Source: Streptomyces sp. Q6
Lineage (GTDB): Bacteria; Actinomycetota; Actinomycetes; Streptomycetales; Streptomycetaceae
Length of the DNA: 64,000 nt
Assembly: GCF_036967205.1 (NCBI RefSeq)
Contig: NZ_CP146022.1
Span: 6,696,001 to 6,760,000, forward strand
Direction of reading: 5' to 3'
This document shows positions 1 to 64,000 of the stretch, in pieces; the stretch's first letter is position 1; every line of letters begins with the position of its first letter. The translations under genes were made by a program, and so were the position numbers. Under the pieces are notes generated by a model. The model did not search any database, was not told the origin of the DNA, and saw only the letters and a program-made list of their open reading frames with translations.

Positions 1-693
1 CCGCAGCCGCTCCAGGGTCGCCACGTGCCGCTCGCGCAGCCGCGCCTCGGCGAGCCGGGCCACCGACGTCACCCACGACAGCGTCGCCGGGTGCATCGTC
101 TCCACCGGACCGCTGACGTCCACGACCCCGAGCAGCCGTCCGTCACGCGGGTCGCAGATCGGCGCGCCCGTGCACGTCCACTGGTGGTGCGACTCCACGA
201 AGTGCTCGGCGGAGAACACCTGGACGGGCCGCCGCGTCACGAGCGGCGTGCCCACCCCGTTCGTCCCGACGACGTCCTCGGCCCAGTGCGCGCCCACCAT
301 GAAGCCGTGCCGGTCGCCCTTGCGCAGCACCGCGGGATGCCCCTCACGCCACAGCAGCCGGCCGTCGGCGTCGCTCACCACCATGATGTGCTGCGCCGCC
401 TCGGCCACCGTCACCAGCGCCTCCCGCAGCACCGGCAGAACAGGCAGCAGCGGCGAGGACCGGCGACGCTCCTCGACCTCGTCGGCGCTGAGCAGCCCGC
501 GCCGCACGTCGCGGTCCGGGGCGACGCCGCCGCGCAGCATCCGGTCCCAGGACTCGCCGATCTCCGGGCGCGGCCTCACCCGGGGGCGGTGCCCGGAGAG
601 CGTCGCGTCACGGACGCCCCTCAGGAGCCGGGACGCGAGCGCCACGTCCATCGCGGAGAGCCGCGTCAGGTCGATCGTCGAGTCCTTGTTCAT
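1..693 (-). CDS. GAF-domain transcriptional regulator (AcoR-like), C-terminus beyond the left edge
   Basis: The reading frame starts at ATG 693-691 behind a GAGGAA ribosome site and stays open to base 1, so 231 codons are visible and the 3' end is missing. The N-terminus carries an RPRPEIGESWDRM segment and then a GAF-type sensor region (about residues 60-215) with the VVGTNGVGT and VVDVSGP signatures seen in AcoR/MimR-type activators. In that family a Fis-type helix-turn-helix follows the GAF domain; it would lie outside the window, so DNA binding is inferred. Such regulators commonly control alcohol or aldehyde oxidation genes, but no target gene is visible here. The 250-bp upstream gap with a GGTTGCAACC palindrome is the likely control region. 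Confidence 0.8.
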   Translation of the reverse strand, partial: MNKDSTIDLTRLSAMDVALASRLLRGVRDATLSGHRPRVRPRPEIGESWDRMLRGGVAPDRDVRRGLLSADEVEERRRSSPLLPVLPVLREALVTVAEAAQHIMVVSDADGRLLWREGHPAVLRKGDRHGFMVGAHWAEDVVGTNGVGTPLVTRRPVQVFSAEHFVESHHQWTCTGAPICDPRDGRLLGVVDVSGPVETMHPATLSWVTSVARLAEARLRERHVATLERLR

Positions 694-772
694 GCCTGAT
701 TCCTCGGTATGCGGGGAGTGACGCCCATCGTGCACCGCCGAGCCGGGGCCAAGGGTGTCCTTGGTAAAAGGA

Positions 773-782
773 GGTTGCAACC
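773..782. promoter_or_regulatory. GGTTGCAACC palindrome upstream of the GAF regulator
   Basis: A perfect 10-bp palindrome is followed directly by a second half-copy (CTGCAACC, 785-792). It lies about 80 bp upstream of the regulator start in a gene-free stretch, which suits an operator. Which protein binds is unknown. Confidence 0.4.
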
Positions 783-873
783 CCCTGCAACCCTGGCGAA
801 CAACCGTACGGCGATTGAAACTGGCAACAACGCGGTCAAGGCCGCGTGCAAGCTCCTCAACGGGGCCTGTAAG

Positions 874-911
874 GCGGGGATGGTGCCGTGTCGGCGCAGC
901 ACCATCCCCGC
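874..911 (-). terminator. Hairpin terminator downstream of aidB
   Basis: A perfect 13-bp inverted repeat (874-886 with 899-911) encloses a 12-nt loop, 35 bp past the aidB stop codon. There is no clear U-tract, as is usual for actinobacterial hairpin terminators. Confidence 0.7.
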
Positions 912-945
912 GCGCAGCCCGTTCCGGAGCCGATGCTCACCGGGT

Positions 946-2583
946 TCACACCACCGGACGGGCCCGTTCCACGATGCCCGCCAGATCCAGGGTGTGCGGC
1001 AGCGTCCCGAACGCCGACCCCCGGTCCGTGCCGAACCGCGACGCGCAGAACGCGTCCGCCACGTCCGCCGGCGCGAACCGCACCAGCAGCGACCCCTGGA
1101 GCACCAGCGCGATCCGTTCCGTGATCCGCCGGGCCCGCGCCTCGACGCCGTCCAGGTCGCCCAGTTCGGTCAGCAGGTCCTTCACCGCCGCGTCCAGGCG
1201 GTGATCGGCGCCGCGCGCCCGGCCGATCTCCCGCAGGAACGCGTCGAAGGCCTCCGGTTCACGCTGGAGCGCCCGCAGCACGTCCAGCGCCTGGACGTTC
1301 CCGGCGCCCTCCCAGATCGAGTTGAGCGGCGACTCGCGCAGCAGCCGCGGCATGCCCGACTCCTCCACGTAGCCGTTGCCGCCCAGGCACTCCAGGGCCT
1401 CGGCCACCACCGGCGTGCACCGCTTCGTCACCCAGTACTTGGCCGCGGGCACGGCGATCCGCAGGAACGCCTCCTCACCCGCGTCGTACGCGGCGGCGAG
1501 CCGCAGCGCCAGCGTCGTCGCGGCCTCCGACTCCAGCGCCAGATCCGCCAGCACATTGCTCATCAGCGGCTTGTCGACGAGGAGTCCGCCGAACGCCGAG
1601 CGGTACCCGCAGTGGTGGATGGCCTGGGCCACCGCCTGCCGCATGAGCGCCGCCGAGCCGAGCACGCAGTCGAGCCGGGTCGCCGCGACCATGTCGACGA
1701 GGGCGCGCACCCCGCGCCCCTCGTCGCCGACCCGCCGCGCCCACGTCCGGTCGAACTCGACCTCGGCCGACGCGTTCGACCGGTTGCCCAGCTTGTCCTT
1801 GAGCCGCTGGATCAGGAAGGTGTTGCGCGTCCCGTCCTCCAGGATCCGCGGCACGAGGAAACAGCTGAGCAGCCCCGCCCCGCCGTCGTCCGCCCGCGCC
1901 AGGACCAGGAACCCGTCGGACATCGGCGCGCTGCAGAACCACTTGTGCCCGGTGAGCGCGTACGCCCCGTCGGCCGCCAGCGGTTCGGCACGGGTCGTGG
2001 TCGCGCGGACGTCGCTGCCACCCTGCTTCTCCGTCATCCCCATGCCGAAGAGGACCCCGGCCTTCTGCGATGCGGGACGCAGCCCGGCGTCGTAGATCGT
2101 GGACGTCAGACGCGGCTCCCACACCTCGGCGAGGTCCGGCTGGGCGCGCAGCGCGGGCACCGCGGCGTACGTCATCGACAGCGGACACAGGTGCCCCGCC
2201 TCCACCTGCGCCCACACCAGGAACGCGGCGGCGCGCCGCAGATGGCCGCCGGGCCGCTTCCACGCCGCCGTCAGACCGGACGTGACGCCCTTGCCGACGA
2301 GCCGGTGCCACGCCGGATGGAAGTCGACCTCGTCGACGCGGTGGCCGTAGCGGTCGTGGGTGCGCAGCTCCGGCGGGTTCGCGTCGGCGAGCCGTCCCCA
2401 CTCCTGGGCCTGGGCGGAACCGGCGGTGCGCCCGAGCAGCGCCAGCTCGTCGCGGGCCTCGTCCAGGAGAGCCGGGTCGAGGTGCCGCTCCACCGCCGCC
2501 ACCAGGACCCGGTCGGCCGTGAAGACGTCGTACCCGCTCAGCGGCGGGGGCTGGTTGGTCACCGTGTGCGTGCTGCCTGCCAT
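946..2583 (-). CDS. aidB: Acyl-CoA dehydrogenase family protein, AidB type
   Basis: The 545-residue protein matches E. coli AidB (541 aa) in length and along the chain: HTVTNQPPPLSGYDVF at the start, ANPPEL, VRFHPAWH-like DFHPAWHRL, GMGMTEKQGGSDVRATTT, LKDKLGNRSNASAEVEF, ECLGGNGYVEESGMPRL and NSIWEGAGNVQALDVLR. These include the flavin-binding TEKQGGSD and the acyl-CoA dehydrogenase C-terminal core. AidB is an FAD protein of the adaptive response to DNA alkylation that also binds DNA; activity as a dehydrogenase is weak in E. coli. The gene appears monocistronic, bounded downstream by a strong hairpin. No ada or alkA neighbour is present, so an alkylation-response role here is inference from family. 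Confidence 0.93.
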   Translation of the reverse strand: MAGSTHTVTNQPPPLSGYDVFTADRVLVAAVERHLDPALLDEARDELALLGRTAGSAQAQEWGRLADANPPELRTHDRYGHRVDEVDFHPAWHRLVGKGVTSGLTAAWKRPGGHLRRAAAFLVWAQVEAGHLCPLSMTYAAVPALRAQPDLAEVWEPRLTSTIYDAGLRPASQKAGVLFGMGMTEKQGGSDVRATTTRAEPLAADGAYALTGHKWFCSAPMSDGFLVLARADDGGAGLLSCFLVPRILEDGTRNTFLIQRLKDKLGNRSNASAEVEFDRTWARRVGDEGRGVRALVDMVAATRLDCVLGSAALMRQAVAQAIHHCGYRSAFGGLLVDKPLMSNVLADLALESEAATTLALRLAAAYDAGEEAFLRIAVPAAKYWVTKRCTPVVAEALECLGGNGYVEESGMPRLLRESPLNSIWEGAGNVQALDVLRALQREPEAFDAFLREIGRARGADHRLDAAVKDLLTELGDLDGVEARARRITERIALVLQGSLLVRFAPADVADAFCASRFGTDRGSAFGTLPHTLDLAGIVERARPVV

Positions 2584-2647
2584 ACCCCGAACCTACCCGC
2601 GTCGAGGGGCGTCGGCCGAGACGGGCCGGCGCCGGTTCCGGTTGCGC

Positions 2648-2866
2648 CGTGCCGACGTCCCGAGGCCGGTCGTCGCGGTACACCGTGTCCAGGTGGCGCT
2701 CGCCCGGGTCGGGGGCGAGCGCCACCGCCGTCGGGCCGCGGCGGCCGTACCGCTCCAGCCTCTGGCCCGCCCCGCTGACCACCGTTCCGGTGGAGCCGCC
2801 GACCAGGACCCCGCGGCGGACGAGCCGGCGGCAGACCCGGAGGATGTCCGCCTCCTCGACGCGGTC
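2648..2866 (-). pseudogene. Remnant of an SbnA-like PLP-dependent 2,3-diaminopropionate synthase (C-terminal fragment)
   Basis: On the minus strand about 73 codons read VEEADILRVCRRLVRRGVLV, then GGSTGTVV, then VALAPDPGERHLDTVYRDD. This matches the C-terminal end of SbnA/cysteine-synthase-like enzymes, where the GGSTGTVV loop contacts the cofactor phosphate and the chain closes with LDTVYxDEW. The other 250 or so residues, including the PLP lysine domain, are absent, and the frame has lost its own stop and runs into aidB. It is a decayed fragment, not a gene. The family normally sits in siderophore or antibiotic clusters that use diaminopropionate, so a deletion has probably removed such a locus here. 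Confidence 0.6.
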
Positions 2867-3077
2867 GGTCCGACGCGGGCATGTCCGGGCGCACCCGCCC
2901 GCCGTTCCACCGTCCCGGGAACTCACCGGAGCGCCGGTGCGAATGCCGCGGCCGATTCCCCTTCGCGGCCGCAGGGTGCCGCGACAAATCAGGCCAACGC
3001 GGACATGACAGATGTTCGTCGCAGGTAGTGGGCCCGGGGGATGGGGGCCGTCCCCGTGTGACGGATACCTTTAGGTC

Positions 3078-4268
3078 GTGCAGCCAGCAAGTGAATCCCC
3101 CGATCGACCGTCGTCCGGCCGTCTCCACCGGGCACGGGTGCTCTACCAGAATGTCTCCAAGCGCAGGACCGCCTGGCTGCTGCTGAAGGACACCGTCAAT
3201 TCGTGCATGGAGTACCGCATCCTGGGCCTCGCGGCCGAGGCGGCGTTCTTCACCCTGCTGTCCGTGCCGCCGCTGCTGCTCTCGCTGGTGGGACTGCTCG
3301 CGTACGTCGACACGTGGACCGGCGCCGACACGATCGCGGGCGTCCGCGACAACATCCTCGAAGCCTCCAGGACCGTCCTCACCGACCAGGGCGTGAAGGA
3401 GATCGCCGAACCGATTCTGGACGACGTCATCAAGGGCGGCCGCCCCGACGTCATCTCCATCGGCTTCCTCATCTCCCTCTGGTCGGGCTCGCGCGCGGTG
3501 TCGACCTTCGTGGACACGGTGACCGTCATGTACGGCCTGGACGGCGTGCGCGGCATCGTGAAGACCCGGCTGCTCGCCTTCCTCCTCTTCCTCGTCGGCC
3601 TGATCGTCGGCTCGATCGCGCTGCCGCTGATGATCGCGGGCCCGGACGCGGTGATCGCCCTCGTCCCCTGGTCGGAGACGCTCGTCCAGGTCCTCTACTG
3701 GCCGGTGGTCCTGGTCCTGTCGGTGGCGTTCCTGACGACGCTCTACCACGTGTCCGTCCCCGTGCGTTCGCCGTGGATCGAGGACGTGCCGGGGGCCCTC
3801 GTGGCCCTGGCGATGTGGATCCCCGGCAGCTTCCTGCTGCGTCTCTACATCACCAACACCATCGAGGGCCCCACGATCTACGGCTCGCTGGCGGCACCGG
3901 TCGCGGTGCTCCTGTGGATCGGTGTCTCCGCGTTCGCGGTCCTGGTCGGCGCGGCCGTGAACGCCGCGATCGACCGGGTCTGGCCGTCCGTCGCCACCGC
4001 CGCGGCGCGCGCCGCGAACGAGCGGGTGCGCACGGCCGCCGCCGCGCAGTACGTGGCGCGCGTGGCGGCCCGCACCAAGGCGCACGGCGGAGGCGACGCG
4101 GACGACGACGAGGACGGCGAGTTCGGCGAGGAGGCGGACGGCCCCGACATGCCGTCCGAGTTCCCCGAGCGCTGGTCCCGGTTCCTGCCCCCGGAGGACG
4201 TGTCGTCGCGCCTGCGCACGCACGTACGCCGGAGCGGGGACACCCAGCACGACGACGAGAGCACCTAG
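3078..4268 (+). CDS. YihY/virulence factor BrkB family integral membrane protein
   Basis: A 396-residue polytopic membrane protein with GTG start. The first 40 residues are polar, then come about six hydrophobic segments, with the family signatures YRILGLAAEAAFFTLLSVPP near residue 50, SRAVSTFVDTVTVMYG, and TIYGSLAAPVAVLLWIGVSAF before the last helix. The C-terminal 100 residues are soluble and end in a highly acidic stretch. The family was once annotated as ribonuclease BN, which is wrong; its transport or envelope function is not established. A ribosome site is not obvious before the GTG, and a TA-rich TACCTTTAGGTC block lies immediately upstream, so the mRNA may be leaderless. Confidence 0.88.
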   Translation: MQPASESPDRPSSGRLHRARVLYQNVSKRRTAWLLLKDTVNSCMEYRILGLAAEAAFFTLLSVPPLLLSLVGLLAYVDTWTGADTIAGVRDNILEASRTVLTDQGVKEIAEPILDDVIKGGRPDVISIGFLISLWSGSRAVSTFVDTVTVMYGLDGVRGIVKTRLLAFLLFLVGLIVGSIALPLMIAGPDAVIALVPWSETLVQVLYWPVVLVLSVAFLTTLYHVSVPVRSPWIEDVPGALVALAMWIPGSFLLRLYITNTIEGPTIYGSLAAPVAVLLWIGVSAFAVLVGAAVNAAIDRVWPSVATAAARAANERVRTAAAAQYVARVAARTKAHGGGDADDDEDGEFGEEADGPDMPSEFPERWSRFLPPEDVSSRLRTHVRRSGDTQHDDEST

Positions 4269-4288
4269 CCGCTCCCTCTTCCCAGCCG

Positions 4289-5167
4289 CTACTTCCAGGC
4301 GCCGTGCGCGGCCGCGTCCGCGGCGAACGCGGCGAACGGCCGGGGCCCGCGCCCCAGGACCCGCCGCACATCGCCCGACAGCGACGCGTTGCGCCCGTCG
4401 AGCAGCGTGCCGAACAGCTCCACCAGGAACGCCACTTCCTCCTCGGGCACACCCAACTCCCCGAGCGCCGCCCCGTAGTCACCCACCGGCACCGCCACAT
4501 ACCTCTTCTCCGTGCCGGTGGCCCGCGCGACCGCGCCGAGCGCCTCGCCCCACGTGAGCAGCTCGGGACCGGTCAGGTCGAGGACCTCGCCCGCGTACCG
4601 CCCCGCCGGATCGCGCAGCACGGCCACCGCGACCTCCGCGATGTCCCGTACGTCGACGAACGGCTCGCGCAGTCCGTCCGCGGCCGCGAACGCCAGCTCG
4701 TCGCCGCGCACCTGCTCCAGGAGCGGGCCCTCGCTGAAGTTCTGCTGGAACCAGGCGCACCGCAGCACCGTCCACGCGGCGCCCGACGCCCGCAGCGCCT
4801 CCTCCGCGGGCAGCGCCTGGTCCTCGCCGCGCGCCGAGAGCAGCACGAGACGCCGCACGCCGAGCTCGACGGCCCGGCGGGACAGCGCCCCGACCGCGTC
4901 CGCCGCGTCCGGCGCCCCGATGTCCGTCGGGTACGCGAGATACGCGCCGTCGGCGCCGCGCAGCGCCGCGTCCCAGGTCGCCGGCTCCGCCCAGTCGAAC
5001 CGCACCGCGCCGGAGCGCGAGGCAGCCCGCACGGTCAGCCCGGCGGCGCGCGCCGCGTCGGCGACCCGGCGCCCGGTCCGCCCGCTCGCGCCGGTCACCA
5101 GCACGGTCGACAGCTCCGAGGCCGCGTTCCGCGTCGTGTTCTTCGCTGTGTTCGTTTTCTCCGTCAT
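4289..5167 (-). CDS. NmrA-like NAD(P)-binding oxidoreductase (atypical SDR)
   Basis: A 292-residue protein starting at ATG 5167 with the Rossmann dinucleotide motif VLVTGASGRTG at residues 22-32. It continues with ELGVRRLVLLSA, WTVLRCAWFQQNF and FVDVRDIAEVAVAVL, the usual pattern of NmrA/ycsF-type atypical short-chain dehydrogenases (QOR2-like). The canonical catalytic YxxxK is not evident, so it could be a redox sensor or a quinone reductase. It is divergent from an AraC-family regulator with only 81 bp between starts, so regulation by that protein is likely. Confidence 0.85.
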   Translation of the reverse strand: MTEKTNTAKNTTRNAASELSTVLVTGASGRTGRRVADAARAAGLTVRAASRSGAVRFDWAEPATWDAALRGADGAYLAYPTDIGAPDAADAVGALSRRAVELGVRRLVLLSARGEDQALPAEEALRASGAAWTVLRCAWFQQNFSEGPLLEQVRGDELAFAAADGLREPFVDVRDIAEVAVAVLRDPAGRYAGEVLDLTGPELLTWGEALGAVARATGTEKRYVAVPVGDYGAALGELGVPEEEVAFLVELFGTLLDGRNASLSGDVRRVLGRGPRPFAAFAADAAAHGAWK

Positions 5168-5248
5168 GCCTCCACTCAACTGCCGCGCGGGGCACGGAAA
5201 CATCGGCGAGCCGCTCACCGCCATACGCGTCCGTCTACGCTGCCCGTC

Positions 5249-6199
5249 ATGGACGTACTCGCAGGGCTTCTGGAAGGGCCGCGGGCGCGCGGGGCCTTCA
5301 TGATCCGGGCCTGTTTCGAGGTCCCGTGGTCCGTGCGCATCGCCGACGAGGCACCGCTCACCGTGATGATCATGGTGGAGGGCGACGCGTGGATCCTGCC
5401 CGCGGACGGCGCCGGGGGCGCCGGGAAGCCGCAGCACATCCGCCCCGGGGACATCGCCGTCGCGCGCGGACCCGACCCGTACGTCTGCTGCGACGACCCG
5501 GCGACCGAGCCGCGCGCCGAGATCGGCCCGGGACAGGTGTGCAGGCCGCTCGGCCCCGCGCACGTCGGCCGGTACAAGGACCTCGGCGTACGGGAGTGGG
5601 GTGAGTCGCCCGACGGCCCCGCGAAGATGCTCATCGGCACCTACCAGATGCGCGGCGAGCTCAGCGGGCGGCTGCTCGACGCGCTGCCCCCGCTGCTCGT
5701 CCTGCCGACCGAGGTCTGGGACTGCCCGCTGACCCCGCTGGTCGCCGACGAGATCGGGCGCGACGAACCGGGCCAGGAGGTCGTCCTCGACCGGCTCCTC
5801 GACCTGCTGCTCATCGCGTCGCTGCGGGCCTGGTTCTCCCGGCCCGAGGCCGACGCGCCCGCCTGGTACCGGGCCCTGGGCGACCCGGTCGTCGGCCGCG
5901 CGCTGCGGCTGATCCAGGACGACCCCGCGCACCCGTGGAGCGTCACCGAACTCGCCGGGCGCGCCGGGATCTCGCGGGCCGCGCTCGCCCGCCGCTTCAC
6001 CGACCTCGTGGGCGAGCCCCCGATGACGTACCTCACCGGCTGGCGGCTCGCGCTCGCCGCCGACCTGCTGCGCGACACGGAGCTCACCGTCGCGTCGATC
6101 GCGCGGCAGATCGGCTACGGCAGCGCGTTCGCCCTGTCCAGCGCCTTCAAGCGGGTGTACGGGATCAGCCCGCAGGACCACCGCACGCGCGCGGCGTAG
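5249..6199 (+). CDS. AraC family transcriptional regulator with N-terminal cupin
   Basis: A 316-residue regulator beginning at ATG 5249. The N-terminal 190 residues form a cupin-like sensor of the AraC 'cupin_6' type (HIRPGDIAVARGPDPY). The C-terminal hundred residues hold two helix-turn-helix units, WSVTELAGRAGISRAALARRF and VASIARQIGYGSAFALSSAFKRVYG, ending SPQDHR. It faces the NmrA-like gene and very likely controls it; the family typically activates in response to small ligands. No signal for autoregulation other than the shared 81-bp gap is visible. Confidence 0.92.
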   Translation: MDVLAGLLEGPRARGAFMIRACFEVPWSVRIADEAPLTVMIMVEGDAWILPADGAGGAGKPQHIRPGDIAVARGPDPYVCCDDPATEPRAEIGPGQVCRPLGPAHVGRYKDLGVREWGESPDGPAKMLIGTYQMRGELSGRLLDALPPLLVLPTEVWDCPLTPLVADEIGRDEPGQEVVLDRLLDLLLIASLRAWFSRPEADAPAWYRALGDPVVGRALRLIQDDPAHPWSVTELAGRAGISRAALARRFTDLVGEPPMTYLTGWRLALAADLLRDTELTVASIARQIGYGSAFALSSAFKRVYGISPQDHRTRAA

Positions 6200-6200
6200 C

Positions 6201-6913
6201 GTGAATCGGGTGAGCGCTGCGGACAGGTACGAGGAGCGGCCCGCGCGGGTGCCGGGCGCCGTCGTGTGGACGCGCACCGTCACCGCCGGTCCGGCGACCG
6301 CGGCCGCCGTGCTGCCCGACGGCTGCATGGACCTGATCTGGAGCGAGGGCCGGCTGTTCGTGGCCGGACCCGACACCCGCGCCCACCCCACGGGGCCCGG
6401 CGACGGCCGCCGCTACGCGGGCATCCGCTTCGCCCCGGGACGGCACCCGGCTACCTCGGCGTCCCGGCCCACGAACTGCGCGACACCCGGGCCGACCTGG
6501 CGGACGTCTGGCGCGGCGGCGAGACCCGCAGGCTGACCGAACGGATCGACACGGCCGCCGATCCCGCGGCCGAACTGGAGGCGCTCGCCGCCCGGCTCGC
6601 CCACGAGGCGGGCCCGCCCGATCCGCTGCTCTCCCACGTCGTCAGGGCGCTCGGCGCGGGCCGCACCGTGACCGAGACCGCCGCGGAGACCGGGCTCGAC
6701 CCGCGCCGTCTGCACCGGCGTTCCCTCGCCGCGTTCGGCTACGGGCCCAAGACGCTGGCCCGGGTCCTGCGTCTCCAGCGGGCCCTGGCGCTGGCGCGCG
6801 GTGGCGTCCCCTTCGCGGACACGGCGGCCCGTGCCGGATACGCGGACCAGGCCCATCTGGCGCGCGAGGTGCGGGACTTGACGGGCGAGACGCTCGGCCG
6901 GCTCCTCGCCTGA
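6201..6913 (+). pseudogene. AraC-type regulator (DUF6597/HTH) with one-base frameshift
   Basis: The start GTG at 6201 lies 2 bp after the previous stop, so the two AraC genes are probably cotranscribed. The first 79 codons ([41 protein letters not shown]) are in one frame and the rest ([21 protein letters not shown], then the HTH part [19 protein letters not shown] and [20 protein letters not shown]) is in another. Restoring one base after the GGG at 6437-6439 joins them into a 237-residue protein of normal family length. Either the gene is inactivated or the sequence has an error; two other G-run deletions in this window favour error. Confidence 0.8.
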
Positions 6914-7077
6914 GATCCGATGCCGGGCCTGACGGGTCCTGAGCGAACCTGTGCGTTTGTGTGCGCAGTATTGCGATCCCGTGGCGGCGCCCCGGAAGAT
7001 CTGGTGTCGATGCGCTTCGATGAGCAGGGTGAGAGCGAAACGATCACCAGGACTTCCCTGAGGACCCGAGGAGCACC

Positions 7078-9834
7078 GTGTCCGGCCCCGCCCGCCGCAC
7101 CGTCATCACGTCCGCCGCGCTCGTCGCCGCGGCGGCCCCGCTCTCCTGGGCCGCGTCCCCTCGAAGCGCTTCCGCCGCTTCCGGGTCCGCCGCCGGGAGT
7201 GCCGAACTCCACTGGCTGGAGGGCTCCACGCCCCGTGCCCACACCGGGGTCACCTGGGGCGTGCCGTGGGCGCGCGGCACCTACCGGCCGGATCAGACCT
7301 TCGCCCTGACCGCCGCCGACGGGACGCCCGTCCCCGTACAGAGCTGGGTCACCGGCAGCTGGCCCGACGGCAGCGTCAAATGGACCGCGCACGCCATCGC
7401 CGCCGACGCCCCCGCATCCGCGACGTACCAGCTCGGTTCAGGCACCCCGGCCGCCGCCCACCACAAGCTGACCGTCACCACCAAGAACGGCCGGACCACC
7501 GTCTCCACCGGCGCCGTCACCACCGTCTTCGGTGCGAAGGGCTCGTCCGTCGTCGTCTCCTCGGTCCGGCGCGGCGACACCGAGACCGCCCGCGACGGCC
7601 GGCTCGTCGCCCTGCGCCAGGCGAGCGCCGACGACGAGGGCCGATCCGCGGGCGCCTGGCAGGAGTTCACCGGACGCGTCGAGAAGACGGTCGTCGAACA
7701 GGACGGCCCCGTACGGGCCGTCGTACGCGTCGAGGGCCGGCACCACGGCACCGGGCGCGGGGGCCGGGCCCCCTGGCTGCCGTTCACGCTGCGCTTCGTC
7801 TTCACCGCGGGCGCCGACTCCTTCCGCCTCGTGCACACCTTCGTCTGGGACGGCGTCCAGGAACCCGGTCAGGAGAAGGGCGACTTCCTGCGCGGCCTCG
7901 GCGTCCGCTTCACCGTGCCGCTCGGCGACGAGCCCTACGACCGGCACATACGCCTCGCCGACTCCGAGGGCGGCCTGTTCAGCGAGGCCGTGCAGGGCGT
8001 CACCGGGCTGCGCCGCGACCCCGGCGAGGCGGTGCGCGCCGCGCAGATCGCGGGCGAGAAGCTACCCGATCCCGCTACCTGGGACACCCGGGTCGCCGGT
8101 CGCCTCGCCCACCTGCCGGCCTGGGGCGACTACACCCTCACCCAGCCCACCGCCGACGGCTACACGATCCGCAAACGCACCAAGCCGGGCCACGGCTGGA
8201 TCCAGGCTGCGGCGGGCCGTCGCGCCGGCGGCTTCGGGTACGTGGGCGGCGCGAGCGGCGGACTCTCCTTCGGCCTGCGGGACTTCTGGCAGCGCCACCC
8301 CACGCGGCTCGACATCCGCGGCGCCGCCTCCGACGCCGCCGAGGCCACCCTCTGGCTCTACTCGCCCGACGCCGCCCCGCTCGACCTGCGCTTCTACCAC
8401 GACGGCCTCGGCCAGGACACGTACGAGCAGCAGGCCGAGGGCCTGGAGATCACCTACGAGGACTACGAGAAGGGCTTCGGTAGCCCGTACGGGATCGCCC
8501 GCACCAGCGAACTCTTCTTCTGGGCGCACGGATCGACGCCGGACGCGGCCGCACTCGCCGCGCAGGCCGCGGCCACCGCGACCCCACCGCTGCTCACCGC
8601 GACGCCCCAACGCCTGCATCAGGCAAGGGTGTTCGGCGACTGGGCGCCCGTCGACCGCTCGAACGCGGCGCGCACCGCGATCGAGGACCGCCTCGACAAC
8701 CTCTTCGCCTACTACCGCGACCAGCGCGAGGACCGCCGCTGGTACGGCTTCCTCGACTACGGCGACGTGCAGCACACGTACGACAACGACCGGCACGTCT
8801 GGCGCTACGACATCGGCGGCTACGCCTGGGACAACTCCGAACTGGGCACGGACCTCTGGCTCTGGTACCACTTCCTGCGCTCGGGGAAGGCCGAGGTCTT
8901 CCGCTTCGCGGAGGCGATGACACGGCACACCGGCGAGGTCGACGTGTACCACCTCGGCACCTGGGCGGGCCTCGGCACCCGGCACGGCGTCCAGCACTAC
9001 GCGGACAGCGCCAAGCAGGTCCGTATCTCCACCGCCGCCAACCGCCGCTTCTACTACTTCCTCACCGGCGACGAGCGCACCGGCGACCTGCTGAGCGAAC
9101 TCGCCGACGTGGAGGAGACGTTCACCGTCCTCGACCCGCAGCGCAAGGTCCGCTCCGACGGCTACGAGCCCGGCGACCGGCACGCCCTGTCCGTCGGCTT
9201 CGGCACCGACTGGGGCGGCATCTCGGCGGCCTGGCTCACCGAGTGGGAACGGCAGGGCCCCAAAGCCGCCAAGTCCCGCACCAAGCTGCTGAATTCACTG
9301 CGTACGATCGCCGCCCAGCCGAACGGCTTCTTCACCGGCGCCGGGCTGCTCGACGCCGACACCGGGAAGTTCGCCGTCACCACCGACACGACGGTCAGCG
9401 TCTCGCACCTCAGCGCCGTCTTCGGCCTCGTCGAGACGAACAGCGAACTCGTCACGCTGCTCGGCGCGCAGGAGCCGGAGTTCGCGAGGGCCTGGCTCGA
9501 CTACGCCCAGTACTACAACGCGACGACCGCCGAGAAGACCCGGCTCACCGGCTCCACCTGGAAGTCGGCGCTCCCCGCGGCCCACTCCCGCCTGACCGCC
9601 TACGCGGCGCACGCCAAGGACGACCCGACACTCGCGAAGCGCGCCTGGAACGAGTTCTTCACCGGCACCGACACCTACTTCCCGTCCAACGACTGGAAGC
9701 GGGTCACGATCAAGGCCCCGGCCGTCCTGCGCACCACCGAGGAGATCCCGTGGATCTCCACCAACTCCTCGGCGCAGTGGGCGCTCGCGGCGATCCAGAA
9801 CCTGGCCCTGATCGGAACGTCGATCCCGTCATGA
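7078..9834 (+). CDS. Secreted exo-rhamnogalacturonan lyase-like protein (PcRGLX/YetA, PL26 type)
   Basis: A 918-residue protein with GTG start behind GGAGCACC and a twin-arginine-like signal (PARRTVITSAALVAAAAP, cleavage near residue 36). The first domain shows VTWGVPWARGTYRPDQTFAL, typical of the N-terminal RIFT-barrel domain of the PcRGLX/YetA family. A beta-sandwich middle part (FTLRFVFTAGADSFRLVHTFVWDG) and an alpha-rich toroid-like C-terminal part (YGDVQHTYDNDRHVWRYDIG, WYHFLRSG, GTRHGVQHY) follow. Members of PL26 remove unsaturated disaccharides from rhamnogalacturonan-I chain ends. The setting with PL4, CE12 and GH43 genes supports this substrate. The exact mode (exo, PL26) is inferred from the family. 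Confidence 0.82.
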   Translation: MSGPARRTVITSAALVAAAAPLSWAASPRSASAASGSAAGSAELHWLEGSTPRAHTGVTWGVPWARGTYRPDQTFALTAADGTPVPVQSWVTGSWPDGSVKWTAHAIAADAPASATYQLGSGTPAAAHHKLTVTTKNGRTTVSTGAVTTVFGAKGSSVVVSSVRRGDTETARDGRLVALRQASADDEGRSAGAWQEFTGRVEKTVVEQDGPVRAVVRVEGRHHGTGRGGRAPWLPFTLRFVFTAGADSFRLVHTFVWDGVQEPGQEKGDFLRGLGVRFTVPLGDEPYDRHIRLADSEGGLFSEAVQGVTGLRRDPGEAVRAAQIAGEKLPDPATWDTRVAGRLAHLPAWGDYTLTQPTADGYTIRKRTKPGHGWIQAAAGRRAGGFGYVGGASGGLSFGLRDFWQRHPTRLDIRGAASDAAEATLWLYSPDAAPLDLRFYHDGLGQDTYEQQAEGLEITYEDYEKGFGSPYGIARTSELFFWAHGSTPDAAALAAQAAATATPPLLTATPQRLHQARVFGDWAPVDRSNAARTAIEDRLDNLFAYYRDQREDRRWYGFLDYGDVQHTYDNDRHVWRYDIGGYAWDNSELGTDLWLWYHFLRSGKAEVFRFAEAMTRHTGEVDVYHLGTWAGLGTRHGVQHYADSAKQVRISTAANRRFYYFLTGDERTGDLLSELADVEETFTVLDPQRKVRSDGYEPGDRHALSVGFGTDWGGISAAWLTEWERQGPKAAKSRTKLLNSLRTIAAQPNGFFTGAGLLDADTGKFAVTTDTTVSVSHLSAVFGLVETNSELVTLLGAQEPEFARAWLDYAQYYNATTAEKTRLTGSTWKSALPAAHSRLTAYAAHAKDDPTLAKRAWNEFFTGTDTYFPSNDWKRVTIKAPAVLRTTEEIPWISTNSSAQWALAAIQNLALIGTSIPS

Positions 9835-9843
9835 GACGCGGCT

Positions 9844-9867
9844 GCGTTTCCGCTTCACCGGAAGCGC
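9844..9867 (+). terminator. Weak hairpin after the exo-lyase gene
   Basis: Arms 9844-9852 and 9859-9867 pair over 9 bp with one G-U and a 6-nt loop, 10 bp past the lyase stop. It may attenuate rather than end transcription into the following gene. Confidence 0.35.
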
Positions 9868-9956
9868 CGCGCACGCCCGCACCCTCGCGCCGCACGCCGG
9901 CCGCCGCACGACCCTCCGCACCGCACCCCCTCCCGAGCCATCGCAGGAGCCACCCG

Positions 9957-10682
9957 ATGACCACCCGTCTCCCTGGACCTTCCCGCCGCGCCTTCGGCGC
10001 GCTCGTCGCGGGCGCTGCGGCGGGCGCGCTGCTGCCCGCCGCCACCGCCTCGGCGCACGGCGGCCGCCTCGTCGCCCGCGACGACTTCCGCCACGGCCTC
10101 GGCCGGTGGTTCGTCGAACTGGAGCAGGGCGGCAGCGTCACCGCGTCCCGCGGCGTCCTCGACGTCGACGTGCCCGCCGGTGCCACCGTCTGGTTCAGGC
10201 AGCGCCTGAGCGGCCCGTACGTCCTGTCGTACACGGCGACGCCGGTGTCGGCGGGCGGCGTCAACGACCGGGTCTCCGACCTCAACAACTTCTGGAACGC
10301 GACGGACGTCCGCTCGCCCCACGACCTGTTCGCCACGCGCCGCGGCGGGGCGCTCGCCGAGTACGACCAGCTCACGACCTACTACGCGGGCTACGGCGCC
10401 AACTACAACACCACGACCCGTCTGCGCCGCTACGTCGGCGAGAGCGGCGTCCGCCCGCTCGTGTACGACTACACGGAACCGCTGCTCACGGCCAACGAGC
10501 CCAACCGGGTCCGCATCGTGTCCGACGGCTCGACCGTCCAGTGGTGGAACAACGGCCGCCTCGTCTTCGACTACACGGACCCGGACCCGTACACGAGCGG
10601 CCACTTCGCGTTCCGTACGACGTGGAGCCATTTCCGCATCGAGGACTTCGAGGTCCGCAGGCCGGGCGGCGGCCGCCGCTAG
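9957..10682 (+). CDS. Secreted DUF6250-type protein (concanavalin-like fold predicted)
   Basis: A 241-residue protein with ATG start behind GCAGGAGCC. The signal peptide is Tat-like (PSRRAFGALVAGAAAGALLP, ending near ASAHG). The mature part has DDFRHGLGRWFVELEQGG, DLNNFWNATD, YYAGYGANYNTTTRLRRY, STVQWWNNGRLVFDY and HFAFRTTWSHFRIEDFEVRR, a beta-sandwich pattern that I associate with DUF6250. Such proteins occur in pectin and rhamnogalacturonan loci, often beside lyases. Whether it is a carbohydrate-binding or a catalytic protein is unknown. Position 120 bp behind the exo-lyase suggests a joint function. Confidence 0.72.
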   Translation: MTTRLPGPSRRAFGALVAGAAAGALLPAATASAHGGRLVARDDFRHGLGRWFVELEQGGSVTASRGVLDVDVPAGATVWFRQRLSGPYVLSYTATPVSAGGVNDRVSDLNNFWNATDVRSPHDLFATRRGGALAEYDQLTTYYAGYGANYNTTTRLRRYVGESGVRPLVYDYTEPLLTANEPNRVRIVSDGSTVQWWNNGRLVFDYTDPDPYTSGHFAFRTTWSHFRIEDFEVRRPGGGRR

Positions 10683-10689
10683 GGAGGGG

Positions 10690-11064
10690 CTAGAGCGGGG
10701 CGAACAGGTCGACCTGGTTGCCGTCCGGGTCGAGCACGGCGGCGTACCGCTGTCCCCAGTCGGCGTTCCACGGCTTCAGCTCACCGTGGTACCCGGCCGC
10801 GGTGAGCCGCTCGTACACCGCGTCGACCCCGGCGGCGTCCCCGCAGTGGAACGCGAGGCCGATCCGGCCGCGCCCCGGATCCTCGCCGCTGCGGTCGGGG
10901 TCGAACATCAGGCGGATGCCGCCCGGCAACTCGGCCTCCACGTGCGGGAGTTGCTCGGCGTCCGGCGGGAAGGTGAGGCCGAGGAGGCGGTAGAAGGCCA
11001 GCGACGCGGCCAGATCGGTGGTGCTGACGCCGATGGCGTCCATGCGGACGGTGATCTCGTTCAT
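10690..11064 (-). CDS. VOC (glyoxalase/bleomycin resistance) family protein
   Basis: A 124-residue single-chain VOC protein. The frame continues far upstream, but the sensible start is ATG 11064 (MNEITVRMDAIGVSTTDLAASLAFYRLLGL), which puts the beta-alpha-beta-beta-beta module at the N-terminus. The second module is RIGLAFHCGDAAGVDAVYERL, closing with VLDPDGNQVDLFAP with its metal-ligand-type acid position. The function could be dioxygenase, isomerase or resistance; the sequence does not decide. It converges on the DUF6250 gene with only 7 bp between stops. Confidence 0.85.
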   Translation of the reverse strand: MNEITVRMDAIGVSTTDLAASLAFYRLLGLTFPPDAEQLPHVEAELPGGIRLMFDPDRSGEDPGRGRIGLAFHCGDAAGVDAVYERLTAAGYHGELKPWNADWGQRYAAVLDPDGNQVDLFAPL

Positions 11065-11217
11065 GTCTCCACCGTAGGGACGCCGCGGACGGCCGGTCTT
11101 GTACGAAACGGACGCCCCCGTCTCCGTGGGGGCCGGGTGCGCTGATGCCGGACACGTACCCGCCGTTCCGGCGCGACCGGGGAGACGCCGACCGCTCGCC
11201 TCGTAGGCTGCGGGGCC

Positions 11218-11907
11218 ATGACCGTCGACCCCGCCCCCGCGCACTCCGTCGTCCTCACCTACACCCGCACCACCGACTACCGCCACGACTCCATCCCGCA
11301 CGCCGTCGCCACCCTGCGCCGACTCGGCCTCGCCGTACGGCACACGGAGGACCCGGACGTGTTCGCCGACGCGCTGGGGGAGCGGCCCGCCGTCGTCGTC
11401 CTCCTGTCCACCAGCGGGGACGTGCTCACCGACGCGGGGCGCGAGCGGCTCGCCGCGTACGTCGACGGGGGCGGCGGGTTCGTCGGGGTGCACGCGGCGG
11501 CGTGCACCGAGTACGGGTGGCCGTACTACGGGCGGCTGCTCGGGGCGCGGTTCACACGGCACCCCGCGTACCAGCCGGGGCGGCTGCTCGTCACCGATCG
11601 CACGCACCCGGCGACCCGGCACCTCGGCGAGCGGTGGGAGTTCACCGACGAGTGGTACGACTTCCACGCCGATCCGCGCGCGGCCGATCCGGCGGTGCGG
11701 GTCCTCGCGTCCGCGGACGAGTCGTCGTACGAGGGCGCGGGCATGGGCGGCGAGCATCCGCTGGTGTGGTGCCGCGCGCAAGGAGCCGGGCGGGTCTTCT
11801 ACACGGCGCTCGGGCACGCCGACGCGGCGTACGACGATCCGGACTTCCGGGCGCACCTCCTGGGCGGCATCGAGTGGGCGGCCTCGGAACCCGTACGCGG
11901 GCTGTGA
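11218..11907 (+). CDS. ThuA-like domain protein
   Basis: A 229-residue protein made entirely of a ThuA fold (class I glutamine-amidotransferase-like): VVLTYTRTTDYRHDSIPHAV, DVFADAL, VVVLLSTSGDVLTDAGRERLAAYVDGGGGFVGVHAA, FTDEWYDFHADP, HPLVWCRAQGAGRVFYTALGH, HLLGGIEWA. ThuA was found in rhizobial trehalose/maltitol utilisation, and the domain is frequent in secreted or cytoplasmic carbohydrate loci. No signal peptide is present, so it is cytoplasmic. Its position among polysaccharide genes suggests sugar metabolism; the reaction is unknown. Confidence 0.87.
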   Translation: MTVDPAPAHSVVLTYTRTTDYRHDSIPHAVATLRRLGLAVRHTEDPDVFADALGERPAVVVLLSTSGDVLTDAGRERLAAYVDGGGGFVGVHAAACTEYGWPYYGRLLGARFTRHPAYQPGRLLVTDRTHPATRHLGERWEFTDEWYDFHADPRAADPAVRVLASADESSYEGAGMGGEHPLVWCRAQGAGRVFYTALGHADAAYDDPDFRAHLLGGIEWAASEPVRGL

Positions 11908-11934
11908 CGATCCGGCCGTCCGGGCGGCGGGCCC

Positions 11935-12855
11935 TCAGGCGGCCAGTTCCCGCGCGATCGTGCGCACGCCCTCCGGGCCCACCCGGCAGCACCCGCCGAT
12001 CAGCCGCGCGCCCGCGCCGGCCCACTCGGTGACCTGCCCGGCGGTGAACGTCGACGCGCCCTTCCAGGCGCGCGCCCGCGCGTCCCACTCCTCGCCGCTG
12101 TTGGGGTAGACGACGACGGGCTTGCCGGTGACCCGCGCCGCGATCCGCACCGCCTCGCCCGCGTCCCCGGGCGCACAGCAGTTGACACCCACGGCCACGA
12201 TCTCGTCGACGTCGGCGGCGAGCGCGAACGCCTCCTCCAGCGGCTGGCCCGCACGGGTGCGCCCGTCCGCCACCGAGTACGACAGATACGCGGGCGCGCC
12301 CAGCTCCCGTACGACCGTCAGGAGCGCCCGCGCCTCGTCGGCGTCCGGCACCGTCTCCAGGGCGAGGACGTCGGCCCCGGCGCCGGCCAGGACCTCCAGG
12401 CGCGGCCGGTGGAAGGCCGCCAGCTCCTCCACGCTCAACCCGTAGCGCCCGCGGTACTCCGAGCCGTCGGCGAGCATCGCCCCGTACGGGCCGACCGACG
12501 CCGCCACCCACAACGGCCGCCCGGCCTGCGCCGCGCGCCCCGCCTCGCGGGCCAACTCCACGCTCTGGACGAGGAGTTCGCGCGCGCCGGCCGCGTCGAT
12601 GCCGCGCCGCCCGAAGCCTTCGAAGGTGGCCTGGTAGCTCGCGGTGATGGCCACGCTCGCGCCCGCCTCGTAGTACGCCCGATGCGCCGCGACGATCGCC
12701 TCCGGCTCCTCGGCGAGCAGCCGCGCCGACCACAGCTCGTCGCTCAGGTCGTGTCCGGCGGACCCCAGCTGGTTGGACAGCCCGCCGTCGAGGACGACGG
12801 GACCCGCGGCGAGAGCGGCGCGGAAGGACTCGGGCGTGGCGGTGCTGTTCGGCAT
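11935..12855 (-). CDS. mmuM: Homocysteine S-methyltransferase
   Basis: A 306-residue enzyme transferring a methyl group from S-methylmethionine (or S-adenosylmethionine) to homocysteine, giving methionine. The barrel begins VLDGGLSNQLGSAGHDLSDELWSARLL. The zinc-binding cysteines are seen in GVNCCAPGD (about residues 223-231) and IGGCCRVGP near the C-terminus. SYQATFEGFGRRGID and AYLSYSV are further family signatures. The start is ATG 12855. It is isolated: it converges with thuA and is divergent from the MFS gene, and no methionine permease is next to it. Confidence 0.93.
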   Translation of the reverse strand: MPNSTATPESFRAALAAGPVVLDGGLSNQLGSAGHDLSDELWSARLLAEEPEAIVAAHRAYYEAGASVAITASYQATFEGFGRRGIDAAGARELLVQSVELAREAGRAAQAGRPLWVAASVGPYGAMLADGSEYRGRYGLSVEELAAFHRPRLEVLAGAGADVLALETVPDADEARALLTVVRELGAPAYLSYSVADGRTRAGQPLEEAFALAADVDEIVAVGVNCCAPGDAGEAVRIAARVTGKPVVVYPNSGEEWDARARAWKGASTFTAGQVTEWAGAGARLIGGCCRVGPEGVRTIARELAA

Positions 12856-12990
12856 GGTCCGACGCTAGTCGACGCGCCGGCCGGTCCTCACCACCCCCGG
12901 ACCTCTCCTCCCCTCCGAGGTGCCGTCCGGGTGTCCCATCGATCACTTGTGGTGACGGTGTGAGCGGACTCAGGAGTTCCGTCCGACCCG

Positions 12991-13047
12991 TTGACCTCCC
13001 CGTAACACCCCTTTACCGTCGCGGTGTTCGTAATGACGATTGTCGTT
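12991..13047 (+). promoter_or_regulatory. Promoter and downstream operator of the MFS-GH43 operon
   Basis: TTGACC (12991-12996) and TACCGT (13014-13019) are spaced 17 bp and resemble a housekeeping promoter. An imperfect 16-bp palindrome, AATGACGATTGTCGTT (13032-13047), begins about 12 bp past the -10 box, over the expected transcript start. That position suits a repressor that senses a pectin breakdown product. Confidence 0.5.
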
Positions 13048-13082
13048 CGATATGTCGGACGCAAGGTAAGGGGGCGTGCGCG

Positions 13083-14384
13083 ATGGAGCGCCAGGTCCTG
13101 AGCAAGGCGGCGGTACGTCTGCTGCCGTTCCTCGGTCTGCTGTATGTGATCGCCTACATCGACCGGTCCAACGTCGGCTTCGCCAAACTGGAACTACAGG
13201 CCGAACTGGGCGTCGGCGCCACCGCGTTCACCCTCGGCCAGGTCTTCTTCTTCACCGCGTACGCGCTGCTCGAAGTACCCAGCAACCTGATGCTGCACCG
13301 GGTCGGAGCGCACCGCTGGATCGCCCGGATCCTGCTGACCTGGGGCCTGGTCACGATCGCCACCACGCTCGTGCAGTCCACCTGGCAGTTCTACCTCGCC
13401 CGGTTCGCGCTCGGCGCCGCCGAGGCCGGGTTCTTCCCCGGCGTCCTCTACTACCTCTCACGGTGGTTCCCCGCGCGCCACCGCGGCCGCGCCATCGGGG
13501 CGTTCATGCTCGCCGCGCCCGTGTCGTTCATCATCGGCAACCCCGTGATGGGCGTCCTCATGGACCTCGACGGAACCTGGGGCCTGTCCGGCTGGCAGTG
13601 GGTGTTCCTCGCCACCGGCATTCCCGCCGTCCTCGTCGCACCCGTCGTCCTCGCCCTGCTGCCCGTGACCCCCGAGCGCGCCAACTGGCTCGCCGCGGAC
13701 GAGAAGCAGTGGCTGGCGGACGCCCTCGACACCGACCGCGCCGAAGCCGGTGAGCAGCCGCACCACACCCTCGCCGTGCTCCGCGACCGACGCGTCCTGA
13801 CGGCCGCCGTCTTCTTCCTCGCCTTCCCGCTGTCCACGTACGGGCTCTCCTTCTGGCTGCCGACCATCATCGACGGCTTCGGCGACCTGACGACCACACA
13901 GGTCGGCCTCGTCTCCGCGATCCCGTACGTGTGCGTGGCCGTCGGTCTCGTCGTCGTGCCCCGGCTCGTCGCGCGCCGCGACACCCCGTACCTGTGGACC
14001 GCGGTGATGCTCGCCCTGACCGTCGCCGGATTCACCGTCGCGGCGCTCTTCGCGTCGCCCGTCGTCCAGATGCTCGGCCTGTGCGCCGCCGCCGTCGGCG
14101 GCTACGCCGCCCAGCCCGCCTTCTGGGCGCTGATCCCGCGCTTCCTCACCGGCGCCGCCGCGGCAGCCGGCATCGCCGCGGTCAACGCGGTCGGCAACCT
14201 CGGCGGCGGCTTCGGGCCGCTCGGCATCGCCGCCGTCGTCGACTCCACCGGGTCCGCCCTGACGGGCCTGCTCTTCCTCCTCGCGGTCGCGGTCCTCGGT
14301 CTGCTCGCCGTGCCGCTGCTGCGCCGCGCCCTGACGTCCGAGCCGTCCGCGTCCGCCCCCGCCAAGGAAAGGCAAGCCGTATGA
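13083..14384 (+). CDS. MFS transporter, anion:cation symporter (ACS) family
   Basis: A 433-residue transporter with 12 predicted hydrophobic segments. ATG 13083 follows a GGTAAGGGGG purine tract. Signatures LLYVIAYIDRSNVGFAKL, FFTAYALLEVPSNLMLHRVGAHRWIARI and ARFALGAAEAGFFPGVLYYLSRWFPARHRGRAIG place it in the ACS group, which includes importers of hexuronates, tartrate and phthalate. Its ATGA overlap with the GH43 gene indicates translational coupling, so uptake of a uronate or unsaturated product of pectin is the best guess. The substrate is inferred only from family and context. Confidence 0.88.
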   Translation: MERQVLSKAAVRLLPFLGLLYVIAYIDRSNVGFAKLELQAELGVGATAFTLGQVFFFTAYALLEVPSNLMLHRVGAHRWIARILLTWGLVTIATTLVQSTWQFYLARFALGAAEAGFFPGVLYYLSRWFPARHRGRAIGAFMLAAPVSFIIGNPVMGVLMDLDGTWGLSGWQWVFLATGIPAVLVAPVVLALLPVTPERANWLAADEKQWLADALDTDRAEAGEQPHHTLAVLRDRRVLTAAVFFLAFPLSTYGLSFWLPTIIDGFGDLTTTQVGLVSAIPYVCVAVGLVVVPRLVARRDTPYLWTAVMLALTVAGFTVAALFASPVVQMLGLCAAAVGGYAAQPAFWALIPRFLTGAAAAAGIAAVNAVGNLGGGFGPLGIAAVVDSTGSALTGLLFLLAVAVLGLLAVPLLRRALTSEPSASAPAKERQAV

Positions 14385-15457
14385 GTCCTGACAGCACCCC
14401 TGAACAGCCCTCCCGCAGGGGCGTGTTGCGGACCGCCGCGGCCGCGGGCGCCGTCGCCGCGCTGCCCACCGCGGCGCTGCCGGGAACCGCCCACGCCGCC
14501 GCCTCCCGCTACCGCAACCCGCTCGTCGAACAGCGCGCCGACCCGCACATCCACCGCCACACCGACGGCCACTACTACTTCACGGCCACCGCCCCCGAGT
14601 ACGACCGGATCATCCTGCGCCGCTCCCGCACCCTCCAGGGCCTGACCGACGCCGCCGAGTCCGTCATCTGGACGAAGCACGCCACCGGACCCATGGGCGC
14701 CCACATCTGGGCGCCCGAGATCCACCACATCGACGGCGCCTGGTACGTCTACTTCGCCGCCGCGCCCGCCGAGAGCGTGTGGGACATCCGGATCTGGGTC
14801 CTGGAGAACACCCACCCCGACCCGTTGCGGGGCACCTGGACGGAGAAGGGGCAGCTCAGGACGGCCTGGGAGACGTTCTCCCTCGACGCCACCACCTTCA
14901 CCCTGCCCGGGAGGGCCACCTCGGGCGAGCGCTACCTTGCCTGGGCGCAGCACGAGCCCGACCAGGACAACAACACGGCGGTCTGGCTGTCGAGGATGGC
15001 GAACCCCTGGACCCTGACCGGCCCCCAAGTACGCCTGACCACACCGGAGTTCGACTGGGAGTGCGTCGGCTACAAGGTCAACGAAGGCCCGTCCGTCATC
15101 ATCAGGAACGGGCGCGTCTTCCTCTCCTACTCCGCCAGTGCCACCGACCACCACTACTGCCTGGGCCTGCTCACCGCCGACGCCGACAGCGACCTGATGG
15201 ACCCGGCGTCCTGGACCAAGTCACCGACCCCGGTCCTCACCAGCAACGACACGACGCAGCAGTACGGCCCCGGCCACAACTGCTTCACCGTCGCCGAGGA
15301 CGGCCGCACCGACGTCCTCGTCTACCACGCCCGCCGGTACAAGGAGATCGAGGGCGACCCCCTCGACGACCCCAACCGCCACACCCGCGTCCAGAAACTC
15401 GGCTGGCACAAGGACGGCACCCCGGACTTCGGTGTCCCGGTCGCCGACAGCCTCTGA
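14381..15457 (+). CDS. Secreted GH43 exo-alpha-1,5-L-arabinofuranosidase-like enzyme
   Basis: A 358-residue protein whose ATG overlaps the transporter stop (ATGA), behind AAGGAAAGG. A Tat signal (PSRRGVLRTAAAAGAVAAL) ends near AHAAA. The five-bladed propeller starts with YRNPLVEQRADPHIH, where the aspartate of RADP is the expected catalytic base; HIWAPEIHHIDGAWYVYFAA and YKVNEGPSVI (general acid glutamate) follow. The pattern resembles the GH43_26 arabinofuranosidases described from Streptomyces. It would release arabinose from arabinan side chains of rhamnogalacturonan-I outside the cell. Confidence 0.87.
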   Translation: MSPDSTPEQPSRRGVLRTAAAAGAVAALPTAALPGTAHAAASRYRNPLVEQRADPHIHRHTDGHYYFTATAPEYDRIILRRSRTLQGLTDAAESVIWTKHATGPMGAHIWAPEIHHIDGAWYVYFAAAPAESVWDIRIWVLENTHPDPLRGTWTEKGQLRTAWETFSLDATTFTLPGRATSGERYLAWAQHEPDQDNNTAVWLSRMANPWTLTGPQVRLTTPEFDWECVGYKVNEGPSVIIRNGRVFLSYSASATDHHYCLGLLTADADSDLMDPASWTKSPTPVLTSNDTTQQYGPGHNCFTVAEDGRTDVLVYHARRYKEIEGDPLDDPNRHTRVQKLGWHKDGTPDFGVPVADSL

Positions 15458-15503
15458 CGTCAGGAGCGCGCCCCGCGCCCCGCAGACAGAACCAGGAGCC
15501 CGC

Positions 15504-16925
15504 ATGAGCCGCACCCGCAGACGCCTGTCCGCCCTCCTCCTCGCCTTCGCCCTGGCACTGGCCGGAGTCCTCCTCACCGGTGCCACCGCCCAGGCCGCCC
15601 CGCAGACGATCGCCAACGGCACCCAGTTCACGACGAGTTCCGGCGAACCGCTCCACGCGCACGGCGGCGGCGTCATCAAGTCCGGCGCCTACTACTACTG
15701 GTTCGGCGAGCACCGCAACGCCGACAACACCTTCCGCTACGTCGACGCGTACCGCTCCACCGACCTGAAGACCTGGGAGTTCCGCAACCACGTCCTCAGC
15801 CAGTCCAGCGCCACCGAACTCGCCTCCGCCAACATCGAGCGCCCCAAGGTCATGTACAACGCGGCCACCGGGAAGTTCGTGATGTGGATGCACAAGGAAA
15901 ACGGCACCGACTACGGCGAGGCCCGCGCGGCCGTGGCCGTCTCCGACACCGTCGACGGGAACTACACGTACCAGGGCAGCTTCCGGCCGCTCGGCGCACA
16001 CATGTCCCGCGACATCACCGTGTTCACGGACACCGACGGCACCGGCTACATGGCCTCCGCCGCCAACGAGAACTACGACCTGCACATCTACCGGCTCACC
16101 GCCGACTACACCGGCATCGCGAGCCTCGTCGCCAACCCCTGGCCCGGCGGTCACCGCGAGGCCCCGGCCCTCTTCAAGCGCGGCGGCGTCTACTTCATGC
16201 TGACCTCGGGCGCCACCGGCTGGAGCCCCAACCAGCAGCAGTACGCCACCGCCACCTCCCTCGCCGGACCGTGGAGCGCGATGAAGAACATCGGCGACTC
16301 GACGGCCTACGGCTCCCAGACCGCGTACGTCCTGCCCGTCCAGGGGAGTTCCGGCACGTCGTACCTGTACATGGGGGACCGCTGGGGCAACTCCTTCGGC
16401 GCCACGGTCAACGACTCCCGGTACGTGTGGCTGCCGCTGACCTTCACCAACGCCACGACCATGAGCATGAGTTGGACCCCGGAGGTCACCGTCGACACCG
16501 CGGCGGGCACCGTCACCGGCGCGAGCGCCACGTACGAGACCCTCACCGCCCGGCACAGCTCCAAGTGCCTCGACATCCCGAACCAGTCGCTGCTCGCCGG
16601 TGTCGCCGCCGCCCAGTACACCTGCAACGGCGGCACCAACCAGAAGTTCTGGTTCAAGAACCTCGGCGGCGGCTACGCGGCGCTCGTCGGCCGGGGCAGC
16701 TCCCTGTGTCTGACGGAGAACGCCACGAACGTGACCCAGGAGAACTGCACCGGCGCGACGAACCAGCAGTGGACCGCCACCACCTCCGGCGGCTACACGA
16801 CGATCGAGGCCCGCGCCACCGGCGAGTGCCTCGACGTGAACGGCGGCTCCACCGCCGACTCCGCCGCGATCATCACGTACACCTGTAGCGGAGCGACCAA
16901 CCAGCAGTGGAAACGCGGCAGTTGA
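15504..16925 (+). CDS. Secreted GH43 exo-beta-1,3-galactanase-like enzyme with C-terminal CBM13 (ricin B)
   Basis: A 473-residue protein, ATG 15504 behind CAGGAGCC. The Sec-type signal is RRRLSALLLAFALALAGVLL with cleavage after AQA. The catalytic part (residues 40-335) has LHAHGGGVIKSGAYYYWFGE, ANIERPKVMYN and MSRDITVFTDTDGTGYM, as in GH43_24 exo-galactanases that act on arabinogalactan. A linker leads to a ricin-type trefoil (about 350-473) with repeats ending QKFWF, QQWTA and QQWKR, which is a CBM13. It would trim beta-1,3-galactan. It lies 46 bp after the previous GH43 and belongs to the same operon. Confidence 0.87.
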   Translation: MSRTRRRLSALLLAFALALAGVLLTGATAQAAPQTIANGTQFTTSSGEPLHAHGGGVIKSGAYYYWFGEHRNADNTFRYVDAYRSTDLKTWEFRNHVLSQSSATELASANIERPKVMYNAATGKFVMWMHKENGTDYGEARAAVAVSDTVDGNYTYQGSFRPLGAHMSRDITVFTDTDGTGYMASAANENYDLHIYRLTADYTGIASLVANPWPGGHREAPALFKRGGVYFMLTSGATGWSPNQQQYATATSLAGPWSAMKNIGDSTAYGSQTAYVLPVQGSSGTSYLYMGDRWGNSFGATVNDSRYVWLPLTFTNATTMSMSWTPEVTVDTAAGTVTGASATYETLTARHSSKCLDIPNQSLLAGVAAAQYTCNGGTNQKFWFKNLGGGYAALVGRGSSLCLTENATNVTQENCTGATNQQWTATTSGGYTTIEARATGECLDVNGGSTADSAAIITYTCSGATNQQWKRGS

Positions 16926-16950
16926 GGTACGTGCCGAGGACTGCCGGGCG

Positions 16951-17131
16951 CTAGGGCCTGTCTCCCAGATCCCTCCTGCCCCGCGACGCCTGGCACGCGC
17001 TCTCGCCGCACCGGGCCCAAGGCCAAGTACATCCAGTACGAGGCCCTGCACCCGGCACGCCGAGAGCACGCACCAGACGCCGCAGGGCCCGCCCTTCGGG
17101 CGGACGGAGGGATCTGGGAGACAGGCCCTAG
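16951..17131. mobile_element. 181-bp MITE-like element with perfect 26-bp terminal inverted repeats
   Basis: Bases 16951-16976 and 17106-17131 are exact inverted copies (26 of 26) starting CTAGGGCCTGTCTCCC. The inside also folds back imperfectly (around 16981-17015 against 17045-17085), so the whole element can form one long hairpin. TA lies at both ends, as expected for IS630/Tc1-like target duplication. It is too small to encode a transposase. It sits between two convergent secreted-enzyme genes and may act as a bidirectional terminator. Confidence 0.75.
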
Positions 17132-18792
17132 GCGAGCAGATCGATCGCGTCGATCGACGTGCCCGCGCTGAGGTACGACGTCGTGCCCGAGCCGCTCGCC
17201 ACGTAGATCTTCAGCGTGTTGTACGTCCCGGCGTCCGTCTGCCAGGCGGACGCCGGGACGCTGTACGTGAACGTGTAGTTGTTGCCCCGGTACGAGCCGT
17301 TCGTCAGCGAGCGGGTGCTCGGCTGGGTGGGAGGTGAGGGGACCGCCGACGTGTAGGTGTCGTTGACGACGATCTGCGGGCGGCCGTTCGCGTACGCCGT
17401 CGTCACACCGATGCGGAGGGTGTGCGCCGTCGCCAGCTGCGCCGCCGTCAGCTTGAAGTAGACGGTGATCCCGCTGTTCACGTCCTTCCAGAGGTAGCAG
17501 GGGAAGCCGGACGTCTCGGTGCCGCTGCCGATGACGACGTTGCCGGTCCAGGAGGCGGCCCGGACGTCGGAGGGGTGGGCGTACGTCATCAGGTCGGCGT
17601 TCTTGAAGCCGGCGGGGGTACCGGTCCAGTCGTTGATGCGCCAGATCGCGGTGGCGTTGGAGGGGTCGTTCGAGGCCGGTACGGCCAGGGTGTTGAGGGT
17701 CGTCGTCCCGCCTGCCGTGACGGTCACCGACTGGGTGAGGACGGCGAGTTCCTCCTTGTAGACGGTCAGGGTGTACGTGCCCGGCAGGGCGCCGGTGAGC
17801 GAGAAGTAGCCGTCGGAGGCGCGGGCGGTGGTCCAGTACTGGGCGGCGGAGTTGGCGAGGCCCACGGTGTACGTGTACGCGGTGTCGCGGCCGGTGATGC
17901 CCACGCCCGCGACCCTGCCGCGCCCGGACGCGCCGACGTAGTTGGACAGGGGCAGGGAGTCGGCCCAGGAGGTGTCTGGCAGGGCGCCCGGGGCGCCACC
18001 GGCGGTGAGTTCGATGGCGTACGGGCCCTGGAGTCCGTACCTGCGGTCCTCGGTCTGGTTCTGGGCGTAGTGCAGGATCTCGTAGAGCCCGCCGCCGTCG
18101 GCGCTCTGGTGCCGCAGGAGCGAGCGGTAGAAGGGCCCGCCCGCGGCCTTCTCGTGGTTGGAGCGGACCATGTACAGGCCGACGCTCCCGGTGGTCCAGC
18201 CGATCGCGCTGTAGTCCTTGACCCGCAGCCTGGAGTAGTGCTTGGAGCGGGTCTGCCCGTCGGCCTTGGCGAAGACGTCGGACGCCTCGACGGTGGTGGG
18301 GGCGTACGTGTAGGAGTCCGGCTCGTCGTTGAGGAAGAGGCCGGCCTTGACGCGCAGGATGTACCGCGAGGAGGCGACGGAGTCGTCGGTGATCTGGGTC
18401 CACATGTAGACCCGGTTCTCGCCGCTGCGGGCCGCGTAGTAGTGGCGCAGCGTGCCGTACACGACGGTGATCAGGATGGTCGTGCCGGACTGGAGGATGC
18501 CGACGGTGGAGGTGCCCAGGCCGGACTCGATGTGGGAGTTCTTGCCGCCGTAGCCCTGGTACTCGGTGCCGTTGTAGACGAGCGAGGTCAGGTCTCCGTT
18601 GGTCTTGCTGACCTTGAAGACGAGGCTCGCCCCGGTGTCGACGACGTAGTTCGAGCCGTCGTCGGTGTAGCCGAACGTCGCCGCCGACGCGGTCGAGGAC
18701 AGCGGTCCCGCGAGCGCCGCCACGGCGGTGGTGGCCGCGGTGGTGGCGAGCAGGGAGCGTCGCTTGATGCCGGAGCGGGAGATTTCGGGCAT
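17128..18792 (-). CDS. Secreted rhamnogalacturonan lyase, PL4 type
   Basis: A 554-residue protein starting at ATG 18792 behind AGGAGGGC, with Tat-like signal KRRSLLATTAATTAVAAL. The N-terminal super-sandwich shows ASLVFKVSKTNGDLTSLVYNG, GLYMVRSNHEKAAGGPFYRSLL and LQGPYAIELT. A fibronectin-type/carboxypeptidase-like insert (YFSLTGALPGTYTLTVYKEEL, about 330-400) and a C-terminal jelly roll (IWRINDWTGTPAGF through TSIDAIDLLA) complete the three-domain RGL4 layout. It cleaves the rhamnose-galacturonate backbone by beta-elimination. The TAG stop lies within the terminal repeat of the neighbouring MITE. The gene is divergent from the acetylesterase. Confidence 0.9.
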   Translation of the reverse strand: MPEISRSGIKRRSLLATTAATTAVAALAGPLSSTASAATFGYTDDGSNYVVDTGASLVFKVSKTNGDLTSLVYNGTEYQGYGGKNSHIESGLGTSTVGILQSGTTILITVVYGTLRHYYAARSGENRVYMWTQITDDSVASSRYILRVKAGLFLNDEPDSYTYAPTTVEASDVFAKADGQTRSKHYSRLRVKDYSAIGWTTGSVGLYMVRSNHEKAAGGPFYRSLLRHQSADGGGLYEILHYAQNQTEDRRYGLQGPYAIELTAGGAPGALPDTSWADSLPLSNYVGASGRGRVAGVGITGRDTAYTYTVGLANSAAQYWTTARASDGYFSLTGALPGTYTLTVYKEELAVLTQSVTVTAGGTTTLNTLAVPASNDPSNATAIWRINDWTGTPAGFKNADLMTYAHPSDVRAASWTGNVVIGSGTETSGFPCYLWKDVNSGITVYFKLTAAQLATAHTLRIGVTTAYANGRPQIVVNDTYTSAVPSPPTQPSTRSLTNGSYRGNNYTFTYSVPASAWQTDAGTYNTLKIYVASGSGTTSYLSAGTSIDAIDLLA

Positions 18793-18953
18793 GCGGGTGC
18801 CCTCCTGGGGGTGGGTGAGTGGTGCGGGGACGAGAGATGTGCGTGGTGCGAGTGATTCGGCAGCGTGGCAGTCGAACGGCGTTCGCGAAAGCCCCCGCAA
18901 CAAAAGGGACTTGAGAAATTCATCGAAATCTTTGAATCGTTGCAAGAGGGCTA

Positions 18954-18965
18954 GAAAGCGCTTGC
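18954..18965. promoter_or_regulatory. LacI-type operator candidate between PL4 and acetylesterase genes
   Basis: GAAAGCGCTTGC contains the 8-bp palindrome AAGCGCTT, the core of many LacI/GalR-family operators. It lies 161 bp from the PL4 start and 81 bp from the acetylesterase start, so it could govern both. Confidence 0.4.
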
Positions 18966-19046
18966 CCCTTGGGCTAGGGTCCTGGGCCGTCGCCCGCTGC
19001 GGCGTCGCGCCGCCTGTGCACCGCACCCGCCGAAGGAGCCCCCATC

Positions 19047-20108
19047 GTGAGACGTGTCCTCGCTGTCGCCTGCGTCGCCGCAGCCGTCACCGCCGGTGTC
19101 CTCACCCCCGCCCACGCCGGATCCGCCGGCCGCGGACTCGACCACTGCACCGGAACCGCCCCGGTGACCTGCCACTTCGATGTGGCTCCCGGAAACTACG
19201 ACGTCCGCGTCGTGTTGGGCGGCGAGGCGGCCGGCAGCACCTCGGTCAGCGGCGAGACGCGGCGCGCACTGCTTGCGGAGACGGCGACGGCGGCGGGACA
19301 GACCGTCCACCGCTCGTTCACCGTCGACGTCCGCACCCCGGAAGGCGAGCCGACCGGCGCCGCCGGAACGGACGGGCTCGACCTCACCTTCGCCGGATCC
19401 GCACCCGAGCTTGCATCGATTCAGGTCAAGCCCGCGCGGCGTACCACCCCGCAGATCTTCCTCATCGGCGACTCGACCGTATGCGATCAGCCGGCCGACC
19501 CGTACACGGGCTGGGGGCAGGAACTCCCGCAGTTCCTCAAGCGCGGGGTGTCCGTCGCCAACTACGCTGATTCCGGCGAGAGTTCGGTGACGTACCTGGA
19601 CAACCCGGCGCTCTTCGCGACCGTCGAACCGCTGATCCGGCCCGGCGACCTCGCCCTCATCCAGCTCGCCCACAACGACAAGACGACCGACGGCGCGACC
19701 TACCGGGCCAACCTCAAGACGCTCGTCGACCGGGTGCGGGCGCGCGGCGGCCGCCCGGTCCTCGTCACGCCCATCGTGCGCCGCTGGTTCAACGCGGACG
19801 GCACCCTGAACAACGGCACCGCCCTCCTGGTGAACGGACTCGGCGTCGATCACCCCGCCGTCATCCGGGAGTTGGCCGCCACGGAGTCGGTCCCGCTGAT
19901 CGACCTCACCGCGCTGACGAAGGCGCGCGTGGAGGAACTCGGCGTCGAGGGCTCGAAGACGCTGTACCTGTACAACGAGAAGCGGGACAACACGCACACC
20001 TCGGTCCGCGGGGCCACCGAGTACGCGCGGTTCGTGCGGGACGCCCTGAAGGAACAGGGCCTGGTGCGCGCCGAGTCGGTGCGCGGCGCCCTCCCCTCAG
20101 GGAGCTGA
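19047..20108 (+). CDS. Secreted rhamnogalacturonan acetylesterase (CE12, SGNH fold)
   Basis: A 353-residue esterase with GTG start behind GAAGGAGCC and a Sec signal (RRVLAVACVAAAVTAGVL, cleavage near AHAG). Residues 35-130 form an extra N-terminal beta-domain common in bacterial CE12 enzymes. The catalytic domain starts QIFLIGDSTVCDQ with nucleophile Ser143, continues GWGQELPQFLKRGVSVANYADSGESS and LIQLAHNDKT, and closes with RDNTHTSVRGA, giving Asp314 and His317. It removes acetyl groups from galacturonate in rhamnogalacturonan-I, opening the backbone to the divergent PL4 lyase. Confidence 0.9.
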   Translation: MRRVLAVACVAAAVTAGVLTPAHAGSAGRGLDHCTGTAPVTCHFDVAPGNYDVRVVLGGEAAGSTSVSGETRRALLAETATAAGQTVHRSFTVDVRTPEGEPTGAAGTDGLDLTFAGSAPELASIQVKPARRTTPQIFLIGDSTVCDQPADPYTGWGQELPQFLKRGVSVANYADSGESSVTYLDNPALFATVEPLIRPGDLALIQLAHNDKTTDGATYRANLKTLVDRVRARGGRPVLVTPIVRRWFNADGTLNNGTALLVNGLGVDHPAVIRELAATESVPLIDLTALTKARVEELGVEGSKTLYLYNEKRDNTHTSVRGATEYARFVRDALKEQGLVRAESVRGALPSGS

Positions 20109-20128
20109 TCACTCCGTCCGGGACCTGA

Positions 20129-21103
20129 TCACCCGAGCTCGCCGTCAGGCGCGTCCGGGCCTCGGCCCGCACCCCAGGAACGGAGCTTCTCGGGGTTGCG
20201 GACCACCCAGATGTGCCTGATCAGGCCGTCGGCCGCGACGTCGAACGCGAACACGGTCACGGTGACACCGCTCTCCTGCGCCACCAGACCGGGCCGGCCG
20301 TTGACCGTCCGCTCCAGCAGCGTCATGGTGCCGAGCCGCAGCCGGGCGAGCTCGGCCCAGGCGCGCGCGATCCGTTCGCCGCCCTCGATGGGGTCGGCGA
20401 ACGTGACGGCGCGGCCGCCGCCGTCGGCGACCGCCCTGGCCCCGGGATCGAGCAGGCCGATCAGCGCCTCGATGTCCTTGGCCTCCCACGCCCGTTTGAA
20501 GTCCCGTACGACATCCGCGTGGTGCGGGACGGGCGGCACGGAGGGCCGCGCCTCCCGCACCCGCCGCCGGGCCGACGAGGCCGACTGCCGACAGGCCGCA
20601 GGGGTGCGGCCCACGACCTCGGCCACCTCGGCGAAGGAGTAGCGGAACACGTCGTGCAGGATGAACGCCACGCGCTCGGCCGGGGTCATCGCGTCGAGCA
20701 CGACCATCAGGGCCAGGTCGACCGACTCGTCCAGCGTGACCCGGTCGGCCGGGTCGGCCGCGGCACCGTCCGGCCGACCGCCGAGCCACTCCGCGCGGTC
20801 GGGCAGCGGCTCGGGGAGCCACTCACCGACGTACGTCTCACGGCGGGCCCGCGCGGAGCCGAGCACGTTCAGGCAGACGCGGCTGACGACCGTCGTCAGC
20901 CAGGCGCCGGGGGACTCGATGGCGTCCCGCCGCTCGCGCGACAGGGCGTACCAGCGGATGTACGTCTCCTGCACCGCGTCCTCGGCCTCGGCCAGGGAGC
21001 CGAGGAGCCGGTAGGCGATGTTGATCAGCCGGCGGCGCTCGCTCATGACCGCGTCGAGGCCCGGCTCCGGCCGGTCGTCCCCTGTCCCGTCCCGGGTGGT
21101 CAT
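20129..21103 (-). CDS. ECF RNA polymerase sigma factor, SigJ/ECF41 type with SnoaL-like C-terminus
   Basis: A 324-residue sigma factor, longer than ordinary ECF factors. Start is ATG 21103 behind AAGGAG. Region 2 is RLINIAYRLLGSLAEAEDAVQETYIRWY and region 4 is MTPAERVAFILHDVFRYSFAEVAEVVGRTPAACRQ. The last 110 residues are a SnoaL/NTF2-like extension (DFKRAWEAKDIEALIGLL) containing the DGGGR variant of the DGGGK motif known in ECF41 factors, where the tail tunes sigma activity without an anti-sigma factor. A 28-bp mirrored promoter pair in the gap with the LUD gene suggests autoregulation together with that gene. Confidence 0.92.
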   Translation of the reverse strand: MTTRDGTGDDRPEPGLDAVMSERRRLINIAYRLLGSLAEAEDAVQETYIRWYALSRERRDAIESPGAWLTTVVSRVCLNVLGSARARRETYVGEWLPEPLPDRAEWLGGRPDGAAADPADRVTLDESVDLALMVVLDAMTPAERVAFILHDVFRYSFAEVAEVVGRTPAACRQSASSARRRVREARPSVPPVPHHADVVRDFKRAWEAKDIEALIGLLDPGARAVADGGGRAVTFADPIEGGERIARAWAELARLRLGTMTLLERTVNGRPGLVAQESGVTVTVFAFDVAADGLIRHIWVVRNPEKLRSWGAGRGPDAPDGELG

Positions 21104-21144
21104 GATGCCGACAACTCCTTCGGTCGCGTCCGCCTTCACCCGTC

Positions 21145-21210
21145 CGACAGCACAGGCCGCCCGAATGTCAGGCGGACCCCGGCCTGACATTCTCGCGGGC
21201 TGTCCTGTCG
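21145..21210. promoter_or_regulatory. Mirrored divergent ECF-type promoters between the sigma factor and LUD genes
   Basis: Plus-strand bases 21183-21210 and minus-strand bases 21172-21145 are identical at 24 of 28 positions. Each contains TGACA, 16 bp, then TGTCG. The copies face away from each other toward the two start codons. This reads as one promoter type used twice, probably by the ECF factor itself. Confidence 0.65.
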
Positions 21211-21265
21211 AGGTGCTGAGACGCGAGGAACGCGTCGTCCAGCGCACAGGAAGCCGAGGGACACC

Positions 21266-21988
21266 ATGACCACACCCGCACCCGCACCCGCACCCGCCCC
21301 CACCCCCACTGCCACCCCCACGCCCACCGGCACAGCCACGGACGCCGTCGCCACGCCCGCGCGCGTCGCGGCCTCCGGCACCGCCTTCGCCGTCCCGGCG
21401 ACCGCCGACCGTCTGGAGCGGGCGGCCGCCGCGCTCACCGCACACGGGTTCACCGTGGAGATCGTCGACGACGTCGCCGCCGCGCGGGCCCGTGTCGCGG
21501 AGCTGATTCCGGCAGGCGCCTCGGTGTTCACCGGGGCCAGCGAGACGCTCCGCCTGTCCGGCATCGAGGACGACATCAACACCGGCGGCCGGTACGACGC
21601 CGTCAAGCCGCGCCTCCTCGCCATGGACCGGGCCACCCAGGGCGACGAGATACGGCGGCTGAGCGCCACGCCCGACGTCGTCGTGGCCAGCGCGCACGCG
21701 GTCACCGAGACCGGCTCCCTCGTGATCGCCTCCGGCAGCGGAAGCCAACTGCCCAGCGCCGCGGGCGGGGCCGCTCGCGCCCTCTGGGTCGTCGGGGCGC
21801 AGAAGATCGTGCCCGACCTCGACACCGCGCTGCGCCGGGTCGAGGCCCACTGCCTCCCGCTGGAGAACGAGCGCGCCCAGCGGGTCTACGGGATGCCGAG
21901 CGCCGTGAACCGCCTGCTCGTCCTCAACGCGGAGTACGTCCCCGGGCGCGGCACCGTTGTGCTGCTGCGCGAGCCCATCGGGTTCTGA
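21266..21988 (+). CDS. LUD domain protein (LutC/YkgG-like)
   Basis: A 240-residue protein with ATG start behind GAGGGAC. The first 30 residues are an Ala-Pro-Thr run encoded by CACCCG-type repeats and probably disordered. The rest is an LUD fold: VFTGASETLRLSGIEDDIN, DVVVASAHAVTETGSLVIASGSGSQLP and VVGAQKIVPDLDTALRR. LutC is part of the lactate utilisation complex with LutA and LutB, but no iron-sulfur partner is present here. Stand-alone members are of unknown function. Promoter symmetry with the ECF gene suggests a stress-regulated role. Confidence 0.82.
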   Translation: MTTPAPAPAPAPTPTATPTPTGTATDAVATPARVAASGTAFAVPATADRLERAAAALTAHGFTVEIVDDVAAARARVAELIPAGASVFTGASETLRLSGIEDDINTGGRYDAVKPRLLAMDRATQGDEIRRLSATPDVVVASAHAVTETGSLVIASGSGSQLPSAAGGAARALWVVGAQKIVPDLDTALRRVEAHCLPLENERAQRVYGMPSAVNRLLVLNAEYVPGRGTVVLLREPIGF

Positions 21989-21992
21989 GGGC

Positions 21993-22022
21993 CGGCCGGT
22001 GGCCCCCGCCGGTCACCGGCCG
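21993..22022. terminator. Bidirectional hairpin between LUD and methyltransferase genes
   Basis: Arms 21993-22001 and 22014-22022 pair over 9 bp with a 12-nt loop, 4 bp after the LUD stop and in front of the converging methyltransferase stop. Confidence 0.5.
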
Positions 22023-22054
22023 CCCGCACAGGCCGTCAGGCGCGCCCCGCGCGC

Positions 22055-22969
22055 TCACGGCTTCAGCGCGACGGCCCCGTAGATGTTGATGTCCTCGGCC
22101 CGTACGTCGCCGATGCCGCGCCGTGCCGCCTGCTCCAGGGGGTCAAGGCCGGACAGGTCCGCGTCCGGGTCGACGGCCGGCAGGTCCCAGGTGCCGTCCG
22201 GGCGCCACTCGTGGACCGGGACGATGCCGGGCTCGACGGGCTCCAGGCCGTTGTCGGTGAAGAAGCGCAGGAACTCGTCGCGCGAGCGCAGGGTGAACGG
22301 CAGGCCCGTCGCCTTCAGGCCCGGCAGGATCTTCTCCGGATTGAGGTCGGCCGTCAGGTGGCTCAGGAAGACGGCGCTCCCCGACGGCAGCGCGTCCACC
22401 AGCGTCGCCACGATCTCGTACGCCGCCGGGGCCTCCACGAAGTGCAGGATCGCGGCCAGGCCGAGCCCCACCGGACGGTCCAGGTCCAGCGTCGCGCGGG
22501 CGCCCGCCAGGATCGCCTCGGGGTCGCGCAGATCGGCGTCGAGATAGTCGGTGCTGCCCTCGGGCCCGCCGGACAGCAGCGCCCGCGCGTGCGCGAGGAC
22601 GACCGGGTCGTGGTCGACGTACACCACGCGCGTCGCGGGGGCGATGGCCTGGGCTATCTCGTGGACGTTCGGCTGCGTCGGCAGGCCGGTGCCGATGTCG
22701 AGGAACTGGCGCAGGCCCGCCTCGCGGGTCAGGTGCGCCACCGCCCGCCGCATGAAGTCCCGGTTGTGCCGCACGTCCAGGTAGCCGCGCGGGTTGCGGC
22801 CGAGCGCGTGCGTGGCGGCGTCCCGGTCGATCGCGTAGTGGTTCTTGCCGCCGAGCAGCGCGTCGTAGACCCGGGCGGGGTGCGGCCGCGAGGTGTCGAT
22901 GCGGGCGCGCAGCCGCTCCGCGTCCTCGGCGGCGGTGCTGGTGGGGGCGGACGGGGCGGAGTCGGCCAT
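22055..22969 (-). CDS. SAM-dependent methyltransferase, PF04672 (DUF574) family
   Basis: A 304-residue protein with the hallmarks of the large actinobacterial PF04672 family: RIDTSRPHPARVYDALLGGKNHYAIDRDAA near the N-terminus, then the SAM site FLDIGTGLPTQPNVHEIAQ, VVYVDHDPVVLAHARALL, LAAILHFV and VFLSHLTAD. These proteins are abundant in Streptomyces and their substrates are mostly unknown. The start is ATG 22969 with a CAGGA site. Nothing in the surroundings indicates a pathway. Confidence 0.92.
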   Translation of the reverse strand: MADSAPSAPTSTAAEDAERLRARIDTSRPHPARVYDALLGGKNHYAIDRDAATHALGRNPRGYLDVRHNRDFMRRAVAHLTREAGLRQFLDIGTGLPTQPNVHEIAQAIAPATRVVYVDHDPVVLAHARALLSGGPEGSTDYLDADLRDPEAILAGARATLDLDRPVGLGLAAILHFVEAPAAYEIVATLVDALPSGSAVFLSHLTADLNPEKILPGLKATGLPFTLRSRDEFLRFFTDNGLEPVEPGIVPVHEWRPDGTWDLPAVDPDADLSGLDPLEQAARRGIGDVRAEDINIYGAVALKP

Positions 22970-23149
22970 CGGGCATCCTGTCGCGTCGGCGGGTCACGAG
23001 TGTCGGGCGCGTGTGCTGTACGTGTGCGGGGCACGTGAGGGTCGTGCGAGGCTCACGGTAACGCCTTGACCTGTGCCTCGAACTCCCGGTGTCCGAAAGC
23101 ACGTTGGGATCGGATGCCGTCTCACGCGCCACGCGCTACCGTGGGACAC

Positions 23150-23575
23150 GTGGACATGTCCTCGGAGATCCGGCTGGCCGCTGCCGTCGTCGTGCACGGC
23201 GGGCGCGTTCTGCTGGTCAGGCGCAGTGAGACCGAGCGGTTCCTGCCCGGCGTGTGGGGCGTGCCCTGCGGAAAGCTCGAACCGGGCGAGAGTCCCGGGG
23301 ACGGCGTGCTGCGGGAGCTGAAGGAGGAGACCGGTCTGCTCGGCCGCGTCGAGTGCCGGGTCGGCGAGTCCTCCTTCGTCAGCGACTACCGAGGCCGCGA
23401 GGTGAAGAACCGGCAGGACAACTTCCTGGTGCGGCCCGTCGGCGACCGACCCCACACGATCCTGCTGCCGCACCCGGACCAGGCCGCCGCGTGGCTGGCG
23501 CCGACGGACCTCGACTCCGTCGAGATCGACGCGTACAACCGGGACATCGTCGCCCAGGCGCTCCCGTTCCTCTGA
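23150..23575 (+). CDS. NUDIX hydrolase
   Basis: A 141-residue single-domain enzyme with a perfect Nudix box (GKLEPGESPGDGVLRELKEE followed by TGL, about residues 41-63) that binds the metal for pyrophosphate hydrolysis of an X-linked nucleoside diphosphate. GTG 23150 is chosen because a -10-like TACCGT (23137-23142) lies 7 bp ahead and no ribosome site is visible, which fits a leaderless mRNA; ATG 23156 is the alternative. The family is close to MutT-like and ADP-ribose pyrophosphatases, and the substrate cannot be told from sequence. It converges on the cupin-like gene. Confidence 0.88.
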   Translation: MDMSSEIRLAAAVVVHGGRVLLVRRSETERFLPGVWGVPCGKLEPGESPGDGVLRELKEETGLLGRVECRVGESSFVSDYRGREVKNRQDNFLVRPVGDRPHTILLPHPDQAAAWLAPTDLDSVEIDAYNRDIVAQALPFL

Positions 23576-23618
23576 GATCCGCCGCATCGCCCGCCTCTTT
23601 GACGTCCGCCGCCCGCCG

Positions 23619-24356
23619 TCAGGCCGTGAGCGGGGTCAACAGGCCGATGAGCGAATCCAGTTCGGCCAGGTACTCCTTCACGCCCAGGGGCGTCTTCGCC
23701 ACGGCCGGCGCGTGCCGCGCCGCCTCCGCGCCGAGGAACACATCCGTGTGCCGCCGGCGCCCGGCCCCCGTCTCCAGGAACAGCGTCACCGTCGGATACG
23801 GGGCCGTGCTCCACGCCCGGTGCAGGGTCCGCGCCGACAGCGCGTAGCTGCTGCCCGCCGCGTACTCGGCGACCTGGACGAGCCGCAGCCGGGCCTCGCC
23901 CGCCGGTTCGAGCAGCCAGTCCGCGGTCCCGGGGGAGAGGGACTCCTGGTAGCGGGCCGCCGCCTCACCGGCCCCCTGCGGCGCGTCGTCCGCGTACAGC
24001 TCCATCCGCAGCGCCCCGTGCACGACGTGCGAGGCCAGCGGGGAGCGGTGGTTGTGGATGTCCTCGGGGCCGCGCGCCTCCGGATGCCACACGTGCGCGC
24101 GCAGCATGTGGTGCGGGCCGCCGTCGATGAGCAGCAGCTTGTCGAAGCCGAGGACGTGCCGGTACGAGAGCCGCGCGCGGTCCGCGGAGTCGGCGCCGCC
24201 CGCGACGAGGTCCTGCAAGAGCCCCAACAGCCGTTCAGGTGTGCCGAGACGGGCGACGACGTCGTGCGCGGCCCGCGCGAGAACGGCCTCGGGTGCCGTC
24301 ACGTCGAGGGCGTCGGCGAGCAGCCGCCGCGCCGAAGCCACCTGCCGACCGCCCAT
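23619..24356 (-). CDS. Cupin-like protein of unknown function
   Basis: A 245-residue protein. The middle resembles a cupin metal centre: EDIHNHRSPLASHVVHGALRMELY supplies closely spaced histidines and LSARTLHRAW a later one. The first 75 residues are helical. I do not recognise a characterised family. It is the second gene of a two-gene operon: its ATG is 27 bp behind the stop of the membrane-anchored toroid protein, so the two probably act together. Cysteine-dioxygenase-like or sugar-isomerase-like chemistry are both possible. Confidence 0.65.
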   Translation of the reverse strand: MGGRQVASARRLLADALDVTAPEAVLARAAHDVVARLGTPERLLGLLQDLVAGGADSADRARLSYRHVLGFDKLLLIDGGPHHMLRAHVWHPEARGPEDIHNHRSPLASHVVHGALRMELYADDAPQGAGEAAARYQESLSPGTADWLLEPAGEARLRLVQVAEYAAGSSYALSARTLHRAWSTAPYPTVTLFLETGAGRRRHTDVFLGAEAARHAPAVAKTPLGVKEYLAELDSLIGLLTPLTA

Positions 24357-24383
24357 GTGCGGGTCCTCCCGGGACTTGTCGAG

Positions 24384-25760
24384 TCATGGTTCATACATCC
24401 ATAGGGCATGGGCCCGCAGCGCCGAAAGACCTTGATAGGTCATCCATATCGGCCGCCGCAGCTCGCCCGTGTCGTCCCTGACCCAGGTCCAGATCCCGTC
24501 CGTCTGCCCCCGCCACACCGCGGCGGCCGCGCCCGAGAGCTGATCGCGCCGCGGTCGTTCGGCGCCGCTTGCGCGCGCGACCTCCCGCGCACCCGGCGTG
24601 AGCAGCGCCCTGATCAGCCAACTCGCGGTGAAGTGGCGGACGTTCAGCACCTCGACGCGGTCCGGGTCGTCGGCGCGCGGGCGGCGCACCTCCTCGCGCA
24701 GGTTCTCCAGGTCGAGGCAGCCGTCGTGGGCCGTGTCCGGGCAGGCGAGCAGCCAGCGGACCCCGCCCTCGCGCGCCGCGCGCGCCGCGTCGCTCTCCTC
24801 GCCGAGCACCCGGGCCGCGCGGTCGAGCGCCACCACGGCCTGCGCCGTGTGCAGCGCGGACGGCGGGCCCTGCGGGGCGGCGAGACGGTAGCCCCAGCGG
24901 GGGTGGTCGGCGCGCTGCGGGTCGGTCACGGCACCGGCCACCAGGATGTCGCGCAGGGTGCGCAGCCGGTCCCGCTCGTCCGGCGCCGCGCGCAGCATGC
25001 CGCGCAGCACCGTGGTCACGACGTGCGTCAACTCGTAGCCCTGCCGGTCGAGTTCACGGGTGAAGCCGGCCGCGCAGCGGTCCGCCTCGGCCGCGACCCG
25101 GTCCGGGTCGGCGCCCGCGCGGGCCAGCGCGCCGAGCACCAGGGACGTCACCTCGGGCCGCGCCTGCGTGCCCTGCGAACGGGCCGACCAGCCGCCGTCG
25201 GGCAGCCGCAGCGCCCACAGCGTCCGCACCAGCTCGCCGGTGCTGAGCCGGCCGTCGGACGCGCCCAGGTCGAGCGCGAGGTGCAGCCCGTACGCCGTGC
25301 CCGTCGCCGTCGGCCTGACCCGCCCCGGCTCGCCCAGCGAGTGCGTCCAGCCGGTGAGCCGGGCCCCGGTCACCGGATCGACCGCCGTGCACAGCTCCTC
25401 GGTGAGGGTCGTGTACGTCGCCGAGATCAGCGCGGTGAGCCGGCCGGGATCCGTCGCCGGCGGGCTCGACTGCCGTGCCCGCGCCGCCTGTTCGGCCTGG
25501 CGGGAGCGGACCAGGGCGGCCGCGAGCCACACCGCGACCCCCGTGCCGAGCCCGCCCGCCGCGGCGATCGCGTACCGCGCCGAGTCCCCGGCCAGGCCGC
25601 CCGGCAGCAGCCCGTACAGCGCCTGGAACACGGTGTACGCGGCGGCCACCGCGCCGAATCCGCCGAGCCAGCCCACCAGGCGCTGCGGCGGCGACACGCG
25701 GCGCGCCCGCACCGGCACCCCGGCGCGCGGCGGCCGCCGGTTCAGCTGCTGCTGCGACAC
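24384..25760 (-). CDS. Membrane-anchored alpha/alpha-toroid protein (prenyltransferase/terpene-cyclase-like repeats)
   Basis: A 458-residue protein. The frame is open from 25796, but GTG 25760 is preferred because GGGAGGGAG lies 6 bp ahead of it. After a basic N-terminus come two transmembrane segments (LVGWLGGFGAVAAAYTVFQALY and YAIAAAGGLGTGVAVWLAAALV). The rest is helical with repeats of the terpene-cyclase type, for example TLWALRLPDGGWSA, ARPEVTSLVLGALARAG and GVRWLLACPDTAHDGCLDL. The DxDD and other catalytic acids of real cyclases are not seen, so it may bind rather than convert a ligand. It is the first gene of an operon with the cupin-like protein. Confidence 0.65.
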   Translation of the reverse strand: MSQQQLNRRPPRAGVPVRARRVSPPQRLVGWLGGFGAVAAAYTVFQALYGLLPGGLAGDSARYAIAAAGGLGTGVAVWLAAALVRSRQAEQAARARQSSPPATDPGRLTALISATYTTLTEELCTAVDPVTGARLTGWTHSLGEPGRVRPTATGTAYGLHLALDLGASDGRLSTGELVRTLWALRLPDGGWSARSQGTQARPEVTSLVLGALARAGADPDRVAAEADRCAAGFTRELDRQGYELTHVVTTVLRGMLRAAPDERDRLRTLRDILVAGAVTDPQRADHPRWGYRLAAPQGPPSALHTAQAVVALDRAARVLGEESDAARAAREGGVRWLLACPDTAHDGCLDLENLREEVRRPRADDPDRVEVLNVRHFTASWLIRALLTPGAREVARASGAERPRRDQLSGAAAAVWRGQTDGIWTWVRDDTGELRRPIWMTYQGLSALRAHALWMYEP

Positions 25761-25907
25761 GGTGGGCTCCCTCCCCCAGGGCTCCACGTGAGTCACGGAG
25801 AACTCAAGTCCCCCAGTCTACGGCCGGTTGAGGGAGGTCGCAGGAGGTCGCGGGAGGTCAGGGCCGCCGCCCGCCGGTGCGTGCCGGCGCGGCGACCGGC
25901 GGGGTCC

Positions 25908-26870
25908 TCAAGGCCGTACGGTCAGCACCAGCTTGCCCGTGACGCGGCCCGTCTCGCCCTCCGCGTGCGCCTTCGCCGCCTCGGCGAGCGGGTACGTGCC
26001 GGAGACGTGCGCGCGCAGCTTGCCGGACGCGACGAGATCGGCGACCGCCCGCATGCCCGCCTGGTCGTGCTCGACCAGCATGGCCGTGGCCCGCACACCC
26101 AGCTCGGCGGCGCGGCCCGGCACGTCCTCCATGCCGTTCGGCAGGATCGACACCAGGATGCCGCCGGGGCTCAGCACTTCGAGGGAGCGCAGCCGCTCCT
26201 CGCCGCCCAGCGGGTCGAGGACCACGTCGATGTCGCGGGCCTCCTTGACGACGTCGGCGGTGCGGTAGTCGATGACCTCGTCGGCGCCGAGGCTCCGTAC
26301 GAAGTCGTGCTTGGCGGCGGAGGCCGTGCCGATGACGTATGCGCCGCGCGCCTTCGCGATCTGCACCGCGACATGGCCGACACCGCCGGCCGCCGCGTGG
26401 ATCAGCACGCGCTGGCCCGGCCGCACCTGGGCGTTGTCGACGAGGGCCTGCCAGGCGGTCAGGGACACCAGCGGCAGCGCGGCGGCCTCCACGTGGGTCA
26501 GCTCCGCGGGCTTGGGTACGAAGGCGCGGGTGGGCCCGGTCACGTACTCGGCGTGCGAACCGGAGCCGTACGGGTACGGGAGCATGCCGATGACCTCGTC
26601 GCCGGGGCGGTGGAGGGAGACGCCGACGCCCACCGCCTCGACGACGCCCGACACGTCCCAGCCGAGCGTGAACGGCGGCTCGCCCAGGAAGGCGCCGAAG
26701 CGCCGGTGCTTCCAGTCCGTCGGGTTCACGCCCGCCGCGTGCACGGCGACGAGGATCTGCCCGACGCCGGGCCGCGGGCGCTCGACCTCGACCTCCTTGA
26801 GCACGTCGGGGTCGCCGAGGGTGTCCTGGCTGATGGCCTTCATGAGCGGGGGTGTCGTGTTCTGGGTCAT
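25908..26870 (-). CDS. NADP-dependent quinone-oxidoreductase-like MDR protein
   Basis: A 320-residue zinc-free medium-chain dehydrogenase. The N-terminal GroES-like fold shows PGVGQILVAVHAAGVNPTDWKHR and LGWDVSGVVEAVGVGV; the cofactor motif is VLIHAAAGGVGHVAVQIAKARGA, followed by GADEVIDYR. Structural zinc cysteines are absent. It likely reduces quinones or enones with NADPH. MTQNTTPP at 26870 is taken as the start, but M10 (26843) also fits the family; neither has a good ribosome site. It is divergent from an FtrA-like regulator and two palindromes lie between them. Confidence 0.9.
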   Translation of the reverse strand: MTQNTTPPLMKAISQDTLGDPDVLKEVEVERPRPGVGQILVAVHAAGVNPTDWKHRRFGAFLGEPPFTLGWDVSGVVEAVGVGVSLHRPGDEVIGMLPYPYGSGSHAEYVTGPTRAFVPKPAELTHVEAAALPLVSLTAWQALVDNAQVRPGQRVLIHAAAGGVGHVAVQIAKARGAYVIGTASAAKHDFVRSLGADEVIDYRTADVVKEARDIDVVLDPLGGEERLRSLEVLSPGGILVSILPNGMEDVPGRAAELGVRATAMLVEHDQAGMRAVADLVASGKLRAHVSGTYPLAEAAKAHAEGETGRVTGKLVLTVRP

Positions 26871-26905
26871 GGATCAAGCCTGCGCCACGGTTCTCGGCCG
26901 GGCAA

Positions 26906-26936
26906 TGGCAAGATTGCCAGTCAACGATAGAATCGT
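26906..26936. promoter_or_regulatory. Two adjacent operators in the MDR/FtrA-like intergenic gap
   Basis: TGGCAA-GA-TTGCCA (26906-26919) and ACGAT-AGA-ATCGT (26924-26936) are both perfect inverted repeats. The second overlaps a TAGAAT -10 box (26928-26933) that ends 6 bp before the regulator ATG, indicating a leaderless, autoregulated transcript. Confidence 0.6.
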
Positions 26937-26939
26937 GCC

Positions 26940-27923
26940 ATGCAGCCGATGGAATTCCGCTCCGGGCCACCCCACCGCGTGGTCGTCCTCGCGCTCGACG
27001 GCGTGTACCCGTTCGAGCTGGGCATCCCGAACCGGGTCTTCGCCGAGGTCGAGGGGGCGTACGAGGTGGTGACGTGCGCGGCGACCGACGACCGCACGGT
27101 GGCGACCAGCGCCGACTTCACGATCACCGTCGGGCACGGCCCCGAGGCGCTGGAGACCGCGGACACCGTGGTCCTGCCGCCGTACGACATGACCAGGATC
27201 GCGGCGGAGCCGCCGGAGCCGGTGCGCGCCGCCCTCGCCCGGATCCGCCCCGGCACCCGGATCGTCTCCATCTGCACCGGCGCGTTCACGCTCGCCGCGG
27301 CCGGGCTGCTCGACGGCCGTCCGGCGACGACGCACTGGGCGCTCGCGGGGCTGTTCCGCCGGATGTTCCCCCAGGTGGCGCTCGACCCCGAGGTGCTGTT
27401 CATCGACGACGGTGACGTGCTGACCTCGGCGGGCGCCGCCTCCGGGGTCGACGTGTGCCTGCACCTGGTCCGCTCCGACCACGGCAGCGCGGTCGCCAAC
27501 CGGGTCGCCCGGCTCTGTGTCGTCCCGCCCTGGCGGGAGGGCGGCCAGGCCCAGTACATCGAGCAGCCCGTTCCCGACGAGGGCGCCAGCGGCACCGCCG
27601 ACACCCGTGCCTGGGCTCTGGAGCGGCTCGAACGACCTCTGGCACTGCGGGAGTTGGCCGCGCACGCGGGGATGAGCCCGCGCACGTTCGCCCGCCGCTT
27701 CCAGGAGGAGACGGGCACGAGCCCCGGCCGCTGGCTCATCCAGCAGCGGGTGCACCGGGCCCGCCATCTCCTGGAGTCGAGCGATCTGCCCGTCGACCGG
27801 ATCGCGGCGGAGGTCGGCTTCGCCACGGGGGCGTCACTGCGCCAGCATCTGCACGCGGCGATCGGGGTGTCCCCGCAGGCCTACCGCCGCACGTTCCGGG
27901 CCGCGCCCGCGCCGGTGGGCTGA
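26940..27923 (+). CDS. GlxA/FtrA-like transcriptional regulator (DJ-1/PfpI plus AraC HTH)
   Basis: A 327-residue regulator. Residues 10-190 are a DJ-1/PfpI-like domain (VVVLALDGVYPFELGIPNRVF, SICTGAFTLAAAGLLDGRPATTHW, SAGAASGVDVCLHLV). Residues 225-320 hold the AraC helix-turn-helix pair (LALRELAAHAGMSPRTFARRF and DRIAAEVGFATGASLRQHLH). The cysteine in SICTG corresponds to the nucleophile elbow of the DJ-1 fold; regulators of this group usually have no enzymatic activity. It probably controls the divergent MDR gene and itself. Confidence 0.92.
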   Translation: MQPMEFRSGPPHRVVVLALDGVYPFELGIPNRVFAEVEGAYEVVTCAATDDRTVATSADFTITVGHGPEALETADTVVLPPYDMTRIAAEPPEPVRAALARIRPGTRIVSICTGAFTLAAAGLLDGRPATTHWALAGLFRRMFPQVALDPEVLFIDDGDVLTSAGAASGVDVCLHLVRSDHGSAVANRVARLCVVPPWREGGQAQYIEQPVPDEGASGTADTRAWALERLERPLALRELAAHAGMSPRTFARRFQEETGTSPGRWLIQQRVHRARHLLESSDLPVDRIAAEVGFATGASLRQHLHAAIGVSPQAYRRTFRAAPAPVG

Positions 27924-27945
27924 GCGCGCCGCGACCGCCCCACCG

Positions 27946-30003
27946 CTACCGCGTACGGTCCGGCCACTCGAAGCGGTCGAGGTCCCGCAGCCACGCCCGC
28001 GCGTTGCCGTCCGACGGGGCGCGCCAGTCGCCGCGCGGGGACAGTGAACCGCCCGCCGACACCTTCGGCCCGTTCGGCATCGCGGACCGCTTGAACTGGG
28101 CGAACGCGAAGAAGCGGCGGCAGAAGTACTCCAGCCAGTGGTGGATCTCCGCGAGGTCGTACGCCGTGCGGTCGGACGCGGGGAAGCCGGGCGGCCAGGC
28201 GCCCGCCTCCGTGTCCCGCCAGGCGTGCCACGCCAGGAACGCGATCTTGGAGGGCCGGAAGCCGTACCGCAGCACGTGGAACAGGGTGAAGTCGTGCAGC
28301 GCGTACGGGCCGATCTTGTCCTCGGTCGACTGCATCTCCTCGCCCGGCACCAGTTCGGGGCTGATCTCCGTGTCGAGGATCGCGGTCAGCGTCTTGCCGG
28401 CCTCGTCGCCGAACTCGCCGGTGCTGACGACCCACCGGATCAGGTGCTGGATCAGCGTCTTCGGCACACCCGAGTTCACGTTGTAGTGACTCATCTGGTC
28501 GCCGACACCGTACGTGCACCAGCCGAGCGCCAGCTCCGACAGGTCACCGGTGCCCAGCACGATGCCGCCGTGCTGGTTGGCGAGCCGGAACAGGTAGTCG
28601 GTGCGCAGCCCGGCCTGCACGTTCTCGAAGGTCACGTCGTAGAGGGGCTCGCCGTTCGAGAACGGGTGGCCCATCTCCTTGAGCATCAGCGTGGCCGTCG
28701 CCGTGATGTCCAGCTCGGCCGCCGTGACACCGAGGGACTCCATCAGCTTGTGGGCGTTGCTCTTGGTGTGGTCGCTCGTCGCGAACCCCGGCATCGTGTA
28801 CGCCAGGATGTCGCTGCGCGGACGGCCCGCGCGGTCCATCGCGCGGGCGGCGACGATCAGCGCGTGCGTCGAGTCGAGGCCGCCCGAGACACCGATGACG
28901 ACCTTCGGGCCGCCGATCGCGCCGAGCCGCTGCTGCAACCCCGCGACCTGGATGTTGTACGCCTCGTAGCAGTCCTGCGCGAGCCGCTCCGCGTCCGCGG
29001 GCACGAACGGGAAGCGCTCGACGCGGCGGCGCAGGCCGAAGTCGGCGGTCGGCGCCCCGAGGTGGAAGCCGATCCGCCGGAAGGAGCCCGTACGGGCGGC
29101 GTGCGTGCGGCGGTTGTCGTCGAACGTGCCCATCCGCTGCCGCTCCTGCTGGAGCAGATCGAGGTCGACGTCGGCGACCGCGTACTGGTCGCCCTGCGCG
29201 AACCGCTCGGTCTCGGCGAGCAGCGACCCGTTCTCGTAGATCAGCGTCTGGCCGTCCCACGACAGGTCCGTGGTCGACTCCCCGAGCCCGGCCGCCGAGT
29301 ACACGTACGCGGCCAGGCAGCGGGCGGACGCCGAACGGCACAGCAGCTTGCGGTCCTCGGCGCGGCCGACGGTGATCGGACTGCCGGACAGGTTCGCGAG
29401 CACCGTCGCCCCGGCGAGGGCGGCCTCGGCGCTCGGCGGCACCGGCACCCACATGTCCTCGCAGATCTCGGCGTGCAGCACGAGGTTCGGCACGTCCTCG
29501 GCGGCGAACAGCAGATCCGTGCCGAACGGGACGTCCGTGCCGCCGATCCGCAGGGTGCCGCCGCGCTCGTCGTCGCCCGAGGCGATCTGGCGCTTCTCGT
29601 AGAACTCGCGGTACGTCGGCAGGTACGACTTGGGGGCGACGCCGAGGATCCGCCCGCGGTGGACGACGACGGCGCAGTTGTAGATCCGGTTGCGGTGCCG
29701 CAGCGGGGCGCCCACGAGCAGCACGGGAAGCAGCTCGGCGGAGCCGTCCACGACGGTGCGCAGCGCCCGCTCGACGTCGTCGAGCACCGCGTCCTGCAAC
29801 AGGAGGTCCTCGATCGAGTACCCCGTCAGACAGAGCTCGGGAAAGACGGCCACCGCGACCCCGTCCCGCGCGCACTGGCGGGCCTGACGCAGGACCGCCT
29901 CCGCGTTCGCGGGCGGATCGGCGATGGCGGCGTGGCCGGTGCAGGCGGCGACCCGCGCGAAACCGTGGCTGTAGATCGACCGGAAGTTCACGCGGCCCAT
30001 CAT
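27946..30003 (-). CDS. nadE: Glutamine-dependent NAD(+) synthase
   Basis: A 685-residue two-domain enzyme that makes NAD from nicotinate adenine dinucleotide, ATP and glutamine. The N-terminal nitrilase-type glutaminase has Glu56 (FPELCLTG), Lys125 (VAPKSYLPT) and Cys181 (HAEICEDMW). The C-terminal synthetase has the ATP loop [14 protein letters not shown] and [12 protein letters not shown]. Length matches the mycobacterial enzyme (about 680 aa). Start is the ATG at 30003 or the adjacent one at 30000; GGGTTGAG lies ahead. The frame is open further upstream but that part does not resemble the family. Confidence 0.95.
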
Positions 30004-30089
30004 CTCAACCCGCTCGAACGGTCGCGCGCCCACCCCGTCCGAACCGCCGCTTCGCGGGCGTCGGCCGTACGGGTGGCCGGGCGCGCCGC

Positions 30090-30449
30090 TCAGCCCCTGA
30101 CCACCAGGCAGAACGGATGCCCGGCCGGATCGGTCAGCACCCGGAACCGCTCCTTGTCGGGCTGCGACGCGGGCGCCCCCGCCCCCAGCCGCAGCAGCTC
30201 CGCCTCGGCGGCGTCCAGATCCGCCACCGCGAAGTCCAGATGCACCTGCTGCGGCACGTCCTGCCCCGGCCACCGCGGGGCCCGGTACCCGTCGACCCGC
30301 TGGAACCCGAGGAACAACCCGTCCCCGCGCGTGAGCCCGGCGAACTCGCCGTCCGAGTCCGGATGCGGTACGAGACCGGTGGCCCGTTCGTAGAACGCGG
30401 CGAGGGCGAGCGGGTCGGCGCAGTCGAGAGTGATCGCGGCGAGGCGCAT
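30090..30449 (-). CDS. VOC family protein
   Basis: A 119-residue glyoxalase-fold protein starting at ATG 30449 ([26 protein letters not shown]). The second half has [23 protein letters not shown] and [13 protein letters not shown]. The histidine of QVHLD and a C-terminal acid position would serve as metal ligands, though the terminal glutamate is not obvious. It resembles small actinobacterial VOC proteins of unknown substrate. It lies between nadE and a strong terminator, so it has its own promoter or is read with nadE. Confidence 0.85.
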
Positions 30450-30530
30450 CCGCAGGGGCACGGCGGTCTCCAAGGGGTGGCGGGCGCGGAAAGCGCCACG
30501 GTAGAGCGACCGCCCGCGCCAGGGCCACCG

Positions 30531-30582
30531 GGTATGCGCCGGTCGCCGTACCCGAGCCCGGGTACGGCGACCGGCGCATACC
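30531..30582 (-). terminator. 24-bp perfect-stem hairpin terminator of the GH2 gene
   Basis: Arms 30531-30554 and 30559-30582 are perfectly complementary with a 4-nt loop, and begin 1 bp past the GH2 stop. No U-tract follows. It is the strongest hairpin in the window. Confidence 0.85.
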
Positions 30583-30583
30583 G

Positions 30584-33511
<2,928 letters not shown>

Positions 33512-34711
33512 TCAGGGGGTGCGGCGCATGGTGGGCGTCGGGGCCAGGGCGCGTTCGAGCGCGAACGTCGCCGCGCCCAGGCACACCGGGTCCGTGGGGA
33601 TGGGGGAGAGCACGATCTCGGCGCGGGCCAGTGAGTGGCGCAGCGCGTGCCGGGCGACCGCGGTACGCACCTCGCCGAGGAGCAGCTCACCGAGATACGT
33701 GGTGACCCAGCTGCTCAGCACGATGACCTCGGGGTTGAGCAGATTCACCAGATCGGCGATGCCCGCCCCGAGATAGCGCGCGGTGTCCCGCACCGCCTGC
33801 ACGGCGACCGGCTCTCCCGCGGCGGCGGCCGCGGCGAGGGCGCGCACGGTGGCCGTCTGGTCGTCGGGATGCAGCAGCGGTGAACTCGGGCTCAGCTCGC
33901 GGAGGTTGAGCATGATGCCGGGCGCCCCGACGTACGTCTCCACGCAGCCGCGGTTGCCGCAGTGGCAGAGCCGGCCGTCCAGGACGAGCGTGGTGTGGCC
34001 CCACTCGCCCGCGCTGTTGCCGATGCCCCGGTACAGGCCGCCGCCGAGCGCGAGGCCCGCGCCGACGCCCGTGCCGAGGTTCACCACGACGGCGTCCTCG
34101 CGGCCGCGGGCCGCCCCGGACCACAGCTCGGCGACGGTGCCGGCGTGCAGCGGATTGTCCAGGTGCAGCGGCGGATCGACGCGCTCGGCGAGCAGCGCGC
34201 GCAGCGGGACGTCGTGCCAGTCCCAGTTCGGCGCGTAGACGGAGACGCCGCCCTCCCGGTCCACCTGACCGGGCAGCGCGACGCCGACCCCCAGGACGCG
34301 CCCCGCGTGCCCCGCGAGCACCTCGTCGACGGCGTCCGCGATCAGGGCGACGACCTGCTCCGGCCGGTTCTCGCCGGGGCGCACCTCGCGGTCCGCGCGG
34401 GCCACGACCTTCAGCGACAGGTCGAACAGCTCGGCGTGCACATACGTCTCGGCCACGTCCACGCCGACCAGCGCCCCGCGCCCGGCGGCCACGGCGAGCA
34501 GACCGCGCGGCCGCCCGCCCTCGGAGTCCTCGAAGCCGACATCGGTGAGCAGTCCCAGGTCGAGGAGCTCCGTGACGAGCGTGGCGACCGTCGCCTGGCT
34601 CAGCCCCGTCAGCTGCGCCAACTCCCGCCGTGACAGCGGGGAATCGGCGATGATGTGCCGCAGGACCTCGTACCGGTTCGCGGTGCGGATGTCCCGGGAG
34701 GTGCGCCTCAC
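33512..34711 (-). CDS. ROK family transcriptional regulator
   Basis: A 399-residue repressor-type ROK protein. Start is GTG 34711 behind GGGGAGGCGG. The N-terminal winged helix reads TANRYEVLRHIIADSPLSRRELAQLTGLSQATVATLVTELLDLGLL. The ROK part has LVGVDVAETYVHAELFD, NLGTGVGAGLALGGGLYRG, GEWGHTTL, and the zinc motif CHCGNRGCVETY. No glucokinase activity is expected for HTH-bearing members, which sense sugars or sugar phosphates. Location ahead of GH2 makes it the probable regulator of beta-galactosidase. Repeats of CGAAAGTCC upstream may be its operator. Confidence 0.92.
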   Translation of the reverse strand: MRRTSRDIRTANRYEVLRHIIADSPLSRRELAQLTGLSQATVATLVTELLDLGLLTDVGFEDSEGGRPRGLLAVAAGRGALVGVDVAETYVHAELFDLSLKVVARADREVRPGENRPEQVVALIADAVDEVLAGHAGRVLGVGVALPGQVDREGGVSVYAPNWDWHDVPLRALLAERVDPPLHLDNPLHAGTVAELWSGAARGREDAVVVNLGTGVGAGLALGGGLYRGIGNSAGEWGHTTLVLDGRLCHCGNRGCVETYVGAPGIMLNLRELSPSSPLLHPDDQTATVRALAAAAAAGEPVAVQAVRDTARYLGAGIADLVNLLNPEVIVLSSWVTTYLGELLLGEVRTAVARHALRHSLARAEIVLSPIPTDPVCLGAATFALERALAPTPTMRRTP

Positions 34712-34845
34712 GCCGCCGCCTCCCCGGAGCCGGTGGCCCGCTTGAGCCACACCGTCGCCGGGCGGGTGAACAGACGCGGCGCGGGCGGCGCGGCGACGGC
34801 CCCGGTCAGGGCGGCTTCGGGCATGGCGGGACCCCGGGATTCCAT
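34708..34845 (-). CDS. Possible small protein (45 aa) coupled to the ROK gene
   Basis: ATG 34845 opens a 45-codon frame (including AAPPAPRLFTRPATVWLKRA) whose TGA overlaps the GTG of the ROK gene as GTGA. The overlap resembles translational coupling. There is no ribosome site in front and I know no homologue, so it may be chance or an untranslated leader. Confidence 0.25.
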   Translation of the reverse strand: MESRGPAMPEAALTGAVAAPPAPRLFTRPATVWLKRATGSGEAAA

Positions 34846-34955
34846 GAGGGAGAGGTGGGTCGCGGGACGGCCGCCTTCCAGGGCTCGAACCGTCCCGCCC
34901 GACTCACGCTAGGACGCCCGCCGGGACTTCACCAAGGGGTTGGACGAAGCCCTGA

Positions 34956-35017
34956 CGTAAGTCCAAGAGGTTTCGCGAAAGTCCTGCACACCCCTCCAAC
35001 TCCGACGACGAAAGTCC
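34956..35017 (-). promoter_or_regulatory. Three CG(A/T)AAGTCC repeats upstream of the ROK gene
   Basis: Direct copies occur at 34956-34964 (CGTAAGTCC), 34976-34984 and 35009-35017 (both CGAAAGTCC). The middle one abuts a TTTCGCGAAA palindrome (34971-34980). They lie in the 323-bp gap between the alditol oxidase and the ROK gene, which otherwise holds nothing I can identify. Arrangement fits an operator for autoregulation. Confidence 0.45.
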
Positions 35018-35034
35018 AGTCCCCGGAGGCGGAT

Positions 35035-36348
<1,314 letters not shown>

Positions 36349-36457
36349 TTACCCCCAGGTAGCACACAGCTCGGCACCGCCCACGCTCAGGAGGATTCGA
36401 TGAGAGGGGCCCGGGTGGCGGCGGCGCCCAGCGGCAGGGCTGAGCGCGCCCCGGGCC

Positions 36458-37495
36458 TCAGGCGGAGCCCCGCCGCACCAGCTCGGTCGGCAGTATCACC
36501 GTGGCCGGGGCCTCGCCGCTGATCTGCGCGAGCAGCACCCGCACCATCTCGGAGCTGATCCGGTCCAGCGGATGGCGGATCGTGGTCAGCGCGGGCTGCG
36601 TCGCGAGGGCGGCGGGGGAGTCGTCGAACCCGCCGATCGCCACGTCGTCGGGGACCCGGAGGCCGGCCTGGGCCAGGGCGCTCATCACGCCCTGCGCCAT
36701 CAGGTCCGAGGCGACGAACATGGCGTCGAACTCCACGCCGTCCGCGAGCAGTCGGGCGACCGCGGCCTCGCCGCTCGCCCGGCTGTAGTCACCGGTGACG
36801 ATCAGCCGCTCGTCCGCCTCGATCCCCGCCTCGGCGAGCACCTCGCGGTACCCGGCGAGCCGGTCCACACCGCCCGGGGTGTCCAGCGGACCGGTGACCG
36901 TGGCGATCCGGCGCCGCCCGAGCGAGAGCAGGTGGCGCACCATGTCCCGCGCGCCGTCCCGGTCGTCGGCCGCGACGTAGCTCACCTTCGCGCCCGGCGC
37001 GCCGATCCCCATCGGCCGCCCGCACGCCACCAACGGCACGCCCGCGTCGCGCAGTTCGGCCGCGACCGGGTCACCGGAGTGCGAGGAGACGAGCAGCACG
37101 CCGTCGACGTGCCCCGAGGTGATGTACCGCAGGTTGCGCCGCCGCTCGTCCGGCGTGCCCGCGATCATCAGCAGCAGCGTGATGTCGCGCTCGGCGAGCG
37201 CCTTGGTGCAGGCCCGCAGCAGCACGTTGAAGTTCGGGTCCTCGAAGAACTTCTCCTGCGGTTCCGTGAGGAGGAACGCCACCGAGTCCGAGCGGCCCGT
37301 GCTGAGGCTGCGGGCGTGCCGGTTGACGACGTACCCCGTCTTCTTGATGGCCACCTCCACCGACTGCCGGGCCGCCGGTGAGACGTAGTGCCCGCCGTTC
37401 AGGTAGCGGGAGACGGTGCCGCGCGACACCCCCGCCACCCGTGCCACGTCGTGGATGGTGGGCGGTTTGCGGCGTTCATTCGGGCTGGTCGTCAT
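36458..37495 (-). CDS. LacI family transcriptional regulator (GanR-like by position)
   Basis: A 345-residue regulator. The HTH at residues 13-60 reads TIHDVARVAGVSRGTVSRYLNGGHYVSPAARQSVEVAI, and the hinge helix follows at RHARSLSTGRSDSVAFLL. The periplasmic-binding-like domain runs to the end (HVDGVLLVSSHSGD, GGFDDSPAALATQPALTTIRHP). It lies 108 bp after the ABC permease genes in the same direction, so it is probably cotranscribed. It is the natural candidate for the repressor of the galactan importer and GH42/GH53 genes, relieved by galactose or galactobiose; that is inference. Confidence 0.93.
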   Translation of the reverse strand: MTTSPNERRKPPTIHDVARVAGVSRGTVSRYLNGGHYVSPAARQSVEVAIKKTGYVVNRHARSLSTGRSDSVAFLLTEPQEKFFEDPNFNVLLRACTKALAERDITLLLMIAGTPDERRRNLRYITSGHVDGVLLVSSHSGDPVAAELRDAGVPLVACGRPMGIGAPGAKVSYVAADDRDGARDMVRHLLSLGRRRIATVTGPLDTPGGVDRLAGYREVLAEAGIEADERLIVTGDYSRASGEAAVARLLADGVEFDAMFVASDLMAQGVMSALAQAGLRVPDDVAIGGFDDSPAALATQPALTTIRHPLDRISSEMVRVLLAQISGEAPATVILPTELVRRGSA

Positions 37496-37603
37496 GGTCC
37501 TCGATGGTCAAGGGTGGTGCGGGCAGGGGCGGTGGGTACGCACGGTGCTGCCATCGTGCCGGTCCGGACGCGTCCCGCCCCGGGACAGGTCCGGACCTGT
37601 GTG

Positions 37604-38470
37604 TCACGCCTTGATGGAACCACTCAACAGGTCGAGAGACCAGAACCTCTGGATCACGAGGAACAGCCCGATCAGCGGCAGGATCGCCAGCAGACAGCCC
37701 GTGATGACCAGAGTGTAGAGCGCGGGCTGCGACGCGCCCTGGGCGAGCAGCGTGTAAAGCCCCAGCGTGAGCGGGAACTTGGTGTCGTCGGCCAGCATCA
37801 CGTACGGCAGCAGGAAGTTGTTCCAGATGCCGACGAACTGGAAGAGGAACACCGTGATCAGGCCCGGCACCATCATCGGCACGGCGATCCGGGAGAAGAT
37901 CCGCCACTCGCCGGCGCCGTCCATCCGGGCGGCCTCCAGGAGCTCCCCGGGCACCGCCGCGTTGGCGTAGATCCGCATCAGGTACACGCCGTACGGCGAC
38001 AGGATCGACGGCAGCAGCATCGACCAGTACGTGTCCGCGAGGCCCATCTTCGACAGCATCAGGTACTGCGGCACGGACAGGATGATGCCGGGCACGAGAA
38101 CACCGGCCAGCATCAGCTTGAAGACGAACTCCCGCCCCCGGAAGGCGAACCGGCCGAGCGCGTAGCCGCCGGCCGCCGAGACCATCGTCGACAGCAGGGC
38201 GCCGACGCCGGCGTAGAGGGCCGAGTTCGCCATCCACTGCCAGTAGATGCCGTCCCGGTACCGGGACAGGTCGTGGACGTTGTCGAGGAACCCGGTCCCG
38301 GGCGCCAGCGTGAACGTCGAGAAGAGCTCGGCCCGGCTCTTCGTCGCGGCCATCACCACCCAGACGACGGGGATCAGGCAGTACAGCGCACCCAGGACCA
38401 GGACGAGGGTGGGGACCCAGGCGGTGCGCCGTCGGCGGGCGGGGCCTGCGGCCAGGGTGAGGGACGTCAT
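37604..38470 (-). CDS. Carbohydrate ABC transporter permease (MalG/GanQ-like)
   Basis: A 288-residue permease with six hydrophobic segments. The cytoplasmic EAA loop is EAARMDGAGEWRIFSRIAVPMM, which docks the ATPase. Its ATG overlaps the stop of the upstream permease by 4 bp. ATPase genes are missing from the operon, as is normal in Streptomyces where a shared MsiK energises many importers. The C-terminus RFWSLDLLSGSIKA is typical of this type of permease. Confidence 0.93.
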   Translation of the reverse strand: MTSLTLAAGPARRRRTAWVPTLVLVLGALYCLIPVVWVVMAATKSRAELFSTFTLAPGTGFLDNVHDLSRYRDGIYWQWMANSALYAGVGALLSTMVSAAGGYALGRFAFRGREFVFKLMLAGVLVPGIILSVPQYLMLSKMGLADTYWSMLLPSILSPYGVYLMRIYANAAVPGELLEAARMDGAGEWRIFSRIAVPMMVPGLITVFLFQFVGIWNNFLLPYVMLADDTKFPLTLGLYTLLAQGASQPALYTLVITGCLLAILPLIGLFLVIQRFWSLDLLSGSIKA

Positions 38471-39465
38471 GCCTGGTCCTCTCGGGTGAACCGGTTGGAG
38501 ATACGGAGCAGGGTGAAGGAGAGCAGGAAGGTGGCCGCGGCGAGCACCACCGCGGTGGCCGACGCTCCGTAGATGTCGGCCCGGCCGAAGGCGCTGTTGT
38601 AGATGGTGAGCAGGGGGCTCCAGTCCTTCGGGATGCCGTTCTCGATGGCCTGGAGCGCCTTGGGCTCGGTGAACACCTGGAGGGTGGCGATCACCGAGAA
38701 GAAGAAGGTGAGCACCAGCGACGGCGCCACGATCGGGATCTTGATGCGGAGGGCGATCTTCAGGTCGGAGGCGCCGTCGATGCGGGCCGCCTCGTAGATC
38801 TCCTGCGGGATCGCGCGCAGCGCCGTGTAGATCACGATCATGTTGAAGCCGGTGCCGCCCCAGACCGCGATGTTGGCGAGGGACAGGTACAGGTTCGTGC
38901 CGTCGAACAGGTTGGGCTCGGGCAGATCGAGCTTGTCCAGGACGAAGTAGAAGGGGCTGACGTCGGGAACGTAGAGGAAGCCCCACATGACGGCGGCGAG
39001 GATGCCGGGCACCGCGTACGGAAGGAAGATCGCGAGACGGGCGAAGGGGCCGCTGCGCACCTTCGGGGTGTCGAGCATCAGCGCGAAGAGCAGGGCGAGG
39101 CCGAGCATCGTCGGGATGACGATGACGCCGTAGCCGAGGGCGCGCACGACGCTCGTGCCGAAGAGGGAGTCGCTGAAGACGGCGGTGTAGTTGCCGAGGC
39201 CGCTCCACACCTCCTCGCGGGCGTGCGAGCCGAGGCCCGCGCCCTGGACCTCGACCTTGTGCAGGCTGATCCACACCGAGTAGCCGAGCGGGACCGCAGT
39301 GAACGCCGCGAACAGCGCGAGTGTCGGCAGCAGGAACCAGTACGGGGCGAAGCGGCCGCCGCGCCGGACACCTCTGGTGCGGGGGGAGCGGGCGGCCTCG
39401 GTGGTGCCGCCCGCCGAGGGCCCGTCCGACGTGCGGACGGAGCCCTCGAGCGGAGTGGTGGTCAT
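38467..39465 (-). CDS. Carbohydrate ABC transporter permease (MalF/GanP-like)
   Basis: A 332-residue permease with six transmembrane segments. The N-terminal 35 residues are polar, then YWFLLPTLALFAAFTAVPLGYSVWISL is the first helix. The EAA loop is YEAARIDGASDLKIALRIKIPIV. It overlaps the binding-protein stop by 4 bp at one end and the second permease by 4 bp at the other, so the three genes are translationally coupled. Substrate is inferred from the adjacent GH42/GH53 genes to be beta-1,4-galacto-oligosaccharides. Confidence 0.93.
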   Translation of the reverse strand: MTTTPLEGSVRTSDGPSAGGTTEAARSPRTRGVRRGGRFAPYWFLLPTLALFAAFTAVPLGYSVWISLHKVEVQGAGLGSHAREEVWSGLGNYTAVFSDSLFGTSVVRALGYGVIVIPTMLGLALLFALMLDTPKVRSGPFARLAIFLPYAVPGILAAVMWGFLYVPDVSPFYFVLDKLDLPEPNLFDGTNLYLSLANIAVWGGTGFNMIVIYTALRAIPQEIYEAARIDGASDLKIALRIKIPIVAPSLVLTFFFSVIATLQVFTEPKALQAIENGIPKDWSPLLTIYNSAFGRADIYGASATAVVLAAATFLLSFTLLRISNRFTREDQA

Positions 39466-40796
39466 CCCGCGACCACCTTGAAGCCCTGCTTCTTCATGTC
39501 GGCGAACGTCTTGTCCTGCATCTCACCGACGGCGCTGACGAACTGGGACCTCTTCTTCGCCTTGGCGGCCTTGCCGAAGCCGTCGGTGAAGGCGTCGTAG
39601 CAGGTCTGGACGTTCGGGCCCCAGGCCGAGGCGACCGTCGTCGCGGAGACCTCGGCGGCCGTCCCGTAGAAGTCCTTCTGGTTCGGGAAGAACGCGGGGG
39701 TGGTGAGGATGTCGTCCGACTCCTGGGCCGCGGTGGCGGCCGGGTAGATGCCGGTGTACTTGACCAGGGCGGCCAGCGCCTCCGGGTCGGTGTTCAGCCA
39801 CTTCACGAACGTGGTGGCGGCCTCCACGTTCTTGGAGTCCGTGGAGACGCCGGTGGACGAACCGCCCCAGCTGCCGGTCCTGTTGTCGCCCGCGCTCCAC
39901 TGCGGCAGCGGCGCCATCCGCCACTTGCCCTTGGTGTCGGGGGCGGTGGAGACCAGTGTGCCCGGGGCCCACACGGCGGAGACCCAGGCCATGTGGGTGC
40001 CCTTGCTCATGGCGGTGTTCCAGGCCGGGGTGTACATCGGCCGGTTGTCGATGACACCTTCCTCGACCAGACCGCCCCAGAAGTCGGCGACCTTCTTCGT
40101 GGCGTCGTCCTCGACGGCGACCGTCCACTTGCCGCTGCCGTCGACGCTCCACCACTTGGCGCCGGCCTGCTGCGACAGGCCCGCGAAGAGGCCCGAGTCG
40201 TTGGAGGAGAACGTGGTCAGGTAGGCGTCCAGGTCGGCCTTGCGGGCGGCGCGGGCCACCTGCGCGAACTCGTCCCAGGTCTTCGGCACGGACAGCTTGT
40301 GCTTCTTGAACAGGTCCTCGCGGTAGTAGAACATCAGCGGCCCGGAGTCCTGCGGGATCGCGTAGAGGGCGTCCGTGCCCAGCGTGACCATGCCCCACGT
40401 GCCGTCGGCGAACTTGGACTTGGTGTCCTTGGCGTACTTGGCCAGGTCCGCGAGGACGTCGTTCGAGACGAGCGTCGGCAGCGACTGGTACTCGACCTGG
40501 ATCAGGTCCGGGGCGTTGCCCGCCTTCTTCGCGGTGATGACCTTGGTGATCATCTCGCCGCCACTGGCCTGCTTGGACACCGTCACCGTGATGTCCGGGT
40601 TCTTCTTGTTCCAGATCGCGGCAACCTTCTCCATGTTCGGCGCCCACGACCAGTAGGTCAGCTCGACCGGACCGGAGCTCTTGCCGGAGTCGCTGTCGTC
40701 GGAGCCGCCGCAGGCGGCGAGGGAACCGGCGAGGCCGGTGGCGAGGGCTCCGGCCAGAACGGAGCGCCTGCGGATTTCGCGACGGTGGATCGACAT
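39462..40796 (-). CDS. Sugar ABC transporter substrate-binding lipoprotein (GanS-like)
   Basis: A 444-residue extracellular solute-binding protein. The signal is Tat-like (RREIRRRSVLAGALATGLAG) with a lipobox SLAAC, so Cys29 is lipidated. The mature chain starts PVELTYWSWAPNMEKVAAIWNKKNPD and includes DLIQVEYQSLPTLV and YYREDLFKKHKLSVPKTWDEF, typical of the family 1 binding proteins. It opens the three-gene importer operon. A promoter (TTGACA, 17 bp, TCTACT) faces it from the shared gap with GH42. Confidence 0.93.
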   Translation of the reverse strand: MSIHRREIRRRSVLAGALATGLAGSLAACGGSDDSDSGKSSGPVELTYWSWAPNMEKVAAIWNKKNPDITVTVSKQASGGEMITKVITAKKAGNAPDLIQVEYQSLPTLVSNDVLADLAKYAKDTKSKFADGTWGMVTLGTDALYAIPQDSGPLMFYYREDLFKKHKLSVPKTWDEFAQVARAARKADLDAYLTTFSSNDSGLFAGLSQQAGAKWWSVDGSGKWTVAVEDDATKKVADFWGGLVEEGVIDNRPMYTPAWNTAMSKGTHMAWVSAVWAPGTLVSTAPDTKGKWRMAPLPQWSAGDNRTGSWGGSSTGVSTDSKNVEAATTFVKWLNTDPEALAALVKYTGIYPAATAAQESDDILTTPAFFPNQKDFYGTAAEVSATTVASAWGPNVQTCYDAFTDGFGKAAKAKKRSQFVSAVGEMQDKTFADMKKQGFKVVAG

Positions 40797-40930
40797 GTTC
40801 TCTCCCCTGGAAGGCGGGCCGGACCGGGTGTCCCACGTGGGGGGCTCCCCGTCGATCGCGACGGGGGCACGAAGGGGCAGGAAACCGGGCGGCTGAGCAC
40901 GTTGGTCCGTGCTGTTCTGTGATCGTGCAC

Positions 40931-40959
40931 AGTAGAGAATTGTTTCGCCCCCTTGTCAA
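40931..40959 (-). promoter_or_regulatory. Promoter of the galacto-oligosaccharide importer operon
   Basis: On the minus strand TTGACA (40959-40954) is followed after exactly 17 bp by TCTACT (40936-40931), 135 bp ahead of the binding-protein start. The -35 is a perfect consensus. Confidence 0.55.
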
Positions 40960-40984
40960 TGCATGGGGTTGAGGGTTACTTACT

Positions 40985-40995
40985 TGTTGCCAACA
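40985..40995. promoter_or_regulatory. TGTTG-C-CAACA operator candidate
   Basis: A perfect 5-bp-arm palindrome lies between the importer promoter and the GH42 gene. It is placed to serve both directions, for instance for the LacI-type regulator. Confidence 0.4.
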
Positions 40996-41017
40996 GATGA
41001 AGCGCCCTCTGAATCCT

Positions 41018-41037
41018 GTGCCCGGTTACAGTCCGAA
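41018..41037. promoter_or_regulatory. GTGNCCGGTTACAG-NN-CGAA motif, copy 1 (upstream of GH42-1)
   Basis: This 20-bp element matches 17 of 20 bases with one at 45616-45635 upstream of the second GH42 gene. It lies 46 bp ahead of the ATG. A common regulator site or promoter element is the likeliest reading. Confidence 0.5.
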
Positions 41038-41082
41038 CGTGGCGTTCCGGTACGGCCGTTCCCCGCCCTTGGGAGTCCAGCG

Positions 41083-43086
41083 ATGACCCGCACCACCCCG
41101 CACACCGGCACCGGCCCGGCGCTGTCGTTCGGCGGCGACTACAACCCCGAGCAGTGGCCGCGCGAGGTGTGGCGCGAGGACGTCGCCCTGATGCGGGAGG
41201 CCGGCGTGAACCTGGTCAGCCTCGGCGTCTTCGCCTGGGCGAGACTCGAACCGCGCCCGGGGGAGTACGACTGGGAATGGCTCGACGAGGCCGTCGACCT
41301 GCTGCACGCCTGGGGTATCCGGATCGCCCTCGGCACCCCGACCGCCGCGCCGCCCGCCTGGTTCTACCGCGCCCACCCCGACGCCCTGCCGGTGCGCCGC
41401 GACGGCGTCCGCCTCGCCTTCGGCTCACGCGCCGCGATCTGCCACACGCACCCCGCGTACCGCGAGGCCGCGGCCTCGATCACCACCCGGCTCGCCGAGC
41501 GCTACGGCAGCCACCCCGCCGTCGTCCTCTGGCACGTCTTCAACGAGTACGACGGACCGTCCCTGATCTGCTACTGCGACCTGTGCGCCGCCGCGTTCCG
41601 GGACTGGCTGCGCGCACGCCACGGCACCCTCGGCGCGCTCAACGCGGCCTGGGGAACGGCCTTCTGGGGCCAGGGCTACGGCGACTGGGAGGAGATCACC
41701 CCGCCCCGCGTGACCGCCTCCGCGGGCAACCCGGCCCAGCAGCTCGACTACCGCCGCTTCGCCGACGCGCAGGCCCGCGCCTGCTTCACCGCCGAACGCG
41801 ACATCCTGCACCGCCTCTCACCCGGCGTCCCCGTCACCACGAACTTCACCACGGCCCCCAGCCAGGGCGACAAACTGGACTACTGGGCCTGGGCCGCCGA
41901 GGTCGACCTCGTCACCAACGACCACTACCTGATGACCGACGGCCGCCGAACGCACGTGAACCTGGCCCTCGCCGCCGACCTGACCCGCTCGGTGGCCGGC
42001 GGCGGCCCCTGGCTGCTCCTGGAACACGCCCCCTCCGGCGTCAACTGGCAGCCGCACAACCCCGCCAAGCGCCCCGGCGAGATGGCCCGCAACTCCCTCG
42101 GCCACGTCGCCCGCGGCTCCGAGGGCGCCCTGTTCTTCCAGTGGCGGCAGTCGGCGAGCGGCGCGGAGAAGTTCCACTCGGCGATGCTCCCGCAGGGCGG
42201 CACCGGGACCCGGGTCTGGCGCGAGATCACCGAACTCGGCTCCCGCGTGGCGGACCTGACGGACCTGCGCGGTACGCGCACCCGCGGCGACGTCGCCATG
42301 ATCTGGTCCTGGGAGTCCTGGTGGGCGCAGTCCCTGGAGTGGCGCCCCAGCAGCGACCTCGACGCCCGCGAACGCCTCGACGCCTTCTACGAGGCCCTCT
42401 ACGACCGCCATCTCACCGTCGACTTCCTGCCGCCGACGGGCCTCGCCGACCTGGACCCCGCACGCCACCCGCTGCTGGTCGTCCCCCAGCTCTACCTGGC
42501 CCCGGCCGCCCTCGCCGCCGACCTCGACCGGTACGTCCGCCGCGGCGGCACGCTCCTCGTCTCGTACTTCTCCGGCATCGTCGACGAGAACGACACGTTC
42601 CACCCCGGCGCGCACCCCGGTGCCCTGCGGGACGTACTCGGCCTGACCGTCGAGGAGTTCAGCCCGCTGCTGCCGGACGAGCGGGTCACCGTCCGCACCG
42701 GGCGGGGCGAGACGTACGAAGCGACCCTCTGGTCGGAGGTCGTCGTCCCGGCCGGCTGCGACACCCTGGCCACCTTCGCCGACGGCCGCACGGCCGGCGG
42801 CCCGGCGCTCACCCGGCACGGCCTCGGCGACGGCGCCGCCTGGTACCTGGCGACCCGGCTCACCGGCGACGCCCTCGCCGCCGTCGTCGACCAGGTGCTC
42901 ACGGACGCCGGGATCACCCCGGCCGACCTGCCCCGCGACGTCGAACTCGTCGTCCGCGAGGGCGCGTCGGAGGACTTCCACTTCGCCGTCAACCACACCG
43001 ACGCCGAGGCGAAGGTGTCCCTGTCCGACGGCAGCCGCCGCGCCGTCGCGCCGGGCGCGGTGGAGGTCTGGCGCACACCGCGCTGA
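41083..43086 (+). CDS. Beta-galactosidase, GH42 (GanA-like), copy 1
   Basis: A 667-residue cytoplasmic enzyme, ATG 41083 behind GGGAG. The barrel starts SFGGDYNPEQWPREVWREDVALMREAGVN. The acid/base is Glu155 (WHVFNEYD) and the nucleophile Glu314 (LLLEHAPSGVNWQ). CYCDLC provides the zinc cysteines seen in many GH42. A trimerisation domain (LLVVPQLYLAP, YFSGIVDENDTFHPG) and a small C-terminal beta-domain follow. No signal peptide is present. It would hydrolyse imported beta-1,4-galacto-oligosaccharides. It starts a GH42-GH53-GH53-GH42 series divergent from the importer, and has a same-length paralogue in this window. Confidence 0.95.
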   Translation: MTRTTPHTGTGPALSFGGDYNPEQWPREVWREDVALMREAGVNLVSLGVFAWARLEPRPGEYDWEWLDEAVDLLHAWGIRIALGTPTAAPPAWFYRAHPDALPVRRDGVRLAFGSRAAICHTHPAYREAAASITTRLAERYGSHPAVVLWHVFNEYDGPSLICYCDLCAAAFRDWLRARHGTLGALNAAWGTAFWGQGYGDWEEITPPRVTASAGNPAQQLDYRRFADAQARACFTAERDILHRLSPGVPVTTNFTTAPSQGDKLDYWAWAAEVDLVTNDHYLMTDGRRTHVNLALAADLTRSVAGGGPWLLLEHAPSGVNWQPHNPAKRPGEMARNSLGHVARGSEGALFFQWRQSASGAEKFHSAMLPQGGTGTRVWREITELGSRVADLTDLRGTRTRGDVAMIWSWESWWAQSLEWRPSSDLDARERLDAFYEALYDRHLTVDFLPPTGLADLDPARHPLLVVPQLYLAPAALAADLDRYVRRGGTLLVSYFSGIVDENDTFHPGAHPGALRDVLGLTVEEFSPLLPDERVTVRTGRGETYEATLWSEVVVPAGCDTLATFADGRTAGGPALTRHGLGDGAAWYLATRLTGDALAAVVDQVLTDAGITPADLPRDVELVVREGASEDFHFAVNHTDAEAKVSLSDGSRRAVAPGAVEVWRTPR

Positions 43087-43172
43087 CCTCCACCCGCCAC
43101 GCCGTCACCGGCCCCCTACTCCACCCCCCCCGGTAATTCCGTTGCTCCTTCGTGAAGGGAACCCACCCCGTT

Positions 43173-44336
43173 ATGCGCAGACGTACGGTCCTGACCGCAG
43201 CGGCCACCGCGCTGGCCGCTCCCGTCCTGGGCGCGACCCCCGCGTCGGCGAACAGCGCGTCGCCGCCCTCCGCCGCCGCCCGCCGCGGCCTGGAGATCCG
43301 GGGCTGCGACATCTCCTCGCTGCCCAAGGACGAGGACTTCGGCGCGGTCTACCGCTACCCGAACGGGCGGCGCGCCGACGCCGTCCGCATCCTCGCCGAC
43401 CACGGCGTCACCCACGCCCGGCTGAAGGTCTGGGTGGACCCGGCCGACGGCTACAACACCAAGAAGCGGATCCTGCCGCTGGCCAAGCGACTGAAGAAGG
43501 CCGGCATCGGCATCTGGGTCGACTTCCACTACTCGGACACGTGGGCCGACCCGTCGAAGCAGTTCAAGCCCGCCGCCTGGGAGGGCCTCGACGTCGCGGG
43601 CCTGACCCGCGCGGTCCACGACCACACGTCCGACGTCCTGGGCGCCCTGGTGCGGCAGGGCACCCCGGCCGACCTGGTGCAGGTCGGCAACGAGATCAAC
43701 GGCGGTCTGCTGTGGCCCGAGGGCAAGAACTGGGGCGAGGGATCGGGCGGCTGGGACACCACGGCGGCGTTCCTCAAGGCAGGTCTCCAGGCGGCGCGTG
43801 ACACGACGCCCCGCGTCCGCACGATGCTGCACATCGCCTCCGGCGGCGACAACGCGACGTCCCGCTGGTGGTTCGACGAGGCCGTCGCCCACGGCCTCGA
43901 CTTCGACATCATCGCCCAGTCGTACTACCCGTTCTGGCACGGCGACCTGGCGACGGCGGCCGCCAACTTCGCGGACCTGTCGGCCCGTTACGGCAAGCCC
44001 GTGGTGATCGCCGAGACGGCGTACCCGTTCACGCTGGAGAGCGAGGACGCCACCAACGACATCCTGTACAGCGAGTCCCAGCTGACCGAGGGCTTCCCGG
44101 CGACCCCGGCCGGCCAGGCCGCCTGGCTCCGCGCGGTCGCCGACCTGCAGGCGAACGTGCCCGACGGCAAGGGGCTCGGCTACTGCTACTGGGAGGGAGT
44201 GTGGACGTACCGGGAGGGCGACGGCTGGGACCCGGCGGACCCGGCGTCCGGCAACGCCTGGGAGAACCTGGCCCTCTTCGACTTCGACGACCGGGCCCTC
44301 CCGGCGCTGAGGACCCTGGGCGGCTACCGCGCGTAG
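43173..44336 (+). CDS. Secreted arabinogalactan endo-beta-1,4-galactanase, GH53, copy 1 (GanB-like)
   Basis: A 387-residue enzyme with signal MRRRTVLTAAATALAAPVLG, cleaved near ASA. The start ATG 43173 is used because GTG 43152 lacks a ribosome site. The (beta/alpha)8 barrel begins LEIRGCDISSLPKDEDFGA and shows HARLKVWVDPADGYNTKKRI and DFHYSDTWADP. The acid/base is Glu174 (VGNEINGGLLWPEG) and the nucleophile Glu281 (VIAETAYPF). It cuts galactan side chains of pectin outside the cell. It lies 86 bp after GH42-1, probably in the same transcript. Confidence 0.94.
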   Translation: MRRRTVLTAAATALAAPVLGATPASANSASPPSAAARRGLEIRGCDISSLPKDEDFGAVYRYPNGRRADAVRILADHGVTHARLKVWVDPADGYNTKKRILPLAKRLKKAGIGIWVDFHYSDTWADPSKQFKPAAWEGLDVAGLTRAVHDHTSDVLGALVRQGTPADLVQVGNEINGGLLWPEGKNWGEGSGGWDTTAAFLKAGLQAARDTTPRVRTMLHIASGGDNATSRWWFDEAVAHGLDFDIIAQSYYPFWHGDLATAAANFADLSARYGKPVVIAETAYPFTLESEDATNDILYSESQLTEGFPATPAGQAAWLRAVADLQANVPDGKGLGYCYWEGVWTYREGDGWDPADPASGNAWENLALFDFDDRALPALRTLGGYRA

Positions 44337-44339
44337 ACG

Positions 44340-44379
44340 CGCGGTTCCCCACGCCCTTTCCGGGGCGCGGGGAACCGCG
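44340..44379 (+). terminator. Hairpin between the two GH53 genes
   Basis: Arms 44340-44350 and 44369-44379 pair over 11 bp, and after one mismatch 44352-44356 pairs with 44363-44367, leaving a 6-nt loop. It lies 4 bp past the first GH53 stop and could limit read-through to the second. Confidence 0.65.
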
Positions 44380-44468
44380 TGAGCAACGGGCACCGACCCG
44401 ATCCCGGCAGACGCGCCCGCAAGCACACCCCCGCACACTCCACCCCAGGCCCCCGGAGGACCCCCGAG

Positions 44469-45596
44469 ATGCAAAGACGCACCTTGCTCAAGGCCGCGGC
44501 GGCAGGCGTCACCGCCCCCGCCCTCCTCACCGCCACCGGTACCCCCGCCTCCGCCGCGAGCTCCCTCTCCATCCGCGGCATCGACTTCTCCTCCGTGCCG
44601 AAGGCGGAGGCCCTCGGAGCCGTCTGGCGCCAGTCCGACGGCACCCAGATCAACCCGGTCCAGCTGCTCTCCCGCGCCGGCATCACCCACGCCCGTCTGA
44701 AGGTCTGGGTCAACCCGGCCGACGGTTACAACAACAAGGCCCGCATCCTGCCGATGGCCGTGCGCCTCAACCGCTGGGGCATCAAGACGATCATCGACTT
44801 CCACTACTCGGACACCTGGGCCGACCCCGGCAACCAGACCAAGCCCGCCGCCTGGTCCTCCTTCTCGGTCTCCCAGCTCAGCACCGCCGTCTCGACCCAC
44901 ACCGCCGACGTCCTGGGCGCCCTCACCGCACAGGGCACCCCCGCCGACCTCGTGCAGATCGGCAACGAGATCAACGGCGGCATGCTCTGGGACACCGGCA
45001 ACTGGAACAACCTCGACAACCTCGCCGCGTTCCTGACCTCCGGCATCAACGCGGCCCGCGCCACCACCCCGGGCGTCCGCACGGTCCTGCACCTCGCCAA
45101 CGGCGGCACGCAGAGCCTCTACCAGTGGTTCTTCGACGCCATGAAGGCGCGCGGCGTCAACTGGGACGTCATCGGCATGTCGTTCTACCCGTACTGGCAC
45201 GGCACGCTCGGCGACCTCGCGGCCAACCTCTCGTACGTCACGAACCGTTACGGCACCCCGGCGTTCGTCGCCGAGACCGCCTACCCGTGGACGCTCGCCG
45301 ACCAGGACGGCACCGCCAACCTCGTCAACTCCGCCGACCAGCTCACCTCCGGCTACCCGGCCAGCTCCACCGGCCAGAACGCCTGGGTCAAGGCCGTCGC
45401 GGACACCGTCGCCGCCACCCCCGGCGGCAAGGGCCTCGGCTACTGCTACTGGGAGGGCTTCTGGACGGCCACCACCGGCAACGGCTGGGACCCGACCAAC
45501 GCGGCGTCCGGCAACAACTGGGAGAACCAGGCGCTGTTCGACCACAACGACGTGGCCCTCCCTGCGCTCTACACCATCGGCTCGTACCGGGCCTGA
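44469..45596 (+). CDS. Secreted arabinogalactan endo-beta-1,4-galactanase, GH53, copy 2
   Basis: A 375-residue paralogue of the preceding enzyme, with ATG 44469 behind GGAGGA. Its signal is MQRRTLLKAAAAGVTAPALL, ending near ASAA. The barrel shares LKVWVNPADGYNNKARI and DFHYSDTWADP. The acid/base is Glu167 (IGNEINGGMLWDTG) and the nucleophile Glu269 (VAETAYPW). Sequence drift in loops (WDTGNWNNLDN for WPEGKNWGEGSGG) suggests different chain-length preference. The tandem arrangement is consistent with duplication followed by divergence. Confidence 0.94.
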   Translation: MQRRTLLKAAAAGVTAPALLTATGTPASAASSLSIRGIDFSSVPKAEALGAVWRQSDGTQINPVQLLSRAGITHARLKVWVNPADGYNNKARILPMAVRLNRWGIKTIIDFHYSDTWADPGNQTKPAAWSSFSVSQLSTAVSTHTADVLGALTAQGTPADLVQIGNEINGGMLWDTGNWNNLDNLAAFLTSGINAARATTPGVRTVLHLANGGTQSLYQWFFDAMKARGVNWDVIGMSFYPYWHGTLGDLAANLSYVTNRYGTPAFVAETAYPWTLADQDGTANLVNSADQLTSGYPASSTGQNAWVKAVADTVAATPGGKGLGYCYWEGFWTATTGNGWDPTNAASGNNWENQALFDHNDVALPALYTIGSYRA

Positions 45597-45615
45597 GCCG
45601 CATGCCGTCCACTCT

Positions 45616-45643
45616 GTGACCGGTTACAGCACGAATCGGTCAC
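45616..45643. promoter_or_regulatory. GTGNCCGGTTACAG-NN-CGAA motif, copy 2, within a GTGACCG/CGGTCAC inverted repeat
   Basis: Bases 45616-45635 repeat the element upstream of GH42-1. Bases 45616-45622 and 45637-45643 are perfect 7-bp inverted arms with a 14-bp gap, giving this copy the shape of a protein-binding site. It lies 20 bp past the GH53-2 stop. Confidence 0.5.
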
Positions 45644-45666
45644 TGTACTTGCCAATGATCAACCGC

Positions 45667-45759
45667 ATGCGCTTACCTAGGCGCATCGCCGCGCGATCGC
45701 GTGTGTGCACGCTCCCAGAATCCAAAGATGGCTTCCGGGAGCGTGCACCGAAGCTTCGG
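45667..45759 (+). promoter_or_regulatory. Structured leader of GH42-2
   Basis: The stretch holds ATGCGC-N8-GCGCAT (45667-45686), a perfect 12-bp inverted repeat with 20-nt spacer (45705-45716 with 45737-45748), and the 12-bp palindrome CCGAAGCTTCGG (45748-45759) 18 bp before the ATG. They can form operators or mRNA hairpins close to the ribosome site. Confidence 0.5.
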
Positions 45760-45777
45760 ACCCAGGAGAGACCCCGC

Positions 45778-47781
45778 ATGACGCACCACCGGCTCGCCTT
45801 CGGCGGCGACTACAACCCCGAACAGTGGCCGGAGGACGTCTGGCACGAGGACGTCCGGCTGATGCGTGAGGCCGGCGTCACCATGGTCAGCGTCGGGATC
45901 TTCTCCTGGGCGCTGCTCGAACCGGCGCCCGGCACCTACGACTTCGGCTGGCTCGACCGCGTCATCGACCTGCTGCACGAGAACGGCATCGCGGTCGACC
46001 TCGGCACGCCCACCGTCGCCCCGCCCAAGTGGTTCTACACGGCGCACCCCGACGCCCTGCCGGTCACCGCCGACGGCAACCGTCTGCACTTCGGCTCGCG
46101 CGGCGCCATCTGCCACAGCAACCAGGCCTACCGCGCCGCCGCCGCCCGCATCACCGAGCAGCTCGCCCGCCGCTACGGCACGCACGAGGCCGTCGCGCTG
46201 TGGCACGTCCACAACGAGTACGGCGTCCCGGTCAGCGCCTGCTACTGCGAGAGCTGCGCCGCCCACTTCCGGCGCTGGCTCACGGCCACGTACGAGACCG
46301 TCGACCACGTCAACCACGCCTGGGGCACCGCCTTCTGGGGCCAGCGCTACGCCTCCTTCGAGGAGATCGACCCGCCGCGCACCACCCCGACCGTCGGCAA
46401 CCCCGCGCAGCAGCTCGACTACAAGCGCTTCGCCGACGCCACCCTGCGCGAGAACTTCCTGCGCGAGCGCGACATCCTGCACCGCCTCGCCCCCGGCATC
46501 CCCGTCACCACCAACTTCATGACGGCCCTCAGCCAGTGCGACTCCATCGACTACTGGGCCTGGGGCCGCGAGGTCGACCTCGTCACCAACGACCACTACC
46601 TGATCACCGACGGCCGCCGCACCCACGTGAACCTGGCGATGGCCGCCGACCTCACGCGTTCGGTCGCCGGCGGCGCGCCGTGGCTCCTCCTGGAGCACTC
46701 CACGTCCGGCGTCAACTGGCAGCCCCGCAATCCGGCGAAGGCCCCCGGCCAGATGGCCCGCAACTCGCTCTCGCACGTGGCGCGCGGCTCCGAGGGCGCC
46801 ATGTTCTTCCAGTGGCGCCAGTCGCGGCGCGGCGCCGAGAAGTTCCACTCGTCGATGGTTCCGCACGGCGGCACGGACACCAAGGTGTGGCGCGAGGTCT
46901 GCGAACTCGGCGCCGCCCTGGTCGATCTGGCGCCCGTCAAGGACACCCGTACCGTCGCCGACGCCGCCGTGCTGTGGGACTGGCACTCCTGGTGGGCGCA
47001 GAACCTGCCGTGGCGGCCGAGCGAGGACCACGACGCCCGCGAGCGCGCCGACACCTTCTACGAGGCGCTCTACGACCGCCACCTGACCGTCGACTTCGCC
47101 CACCCGGAAGCCGACCTGTCGGCCTACCCCCTGGTCGTCGTCCCCGCCCTGTACCTGGCGACCGAGGCCGCCGCGCTCAACGTCCGCGAGTACGTGGCGA
47201 ACGGCGGCACCCTCGTCGTCTCGTACTTCTCCGGCATCGTCGACGAGCACGACGCCGTCCACGAAGGCCCCTACCCGGGCGCCTTCCGCGACGTACTCGG
47301 CCTGACCGTCGAGGAGTTCAGCCCGCTGCCGGCCGGCGAGTCGGTGCGGCTCGGCGCGCCCGACGGCTCCGAGCTCACCGGCGACGTGTGGACGGAGTTC
47401 GTCGTCCCGCGCGGCGCCGAACCGGTCTGGACCTACGAGGACGGACTCGCCGCGGGCCGCCCCGCGATCACCCGCCACACGTACGGCGAGGGCACCGCCT
47501 GGTACGTCTCGACGCGGCTCTCCGCGGCCGGTCTCGACCCGGTCCTCGCGGCCGCGGCGGCCGACGCCCGGATCGCGCCGCGCCCCGAACTCCCGCGCGA
47601 CGTCGAGCTGGTGACGCGTACGGGGGAGACGGGCACGTACCTCTTCGCGATCAACCACACCGGCGACGAGGCCAAGGTGCCGCTGCCCGCCCCCGGCACC
47701 GAACTCCTCACCGGGCGACCCGCGACGGGCGTCCTGCCCGTGCCCGCCGGCGCGGTGCGCGTGGTGCGCCTGGAGGCCTGA
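45778..47781 (+). CDS. Beta-galactosidase, GH42 (GanA-like), copy 2
   Basis: A 667-residue enzyme, the same length as copy 1, with ATG 45778 behind AGGAGAG. The start MTHHRLAFGGDYNPEQWPEDVWHEDVRLMREAGV lacks a signal peptide. The acid/base is Glu147 (WHVHNEYG), the nucleophile Glu306 (LLLEHSTSGVNWQ), and the zinc cysteines are in CYCESC. Copy 1 has a slightly longer N-terminus and this one a longer C-terminal tail. Both presumably act on imported galactosides, with different linkages or sizes. It closes the GH42-GH53-GH53-GH42 set and is followed by a strong terminator. Confidence 0.95.
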   Translation: MTHHRLAFGGDYNPEQWPEDVWHEDVRLMREAGVTMVSVGIFSWALLEPAPGTYDFGWLDRVIDLLHENGIAVDLGTPTVAPPKWFYTAHPDALPVTADGNRLHFGSRGAICHSNQAYRAAAARITEQLARRYGTHEAVALWHVHNEYGVPVSACYCESCAAHFRRWLTATYETVDHVNHAWGTAFWGQRYASFEEIDPPRTTPTVGNPAQQLDYKRFADATLRENFLRERDILHRLAPGIPVTTNFMTALSQCDSIDYWAWGREVDLVTNDHYLITDGRRTHVNLAMAADLTRSVAGGAPWLLLEHSTSGVNWQPRNPAKAPGQMARNSLSHVARGSEGAMFFQWRQSRRGAEKFHSSMVPHGGTDTKVWREVCELGAALVDLAPVKDTRTVADAAVLWDWHSWWAQNLPWRPSEDHDARERADTFYEALYDRHLTVDFAHPEADLSAYPLVVVPALYLATEAAALNVREYVANGGTLVVSYFSGIVDEHDAVHEGPYPGAFRDVLGLTVEEFSPLPAGESVRLGAPDGSELTGDVWTEFVVPRGAEPVWTYEDGLAAGRPAITRHTYGEGTAWYVSTRLSAAGLDPVLAAAAADARIAPRPELPRDVELVTRTGETGTYLFAINHTGDEAKVPLPAPGTELLTGRPATGVLPVPAGAVRVVRLEA

Positions 47782-47841
47782 GGGCCGGTCACCGGGCACA
47801 GAATCCGGCCGGGGTCCGTGGGGGAAGTCCGGCCGGACCGC

Positions 47842-47877
47842 GACGGCGCCGCACCAGGCCTTCGGTGCGGCGCCGTC
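47842..47877 (+). terminator. Terminator of the GH53/GH42 unit
   Basis: A perfect 14-bp stem (47842-47855 with 47864-47877) carries an 8-nt loop, 60 bp past the GH42-2 stop and before the next promoter. Confidence 0.8.
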
Positions 47878-47924
47878 CCCCTGCCCGCGTCCCCGGTGAT
47901 CACCCGGGAGTACTGTTCCGGCGC

Positions 47925-48617
47925 ATGACGCACACGGAACTCCCACGCACCCTGGCGCCGACCGAGCGCACCCGCCTGCGCCGCATGAAGGAGAAGGCGA
48001 GCTTCGAGCGCTCCGACCTCGAAGCGATCCTCGACGCGGGCTTCGTCTGCCACCTGGGAGTGATCGTCGACGGCGACCCCATGGTCGTACCGACGGTCTA
48101 CGGGCGCGACGAGCGGAACCTGTACGTGCACGGATCCGTGGCCAGCCGCAGCCTGGTGAACGCCGAGGGCGACGACGTCGACGCGACGATATGCGTGACC
48201 GTCACCCACGTCGACGGGCTCGTCCTCGCCCGCTCGGTCTTCGAGCACGGCGTGAACTACCGCTGCGCGATGATCTACGGCACCCCGCGCCGCCTCGTCG
48301 ACGACGCCGAGAAGACCGAGGGCCTGCGCATCCTCACCGAGCACGCCACCCCGGGGCAGTGGGACTACGCGCGCCGCCCCACCCGCAAGGAGCTCGCCGC
48401 CACCACGGTCTTCGCCCTGTCCCTCGAAGAGGCGTCGGTGAAGATCCGTACCGGCGCCCCGGACGACGGCGACTCGCCGGACGCCGCGCTCGGCCTGTGG
48501 GCCGGAACCCTGCCCCTGACCTCGCGCTGGGGCGCCCCCACCGCCGACCCGGCCCTCCCCTCGGGGATCACCGCGCCGGCCCACATCGTCGCCCGAGCGG
48601 GGACCCGGCAGGGTTGA
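47925..48617 (+). CDS. Pyridoxamine 5'-phosphate oxidase-like flavin-binding protein
   Basis: A 230-residue split-barrel protein. RLRRMKEKASFERSDLEAILDAGFVCHLGVIVDGDPMVVPT and LYVHGSVASRSLV form the flavin nucleotide-binding site of the PNPOx-like group, as found in NimA-type proteins. The catalytic histidine equivalent of nitroimidazole reductases (YVHGS) is present. It might be a flavin- or F420-dependent reductase, or a heme-binding member. A TACTGT box (47911-47916) 8 bp before the ATG suggests a leaderless transcript. Confidence 0.88.
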   Translation: MTHTELPRTLAPTERTRLRRMKEKASFERSDLEAILDAGFVCHLGVIVDGDPMVVPTVYGRDERNLYVHGSVASRSLVNAEGDDVDATICVTVTHVDGLVLARSVFEHGVNYRCAMIYGTPRRLVDDAEKTEGLRILTEHATPGQWDYARRPTRKELAATTVFALSLEEASVKIRTGAPDDGDSPDAALGLWAGTLPLTSRWGAPTADPALPSGITAPAHIVARAGTRQG

Positions 48618-48678
48618 GGGACAACCGGGGGCATAACGTGAGAGCCGTAGGACCGTCGTAGAAACAAGGAGTAACGGG

Positions 48679-50010
48679 ATGCAGAGCCGCACGGCACTCG
48701 TCGAGGACCTGATGGAGCGCTTCCCGCACGTTCCGAAGGAAGCGGTCTTCAAGGAGGACCTGCTCCGGGGCGGCGTCGCGTTCGACCCCTCCGCGCTGAG
48801 CGACAACGAGGGCGGCGACGTCAAGCCGAAGTCGTACTTCATCTTCTCCTTCGACCACGGCACGCTCCCCGAGCTGGGCGAGGCCGCGCTGCGCCGCCCG
48901 CCGGAGGAGATCGTCCTCACCGGCGGCCCCTACGACCTGCGGCGCACCGTCGTCTCGGTCCGGGTGAACCCGTCGTCCCCGTACCGGGTCGCGGCCAACG
49001 AGGACGGGATGCTCGGCCTCTACCTCGACGGCAAGCGCATCTCCGACGTGGGCGTGCCGCCGATGCCGGAGTACTACCGGCACAAGCTCTCCAACGGGAA
49101 GTCGGTCATGGAGGTGGCCCCGACGATCCAGTGGGGCTACCTGATCTACCTGACCGCCTTCCGCGTCTGCCAGTACTTCGGCGCCAAGGAGGAGTGCCAG
49201 TACTGCGACATCAACCACAACTGGCGCCAGCACAAGGCGGCCGGGCGCCCGTACACGGGCGTGAAGGACGTCGACGAGGTCCTCGAAGCGCTGTCGATCA
49301 TCGACCAGTACGACACCGCGAAGGCGTCCACCGCGTACACGCTCACCGGCGGCGCGATCACCTCGAAGGTGCAGGGCCTGGACGAGGCCGACTTCTACGG
49401 GCGCTACGCCAAGGCCATCGAGGAGCACTTCCCGGGCCGCTGGATCGGCAAGGTCGTCGCCCAGGCGCTGCCCAAGGACGACGTCCAGCGCTTCAAGGAC
49501 TACGGCGTCCAGATCTACCACCCCAATTACGAGGTGTGGGACGAGTACCTGTTCAAGATGTACTGCCCCGGCAAGGAGCGCTACGTCGGCCGCGACGAGT
49601 GGCACAAGCGCATCCTCGACTCGACCGAGGTCTTCGGCGCGCGCAACGTGATCCCGAACTTCGTCGCGGGCGTGGAGATGGCCGAGCCGTTCGGCTTCAA
49701 GACGGTCGACGAGGCCATCGCGTCGACGACGGAGGGCCTGCGCTTCTTCATGTCGCAGGGCATCACCCCGCGCTTCACGACCTGGTGCCCCGAGCCGACG
49801 ACGCCCCTCGGCAAGGCGAACCCCGCCGGGGCGCCGCTGGAGTACCACATCCGTCTGCTGGACGCGTACCGCTCGACGATGGACGAGTTCGGTCTGTCGT
49901 CGCCGCCCGGATACGGGCCCGCCGGTGCCGGGCGGGCCGTCTTCTCGGTCAGCTCGTTCATGGACAGCCTGGCCCCGAACTCCGAGGCCGTGGAGACCCC
50001 GCAGGCCTGA
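48679..50010 (+). CDS. Radical-SAM-like protein with CX8CX2C cysteine spacing
   Basis: A 443-residue protein, ATG 48679 behind AAGGAG. Cys164, Cys173 and Cys176 (CQYFGAKEECQYCDINHNW) form a cluster site in a position typical of radical SAM barrels, but with eight residues instead of three between the first two. The motif is followed by GGAIT, compatible with the GGE-type SAM loop, and IYHPNYEVWD further on. It ends in a Ser/Pro-rich stretch. I take it as a radical SAM enzyme of an uncharacterised group; the substrate is unknown. No partner peptide or modification gene adjoins it. Confidence 0.75.
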   Translation: MQSRTALVEDLMERFPHVPKEAVFKEDLLRGGVAFDPSALSDNEGGDVKPKSYFIFSFDHGTLPELGEAALRRPPEEIVLTGGPYDLRRTVVSVRVNPSSPYRVAANEDGMLGLYLDGKRISDVGVPPMPEYYRHKLSNGKSVMEVAPTIQWGYLIYLTAFRVCQYFGAKEECQYCDINHNWRQHKAAGRPYTGVKDVDEVLEALSIIDQYDTAKASTAYTLTGGAITSKVQGLDEADFYGRYAKAIEEHFPGRWIGKVVAQALPKDDVQRFKDYGVQIYHPNYEVWDEYLFKMYCPGKERYVGRDEWHKRILDSTEVFGARNVIPNFVAGVEMAEPFGFKTVDEAIASTTEGLRFFMSQGITPRFTTWCPEPTTPLGKANPAGAPLEYHIRLLDAYRSTMDEFGLSSPPGYGPAGAGRAVFSVSSFMDSLAPNSEAVETPQA

Positions 50011-50012
50011 GG

Positions 50013-51071
50013 TCAGGCGGCGGTCTTCTCCTCGCCCGTGCCGGCCGTCCCGACGGCCGTGCCGGCCGGCGCCGCGATCAGCCGGCGCAGGACGTCGGCG
50101 CGGGCGGCGGGGGCGGCGTCCGACAGGAGCGCGGCCAGGACGGCGATCCTGGCCTGGCCCGCGCGGAGCGTGCCGGTGAGCACGGCGCCCGCCGCGACCA
50201 GGTCCACGGCGCCGCCGCCGGTGTACAGCTCGGCGAGCGGCCCGGCGGGGACCCGCGTCGAGACGGCGACCAGGACCCCGCGCCGCACGGCCGCGGCCAC
50301 GGCGTCGACCAGCTCGGGCGTCGCGTTGCCCGCGCCGGTGGCGACGAGCACGATGCCCTGCGCGCCCGCGGCGAGCGCGGCCTCGAAGAGGGTGGCGTCG
50401 GCGTCGCTGTGGTGCATGACGACGTCGACGCGCGGTATCGCCGCGTCGGCCTTCGGCACCGGCAGCGGCTCCGGACGCTCCGGCTCGTGCCGGATGTCGA
50501 CGCGGCCGAAGCCGAGGCGGCCGAGCGGGGCGGCGGCGGACGGGTCGGCGAACGCGTTCGCCGCGAGCGTCTGCGTCTTCACCGTGCCGCGCGCGGCGTG
50601 CACCGTGCCGTCGAAGACGACCAGCACACCCAGGCCCCGTACGGTCGCGGCGACCTGGAGCGCGTCGTACATGTTGCCCGGACCGTCGCCGTCGGTCGCG
50701 CCGAGCGGCTTCTGGGCGCCCGTGAACACCACCGGGCGCGGGTCGTCGTGGAACAGGTCGAGCAGGAACGCGGACTCCTCCAGGGTGTCCGTGCCGTGCG
50801 TGACGACGATGCCGTCCACGTCCGGGTCCGCGAGGACCTCGCGGACGGTGCGCAGCAGGGTCAGTTGCAGTGCGCTGGTCATCCGCGAGCTGTTGACGTT
50901 GAAGAGGTCGACGACGTCGACGGTCAGGCCGTCCGGCGTGGCGGCGCTGGCCAGCACGGTGTCCCCGCCGGCGTCGGCGGCGTAACCGGTGCCCTGCCAG
51001 CGGCTGGCGATGGTGCCGCCGGTGCTGATGAGGGTGATGCGCCGGGGCGCTTCGGTCCGGATGCGTTCCAT
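50013..51071 (-). CDS. L-asparaginase
   Basis: A 352-residue type I/II asparaginase that hydrolyses asparagine to aspartate and ammonia. The frame is open upstream, but ATG 51071 (MERIRTEAPRRITLISTGGTIAS) is the start. The first catalytic threonine is in STGGTIAS and the second in VVTHGTDTLEESAFLL; GAQKPLGATDGDGPGNM and VVMHHSDADATLF are also conserved. It has no signal peptide and so is cytoplasmic. It is divergent from an Lrp/AsnC regulator over 160 bp that carry repeats of ATTGCG, so control by that protein in response to an amino acid is likely. Confidence 0.93.
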   Translation of the reverse strand: MERIRTEAPRRITLISTGGTIASRWQGTGYAADAGGDTVLASAATPDGLTVDVVDLFNVNSSRMTSALQLTLLRTVREVLADPDVDGIVVTHGTDTLEESAFLLDLFHDDPRPVVFTGAQKPLGATDGDGPGNMYDALQVAATVRGLGVLVVFDGTVHAARGTVKTQTLAANAFADPSAAAPLGRLGFGRVDIRHEPERPEPLPVPKADAAIPRVDVVMHHSDADATLFEAALAAGAQGIVLVATGAGNATPELVDAVAAAVRRGVLVAVSTRVPAGPLAELYTGGGAVDLVAAGAVLTGTLRAGQARIAVLAALLSDAAPAARADVLRRLIAAPAGTAVGTAGTGEEKTAA

Positions 51072-51072
51072 G

Positions 51073-51231
51073 GGTGCGTGCCTCGCGGGTCGGGTCGGCC
51101 TGGTGGTGTCGGTGTCACGCGTGCGGTGGACGGACGCGCGTTCGATCTTCCGCAAGGATAAATCGGAGAGTGCGCAATCGGATTGCGAATTCTGGCCGAT
51201 GATCGCCGGTTCCGTAGCGCATGATTGCGCC
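51073..51231. promoter_or_regulatory. Lrp-type operator region between asparaginase and regulator
   Basis: CGCAATC-G-GATTGCG (51173-51187) is a perfect 15-bp palindrome. GCGCA-TGAT-TGCGC (51217-51230) is a second, ending next to the regulator ATG. Half-sites ATTGCG recur three times at phased distances, as in Lrp/AsnC binding regions. Together they could repress both genes. Confidence 0.6.
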
Positions 51232-51681
51232 ATGGACCGTATTGATCTGCATATCTTGCGTGAGCTCCAGGCCGACGGTCGGCTCAGCAACCAGGAGCTC
51301 GCCCACCGCGTCGGTCTCAGCCCGTCGCCCTGTATGCGCCGCGTACGCCAGCTCGAACAGGACGGGGTCATCCAGGGCTACCGCGCGATCGTCGATCCGG
51401 AGGCCGTCGGCCGCGGCTTCGAGGTCCTCGTCTCCATCGAGGTGCGCCGCGACCGCGAGTCCGTCGAGGCGTTCGAGCACGCGCTCCAGGACATCCCCGA
51501 CGTCGTCGAGGCCTACCGCCTCTTCGGCAGCCCCGGCTGCCTCCTGCGCATCGCGGTCGCGGACCTGGCGGCGTACGAACGCCTGTGGATCGAGCGTCTC
51601 ACGACGCTCGACGGCGTCACCGAGGTCAACTCCCAGATCATCATGAAGCGTGTGAAGGAGCCGAAGGGGCTGCCGGTCTAG
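51232..51681 (+). CDS. Lrp/AsnC family transcriptional regulator
   Basis: A 149-residue regulator with the standard layout. The HTH occupies residues 1-60 (DRIDLHILRELQADGRLSNQELAHRVGLSPSPCMRRVRQLEQDGVIQ) and the RAM ligand domain 65-145 (VSIEVRRD, VVEAYRLFGSPGCLLRIAVADL, EVNSQIIMKRVKE). It likely controls the divergent asparaginase and itself, with asparagine, aspartate or leucine as ligand. No ribosome site is seen before ATG 51232; the second palindrome runs up to within a base of it. Confidence 0.93.
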   Translation: MDRIDLHILRELQADGRLSNQELAHRVGLSPSPCMRRVRQLEQDGVIQGYRAIVDPEAVGRGFEVLVSIEVRRDRESVEAFEHALQDIPDVVEAYRLFGSPGCLLRIAVADLAAYERLWIERLTTLDGVTEVNSQIIMKRVKEPKGLPV

Positions 51682-51701
51682 CGAGACCGCGTCGGCGGCG
51701 C

Positions 51702-52880
51702 TCACTTCGGCCGCAGGCCGCGCACCAGTTCCCGCGGCAGCCCGTGCGTGTCGTGCAGATATCGCAGGTCGTCCTCGTCGAGCGGCCCCCGGAAGCGCGG
51801 CCGGTCGAGGACCTTGCGGCCGCGGTCGAGGAGCCGGTCGAAGCGCCGCTCCTCGTCGAGCAGCACGTGCCGCACCCGCCGCGGGTCCTCGTCCTGGCGG
51901 AAGCGGTCCAGGGTGTGCCGGATCAGTTCCTCGGGCAGGTCGCCGAGGCCGCGCGTCGGGTCGCCGCCGTCCTCGTGGCGCAGCACGGTGAGCAGCCGCC
52001 GGATCAGTCGGCGCAGCACGTATCCGCGTCCCGTGTTCGACGGCCGCACCCCGTCGCCGACGACCACGAACGACGAGCGCAGATGGTCCGAGACCAGCCG
52101 GAGCGACGGCTCGTCGAGCGACGGCCACAGGCCGGGCAGCAGCCGCCGCCACGGCTCGAAGACATCGCACTCGAACACCGACGAACGGCCCTGCAACCGC
52201 GACGAGAGGCGTTCGAGACCGAGGCCGGTGTCGACGTTGCGCTGCGGCAGCGGCACCAGCGAACCGTCGTCGAGGCGCCGGTAGCGCATCGTCACGTGGT
52301 TCCACATCTCGACCCAGCGCCCGTCGCGGCTCGGCGACGACTCGGGAGGTGTGTCGCCGGTCCACAGGAAGATCTCCGAGTCGGGACCGCACGGTCCGGT
52401 CGGCCCGTTGGACCACCAGTTGTCCTCGACGGTGAACTCCACCGGCACCCCGAGCCGCTGCCACAGCTCAAGAGAGGGCGTGTCGGGCCCGGTCCGGTCG
52501 TCACCGCCGAACACCGTCGAGTGCAACAGGCGCGGATCGACCCCGAATCCGTCGGTGAGCAGCTCGTACCCCCACTCCAGACTCCGCGGCCCCTCGTAGT
52601 CGCCGAGCGACCATGTGCCGAGCATCTCGAACACCGTCAGATGGGTCGGATCGCCGACCTCGTCCAGATCCGTGGTCCGCAGACACCGCTGTACGTTGAC
52701 CAGCCGCCGGCCCAGCGGATGCGGGCGCCCCTCCAGGTACGGGGTGAGCGGATGCATGCCGGACGTGGTGAACAGGACCGGATCGCCGGGCGGCGGCAGC
52801 AGGGTCGAGCCGGTGAGCGGGCGGTGCCCGCGCTCCTCGTAGAACTCGGTGAAGGTGCGGACGACGTCGTCGGTACGCAT
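51702..52880 (-). CDS. Alanyl-tRNA synthetase paralogue lacking editing and C-Ala domains
   Basis: A 392-residue protein, less than half of a normal AlaRS (about 880 aa). It covers the catalytic core and the tRNA-recognition helices: VRTFTEFYEERGHRPLTGSTLLPP, FTTSGMHPLTPYLEGRPHP, QRCLRTTDLDEVGDPTHLTVFEMLG (motif 2), GPTGPCGPDSEIFL, RNVDTGLGLERL and GRGYVLRRLIRRLL (motif 3). The editing domain with its HXXXH zinc site and the C-terminal oligomerisation part are absent. It may be a functional mini-synthetase, a resistance copy or an amino-acid-activating enzyme with another acceptor. The start ATG 52880 follows GAGGAG. Confidence 0.88.
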   Translation of the reverse strand: MRTDDVVRTFTEFYEERGHRPLTGSTLLPPPGDPVLFTTSGMHPLTPYLEGRPHPLGRRLVNVQRCLRTTDLDEVGDPTHLTVFEMLGTWSLGDYEGPRSLEWGYELLTDGFGVDPRLLHSTVFGGDDRTGPDTPSLELWQRLGVPVEFTVEDNWWSNGPTGPCGPDSEIFLWTGDTPPESSPSRDGRWVEMWNHVTMRYRRLDDGSLVPLPQRNVDTGLGLERLSSRLQGRSSVFECDVFEPWRRLLPGLWPSLDEPSLRLVSDHLRSSFVVVGDGVRPSNTGRGYVLRRLIRRLLTVLRHEDGGDPTRGLGDLPEELIRHTLDRFRQDEDPRRVRHVLLDEERRFDRLLDRGRKVLDRPRFRGPLDEDDLRYLHDTHGLPRELVRGLRPK

Positions 52881-52952
52881 GAGGTGACTCCTCTACGGAT
52901 CAGGAGGCACCGGAAGCGGCCGGCACGGGGAACGTCCTCGCAGCACACGGAA

Positions 52953-52980
52953 CACCGGCGGCCGTTTCCGGTCGCCGGTG
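52953..52980 (-). promoter_or_regulatory. Possible attenuator hairpin before the AlaRS-like gene
   Basis: CACCGGCG (52953-52960) pairs with CGCCGGTG (52973-52980), and CCG/CGG inside adds three base pairs around a TTTC loop. It lies between a small upstream ORF and the gene. Location fits attenuation, although no alternative antiterminator was worked out. Confidence 0.4.
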
Positions 52981-53003
52981 GGAAGGGGTGGTGACGTGGG
53001 ACG

Positions 53004-53075
53004 TCAGTCGGCGGCAACCGGCGAGCTGGTCGCTCGCGCGGTCGCGGTGGTGCTGGTCCGGCCGATGACGTTCAT
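53004..53075 (-). CDS. Possible Ala/Thr-rich leader peptide (23 aa)
   Basis: ATG 53075 opens a short frame ending at 53004. Ten of its 23 residues are Ala or Thr (TSTTATARATSS stretch). It precedes a hairpin and the AlaRS paralogue, the order expected for a ribosome-mediated attenuator. There is no strong ribosome site, so translation is unproven. Confidence 0.3.
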   Translation of the reverse strand: MNVIGRTSTTATARATSSPVAAD

Positions 53076-53203
53076 GGCACCGACGGTAACGCGCCGGCCC
53101 GGCGAAAGCCCACCCGATTTGCGTGGCGGGCTCGATGACGGGGAGTGCGGCACGGCTCGTACGGCACGGCTCGGACCGCGCGGGCCACGGCACTCGGCGG
53201 GCC

Positions 53204-53247
53204 GGTGTGCTGACGGCTCGTTGACGGTGTGCTGACGGGTCCTTGAC
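53204..53247. repeat. Tandem 22-bp repeat (two units)
   Basis: Bases 53204-53225 and 53226-53247 agree at 20 of 22 positions and each contains GTGTGCTGACGG and TTGAC. They lie in the 53076-53470 gap between the AlaRS-like gene and the flotillin gene. I see no gene or RNA in that gap; the TTGAC cores could be repeated -35 elements. Confidence 0.5.
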
Positions 53248-53470
53248 GGGGACCGGCATGCAGGAGCCCGCCAACATTGCGGGGTTCCGGCAATGCGCGG
53301 GGGCGATCGCGACGTCAGGATGGAGCGCGGGGGAGCACTGAGGATGATCCCGGTGCCGGACACCGGCAGTCGGCGTATGCCGTCCGCGCGTCCGGCACCG
53401 GGACCGGTGTCGTGAGGGCTCCGTTGCCACCGCTTCGCACACGTCCCATCGCCGTCACCGAGGACTTCAC

Positions 53471-55519
53471 ATGGATGCCACCACCGTGGGCATCGGCGTG
53501 TCCGTCGCCGCTGTCCTGTTCGTCATAGCGCTGCTGTTCGCCTTCACCCGGCTGTTCCGCAAGGTGGAGCAGGGCAAGGCGCTGATCGTCTCCCGGATGC
53601 GCAGGGTCGATGTGACGTTCACCGGGCAGGTCGTCCTGCCCGTGCTGCACAAGGCCGAGGTCATGGACATCTCGGTGAAGGCCATCGAGATCACCCGGAC
53701 CGGCCGGGACGGGCTGATCTGCAAGGACAACATCCGCGCGGACATCCGCATCTCGTTCTTCGTGAAGGTCAACAAGACCGTCGACGACGTCATCAAGGTC
53801 GCCCAGGCCGTGGGTACCCAGCGCGCCAGCGACCAGAAGACGCTCCAGGAACTGTTCCACGCCAAGTTCTCCGAGGCGCTCAAGACCGTCGGCAAGCAGC
53901 TCGACTTCACCGATCTCTACACCAAGCGCGAGGAACTGCGGTACCGGATCATCGAGGTCATCGGCGTCGACCTGAGCGGCTACCACCTGGAGGACGCGGC
54001 GATCGACTACCTGGAGCAGACGCCGCTCTCCCAGCTCGACCCGCACAACGTCCTGGACGCCCAAGGCATCCGGAAGATCACCGAGTTGACGACGATCGAA
54101 CACGTGCGGACGAACGAGTTCCAGCGCACGGAGGAGAAGGAGATCACGCGGCAGAACGTCGACGCCCGCGAGACCATCCTGGAGCTGGAGCGCCGCCAGG
54201 CCGACGCCGAGATCAAGCAGCAGCGGGAGATCGACACCGTACGGGCCCGCGAGGCGGCCGAGACGGCGCGAGTGGTGGAGGAGGAGCGGCTGCGCTCGCA
54301 GGGCGCGTTCCTCACCACCGAGGAGAAGCTCGGCGTGCAGCGCGAGAACCAGCAGCGCGAGGTCGCCGTCGCGCAGAAGAACCGCGAGCGGGTCATCGCC
54401 GTCGAGAACGAGCGCATCGAGAAGGACCGCCTCCTGGAGGTCATCGCGCGGGAGCGGGAGACCCAGCTGACGAAGATCGCCGCCGACAAGGAGGTCGAGG
54501 GGCAGAAGCGGGAGATCGCCGAAGTCGTACGGGAGCGGGTCGCCGTCGACCGGACGGTCGCCGAGCAGGAGGAGTCCATCAAGAAGCTGCGCGCCGTCGA
54601 GGAGGCGGAGCGCGGGCGGCAGTCCGTCATCATCGCGGCGGAGGCCGAGGCGCAGCAGAAGCTGGTCAAGGACATCAAGGCCGCGGAGGCCGCCGAACAG
54701 GCGGCCACCCACCGTGCCGCCGAACAACTGACGCTGGCCGAGGCCGAGTTGAAGTCCGCCGACCTGCACGCGCAGGCCAAACTGAAGCTCGCCGCCGGTA
54801 TCCAGGCCGAGCAGGCCGCGCCGGGCCTCGCCGACGTCCAGGTCCGCGACAAGGAAGCCGACGTCATCGAGAAGTCGGGGCGCGCCGAGGCCGAGGCCAC
54901 CGAGGCGCGGCTGCGCGCCGAGGCGGAGGGCGCCCGCGCCAAGGCGCTCGCCGAGGCGACCGCGATCGGCGAGAAGCTCAAGGCGGAGGCCGAGGGCATC
55001 AACCAGAAGGCCCTCGCCATGGCGGCCCTGGACGACGCGTCGCGCGGCCACGAGGAGTACCGGCTGCGGCTCCAGGCCGAGAAGGAGATCCGGCTCGCCG
55101 GGCTCGACGCGCAGCGGCAGGTCGCCGAGGCGCAGGCCACCGTCCTCGCCACCGGCCTGGAGAACGCGGACATCGACATCGTCGGCGGTGACTCCGTCTT
55201 CTTCGACCGGCTCGTGAACTCCATCGCGTTCGGCAAGGGCCTCGACGGCTTCGTCGAGAACTCGCGGACCGCCCAGGCCCTCGCGGGCCCCTGGCTGGAC
55301 GGCACGGCCGTCTTCCCCGAGGACCTGACGAAGATCCTCGGCTCCGTGTCGACCGGCGACGTCCAGAACCTCACCGTCTCCGCGCTCCTGATGAAGCTCA
55401 TGAACGGCGGCGTCGGCGAACAGGCCGGACAGCTCCGAGAACTCCTGGACAAGGCGGGGCAGTTGGGTCTCGCCGACCTTCCGCTGGCGCGGCTGAACGG
55501 CTCCGCCGCGCACCACTGA
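53471..55519 (+). CDS. Flotillin-like SPFH-domain membrane protein
   Basis: A 682-residue protein with one N-terminal transmembrane helix (residues 7-26), an SPFH/Band 7 domain (about 30-200: VDVTFTGQVVLPVLHKAEVMDISVKAIEI, KDNIRADIRISFFVKV) and a long alanine/glutamate-rich coiled coil (about 215-560) that carries the repeats EAEATEARLRAEAEGARAKA. A globular tail follows (IDIVGGDSVFFDRLVNSIAFGKGLD). Size and layout match bacterial flotillins of the YqiK/FloT kind, which form membrane microdomains. It lies 129 bp upstream of a giant AAA+ ATPase in the same direction, and the pair seems functionally linked. Confidence 0.9.
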   Translation: MDATTVGIGVSVAAVLFVIALLFAFTRLFRKVEQGKALIVSRMRRVDVTFTGQVVLPVLHKAEVMDISVKAIEITRTGRDGLICKDNIRADIRISFFVKVNKTVDDVIKVAQAVGTQRASDQKTLQELFHAKFSEALKTVGKQLDFTDLYTKREELRYRIIEVIGVDLSGYHLEDAAIDYLEQTPLSQLDPHNVLDAQGIRKITELTTIEHVRTNEFQRTEEKEITRQNVDARETILELERRQADAEIKQQREIDTVRAREAAETARVVEEERLRSQGAFLTTEEKLGVQRENQQREVAVAQKNRERVIAVENERIEKDRLLEVIARERETQLTKIAADKEVEGQKREIAEVVRERVAVDRTVAEQEESIKKLRAVEEAERGRQSVIIAAEAEAQQKLVKDIKAAEAAEQAATHRAAEQLTLAEAELKSADLHAQAKLKLAAGIQAEQAAPGLADVQVRDKEADVIEKSGRAEAEATEARLRAEAEGARAKALAEATAIGEKLKAEAEGINQKALAMAALDDASRGHEEYRLRLQAEKEIRLAGLDAQRQVAEAQATVLATGLENADIDIVGGDSVFFDRLVNSIAFGKGLDGFVENSRTAQALAGPWLDGTAVFPEDLTKILGSVSTGDVQNLTVSALLMKLMNGGVGEQAGQLRELLDKAGQLGLADLPLARLNGSAAHH

Positions 55520-55648
55520 CCCGCCCGCGGGACCGGCCGGGGCCGCCGCACGGGGGTCGGCGACCCCGGCCGTACGGCATCAGCACGTTCCACCGGTACG
55601 CGAGACCGCCCGTAGGCGCGACCGCCCGTACGAGAGGGAAACCCGCCC

Positions 55649-58600
55649 ATGGACACGGGTCCGGACGCGAGCACCTACGACGTCCTGCGTGACCGGCTCG
55701 CCGGACAGGCCCGGCAACTCGCCGCGCGAGCGGAGGAGTTGAACGAGCGCCGGGTGGCCGCCTTCGGCGCCACCGGACTCGTCCTCGCCGACACGCGCCA
55801 CCTGCGCACCGCTCGGCCCGGCGTGGCCCGTGACGTCATCGCCGTCGGTGACGTCCTGCTGTCCGGGCGTACGACACCGCTCGGCGCCGACGACGGGACG
55901 ACCGTCGCGGACGTCTTCACCCTGCACGACCGCCGCACCCTGGAGGCGCTCCCCGACACGGCGGCGCCCGGCCTGCTCGACGACCCCGCGTTCGTCCGGG
56001 AGTTCGCGGCGCTGCACCGCTACTACCGCGCGGCCGCGCTGATCCGCCTCCGGCTCGTCGGCGGCACACTGCTCGCCGTGTTCCGCACCGGCGAGACGGC
56101 CGCCGACATCCGCGTCCTGCGCTGGACCCTCGGCGTGGACGGCCGGGCCGTCTTCCTCGACGCGCGCGGCGACCGCGACCACGTCCTGCCGCCCGCCCAC
56201 GACCTCACCTGGACCACGGCCACCCGCGACGACCACGTCCCCGGCCGCCACCCGCACATCGCCGTGCCCGGCGGCGAGGTCTACGTCGACACGCTCGGCG
56301 GCACCCTCACCCTCAAGACCGAGAACGACACCGAGACCGCCGAGGGCCGTTACAGCGAACCGGTCGACGAACCGCTCCAGTCGCTCGCCGACGCCGACGT
56401 CGCGCACGCCCGCGTCGGCCCGCTCATCCTGCTGCGCGTGCGCCCCTACAAGGAGAGCGCCGACCGGTACCTCGTCTTCGACACGCTCACCGGGCACACC
56501 GTGCGGCTCGACGGCATCGGGCAGGCCTGCCGCACGCTCCCCGAGGAGCAGGGCATCGTCTTCCCCGGCGGATACGTCCTGGCCACGGGGGAGTCCAAGG
56601 CGTTCGACGCCCTCGACACGACCGGCCTCGCCTACGAGCGGACCGTGCGCTCGCCGAGCGGCGAGGACGTCCTCTTCGTCTTCCACGGAACAGGCGCGTG
56701 CCGCACCCTGCTGCTCGCCTACAACGTCCTGCGCAAGGAGTTCGCCACCCCGATCGCCTGCGAGGGGTACGCGCTGTTCGACGACGGCTCCCTGCTCGTC
56801 CTGCGCGCCACCGACGGCGAGCCCGCCCGCGTGCACCCGCTCCAGACGTGGGACTCCCCGTACGTGTCCGACGCCCACGCCGCGGCCCGACCCGCCGGCG
56901 CGGGGCCACTGGCCCGTGTCGGCAACGCCGACCTGGTGGGCGGCATCTCCGACTGCCTCGCCGTGGCCCGCACCGTCACCGGCACGGCCGGGACGCCGAC
57001 GACCGCCGCCTACCAGGAACTGGTCGCGCGCTGCGTCCGCGCCGCCGACCGTCACCACTGGCTCGGCGACCCCGAACTCGGCGACCTGCGCGGCCCATTG
57101 GACGCCGTACGCGCCACGGCCGAGCAGGTGCTCACCGAGTTCGAGACGGTGCGCGGCCTGACCCGGCAGGCGGCCGAAGCGGTCGCCGACGCGGCCGCCC
57201 GCAGCGCGGGCCTCGTCCGGCGCATCCGCGGCGAGGTGCCCCGCACCGCCCCCGAATGGGTCGAGCGGATCACCGAACTCCGCCGCGCGCAGGGCCGGTT
57301 GTTGTCCCTCAAGGAACTCCGCCACGCCGACACCGAGCAGATCGACACCCTCGCCACCGGCCTCGCGGCCGACATCGACGCGGCCGGGCAGCGCGCCGTC
57401 GCGTTCCTCGCGCGGCCCGACGCCTTCGCCGCCCAGCACCGGCACCTCGACGGACTGGCCGAGCTCGCCGACACGCTCGCGACCGTCGCCGAGTTCACCG
57501 AGCCGTACCGTGAACTCCAGGCGCTCGGCGACCAGTTGCGCACGGCCGCGGACGTCGTCGCCGGGCTGGAGGTCGCCGACGCGACGGTCCGCGCGACCGT
57601 CCTGGAACACCTCGCCGAGGCCCTGGCCGCCGTCAACCGGGCCCGCGCCACCCTCGACGCGCGCCGCCGCGAACTCGCCGAGCGAGAGGGCGCGCCGAGT
57701 TCGCCGCCGAGTTCGCCCTGCTCGGGCAGGCCGTCACCGGCGCCCTCGCCGCGGCCGACACCCCGCACGCCTGCGACGACCAGCTGGCCCGGCTCCTGCT
57801 GCGGCTGGAGGAACTCCAGGGCAGGTTCGCCGAGTCCGACGCCTTCCTCGACGACCTCGACACCCGCCGCACCGAGATCCACGAGGCCTTCGCCGCCCGC
57901 AAGCAGGCCCTGACCGACGAACGGGCCCGCCGCACCGACCGCCTCGCCCACTCCGCCGGACGCGTCCTCGCCTCGATCGCCCGCCGCGCCGCGACCCTCG
58001 CCTCCGACGAGGACATCCACACCTACTTCGCCTCCGACCCGCTGGTCGCCAAGGTCGCCCGCACCATCGCCGACCTGCGCGACCTCGGCGACCAGGTGCG
58101 GGCGGACGAACTCGCCGGCCGCGTCGACGCCGCCCGCAGGGAAGCCGCCCGCACCCTGCGCGACCGCACCGACCTGTACGCGGACGGCGGCGACACCCTG
58201 CGCCTGGGCCGCCACCGCTTCGCCGTCAACACCCAGCCGCTCGACCTGACCCTCGTCCCGCACGGCGACGGCATGGCCTTCGCGCTCACCGGCACCGACT
58301 ACCGCGCCCCCGTCACCGATCCCGACTTCGCCGCCACCCGCCCCCACTGGGACCAGCACCTCGCCTCCGAGAACCCCGCCGTCTACCGCGCCGAACACCT
58401 CGCCGCCCGGCTCCTCGCCGACCACGGCGCCGACGCGCTGCTTGCCGCCGACGACCTGCCGCGACGCGTCCGGGCCGCCGCCGAGGACGCGTACGACGAG
58501 GGCTACGAGCGCGGTGTGCACGACCACGACACCACCCTGATCCTCACCGCCCTGCTGCGCCTGCACTCCAGCGCCGGCCTGCTGCGCCACACCCCGCGGG

Positions 58601-60441
58601 CCCGCGCCGCCGCCCAGCTCTTCTGGGCGCACCAAGTACCCGACGAAGAGCGGCGGTTGCTGATCCGTCGGGCCGCCTCGCTGGCCCGCGCCCGCGACAC
58701 CTTCGGCCTCGCCCCCGCCCTCGACGACTTCCGCGCGGAACTCGCCGCGCGCATGGACGGCGACCCGGACGCCGCCGCGTACCTCGTCGACGAGCTGAGC
58801 GGCGCCCCCACCGGCTTCGTCGTGGCGTCCCGGACCCGCGAGTTCCTCGACAAGTTCCGCCGCACGGTGGACGGTCCGGCCTACGAGGACGACATCGCGG
58901 CGGTGCCCGACCTCACCGCCCGCCGCCAGCTGGTGGAGGCATGGCTGTCGGCGTACGCCACGGCCGCCGGTGAGCGCCTCGCCGACCTGCCCGAGGCCGT
59001 GGCCGTGGAACTCTGCCCGGACCTGGAGCGGTACGAGAACACCGCCGACCTCACCGCCACCGTCGAGGGCCTGCTCGGCACCCACCCGCGGATCGCGGGC
59101 CGCCGCCTCACCTTCCGGATCGACGAACTGCTCGCCCGCACAGCGGAGTTCCGGACGCGCACCGTGCCCGGGTTCCGCGCGTACCAGCGGCTGCGCACCC
59201 GCCTCGCCACCGCCGAACGCGCCCGGCTGCGCCTCGACGACCACCGCCCCCGCGTCCTGTCGACGTTCGTACGCAGCCGTCTCGTCGACGAGGTGTACCT
59301 GCCGCTCATCGGCGACAGCCTCAGCAAGCAACTCGGCACGGCCGGCGGCCTGTTGCTGCTCATCTCGCCGCCGGGCTACGGCAAGACGACCCTCATGGAG
59401 TACGTCGCCGACCGGCTCGGCATGATCCTCGTCAAGGTCGACGGGCCGGCCCTCGGCCACACCGTCACCTCCCTCGACCCCGCCGACGCTCCGCACGCGA
59501 CCGCCCGGCAGGAGATCGACAAGGTCAACTTCGCGCTGGAGACGGGCAACAACGTCCTCCTGTACCTCGACGACATCCAGCACACCTCGCCCGAACTCCT
59601 CCAGAAGTTCATCGCGCTGTGCGACGCGCAGCGCCGCATGGACGGCGTGTGGAACGGCACCCCGCGCACGTACGACCTGCGCGGCAAGCGGTTCGCCGTC
59701 TGCATGGCGGGCAACCCGTACACCGAGTCAGGAGCCCGCTTCCGCGTCCCCGACATGCTCGCCAACCGCGCCGACGTATGGAACCTCGGCGACGTCCTCA
59801 CCGGCCGGGCGGACGCCTTCGCCGCGTCCTTCGTGGAGAACGCGCTCACCGCGAACCCTCATCTCGCGCCGCTCGCCGCCCGCGAGCGCGCCGACCTCGA
59901 CCTGCTGCTCCGGATCGCCGAGGGCGATCCCGCCGCACGCGCCGACCACCTCGTCCACCCGTACGCGCCCGCCGAACGCGACCGCGTCGTCACCGTCCTG
60001 CGCCACCTCGTCGCGGCCCGCGCCACGGTCCTCGCGGTCAACGCGGCCTACATCGCGTCCGCCGCCCAGGACCCCGCGACCCGTACCGAGCCGCCCTTTC
60101 GGCTCCAGGGCTCCTACCGCGACATGAACAAGATCGCCGCCCGGATCGACCCGGCCATGAACGACGACGAGCTGGCCGCTCTCATCGACGACCACTACAC
60201 GAGCGAGGCCCACACTCTCACCACCGGCGCCGAGGCCAGTCTTCTCAAACTCGCCGAGCTGCGCGGCCGGTTGACGGACCGTCAAGCCGCGCGCTGGGCC
60301 GAGGTGAAGGCCGGCCACGTCCGCGCCCGTACCCTCGGCGGCCCCGCCGACGACCCGGGCGTCCGGGCCGTCGCCGCCCTCGGACTGCTCGCCGACCGCC
60401 TGGCGGCCGTGGAGGCCGCGATCACCGGCCGAGACCGCTGA
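55649..60441 (+). pseudogene. Giant AAA+ 'DNA repair ATPase' (DUF3686-like) with one-base frameshift
   Basis: Codons from ATG 55649 to about 57688 are in one frame and from 57691 to 60441 in another; adding one base in the GGG at 57688-57690 yields a continuous 1597-residue protein. The N-terminal half (residues 1-500) is beta-rich and of DUF3686 type as I recall it, followed by coiled-coil segments (about 500-760). The C-terminal half carries the AAA+ core with Walker A PPGYGKTT (about 1241-1248), Walker B LLYLDDIQH (Asp1308-1309) and FAVCMAGNPYTESGARFRVPDML. The family is annotated as DNA-repair ATPase without experimental support I can recall. Placement behind the flotillin gene suggests a membrane-associated remodelling machine. 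Frameshift may be a sequence error. Confidence 0.82.
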
Positions 60442-60577
60442 GCCCCGGTCCTTGAGCGCGAACCAGTGGCACCGGCCACCCCTCGCCTCCTGGCCGCCGC
60501 GCGCACCCCACCGGCCCGAACCGCCGCCACGTGCGCTAAGAATGCGTCAGCGGGGCATCGGGACGGCAGGGGCGGCC

Positions 60578-61644
60578 ATGGCGACGACGGCACAGGACAT
60601 ACCCGACGAGTACCTGGCGGGCTATGCCGACATCGTCGGCCGCGCGGCGGCGACCGGCCGCCGGCTGACGCGCGACGAACTGGAGTCGCGCCGCGCGCTG
60701 GGGAGCGGGCCGCCGAGGCCGGACTCGCCCTGCGCGCGCTGATCGCCGCCCACCTCACGACGGCGTCCCACTCGCTCGAACTCGGCGGCTCCACCACCAC
60801 CGAAGCCGTCCTCGCGGCGAGCGCGCAGGCCGTCGACGCGCTCATCGAGGGGTACGAGCGGGCCCAGCGCCACACGATGCGTCAGGAGGAGGCGGCCCGC
60901 CGCGAGTTCATCGACGACCTTCTCTACGGCCGCAGCGACCTCGGCCAACTCGCCGAGCGCGCCGAGCGGTTCGGGCTCCGCCTCTCCGCCGCGCACGCGG
61001 TCGCGGTGGCCGAGGGTGAGTCCGCGCACGGCGAGGGCGACCCGGTGCTCCGCTCGGTCGAGCGCTCCCTCATCGCCCGCTTCGGCGACCGCAGCATCCT
61101 GCTGACCACCAAGGACGGGCGCCTTGTCTGTGTCGCGCCCGGCGACCAGGACGAGATCCTCGCCTTCTTCGCCAAGCAGGCCTACGTCGCCACCGACGGC
61201 GGGAAGGTCGCGATCGGCCGCCCGCACTCGGGTCCGGGCGGCGTCGTGCAGTCCTACGAGGAGGCACTGAGCGCCCTCGACCTCGCCGCCCGCCTCGACC
61301 TCGACGAACCCGTCCTGCGCTCGGCCGACCTGCTCGTCTATCCGGTCCTCACCCGGGACCGGCAGGCCATGGCCGAGCTGGTCGGCAGCGTCCTCGGCCC
61401 GCTGCGGCACGCGCGCGGCGGCGCGCAGCCCCTGCTCGACACCCTCGCCGCCTACTTCGACGCGGGCTGTGTCGCCGCCGAGGCGGCCCGTCGCCTGTCG
61501 CTGAGCGTGCGCGCGTTCACGTACCGGCTGGCCCGCATCCACCAGCTGACCGGCGCCGATCCGGCGGACCCCGTCCACCGGTACGCGCTCCAGACCGCGG
61601 TGATCGGCGCCCGGCTCCTCGACTGGCCGGCCCGTCAGCTCTGA
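60578..61644 (+). pseudogene. PucR/CdaR-type helix-turn-helix regulator with one-base frameshift
   Basis: ATG 60578 begins MATTAQDIPDEYLAGYADIV in one frame; from about 60704 the remainder (ERAAEAGLALRALIAAHLTTASHSLEL onward) is in another. A missing G in the run at 60700-60703 restores a 355-residue protein. A GGDEF-like central part (about 165-270) precedes the C-terminal HTH_30 motif LLDTLAAYFDAGCVAAEAARRLSLSVRAFTYRLARI. It follows the AAA+ ATPase by 136 bp, with a TAAGAAT box at 60537-60543, so it may have its own promoter and still regulate the flotillin/ATPase pair. Confidence 0.85.
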
Positions 61645-61665
61645 CGCGCCAAGAATTTATACAGA

Positions 61666-61712
61666 CGTATTAGACGAGCGTATTGAACAACCGTATAGAT
61701 CTGGGCTACGGT
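61666..61712 (+). promoter_or_regulatory. Promoter with three 13-bp-phased CGTAT repeats
   Basis: CGTAT starts at 61666, 61679 and 61692, exactly 13 bp apart. TTGAAC (61683-61688) and TACGGT (61707-61712), spaced 18 bp, form a promoter overlapping the repeats; the -10 box ends 6 bp before the hydrolase ATG, implying a leaderless mRNA controlled by a repeat-binding regulator. Confidence 0.6.
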
Positions 61713-61718
61713 CGAGCC

Positions 61719-62543
61719 ATGGACATCGACAAGGACATCGAGACCAGCACCACCGCCCGGCGCTCCGCGCTGACGATCGCGGGCCGCACCCTCTCCTACG
61801 TCGACTTCGGCGGCCCGGGGCGTCCGCTGCTCGCCCTGCACGGGCACATGTCGGAGGGCATGTCGTACGCCGACCTCGCCGCCCGCCTCGCCCCCGAGTG
61901 GCGGGTCATCGCGCCCGACCAGCGCGGCCACGGCGCCTCGGACCGGGCCGCCGACTACAGCCGCGAGGGGTACCTCGAGGACGTGGAGGCGCTCCTGGAC
62001 CACCTGGGTCTGGACCGGGTCGCGCTGCTCGGCCACTCGCTCGGCGCGATCAACGCCTACCAGTTCGCCGCCCGCAGGCCCGACCGCGTCACCGCCCTGA
62101 TCAACGCCGAGGGCTGCGCCGCACTCGGCCTGGACGGCGCCAACCCCCTCGCCTTCGTCCTGAACTTCCCCGAGCGGCCCGCCCCCTCCAAGGAGGAGTT
62201 CGTCGCCGGGCTCGGACCGTTCGCCGCGCACTTCGAGCCCCTCGTCCACCAGCTCCCGGACGGCACCTGGGGCCTGCCCTTCCACCCCCGGGACATCCAC
62301 GACTCCGAGGACCGGGTGCACGGCGACCACTGGGCCGACTGGACCGCCTCCGCCTGCCCCGCCCTCCTGGTGCGCGGCAGCAAGGGCGGCGTACTCCCCG
62401 CCGACCAGGCGCGGCAGATGATCGCCCGGCGCCCGCACACGCGCCTGGTCGAACTGGAGACGGACCACTTCGTGTACGCCGGCGACCCCGTCGGCTTCGC
62501 GGACGCGGTCCGCGACTTCCTGCGGACGACGCCGGCCCGGTGA
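61719..62543 (+). CDS. Alpha/beta hydrolase
   Basis: A 274-residue single-domain hydrolase. ATG 61719 is chosen from promoter position. The fold begins LSYVDFGGPGRPLLALHGHMSEGMSYADLAARL with the oxyanion HGH, then VIAPDQRGHGASDR, and the nucleophile elbow GHSLGAINAYQFA with its serine. The acid is probably in LLVRGSKGG region and the histidine in ETDHFVYAGDP. Substrate unknown; haloperoxidase-like and lactonase-like members share these motifs. The strong repeat-bearing promoter implies specific induction. Confidence 0.9.
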   Translation: MDIDKDIETSTTARRSALTIAGRTLSYVDFGGPGRPLLALHGHMSEGMSYADLAARLAPEWRVIAPDQRGHGASDRAADYSREGYLEDVEALLDHLGLDRVALLGHSLGAINAYQFAARRPDRVTALINAEGCAALGLDGANPLAFVLNFPERPAPSKEEFVAGLGPFAAHFEPLVHQLPDGTWGLPFHPRDIHDSEDRVHGDHWADWTASACPALLVRGSKGGVLPADQARQMIARRPHTRLVELETDHFVYAGDPVGFADAVRDFLRTTPAR

Positions 62544-62657
62544 CGGCGGCCAAGGCCGATAAACAGGTGGAGGGCGCCGGGGGAGACGGCTATCGTCGTG
62601 CCCGTTCCCGCGGCTCCTGCCGCCGCTGACTCTGTGAGACATGGGAGGTGTCGACCG

Positions 62658-62729
62658 ATGGCTGTCGCTGCCACGGGCGTTGCCCGCATCCGGAAGTTCA
62701 TCTCGTCCTCCTCCCTGGCCGCCGGCTGA
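62658..62729 (+). CDS. Possible small protein or leader peptide upstream of rsgA (23 aa)
   Basis: ATG 62658 lies 5 bp behind GGGAGGTGTC and opens MAVAATGVARIRKFISSSSL AAG, ending in TGA at 62729. The ribosome site is good and third codon positions are GC-rich, so it may be translated. It precedes rsgA by 46 bp. No homologue is known to me. Confidence 0.4.
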   Translation: MAVAATGVARIRKFISSSSLAAG

Positions 62730-62775
62730 GCGACTCCTTCTTCAGCGCCGGGGCCACCCTCTGAAGGGTCACCCC

Positions 62776-63894
62776 TTGTCTCACAGCACTTCGCACCACT
62801 CCGCGCACAGCGGCACCACCGACTCCCTCCTCCCGTACGGCTGGGACGACCAGTGGGCCGCCGCGTTCGCCCCGTACGCCGAGCGCGGGCTCGTGCCCGG
62901 CCGTGTCCTGCGCGTCGACCGCGGGCAGTGCGACCTCCTCACCTCCGAAGGCGTCGTGCGCGCCGACACCGAGTTCGTCGTGCCCCGCGACCCCATGAAG
63001 GTCATCTGCACCGGCGACTGGGCCGCCGTCGACCCCGACGGCGGCGACCCCCGCTACGTCCAGGCGTTCCTGCCGCGCCGGACCGCGTTCGTGCGGTCCA
63101 CCTCGTCCAAGCGGTCCGAGGGGCAGATCCTCGCCGCGAACGTGGACCACGCGATCATCGCGGTGTCCCTGGCCGCCGAGCTCGACCTCGGCCGCGTCGA
63201 ACGGTTCCTGGCGCTGGCCTGGGAGTCAGGGGCGCAGCCCCTGGTCGTCCTCACCAAGGCCGACCTCGTGCCCGACCCGGTCGGCCTGTCGTACCTCGTC
63301 TCCGACGTCGAGACCAGCGCGCCCGGCGTGCGCGTGCTGCCCGTCAGCGCGCTCGACGGGGCCGGCACCGACGTGCTGCGGTCCGTCGTCTCCGGCGGCA
63401 CGTCCGTACTGCTCGGACAGTCCGGCGCGGGCAAGTCCACCCTGGCGAACGCGCTGCTCGGCGCCGACGTCATGGACGTCCAGGCCGTCCGCGACATGGA
63501 CGGCAAGGGCCGCCACACCACGACCACCCGGAACCTGTTCGTGCTGCCCGAGGGCGGCGTCCTCATCGATACGCCGGGGCTGCGCGGCGTCGGTCTGTAC
63601 GACGCCGAGTCGGGCGTCGAGCAGGTCTTCGCCGAGATCGCCGCGCTGGCGGAGGACTGCCGGTTCCACGACTGCGCGCACACGGTGGAACCCGGCTGTG
63701 CGGTGATCGCCGCCCTGGCGGACGGGAGGCTGCATCAGCGGCGTCTCGACAGCTACCGGAAGCTGCTGCGCGAGAACCGGCGGCTTGCCGCCCGGACGGA
63801 CGCGCGGGTCCGGGACGAGATGCGGCGGGTCTGGAAGCAGCGCGGGAAGCAGGGGCGGGACGCGATGGAGGCGAAGCGGGGGCGGTTGATCTAG
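62776..63894 (+). CDS. rsgA: Ribosome small subunit-dependent GTPase A
   Basis: A 372-residue circularly permuted GTPase involved in 30S subunit maturation. The start is TTG 62776 behind GAAGGG; the frame upstream to 62641 is open but has no family resemblance. An OB-fold domain (GLVPGRVLRVDRGQCDLLTSEG) comes first. The G domain has motifs in permuted order: LTKADL (G4), SALDGAG (G5), GQSGAGKSTLANAL (G1), and DTPGLRGVG (G3). The C-terminal zinc knuckle is EDCRFHDCAHTVEPGCAV. The basic tail (KQRGKQGRDAMEAKRGRL) is typical of actinobacterial members. Confidence 0.95.
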   Translation: MSHSTSHHSAHSGTTDSLLPYGWDDQWAAAFAPYAERGLVPGRVLRVDRGQCDLLTSEGVVRADTEFVVPRDPMKVICTGDWAAVDPDGGDPRYVQAFLPRRTAFVRSTSSKRSEGQILAANVDHAIIAVSLAAELDLGRVERFLALAWESGAQPLVVLTKADLVPDPVGLSYLVSDVETSAPGVRVLPVSALDGAGTDVLRSVVSGGTSVLLGQSGAGKSTLANALLGADVMDVQAVRDMDGKGRHTTTTRNLFVLPEGGVLIDTPGLRGVGLYDAESGVEQVFAEIAALAEDCRFHDCAHTVEPGCAVIAALADGRLHQRRLDSYRKLLRENRRLAARTDARVRDEMRRVWKQRGKQGRDAMEAKRGRLI

Positions 63895-63978
63895 GGGCGC
63901 GGATCCAACTGCCGGGGGCGGTTGCGTGGCGTCCGCGGGCCGGTGGAGGGCTGGGCGCGGGGAGTCGCGGCGCAGCCG

Positions 63979-64000
63979 CATGCTCCAGGGGCGCGGGGAA
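63979..64000 (+). other. Half of a hairpin cut by the right window edge
   Basis: The last bases (GGGGCGCGGGGAA) repeat the arm seen in the GH53 hairpin at 44362-44374. A matching arm may follow beyond the window. The 85 bp between rsgA and here show nothing else. Confidence 0.3.

What the first reader, a model, noticed from the sequence alone, without database searches (positions are those of the whole stretch)
53471..61644. Flotillin, giant AAA+ ATPase and PucR regulator as a possible uncharacterised membrane-associated system
A 682-aa SPFH protein with a long coiled coil lies directly before a 1597-aa AAA+ protein annotated in its family only as 'DNA repair ATPase', and a PucR-type regulator follows. 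Flotillins scaffold membrane complexes, so a large NTPase anchored by one could be a stress, envelope or defence machine. The pairing is seen in the sequence; the shared function is inference.
Basis: partly seen in the sequence, partly recalled or inferred. Interest (0 to 1): 0.75.

Follow-up and report, generated by a model that had tools for sequence, protein, structure and literature searches.

The report
PucR-linked flotillin–AAA+ operon in Streptomyces
This is a Streptomyces copy of a widespread but untested bacterial gene set that seems to pair a membrane scaffold protein with a large ATP-driven machine, and its promoter carries a DNA signal that it shares, in relatives, with a neighbouring regulator gene and a sodium/proton antiporter, which suggests a role in coping with membrane or ion stress.

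Summary

Not found in print by my searches: a dyad, TGCCGGnnnCCGGCA, often doubled 75-77 bp apart. It precedes the operon in 41 of 42 Streptomyces loci (13 of 14 held out) and 0 of 58 others. It also precedes PucR orthologues (26 of 30) and one Na+/H+-antiporter family (8 of 8), against 4 of 494 control genes. The window keeps both sites (53278, 53354). Best reading: a PucR-controlled envelope/ion-homeostasis regulon containing an SPFH-anchored AAA+ remodelling machine. Binding and function are inferred.

The parts
53278..53292 (.). operator-like dyad, upstream copy (one mismatch to TGCCGGnnnCCGGCA)
53354..53368 (.). operator-like dyad, downstream copy (exact), 76 bp from the first, 117 bp before the SPFH start
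53471..55519 (+). SPFH/Band_7 protein (YqiK/flotillin-like), 682 aa: N-terminal hydrophobic segment (read from sequence), Band_7 at 53561-53992, long coiled coil (read from sequence)
55649..57694 (+). N-terminal half of the DUF3686-AAA+ ATPase: predicted beta-propeller (about 55781-56860), then helical region with DUF7902 (about 56870-57691)
57685..57700 (+). frame break inside the ATPase gene (frame intact in most relatives)
57694..60441 (+). C-terminal half of the ATPase: helical part and one AAA+ domain of MoxR-like fold (P-loop about 59365-59391, Walker-B-like DDIQ from 59569)
60578..61644 (+). PucR-family regulator (GGDEF_2 + HTH_30); likely start ATG 60578; frame break near 60.70-60.72 kb; follows the ATPase stop by 136 bp, so possibly co-transcribed here

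Best explanation
The locus is the Streptomyces version of the YqiJ - SPFH(band-7/flotillin) - beta-propeller/coiled-coil AAA+ module. The SPFH protein oligomerises under the membrane and anchors or recruits the giant ATPase. The ATPase's propeller and coiled coil recognise a client, and its single MoxR-like AAA+ domain, as a ring, uses ATP to remodel or assemble membrane protein complexes under envelope or ion stress. In Streptomyces the operon is controlled by a PucR-family regulator through TGCCGGnnnCCGGCA dyads; PucR also controls its own gene and a Na+/H+ antiporter, tying the machine to cation/pH homeostasis. In this strain YqiJ is missing, PucR has moved to the end of the operon, and two genes are frame-broken, either by sequencing error or by early decay. 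SHOWN by computation: gene order and conservation, domain architecture, dyad conservation and placement. INFERRED: operon transcription, PucR binding, SPFH-ATPase contact, remodelling activity, stress role.
Against: I found no experiment on the ATPase. That PucR binds the dyad is not shown. The exact dyad occurs 2-22 times per genome with or without the operon, and the six other exact sites in the window's genome are not at recognisable stress genes. In one search, 6 of 27 PucR matches had no upstream dyad (G002, G021, both G013 copies, G285, the window). TrkA_c5 (0 of 12), other antiporters (0 of 8), NhaA (0 of 5) and ArsB (0 of 5) lack it, so not all ion-transport neighbours belong (with longest-ORF starts, one search does place sites within 0-80 bp of a TrkA-like ORF in three loci and before ArsB in two). 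The loci compared are related by descent, so counts are not independent. In the window the ATPase and PucR are frame-broken, YqiJ is absent, and the antiporter orthologue survives only as fragments.
Confidence: 0.55

Rival explanations
1. The module works on DNA (repair or recombination), as the family name 'DNA repair ATPase' says.
For: Pfam and NCBI names; weak RuvB similarity (NF000868, 20.8 bits; RuvB is Foldseek's first row). A LexA-family regulator gene stands beside the Hymenobacter operon, and a UvrD-helicase-domain gene lies about 11 kb upstream on pQBR103.
Confidence: 0.06
2. It is an anti-phage defence system with a membrane-anchored NTPase.
For: Patchy distribution (8 of 296 Actinobacteriota genomes; 13 of 41 relatives); on some plasmids (12 records), one with a DNA methyltransferase gene about 9 kb upstream.
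Against: No PADLOC match for the four proteins. Stable gene order across phyla, with PspA-type envelope-stress genes in some. Shared promoter dyad with a Na+/H+ antiporter.
Confidence: 0.07
3. Within this strain the locus is a decaying relic and has no function now.
For: Two frame breaks within about 3 kb; YqiJ absent (with 5 positive-control genomes, 116); antiporter orthologue present only as fragments. Another Streptomyces genome, G167, also holds a broken ATPase/PucR copy.
Against: 915 codons after the break stay open and conserved, with AAA+ motifs intact; both dyads kept. The same kind of frame break was called 8 times in 320 kb of this assembly against 3 in 320 kb of a relative, which fits residual sequencing errors; these are small numbers. 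Ten other Streptomyces loci lack YqiJ too, so its loss alone is not decay.
Confidence: 0.3
4. The dyad is bound by a regulator other than PucR, and PucR is only another target.
For: Dyads also precede operons with no PucR detected in the fetched flank (L018, L020, L023, L045, L100, L105, L134); some PucR genes lack it (6 of 27).
Against: PucR orthologues carry it in 26 of 30 cases, also where PucR stands away from the operon (L216, L221, L240, L241); in the genomes behind L018, L020, L023 and L045 a PucR orthologue is present.
Confidence: 0.25

Closest known systems
YqiJ/YuaF - band-7/flotillin - AAA+ (coiled coil + beta-propeller) operons of Ravi et al. 2024 (PMC11237479; passages read)
   Same: same three protein types; abbreviated PspA-free versions are mentioned there
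   Different: the window lacks YqiJ; the Streptomyces branch has PucR, a dedicated dyad and an antiporter link; the paper's main text has no occurrence of Streptomyces, PucR or antiporter (supplements not seen)
P. aeruginosa bacABCDEF operon (PMC10948618; abstract and passages read)
   Same: starts with YjfI (DUF2170) and PspA, as do the Pseudomonas loci here in which YqiJ, SPFH and the ATPase follow (L093, L099, L114, L115), so bacC-F probably include this module (inference from order; the paper's main text never uses the word ATPase)
   Different: has YjfI/PspA and a proposed sigma-54 promoter; in the Streptomyces loci neither neighbour was found, and PucR dyads are present instead
E. coli YqiJ-YqiK operon (PMC2636767; passages read)
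   Same: SPFH protein with an NfeD/OB-fold membrane partner
   Different: that paper's main text does not mention ATPases; the loci here were chosen by the ATPase, which follows SPFH
MoxR-type AAA+ proteins CbbQ/NorQ (PDB 6l1q, 9qh9)
   Different: one AAA+ domain carried on a propeller/coiled-coil N-terminus; a vWA partner was not looked for

Membership tests
Ravi et al. band-7/flotillin - AAA+ - YqiJ module | TM + band-7 + coiled-coil protein | tested here: met
   Band_7 42.4 bits; N-terminal hydrophobic segment and long coiled coil read from the sequence; hmmscan missed Band_7; C-terminal flotillin domain not separately tested
Ravi et al. [quoted passage not shown]
   models and fold searches; in the window split by a frame break
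Ravi et al. band-7/flotillin - AAA+ - YqiJ module | YqiJ/YuaF-like membrane protein | tested here: not met
   no match in the window's genome, while 5 of 5 other genomes in the same search match; no HMM hit in 1.3 kb upstream of SPFH, with 3 of 3 positive controls; 91 of 101 testable relatives have it
Ravi et al. band-7/flotillin - AAA+ - YqiJ module | CesT/Tir - PspA dyad (full version only) | tested here: not met
   flanking window genes scanned are AlaRS-like, asparaginase, AsnC, alpha/beta hydrolase, RsgA and one without a family; PspA in 18 of 104 relatives; PspA elsewhere in the genome not searched
MoxR AAA+ family | AAA+ core fold of the MoxR type | tested here: met
MoxR AAA+ family | vWA-domain partner | not tested
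   not searched for
RuvB / DNA repair helicase | RuvB equivalog score | tested here: not met
   20.8 bits against a cut-off of 282
Known anti-phage defence systems | match to a PADLOC model | tested here: not met
   0 families for all 4 proteins at E 0.001
PucR-family transcription regulators | GGDEF_2 + HTH_30 domains | tested here: met
   74.3 and 57.9 bits, both over cut-off
PucR-family transcription regulators | binds the dyad in target promoters | not testable with these tools
   needs EMSA or footprint

The most novel reading that the evidence does not exclude
Streptomyces has a PucR-type regulon, marked by (paired) TTGCCGGnnnCCGGCAA operators, that switches on together a Na+/H+ antiporter and an SPFH-anchored, propeller-bearing MoxR-like AAA+ machine. 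The machine would be an ion-stress-responsive remodeller of membrane transport complexes: a PspA-free wiring of the flotillin-AAA+ module.
Probability: 0.35. Interest if true: 0.65.

Novelty: new variant of a known kind. Interest (0 to 1): 0.45.

Why it matters
The flotillin-AAA+ module is spread over many phyla but carries the name 'DNA repair ATPase', and my searches found no experiment on the ATPase. A defined promoter dyad, a candidate regulator and an antiporter that shares the dyad give concrete handles to find its inducing signal and its clients, in a tractable genus, and they point to membrane/ion homeostasis rather than DNA repair or defence.

Tried and rejected
Programmed frameshift as the cause of the broken ATPase: rejected, because 107 of 108 fetched loci have an ORF over 1400 aa. 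Defence system: PADLOC 0 of 4 proteins. Phage origin: no phage record matches. A genome-wide regulon from single dyads: rejected, because counts overlap with and without the operon (7-22 per genome in the 18 with, 2-21 in the 14 without), and the six other sites in this genome lie in or beside ribosomal-protein, gnd-like and other genes that I named only by eye. ArsB, TrkA_c5, NhaA and the other antiporters as dyad targets: 0 of 5, 0 of 12, 0 of 5 and 0 of 8, though start choice matters. Solved relatives of SPFH by sequence: none at E 1. Pfam for YqiJ-like proteins: 0 hits for three; of five others, one sub-cut-off NfeD and one sub-cut-off YqiJ_OB. First frame-break detector setting found nothing, even at the known break, and was replaced (it finds 52 of 79 simulated breaks). 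Papers: DUF3686 0 papers; 'DNA repair ATPase'+SPFH 0; 'PucR family'+flotillin 0; PucR+Streptomyces+antiporter 4, none on this by title and start of abstract; a flotillin/Streptomyces/SPFH listing of 12 of 147, titles and abstract starts only, nothing on this module. I did not run a SPFH-ATPase co-evolution (mirror-tree) test. A family missing from the VIA rows is not excluded. On recheck I found that L044 and L218, and L042 and L221, overlap, so the antiporter count (9 of 9) is 8 of 8 distinct genes; and that L066, left out of motif finding, lacks the dyad, so the held-out count (13 of 13) is 13 of 14.

Full report
What is there. The window lies in an 8.95-Mb genome of the genus Streptomyces (genus inferred from relatives, G000:C1:6696001-6760000). 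On the + strand an SPFH gene (53471-55519, 682 aa) is followed after 129 bp by a DUF3686 gene and then by a PucR-type gene. Band_7 is weak but over cut-off (42.4 bits); hmmscan did not report it.

What is not there. The AAA+ protein is not a single 1597-aa ORF. The DUF3686 frame and the AAA+ frame differ, with the switch near 57694. PucR has a similar break near 60.7 kb, and its likely start is ATG 60578. Of 108 fetched relative loci, 107 have an ATPase ORF over 1400 aa. L042 is broken, L015 carries a second short ATPase ORF at its C-terminus, and SPFH comes in two pieces in L044, L045 and L084. The same type of break was called 8 times in 320 kb of this assembly against 3 in 320 kb of relative G007 (52 of 79 simulated breaks detected), which leans to residual sequence errors. 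The missing YqiJ (with 5 of 5 positive-control genomes matching) and the fragmentary antiporter orthologue lean to decay. I cannot decide between them.

Conservation of the pair. Four of the 108 had too little upstream DNA (L074, L090, L091, L136). In the other 104, SPFH is on the same strand upstream in 104, within 1000 bp in 103; one (L118) has a 1959-bp gap. Some reported gaps are negative because ORF starts were over-extended, and in L084 the SPFH piece overlaps the over-extended ATPase ORF. YqiJ-like genes: 91 of 101 loci with 3.2 kb upstream; the ten misses are all Streptomyces loci, like the window, and a YqiJ HMM finds nothing upstream of SPFH in them either. The YqiJ-like proteins are homologous across phyla, though Pfam scores stay under cut-off. 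PspA 18, YjfI 12, PucR 32 of 104 (over 45 bits). DUF3686 is patchy: 8 of 296 Actinobacteriota genomes, 13 of 41 relatives.

Prior work. Ravi et al. 2024 (PMC11237479; passages read) describe this architecture with YqiJ/YuaF, with PspA-CesT/Tir or abbreviated. So the system idea is not new. The P. aeruginosa bac operon (PMC10948618) is probably a PspA-type relative with a biofilm and rhamnolipid phenotype; that its later genes are this module is inferred from gene order in Pseudomonas loci L093, L099, L114, L115.

New element. Scanning the region between PucR and the operon in 28 Streptomyces loci gave a dyad, exact in 19: TGCCGGnnnCCGGCA, often doubled. In 1.5 kb upstream of SPFH, with at most one mismatch, it occurs in 41 of 42 testable Streptomyces loci (L045, L059, L065 untestable there; the miss is L066), 13 of the 14 not used to find it, 0 of 58 loci of other genera and in the window; a pair 74-77 bp apart occurs in 24 of 42, 7 of 14, 0 of 58 and in the window (76 bp); resampled sequences gave 21 of 840 and 0 of 840. 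In 2.5 kb, one locus of another genus, L061, has a single one-mismatch site. Within 250 bp upstream of genes: PucR orthologues 26 of 30, YqiJ 27 of 32, NHE_c4 antiporters 8 of 8 distinct genes at 126-136 bp (one search prints 9, one gene twice), SPFH 5 of 44, ATPase 0 of 47, TrkA_c5 0 of 12, other antiporters 0 of 8, ArsB 0 of 5, NhaA 0 of 5, other genes of the same loci 12 of 426, genes of 32 random stretches 4 of 494. PucR genes away from the operon also carry it (L216, L221; L240, L241), as do PucR genes of genomes without the operon (G014, G022, G024; in G200 only at about 300 bp or more). In one search, with up to two mismatches, 21 of 27 PucR matches have an upstream site; G002, G021, both G013 copies, G285 and the window do not. 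PucR orthologues are present in 18 of 18 genomes with the operon and 5 of 14 without. In the window PucR has no dyad of its own but follows the ATPase stop by 136 bp, so it could be read from the same dyad-bearing promoter. The loci share descent, so these counts are not independent; and exact dyads occur in each of the 32 genomes searched, operon or not.

Reading. SPFH anchor plus propeller/AAA+ remodeller, in Streptomyces under PucR and linked with a Na+/H+ antiporter. Order, domains and dyads are shown by computation; transcription units, binding, contacts and function are inferred.

Noticed in passing
window 48679-50010 (+): 443-aa ORF with no Pfam match at 0.001 but a cysteine-rich CQYC stretch that looks radical-SAM-like (motif from recall).
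   Followed up: no
window 51702-52880 (-): 392-aa alanyl-tRNA-synthetase-like protein that matches only the N-terminal part of the family models: a truncated paralogue next to the operon.
   Followed up: no
window about 6449 (+): A further, weaker frame-break candidate.
   Followed up: no
window 830-914 (+) and 991-1083 (-): Streptomyces sRNA Scr6106 (Rfam) close to a tRNA-Arg.
   Followed up: no
L042 and G167:C1:2613053-2613883: One Streptomyces genome holds two copies of the module, one of them with broken ATPase and PucR genes.
   Followed up: partly
L050 (pQBR103) 3983-17187: On a Pseudomonas plasmid the module sits behind YjfI, PspA, rhomboid, DUF2491, DUF350, DUF1190 and a glutathionylspermidine-synthase-like gene: two published PspA contexts joined in one run.
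   Followed up: partly
L052 (Hymenobacter plasmid) 6577-16884: A LexA-family regulator gene stands divergent to a Tir-chaperone, PspA, DUF1449, SPFH-like, ATPase run.
   Followed up: no
Streptomyces loci L014, L017, L022, L056, L092, L101: Cation/proton antiporter, TrkA-N/TrkA-C and CBS genes cluster around the module; only one antiporter family carries the dyad.
   Followed up: partly
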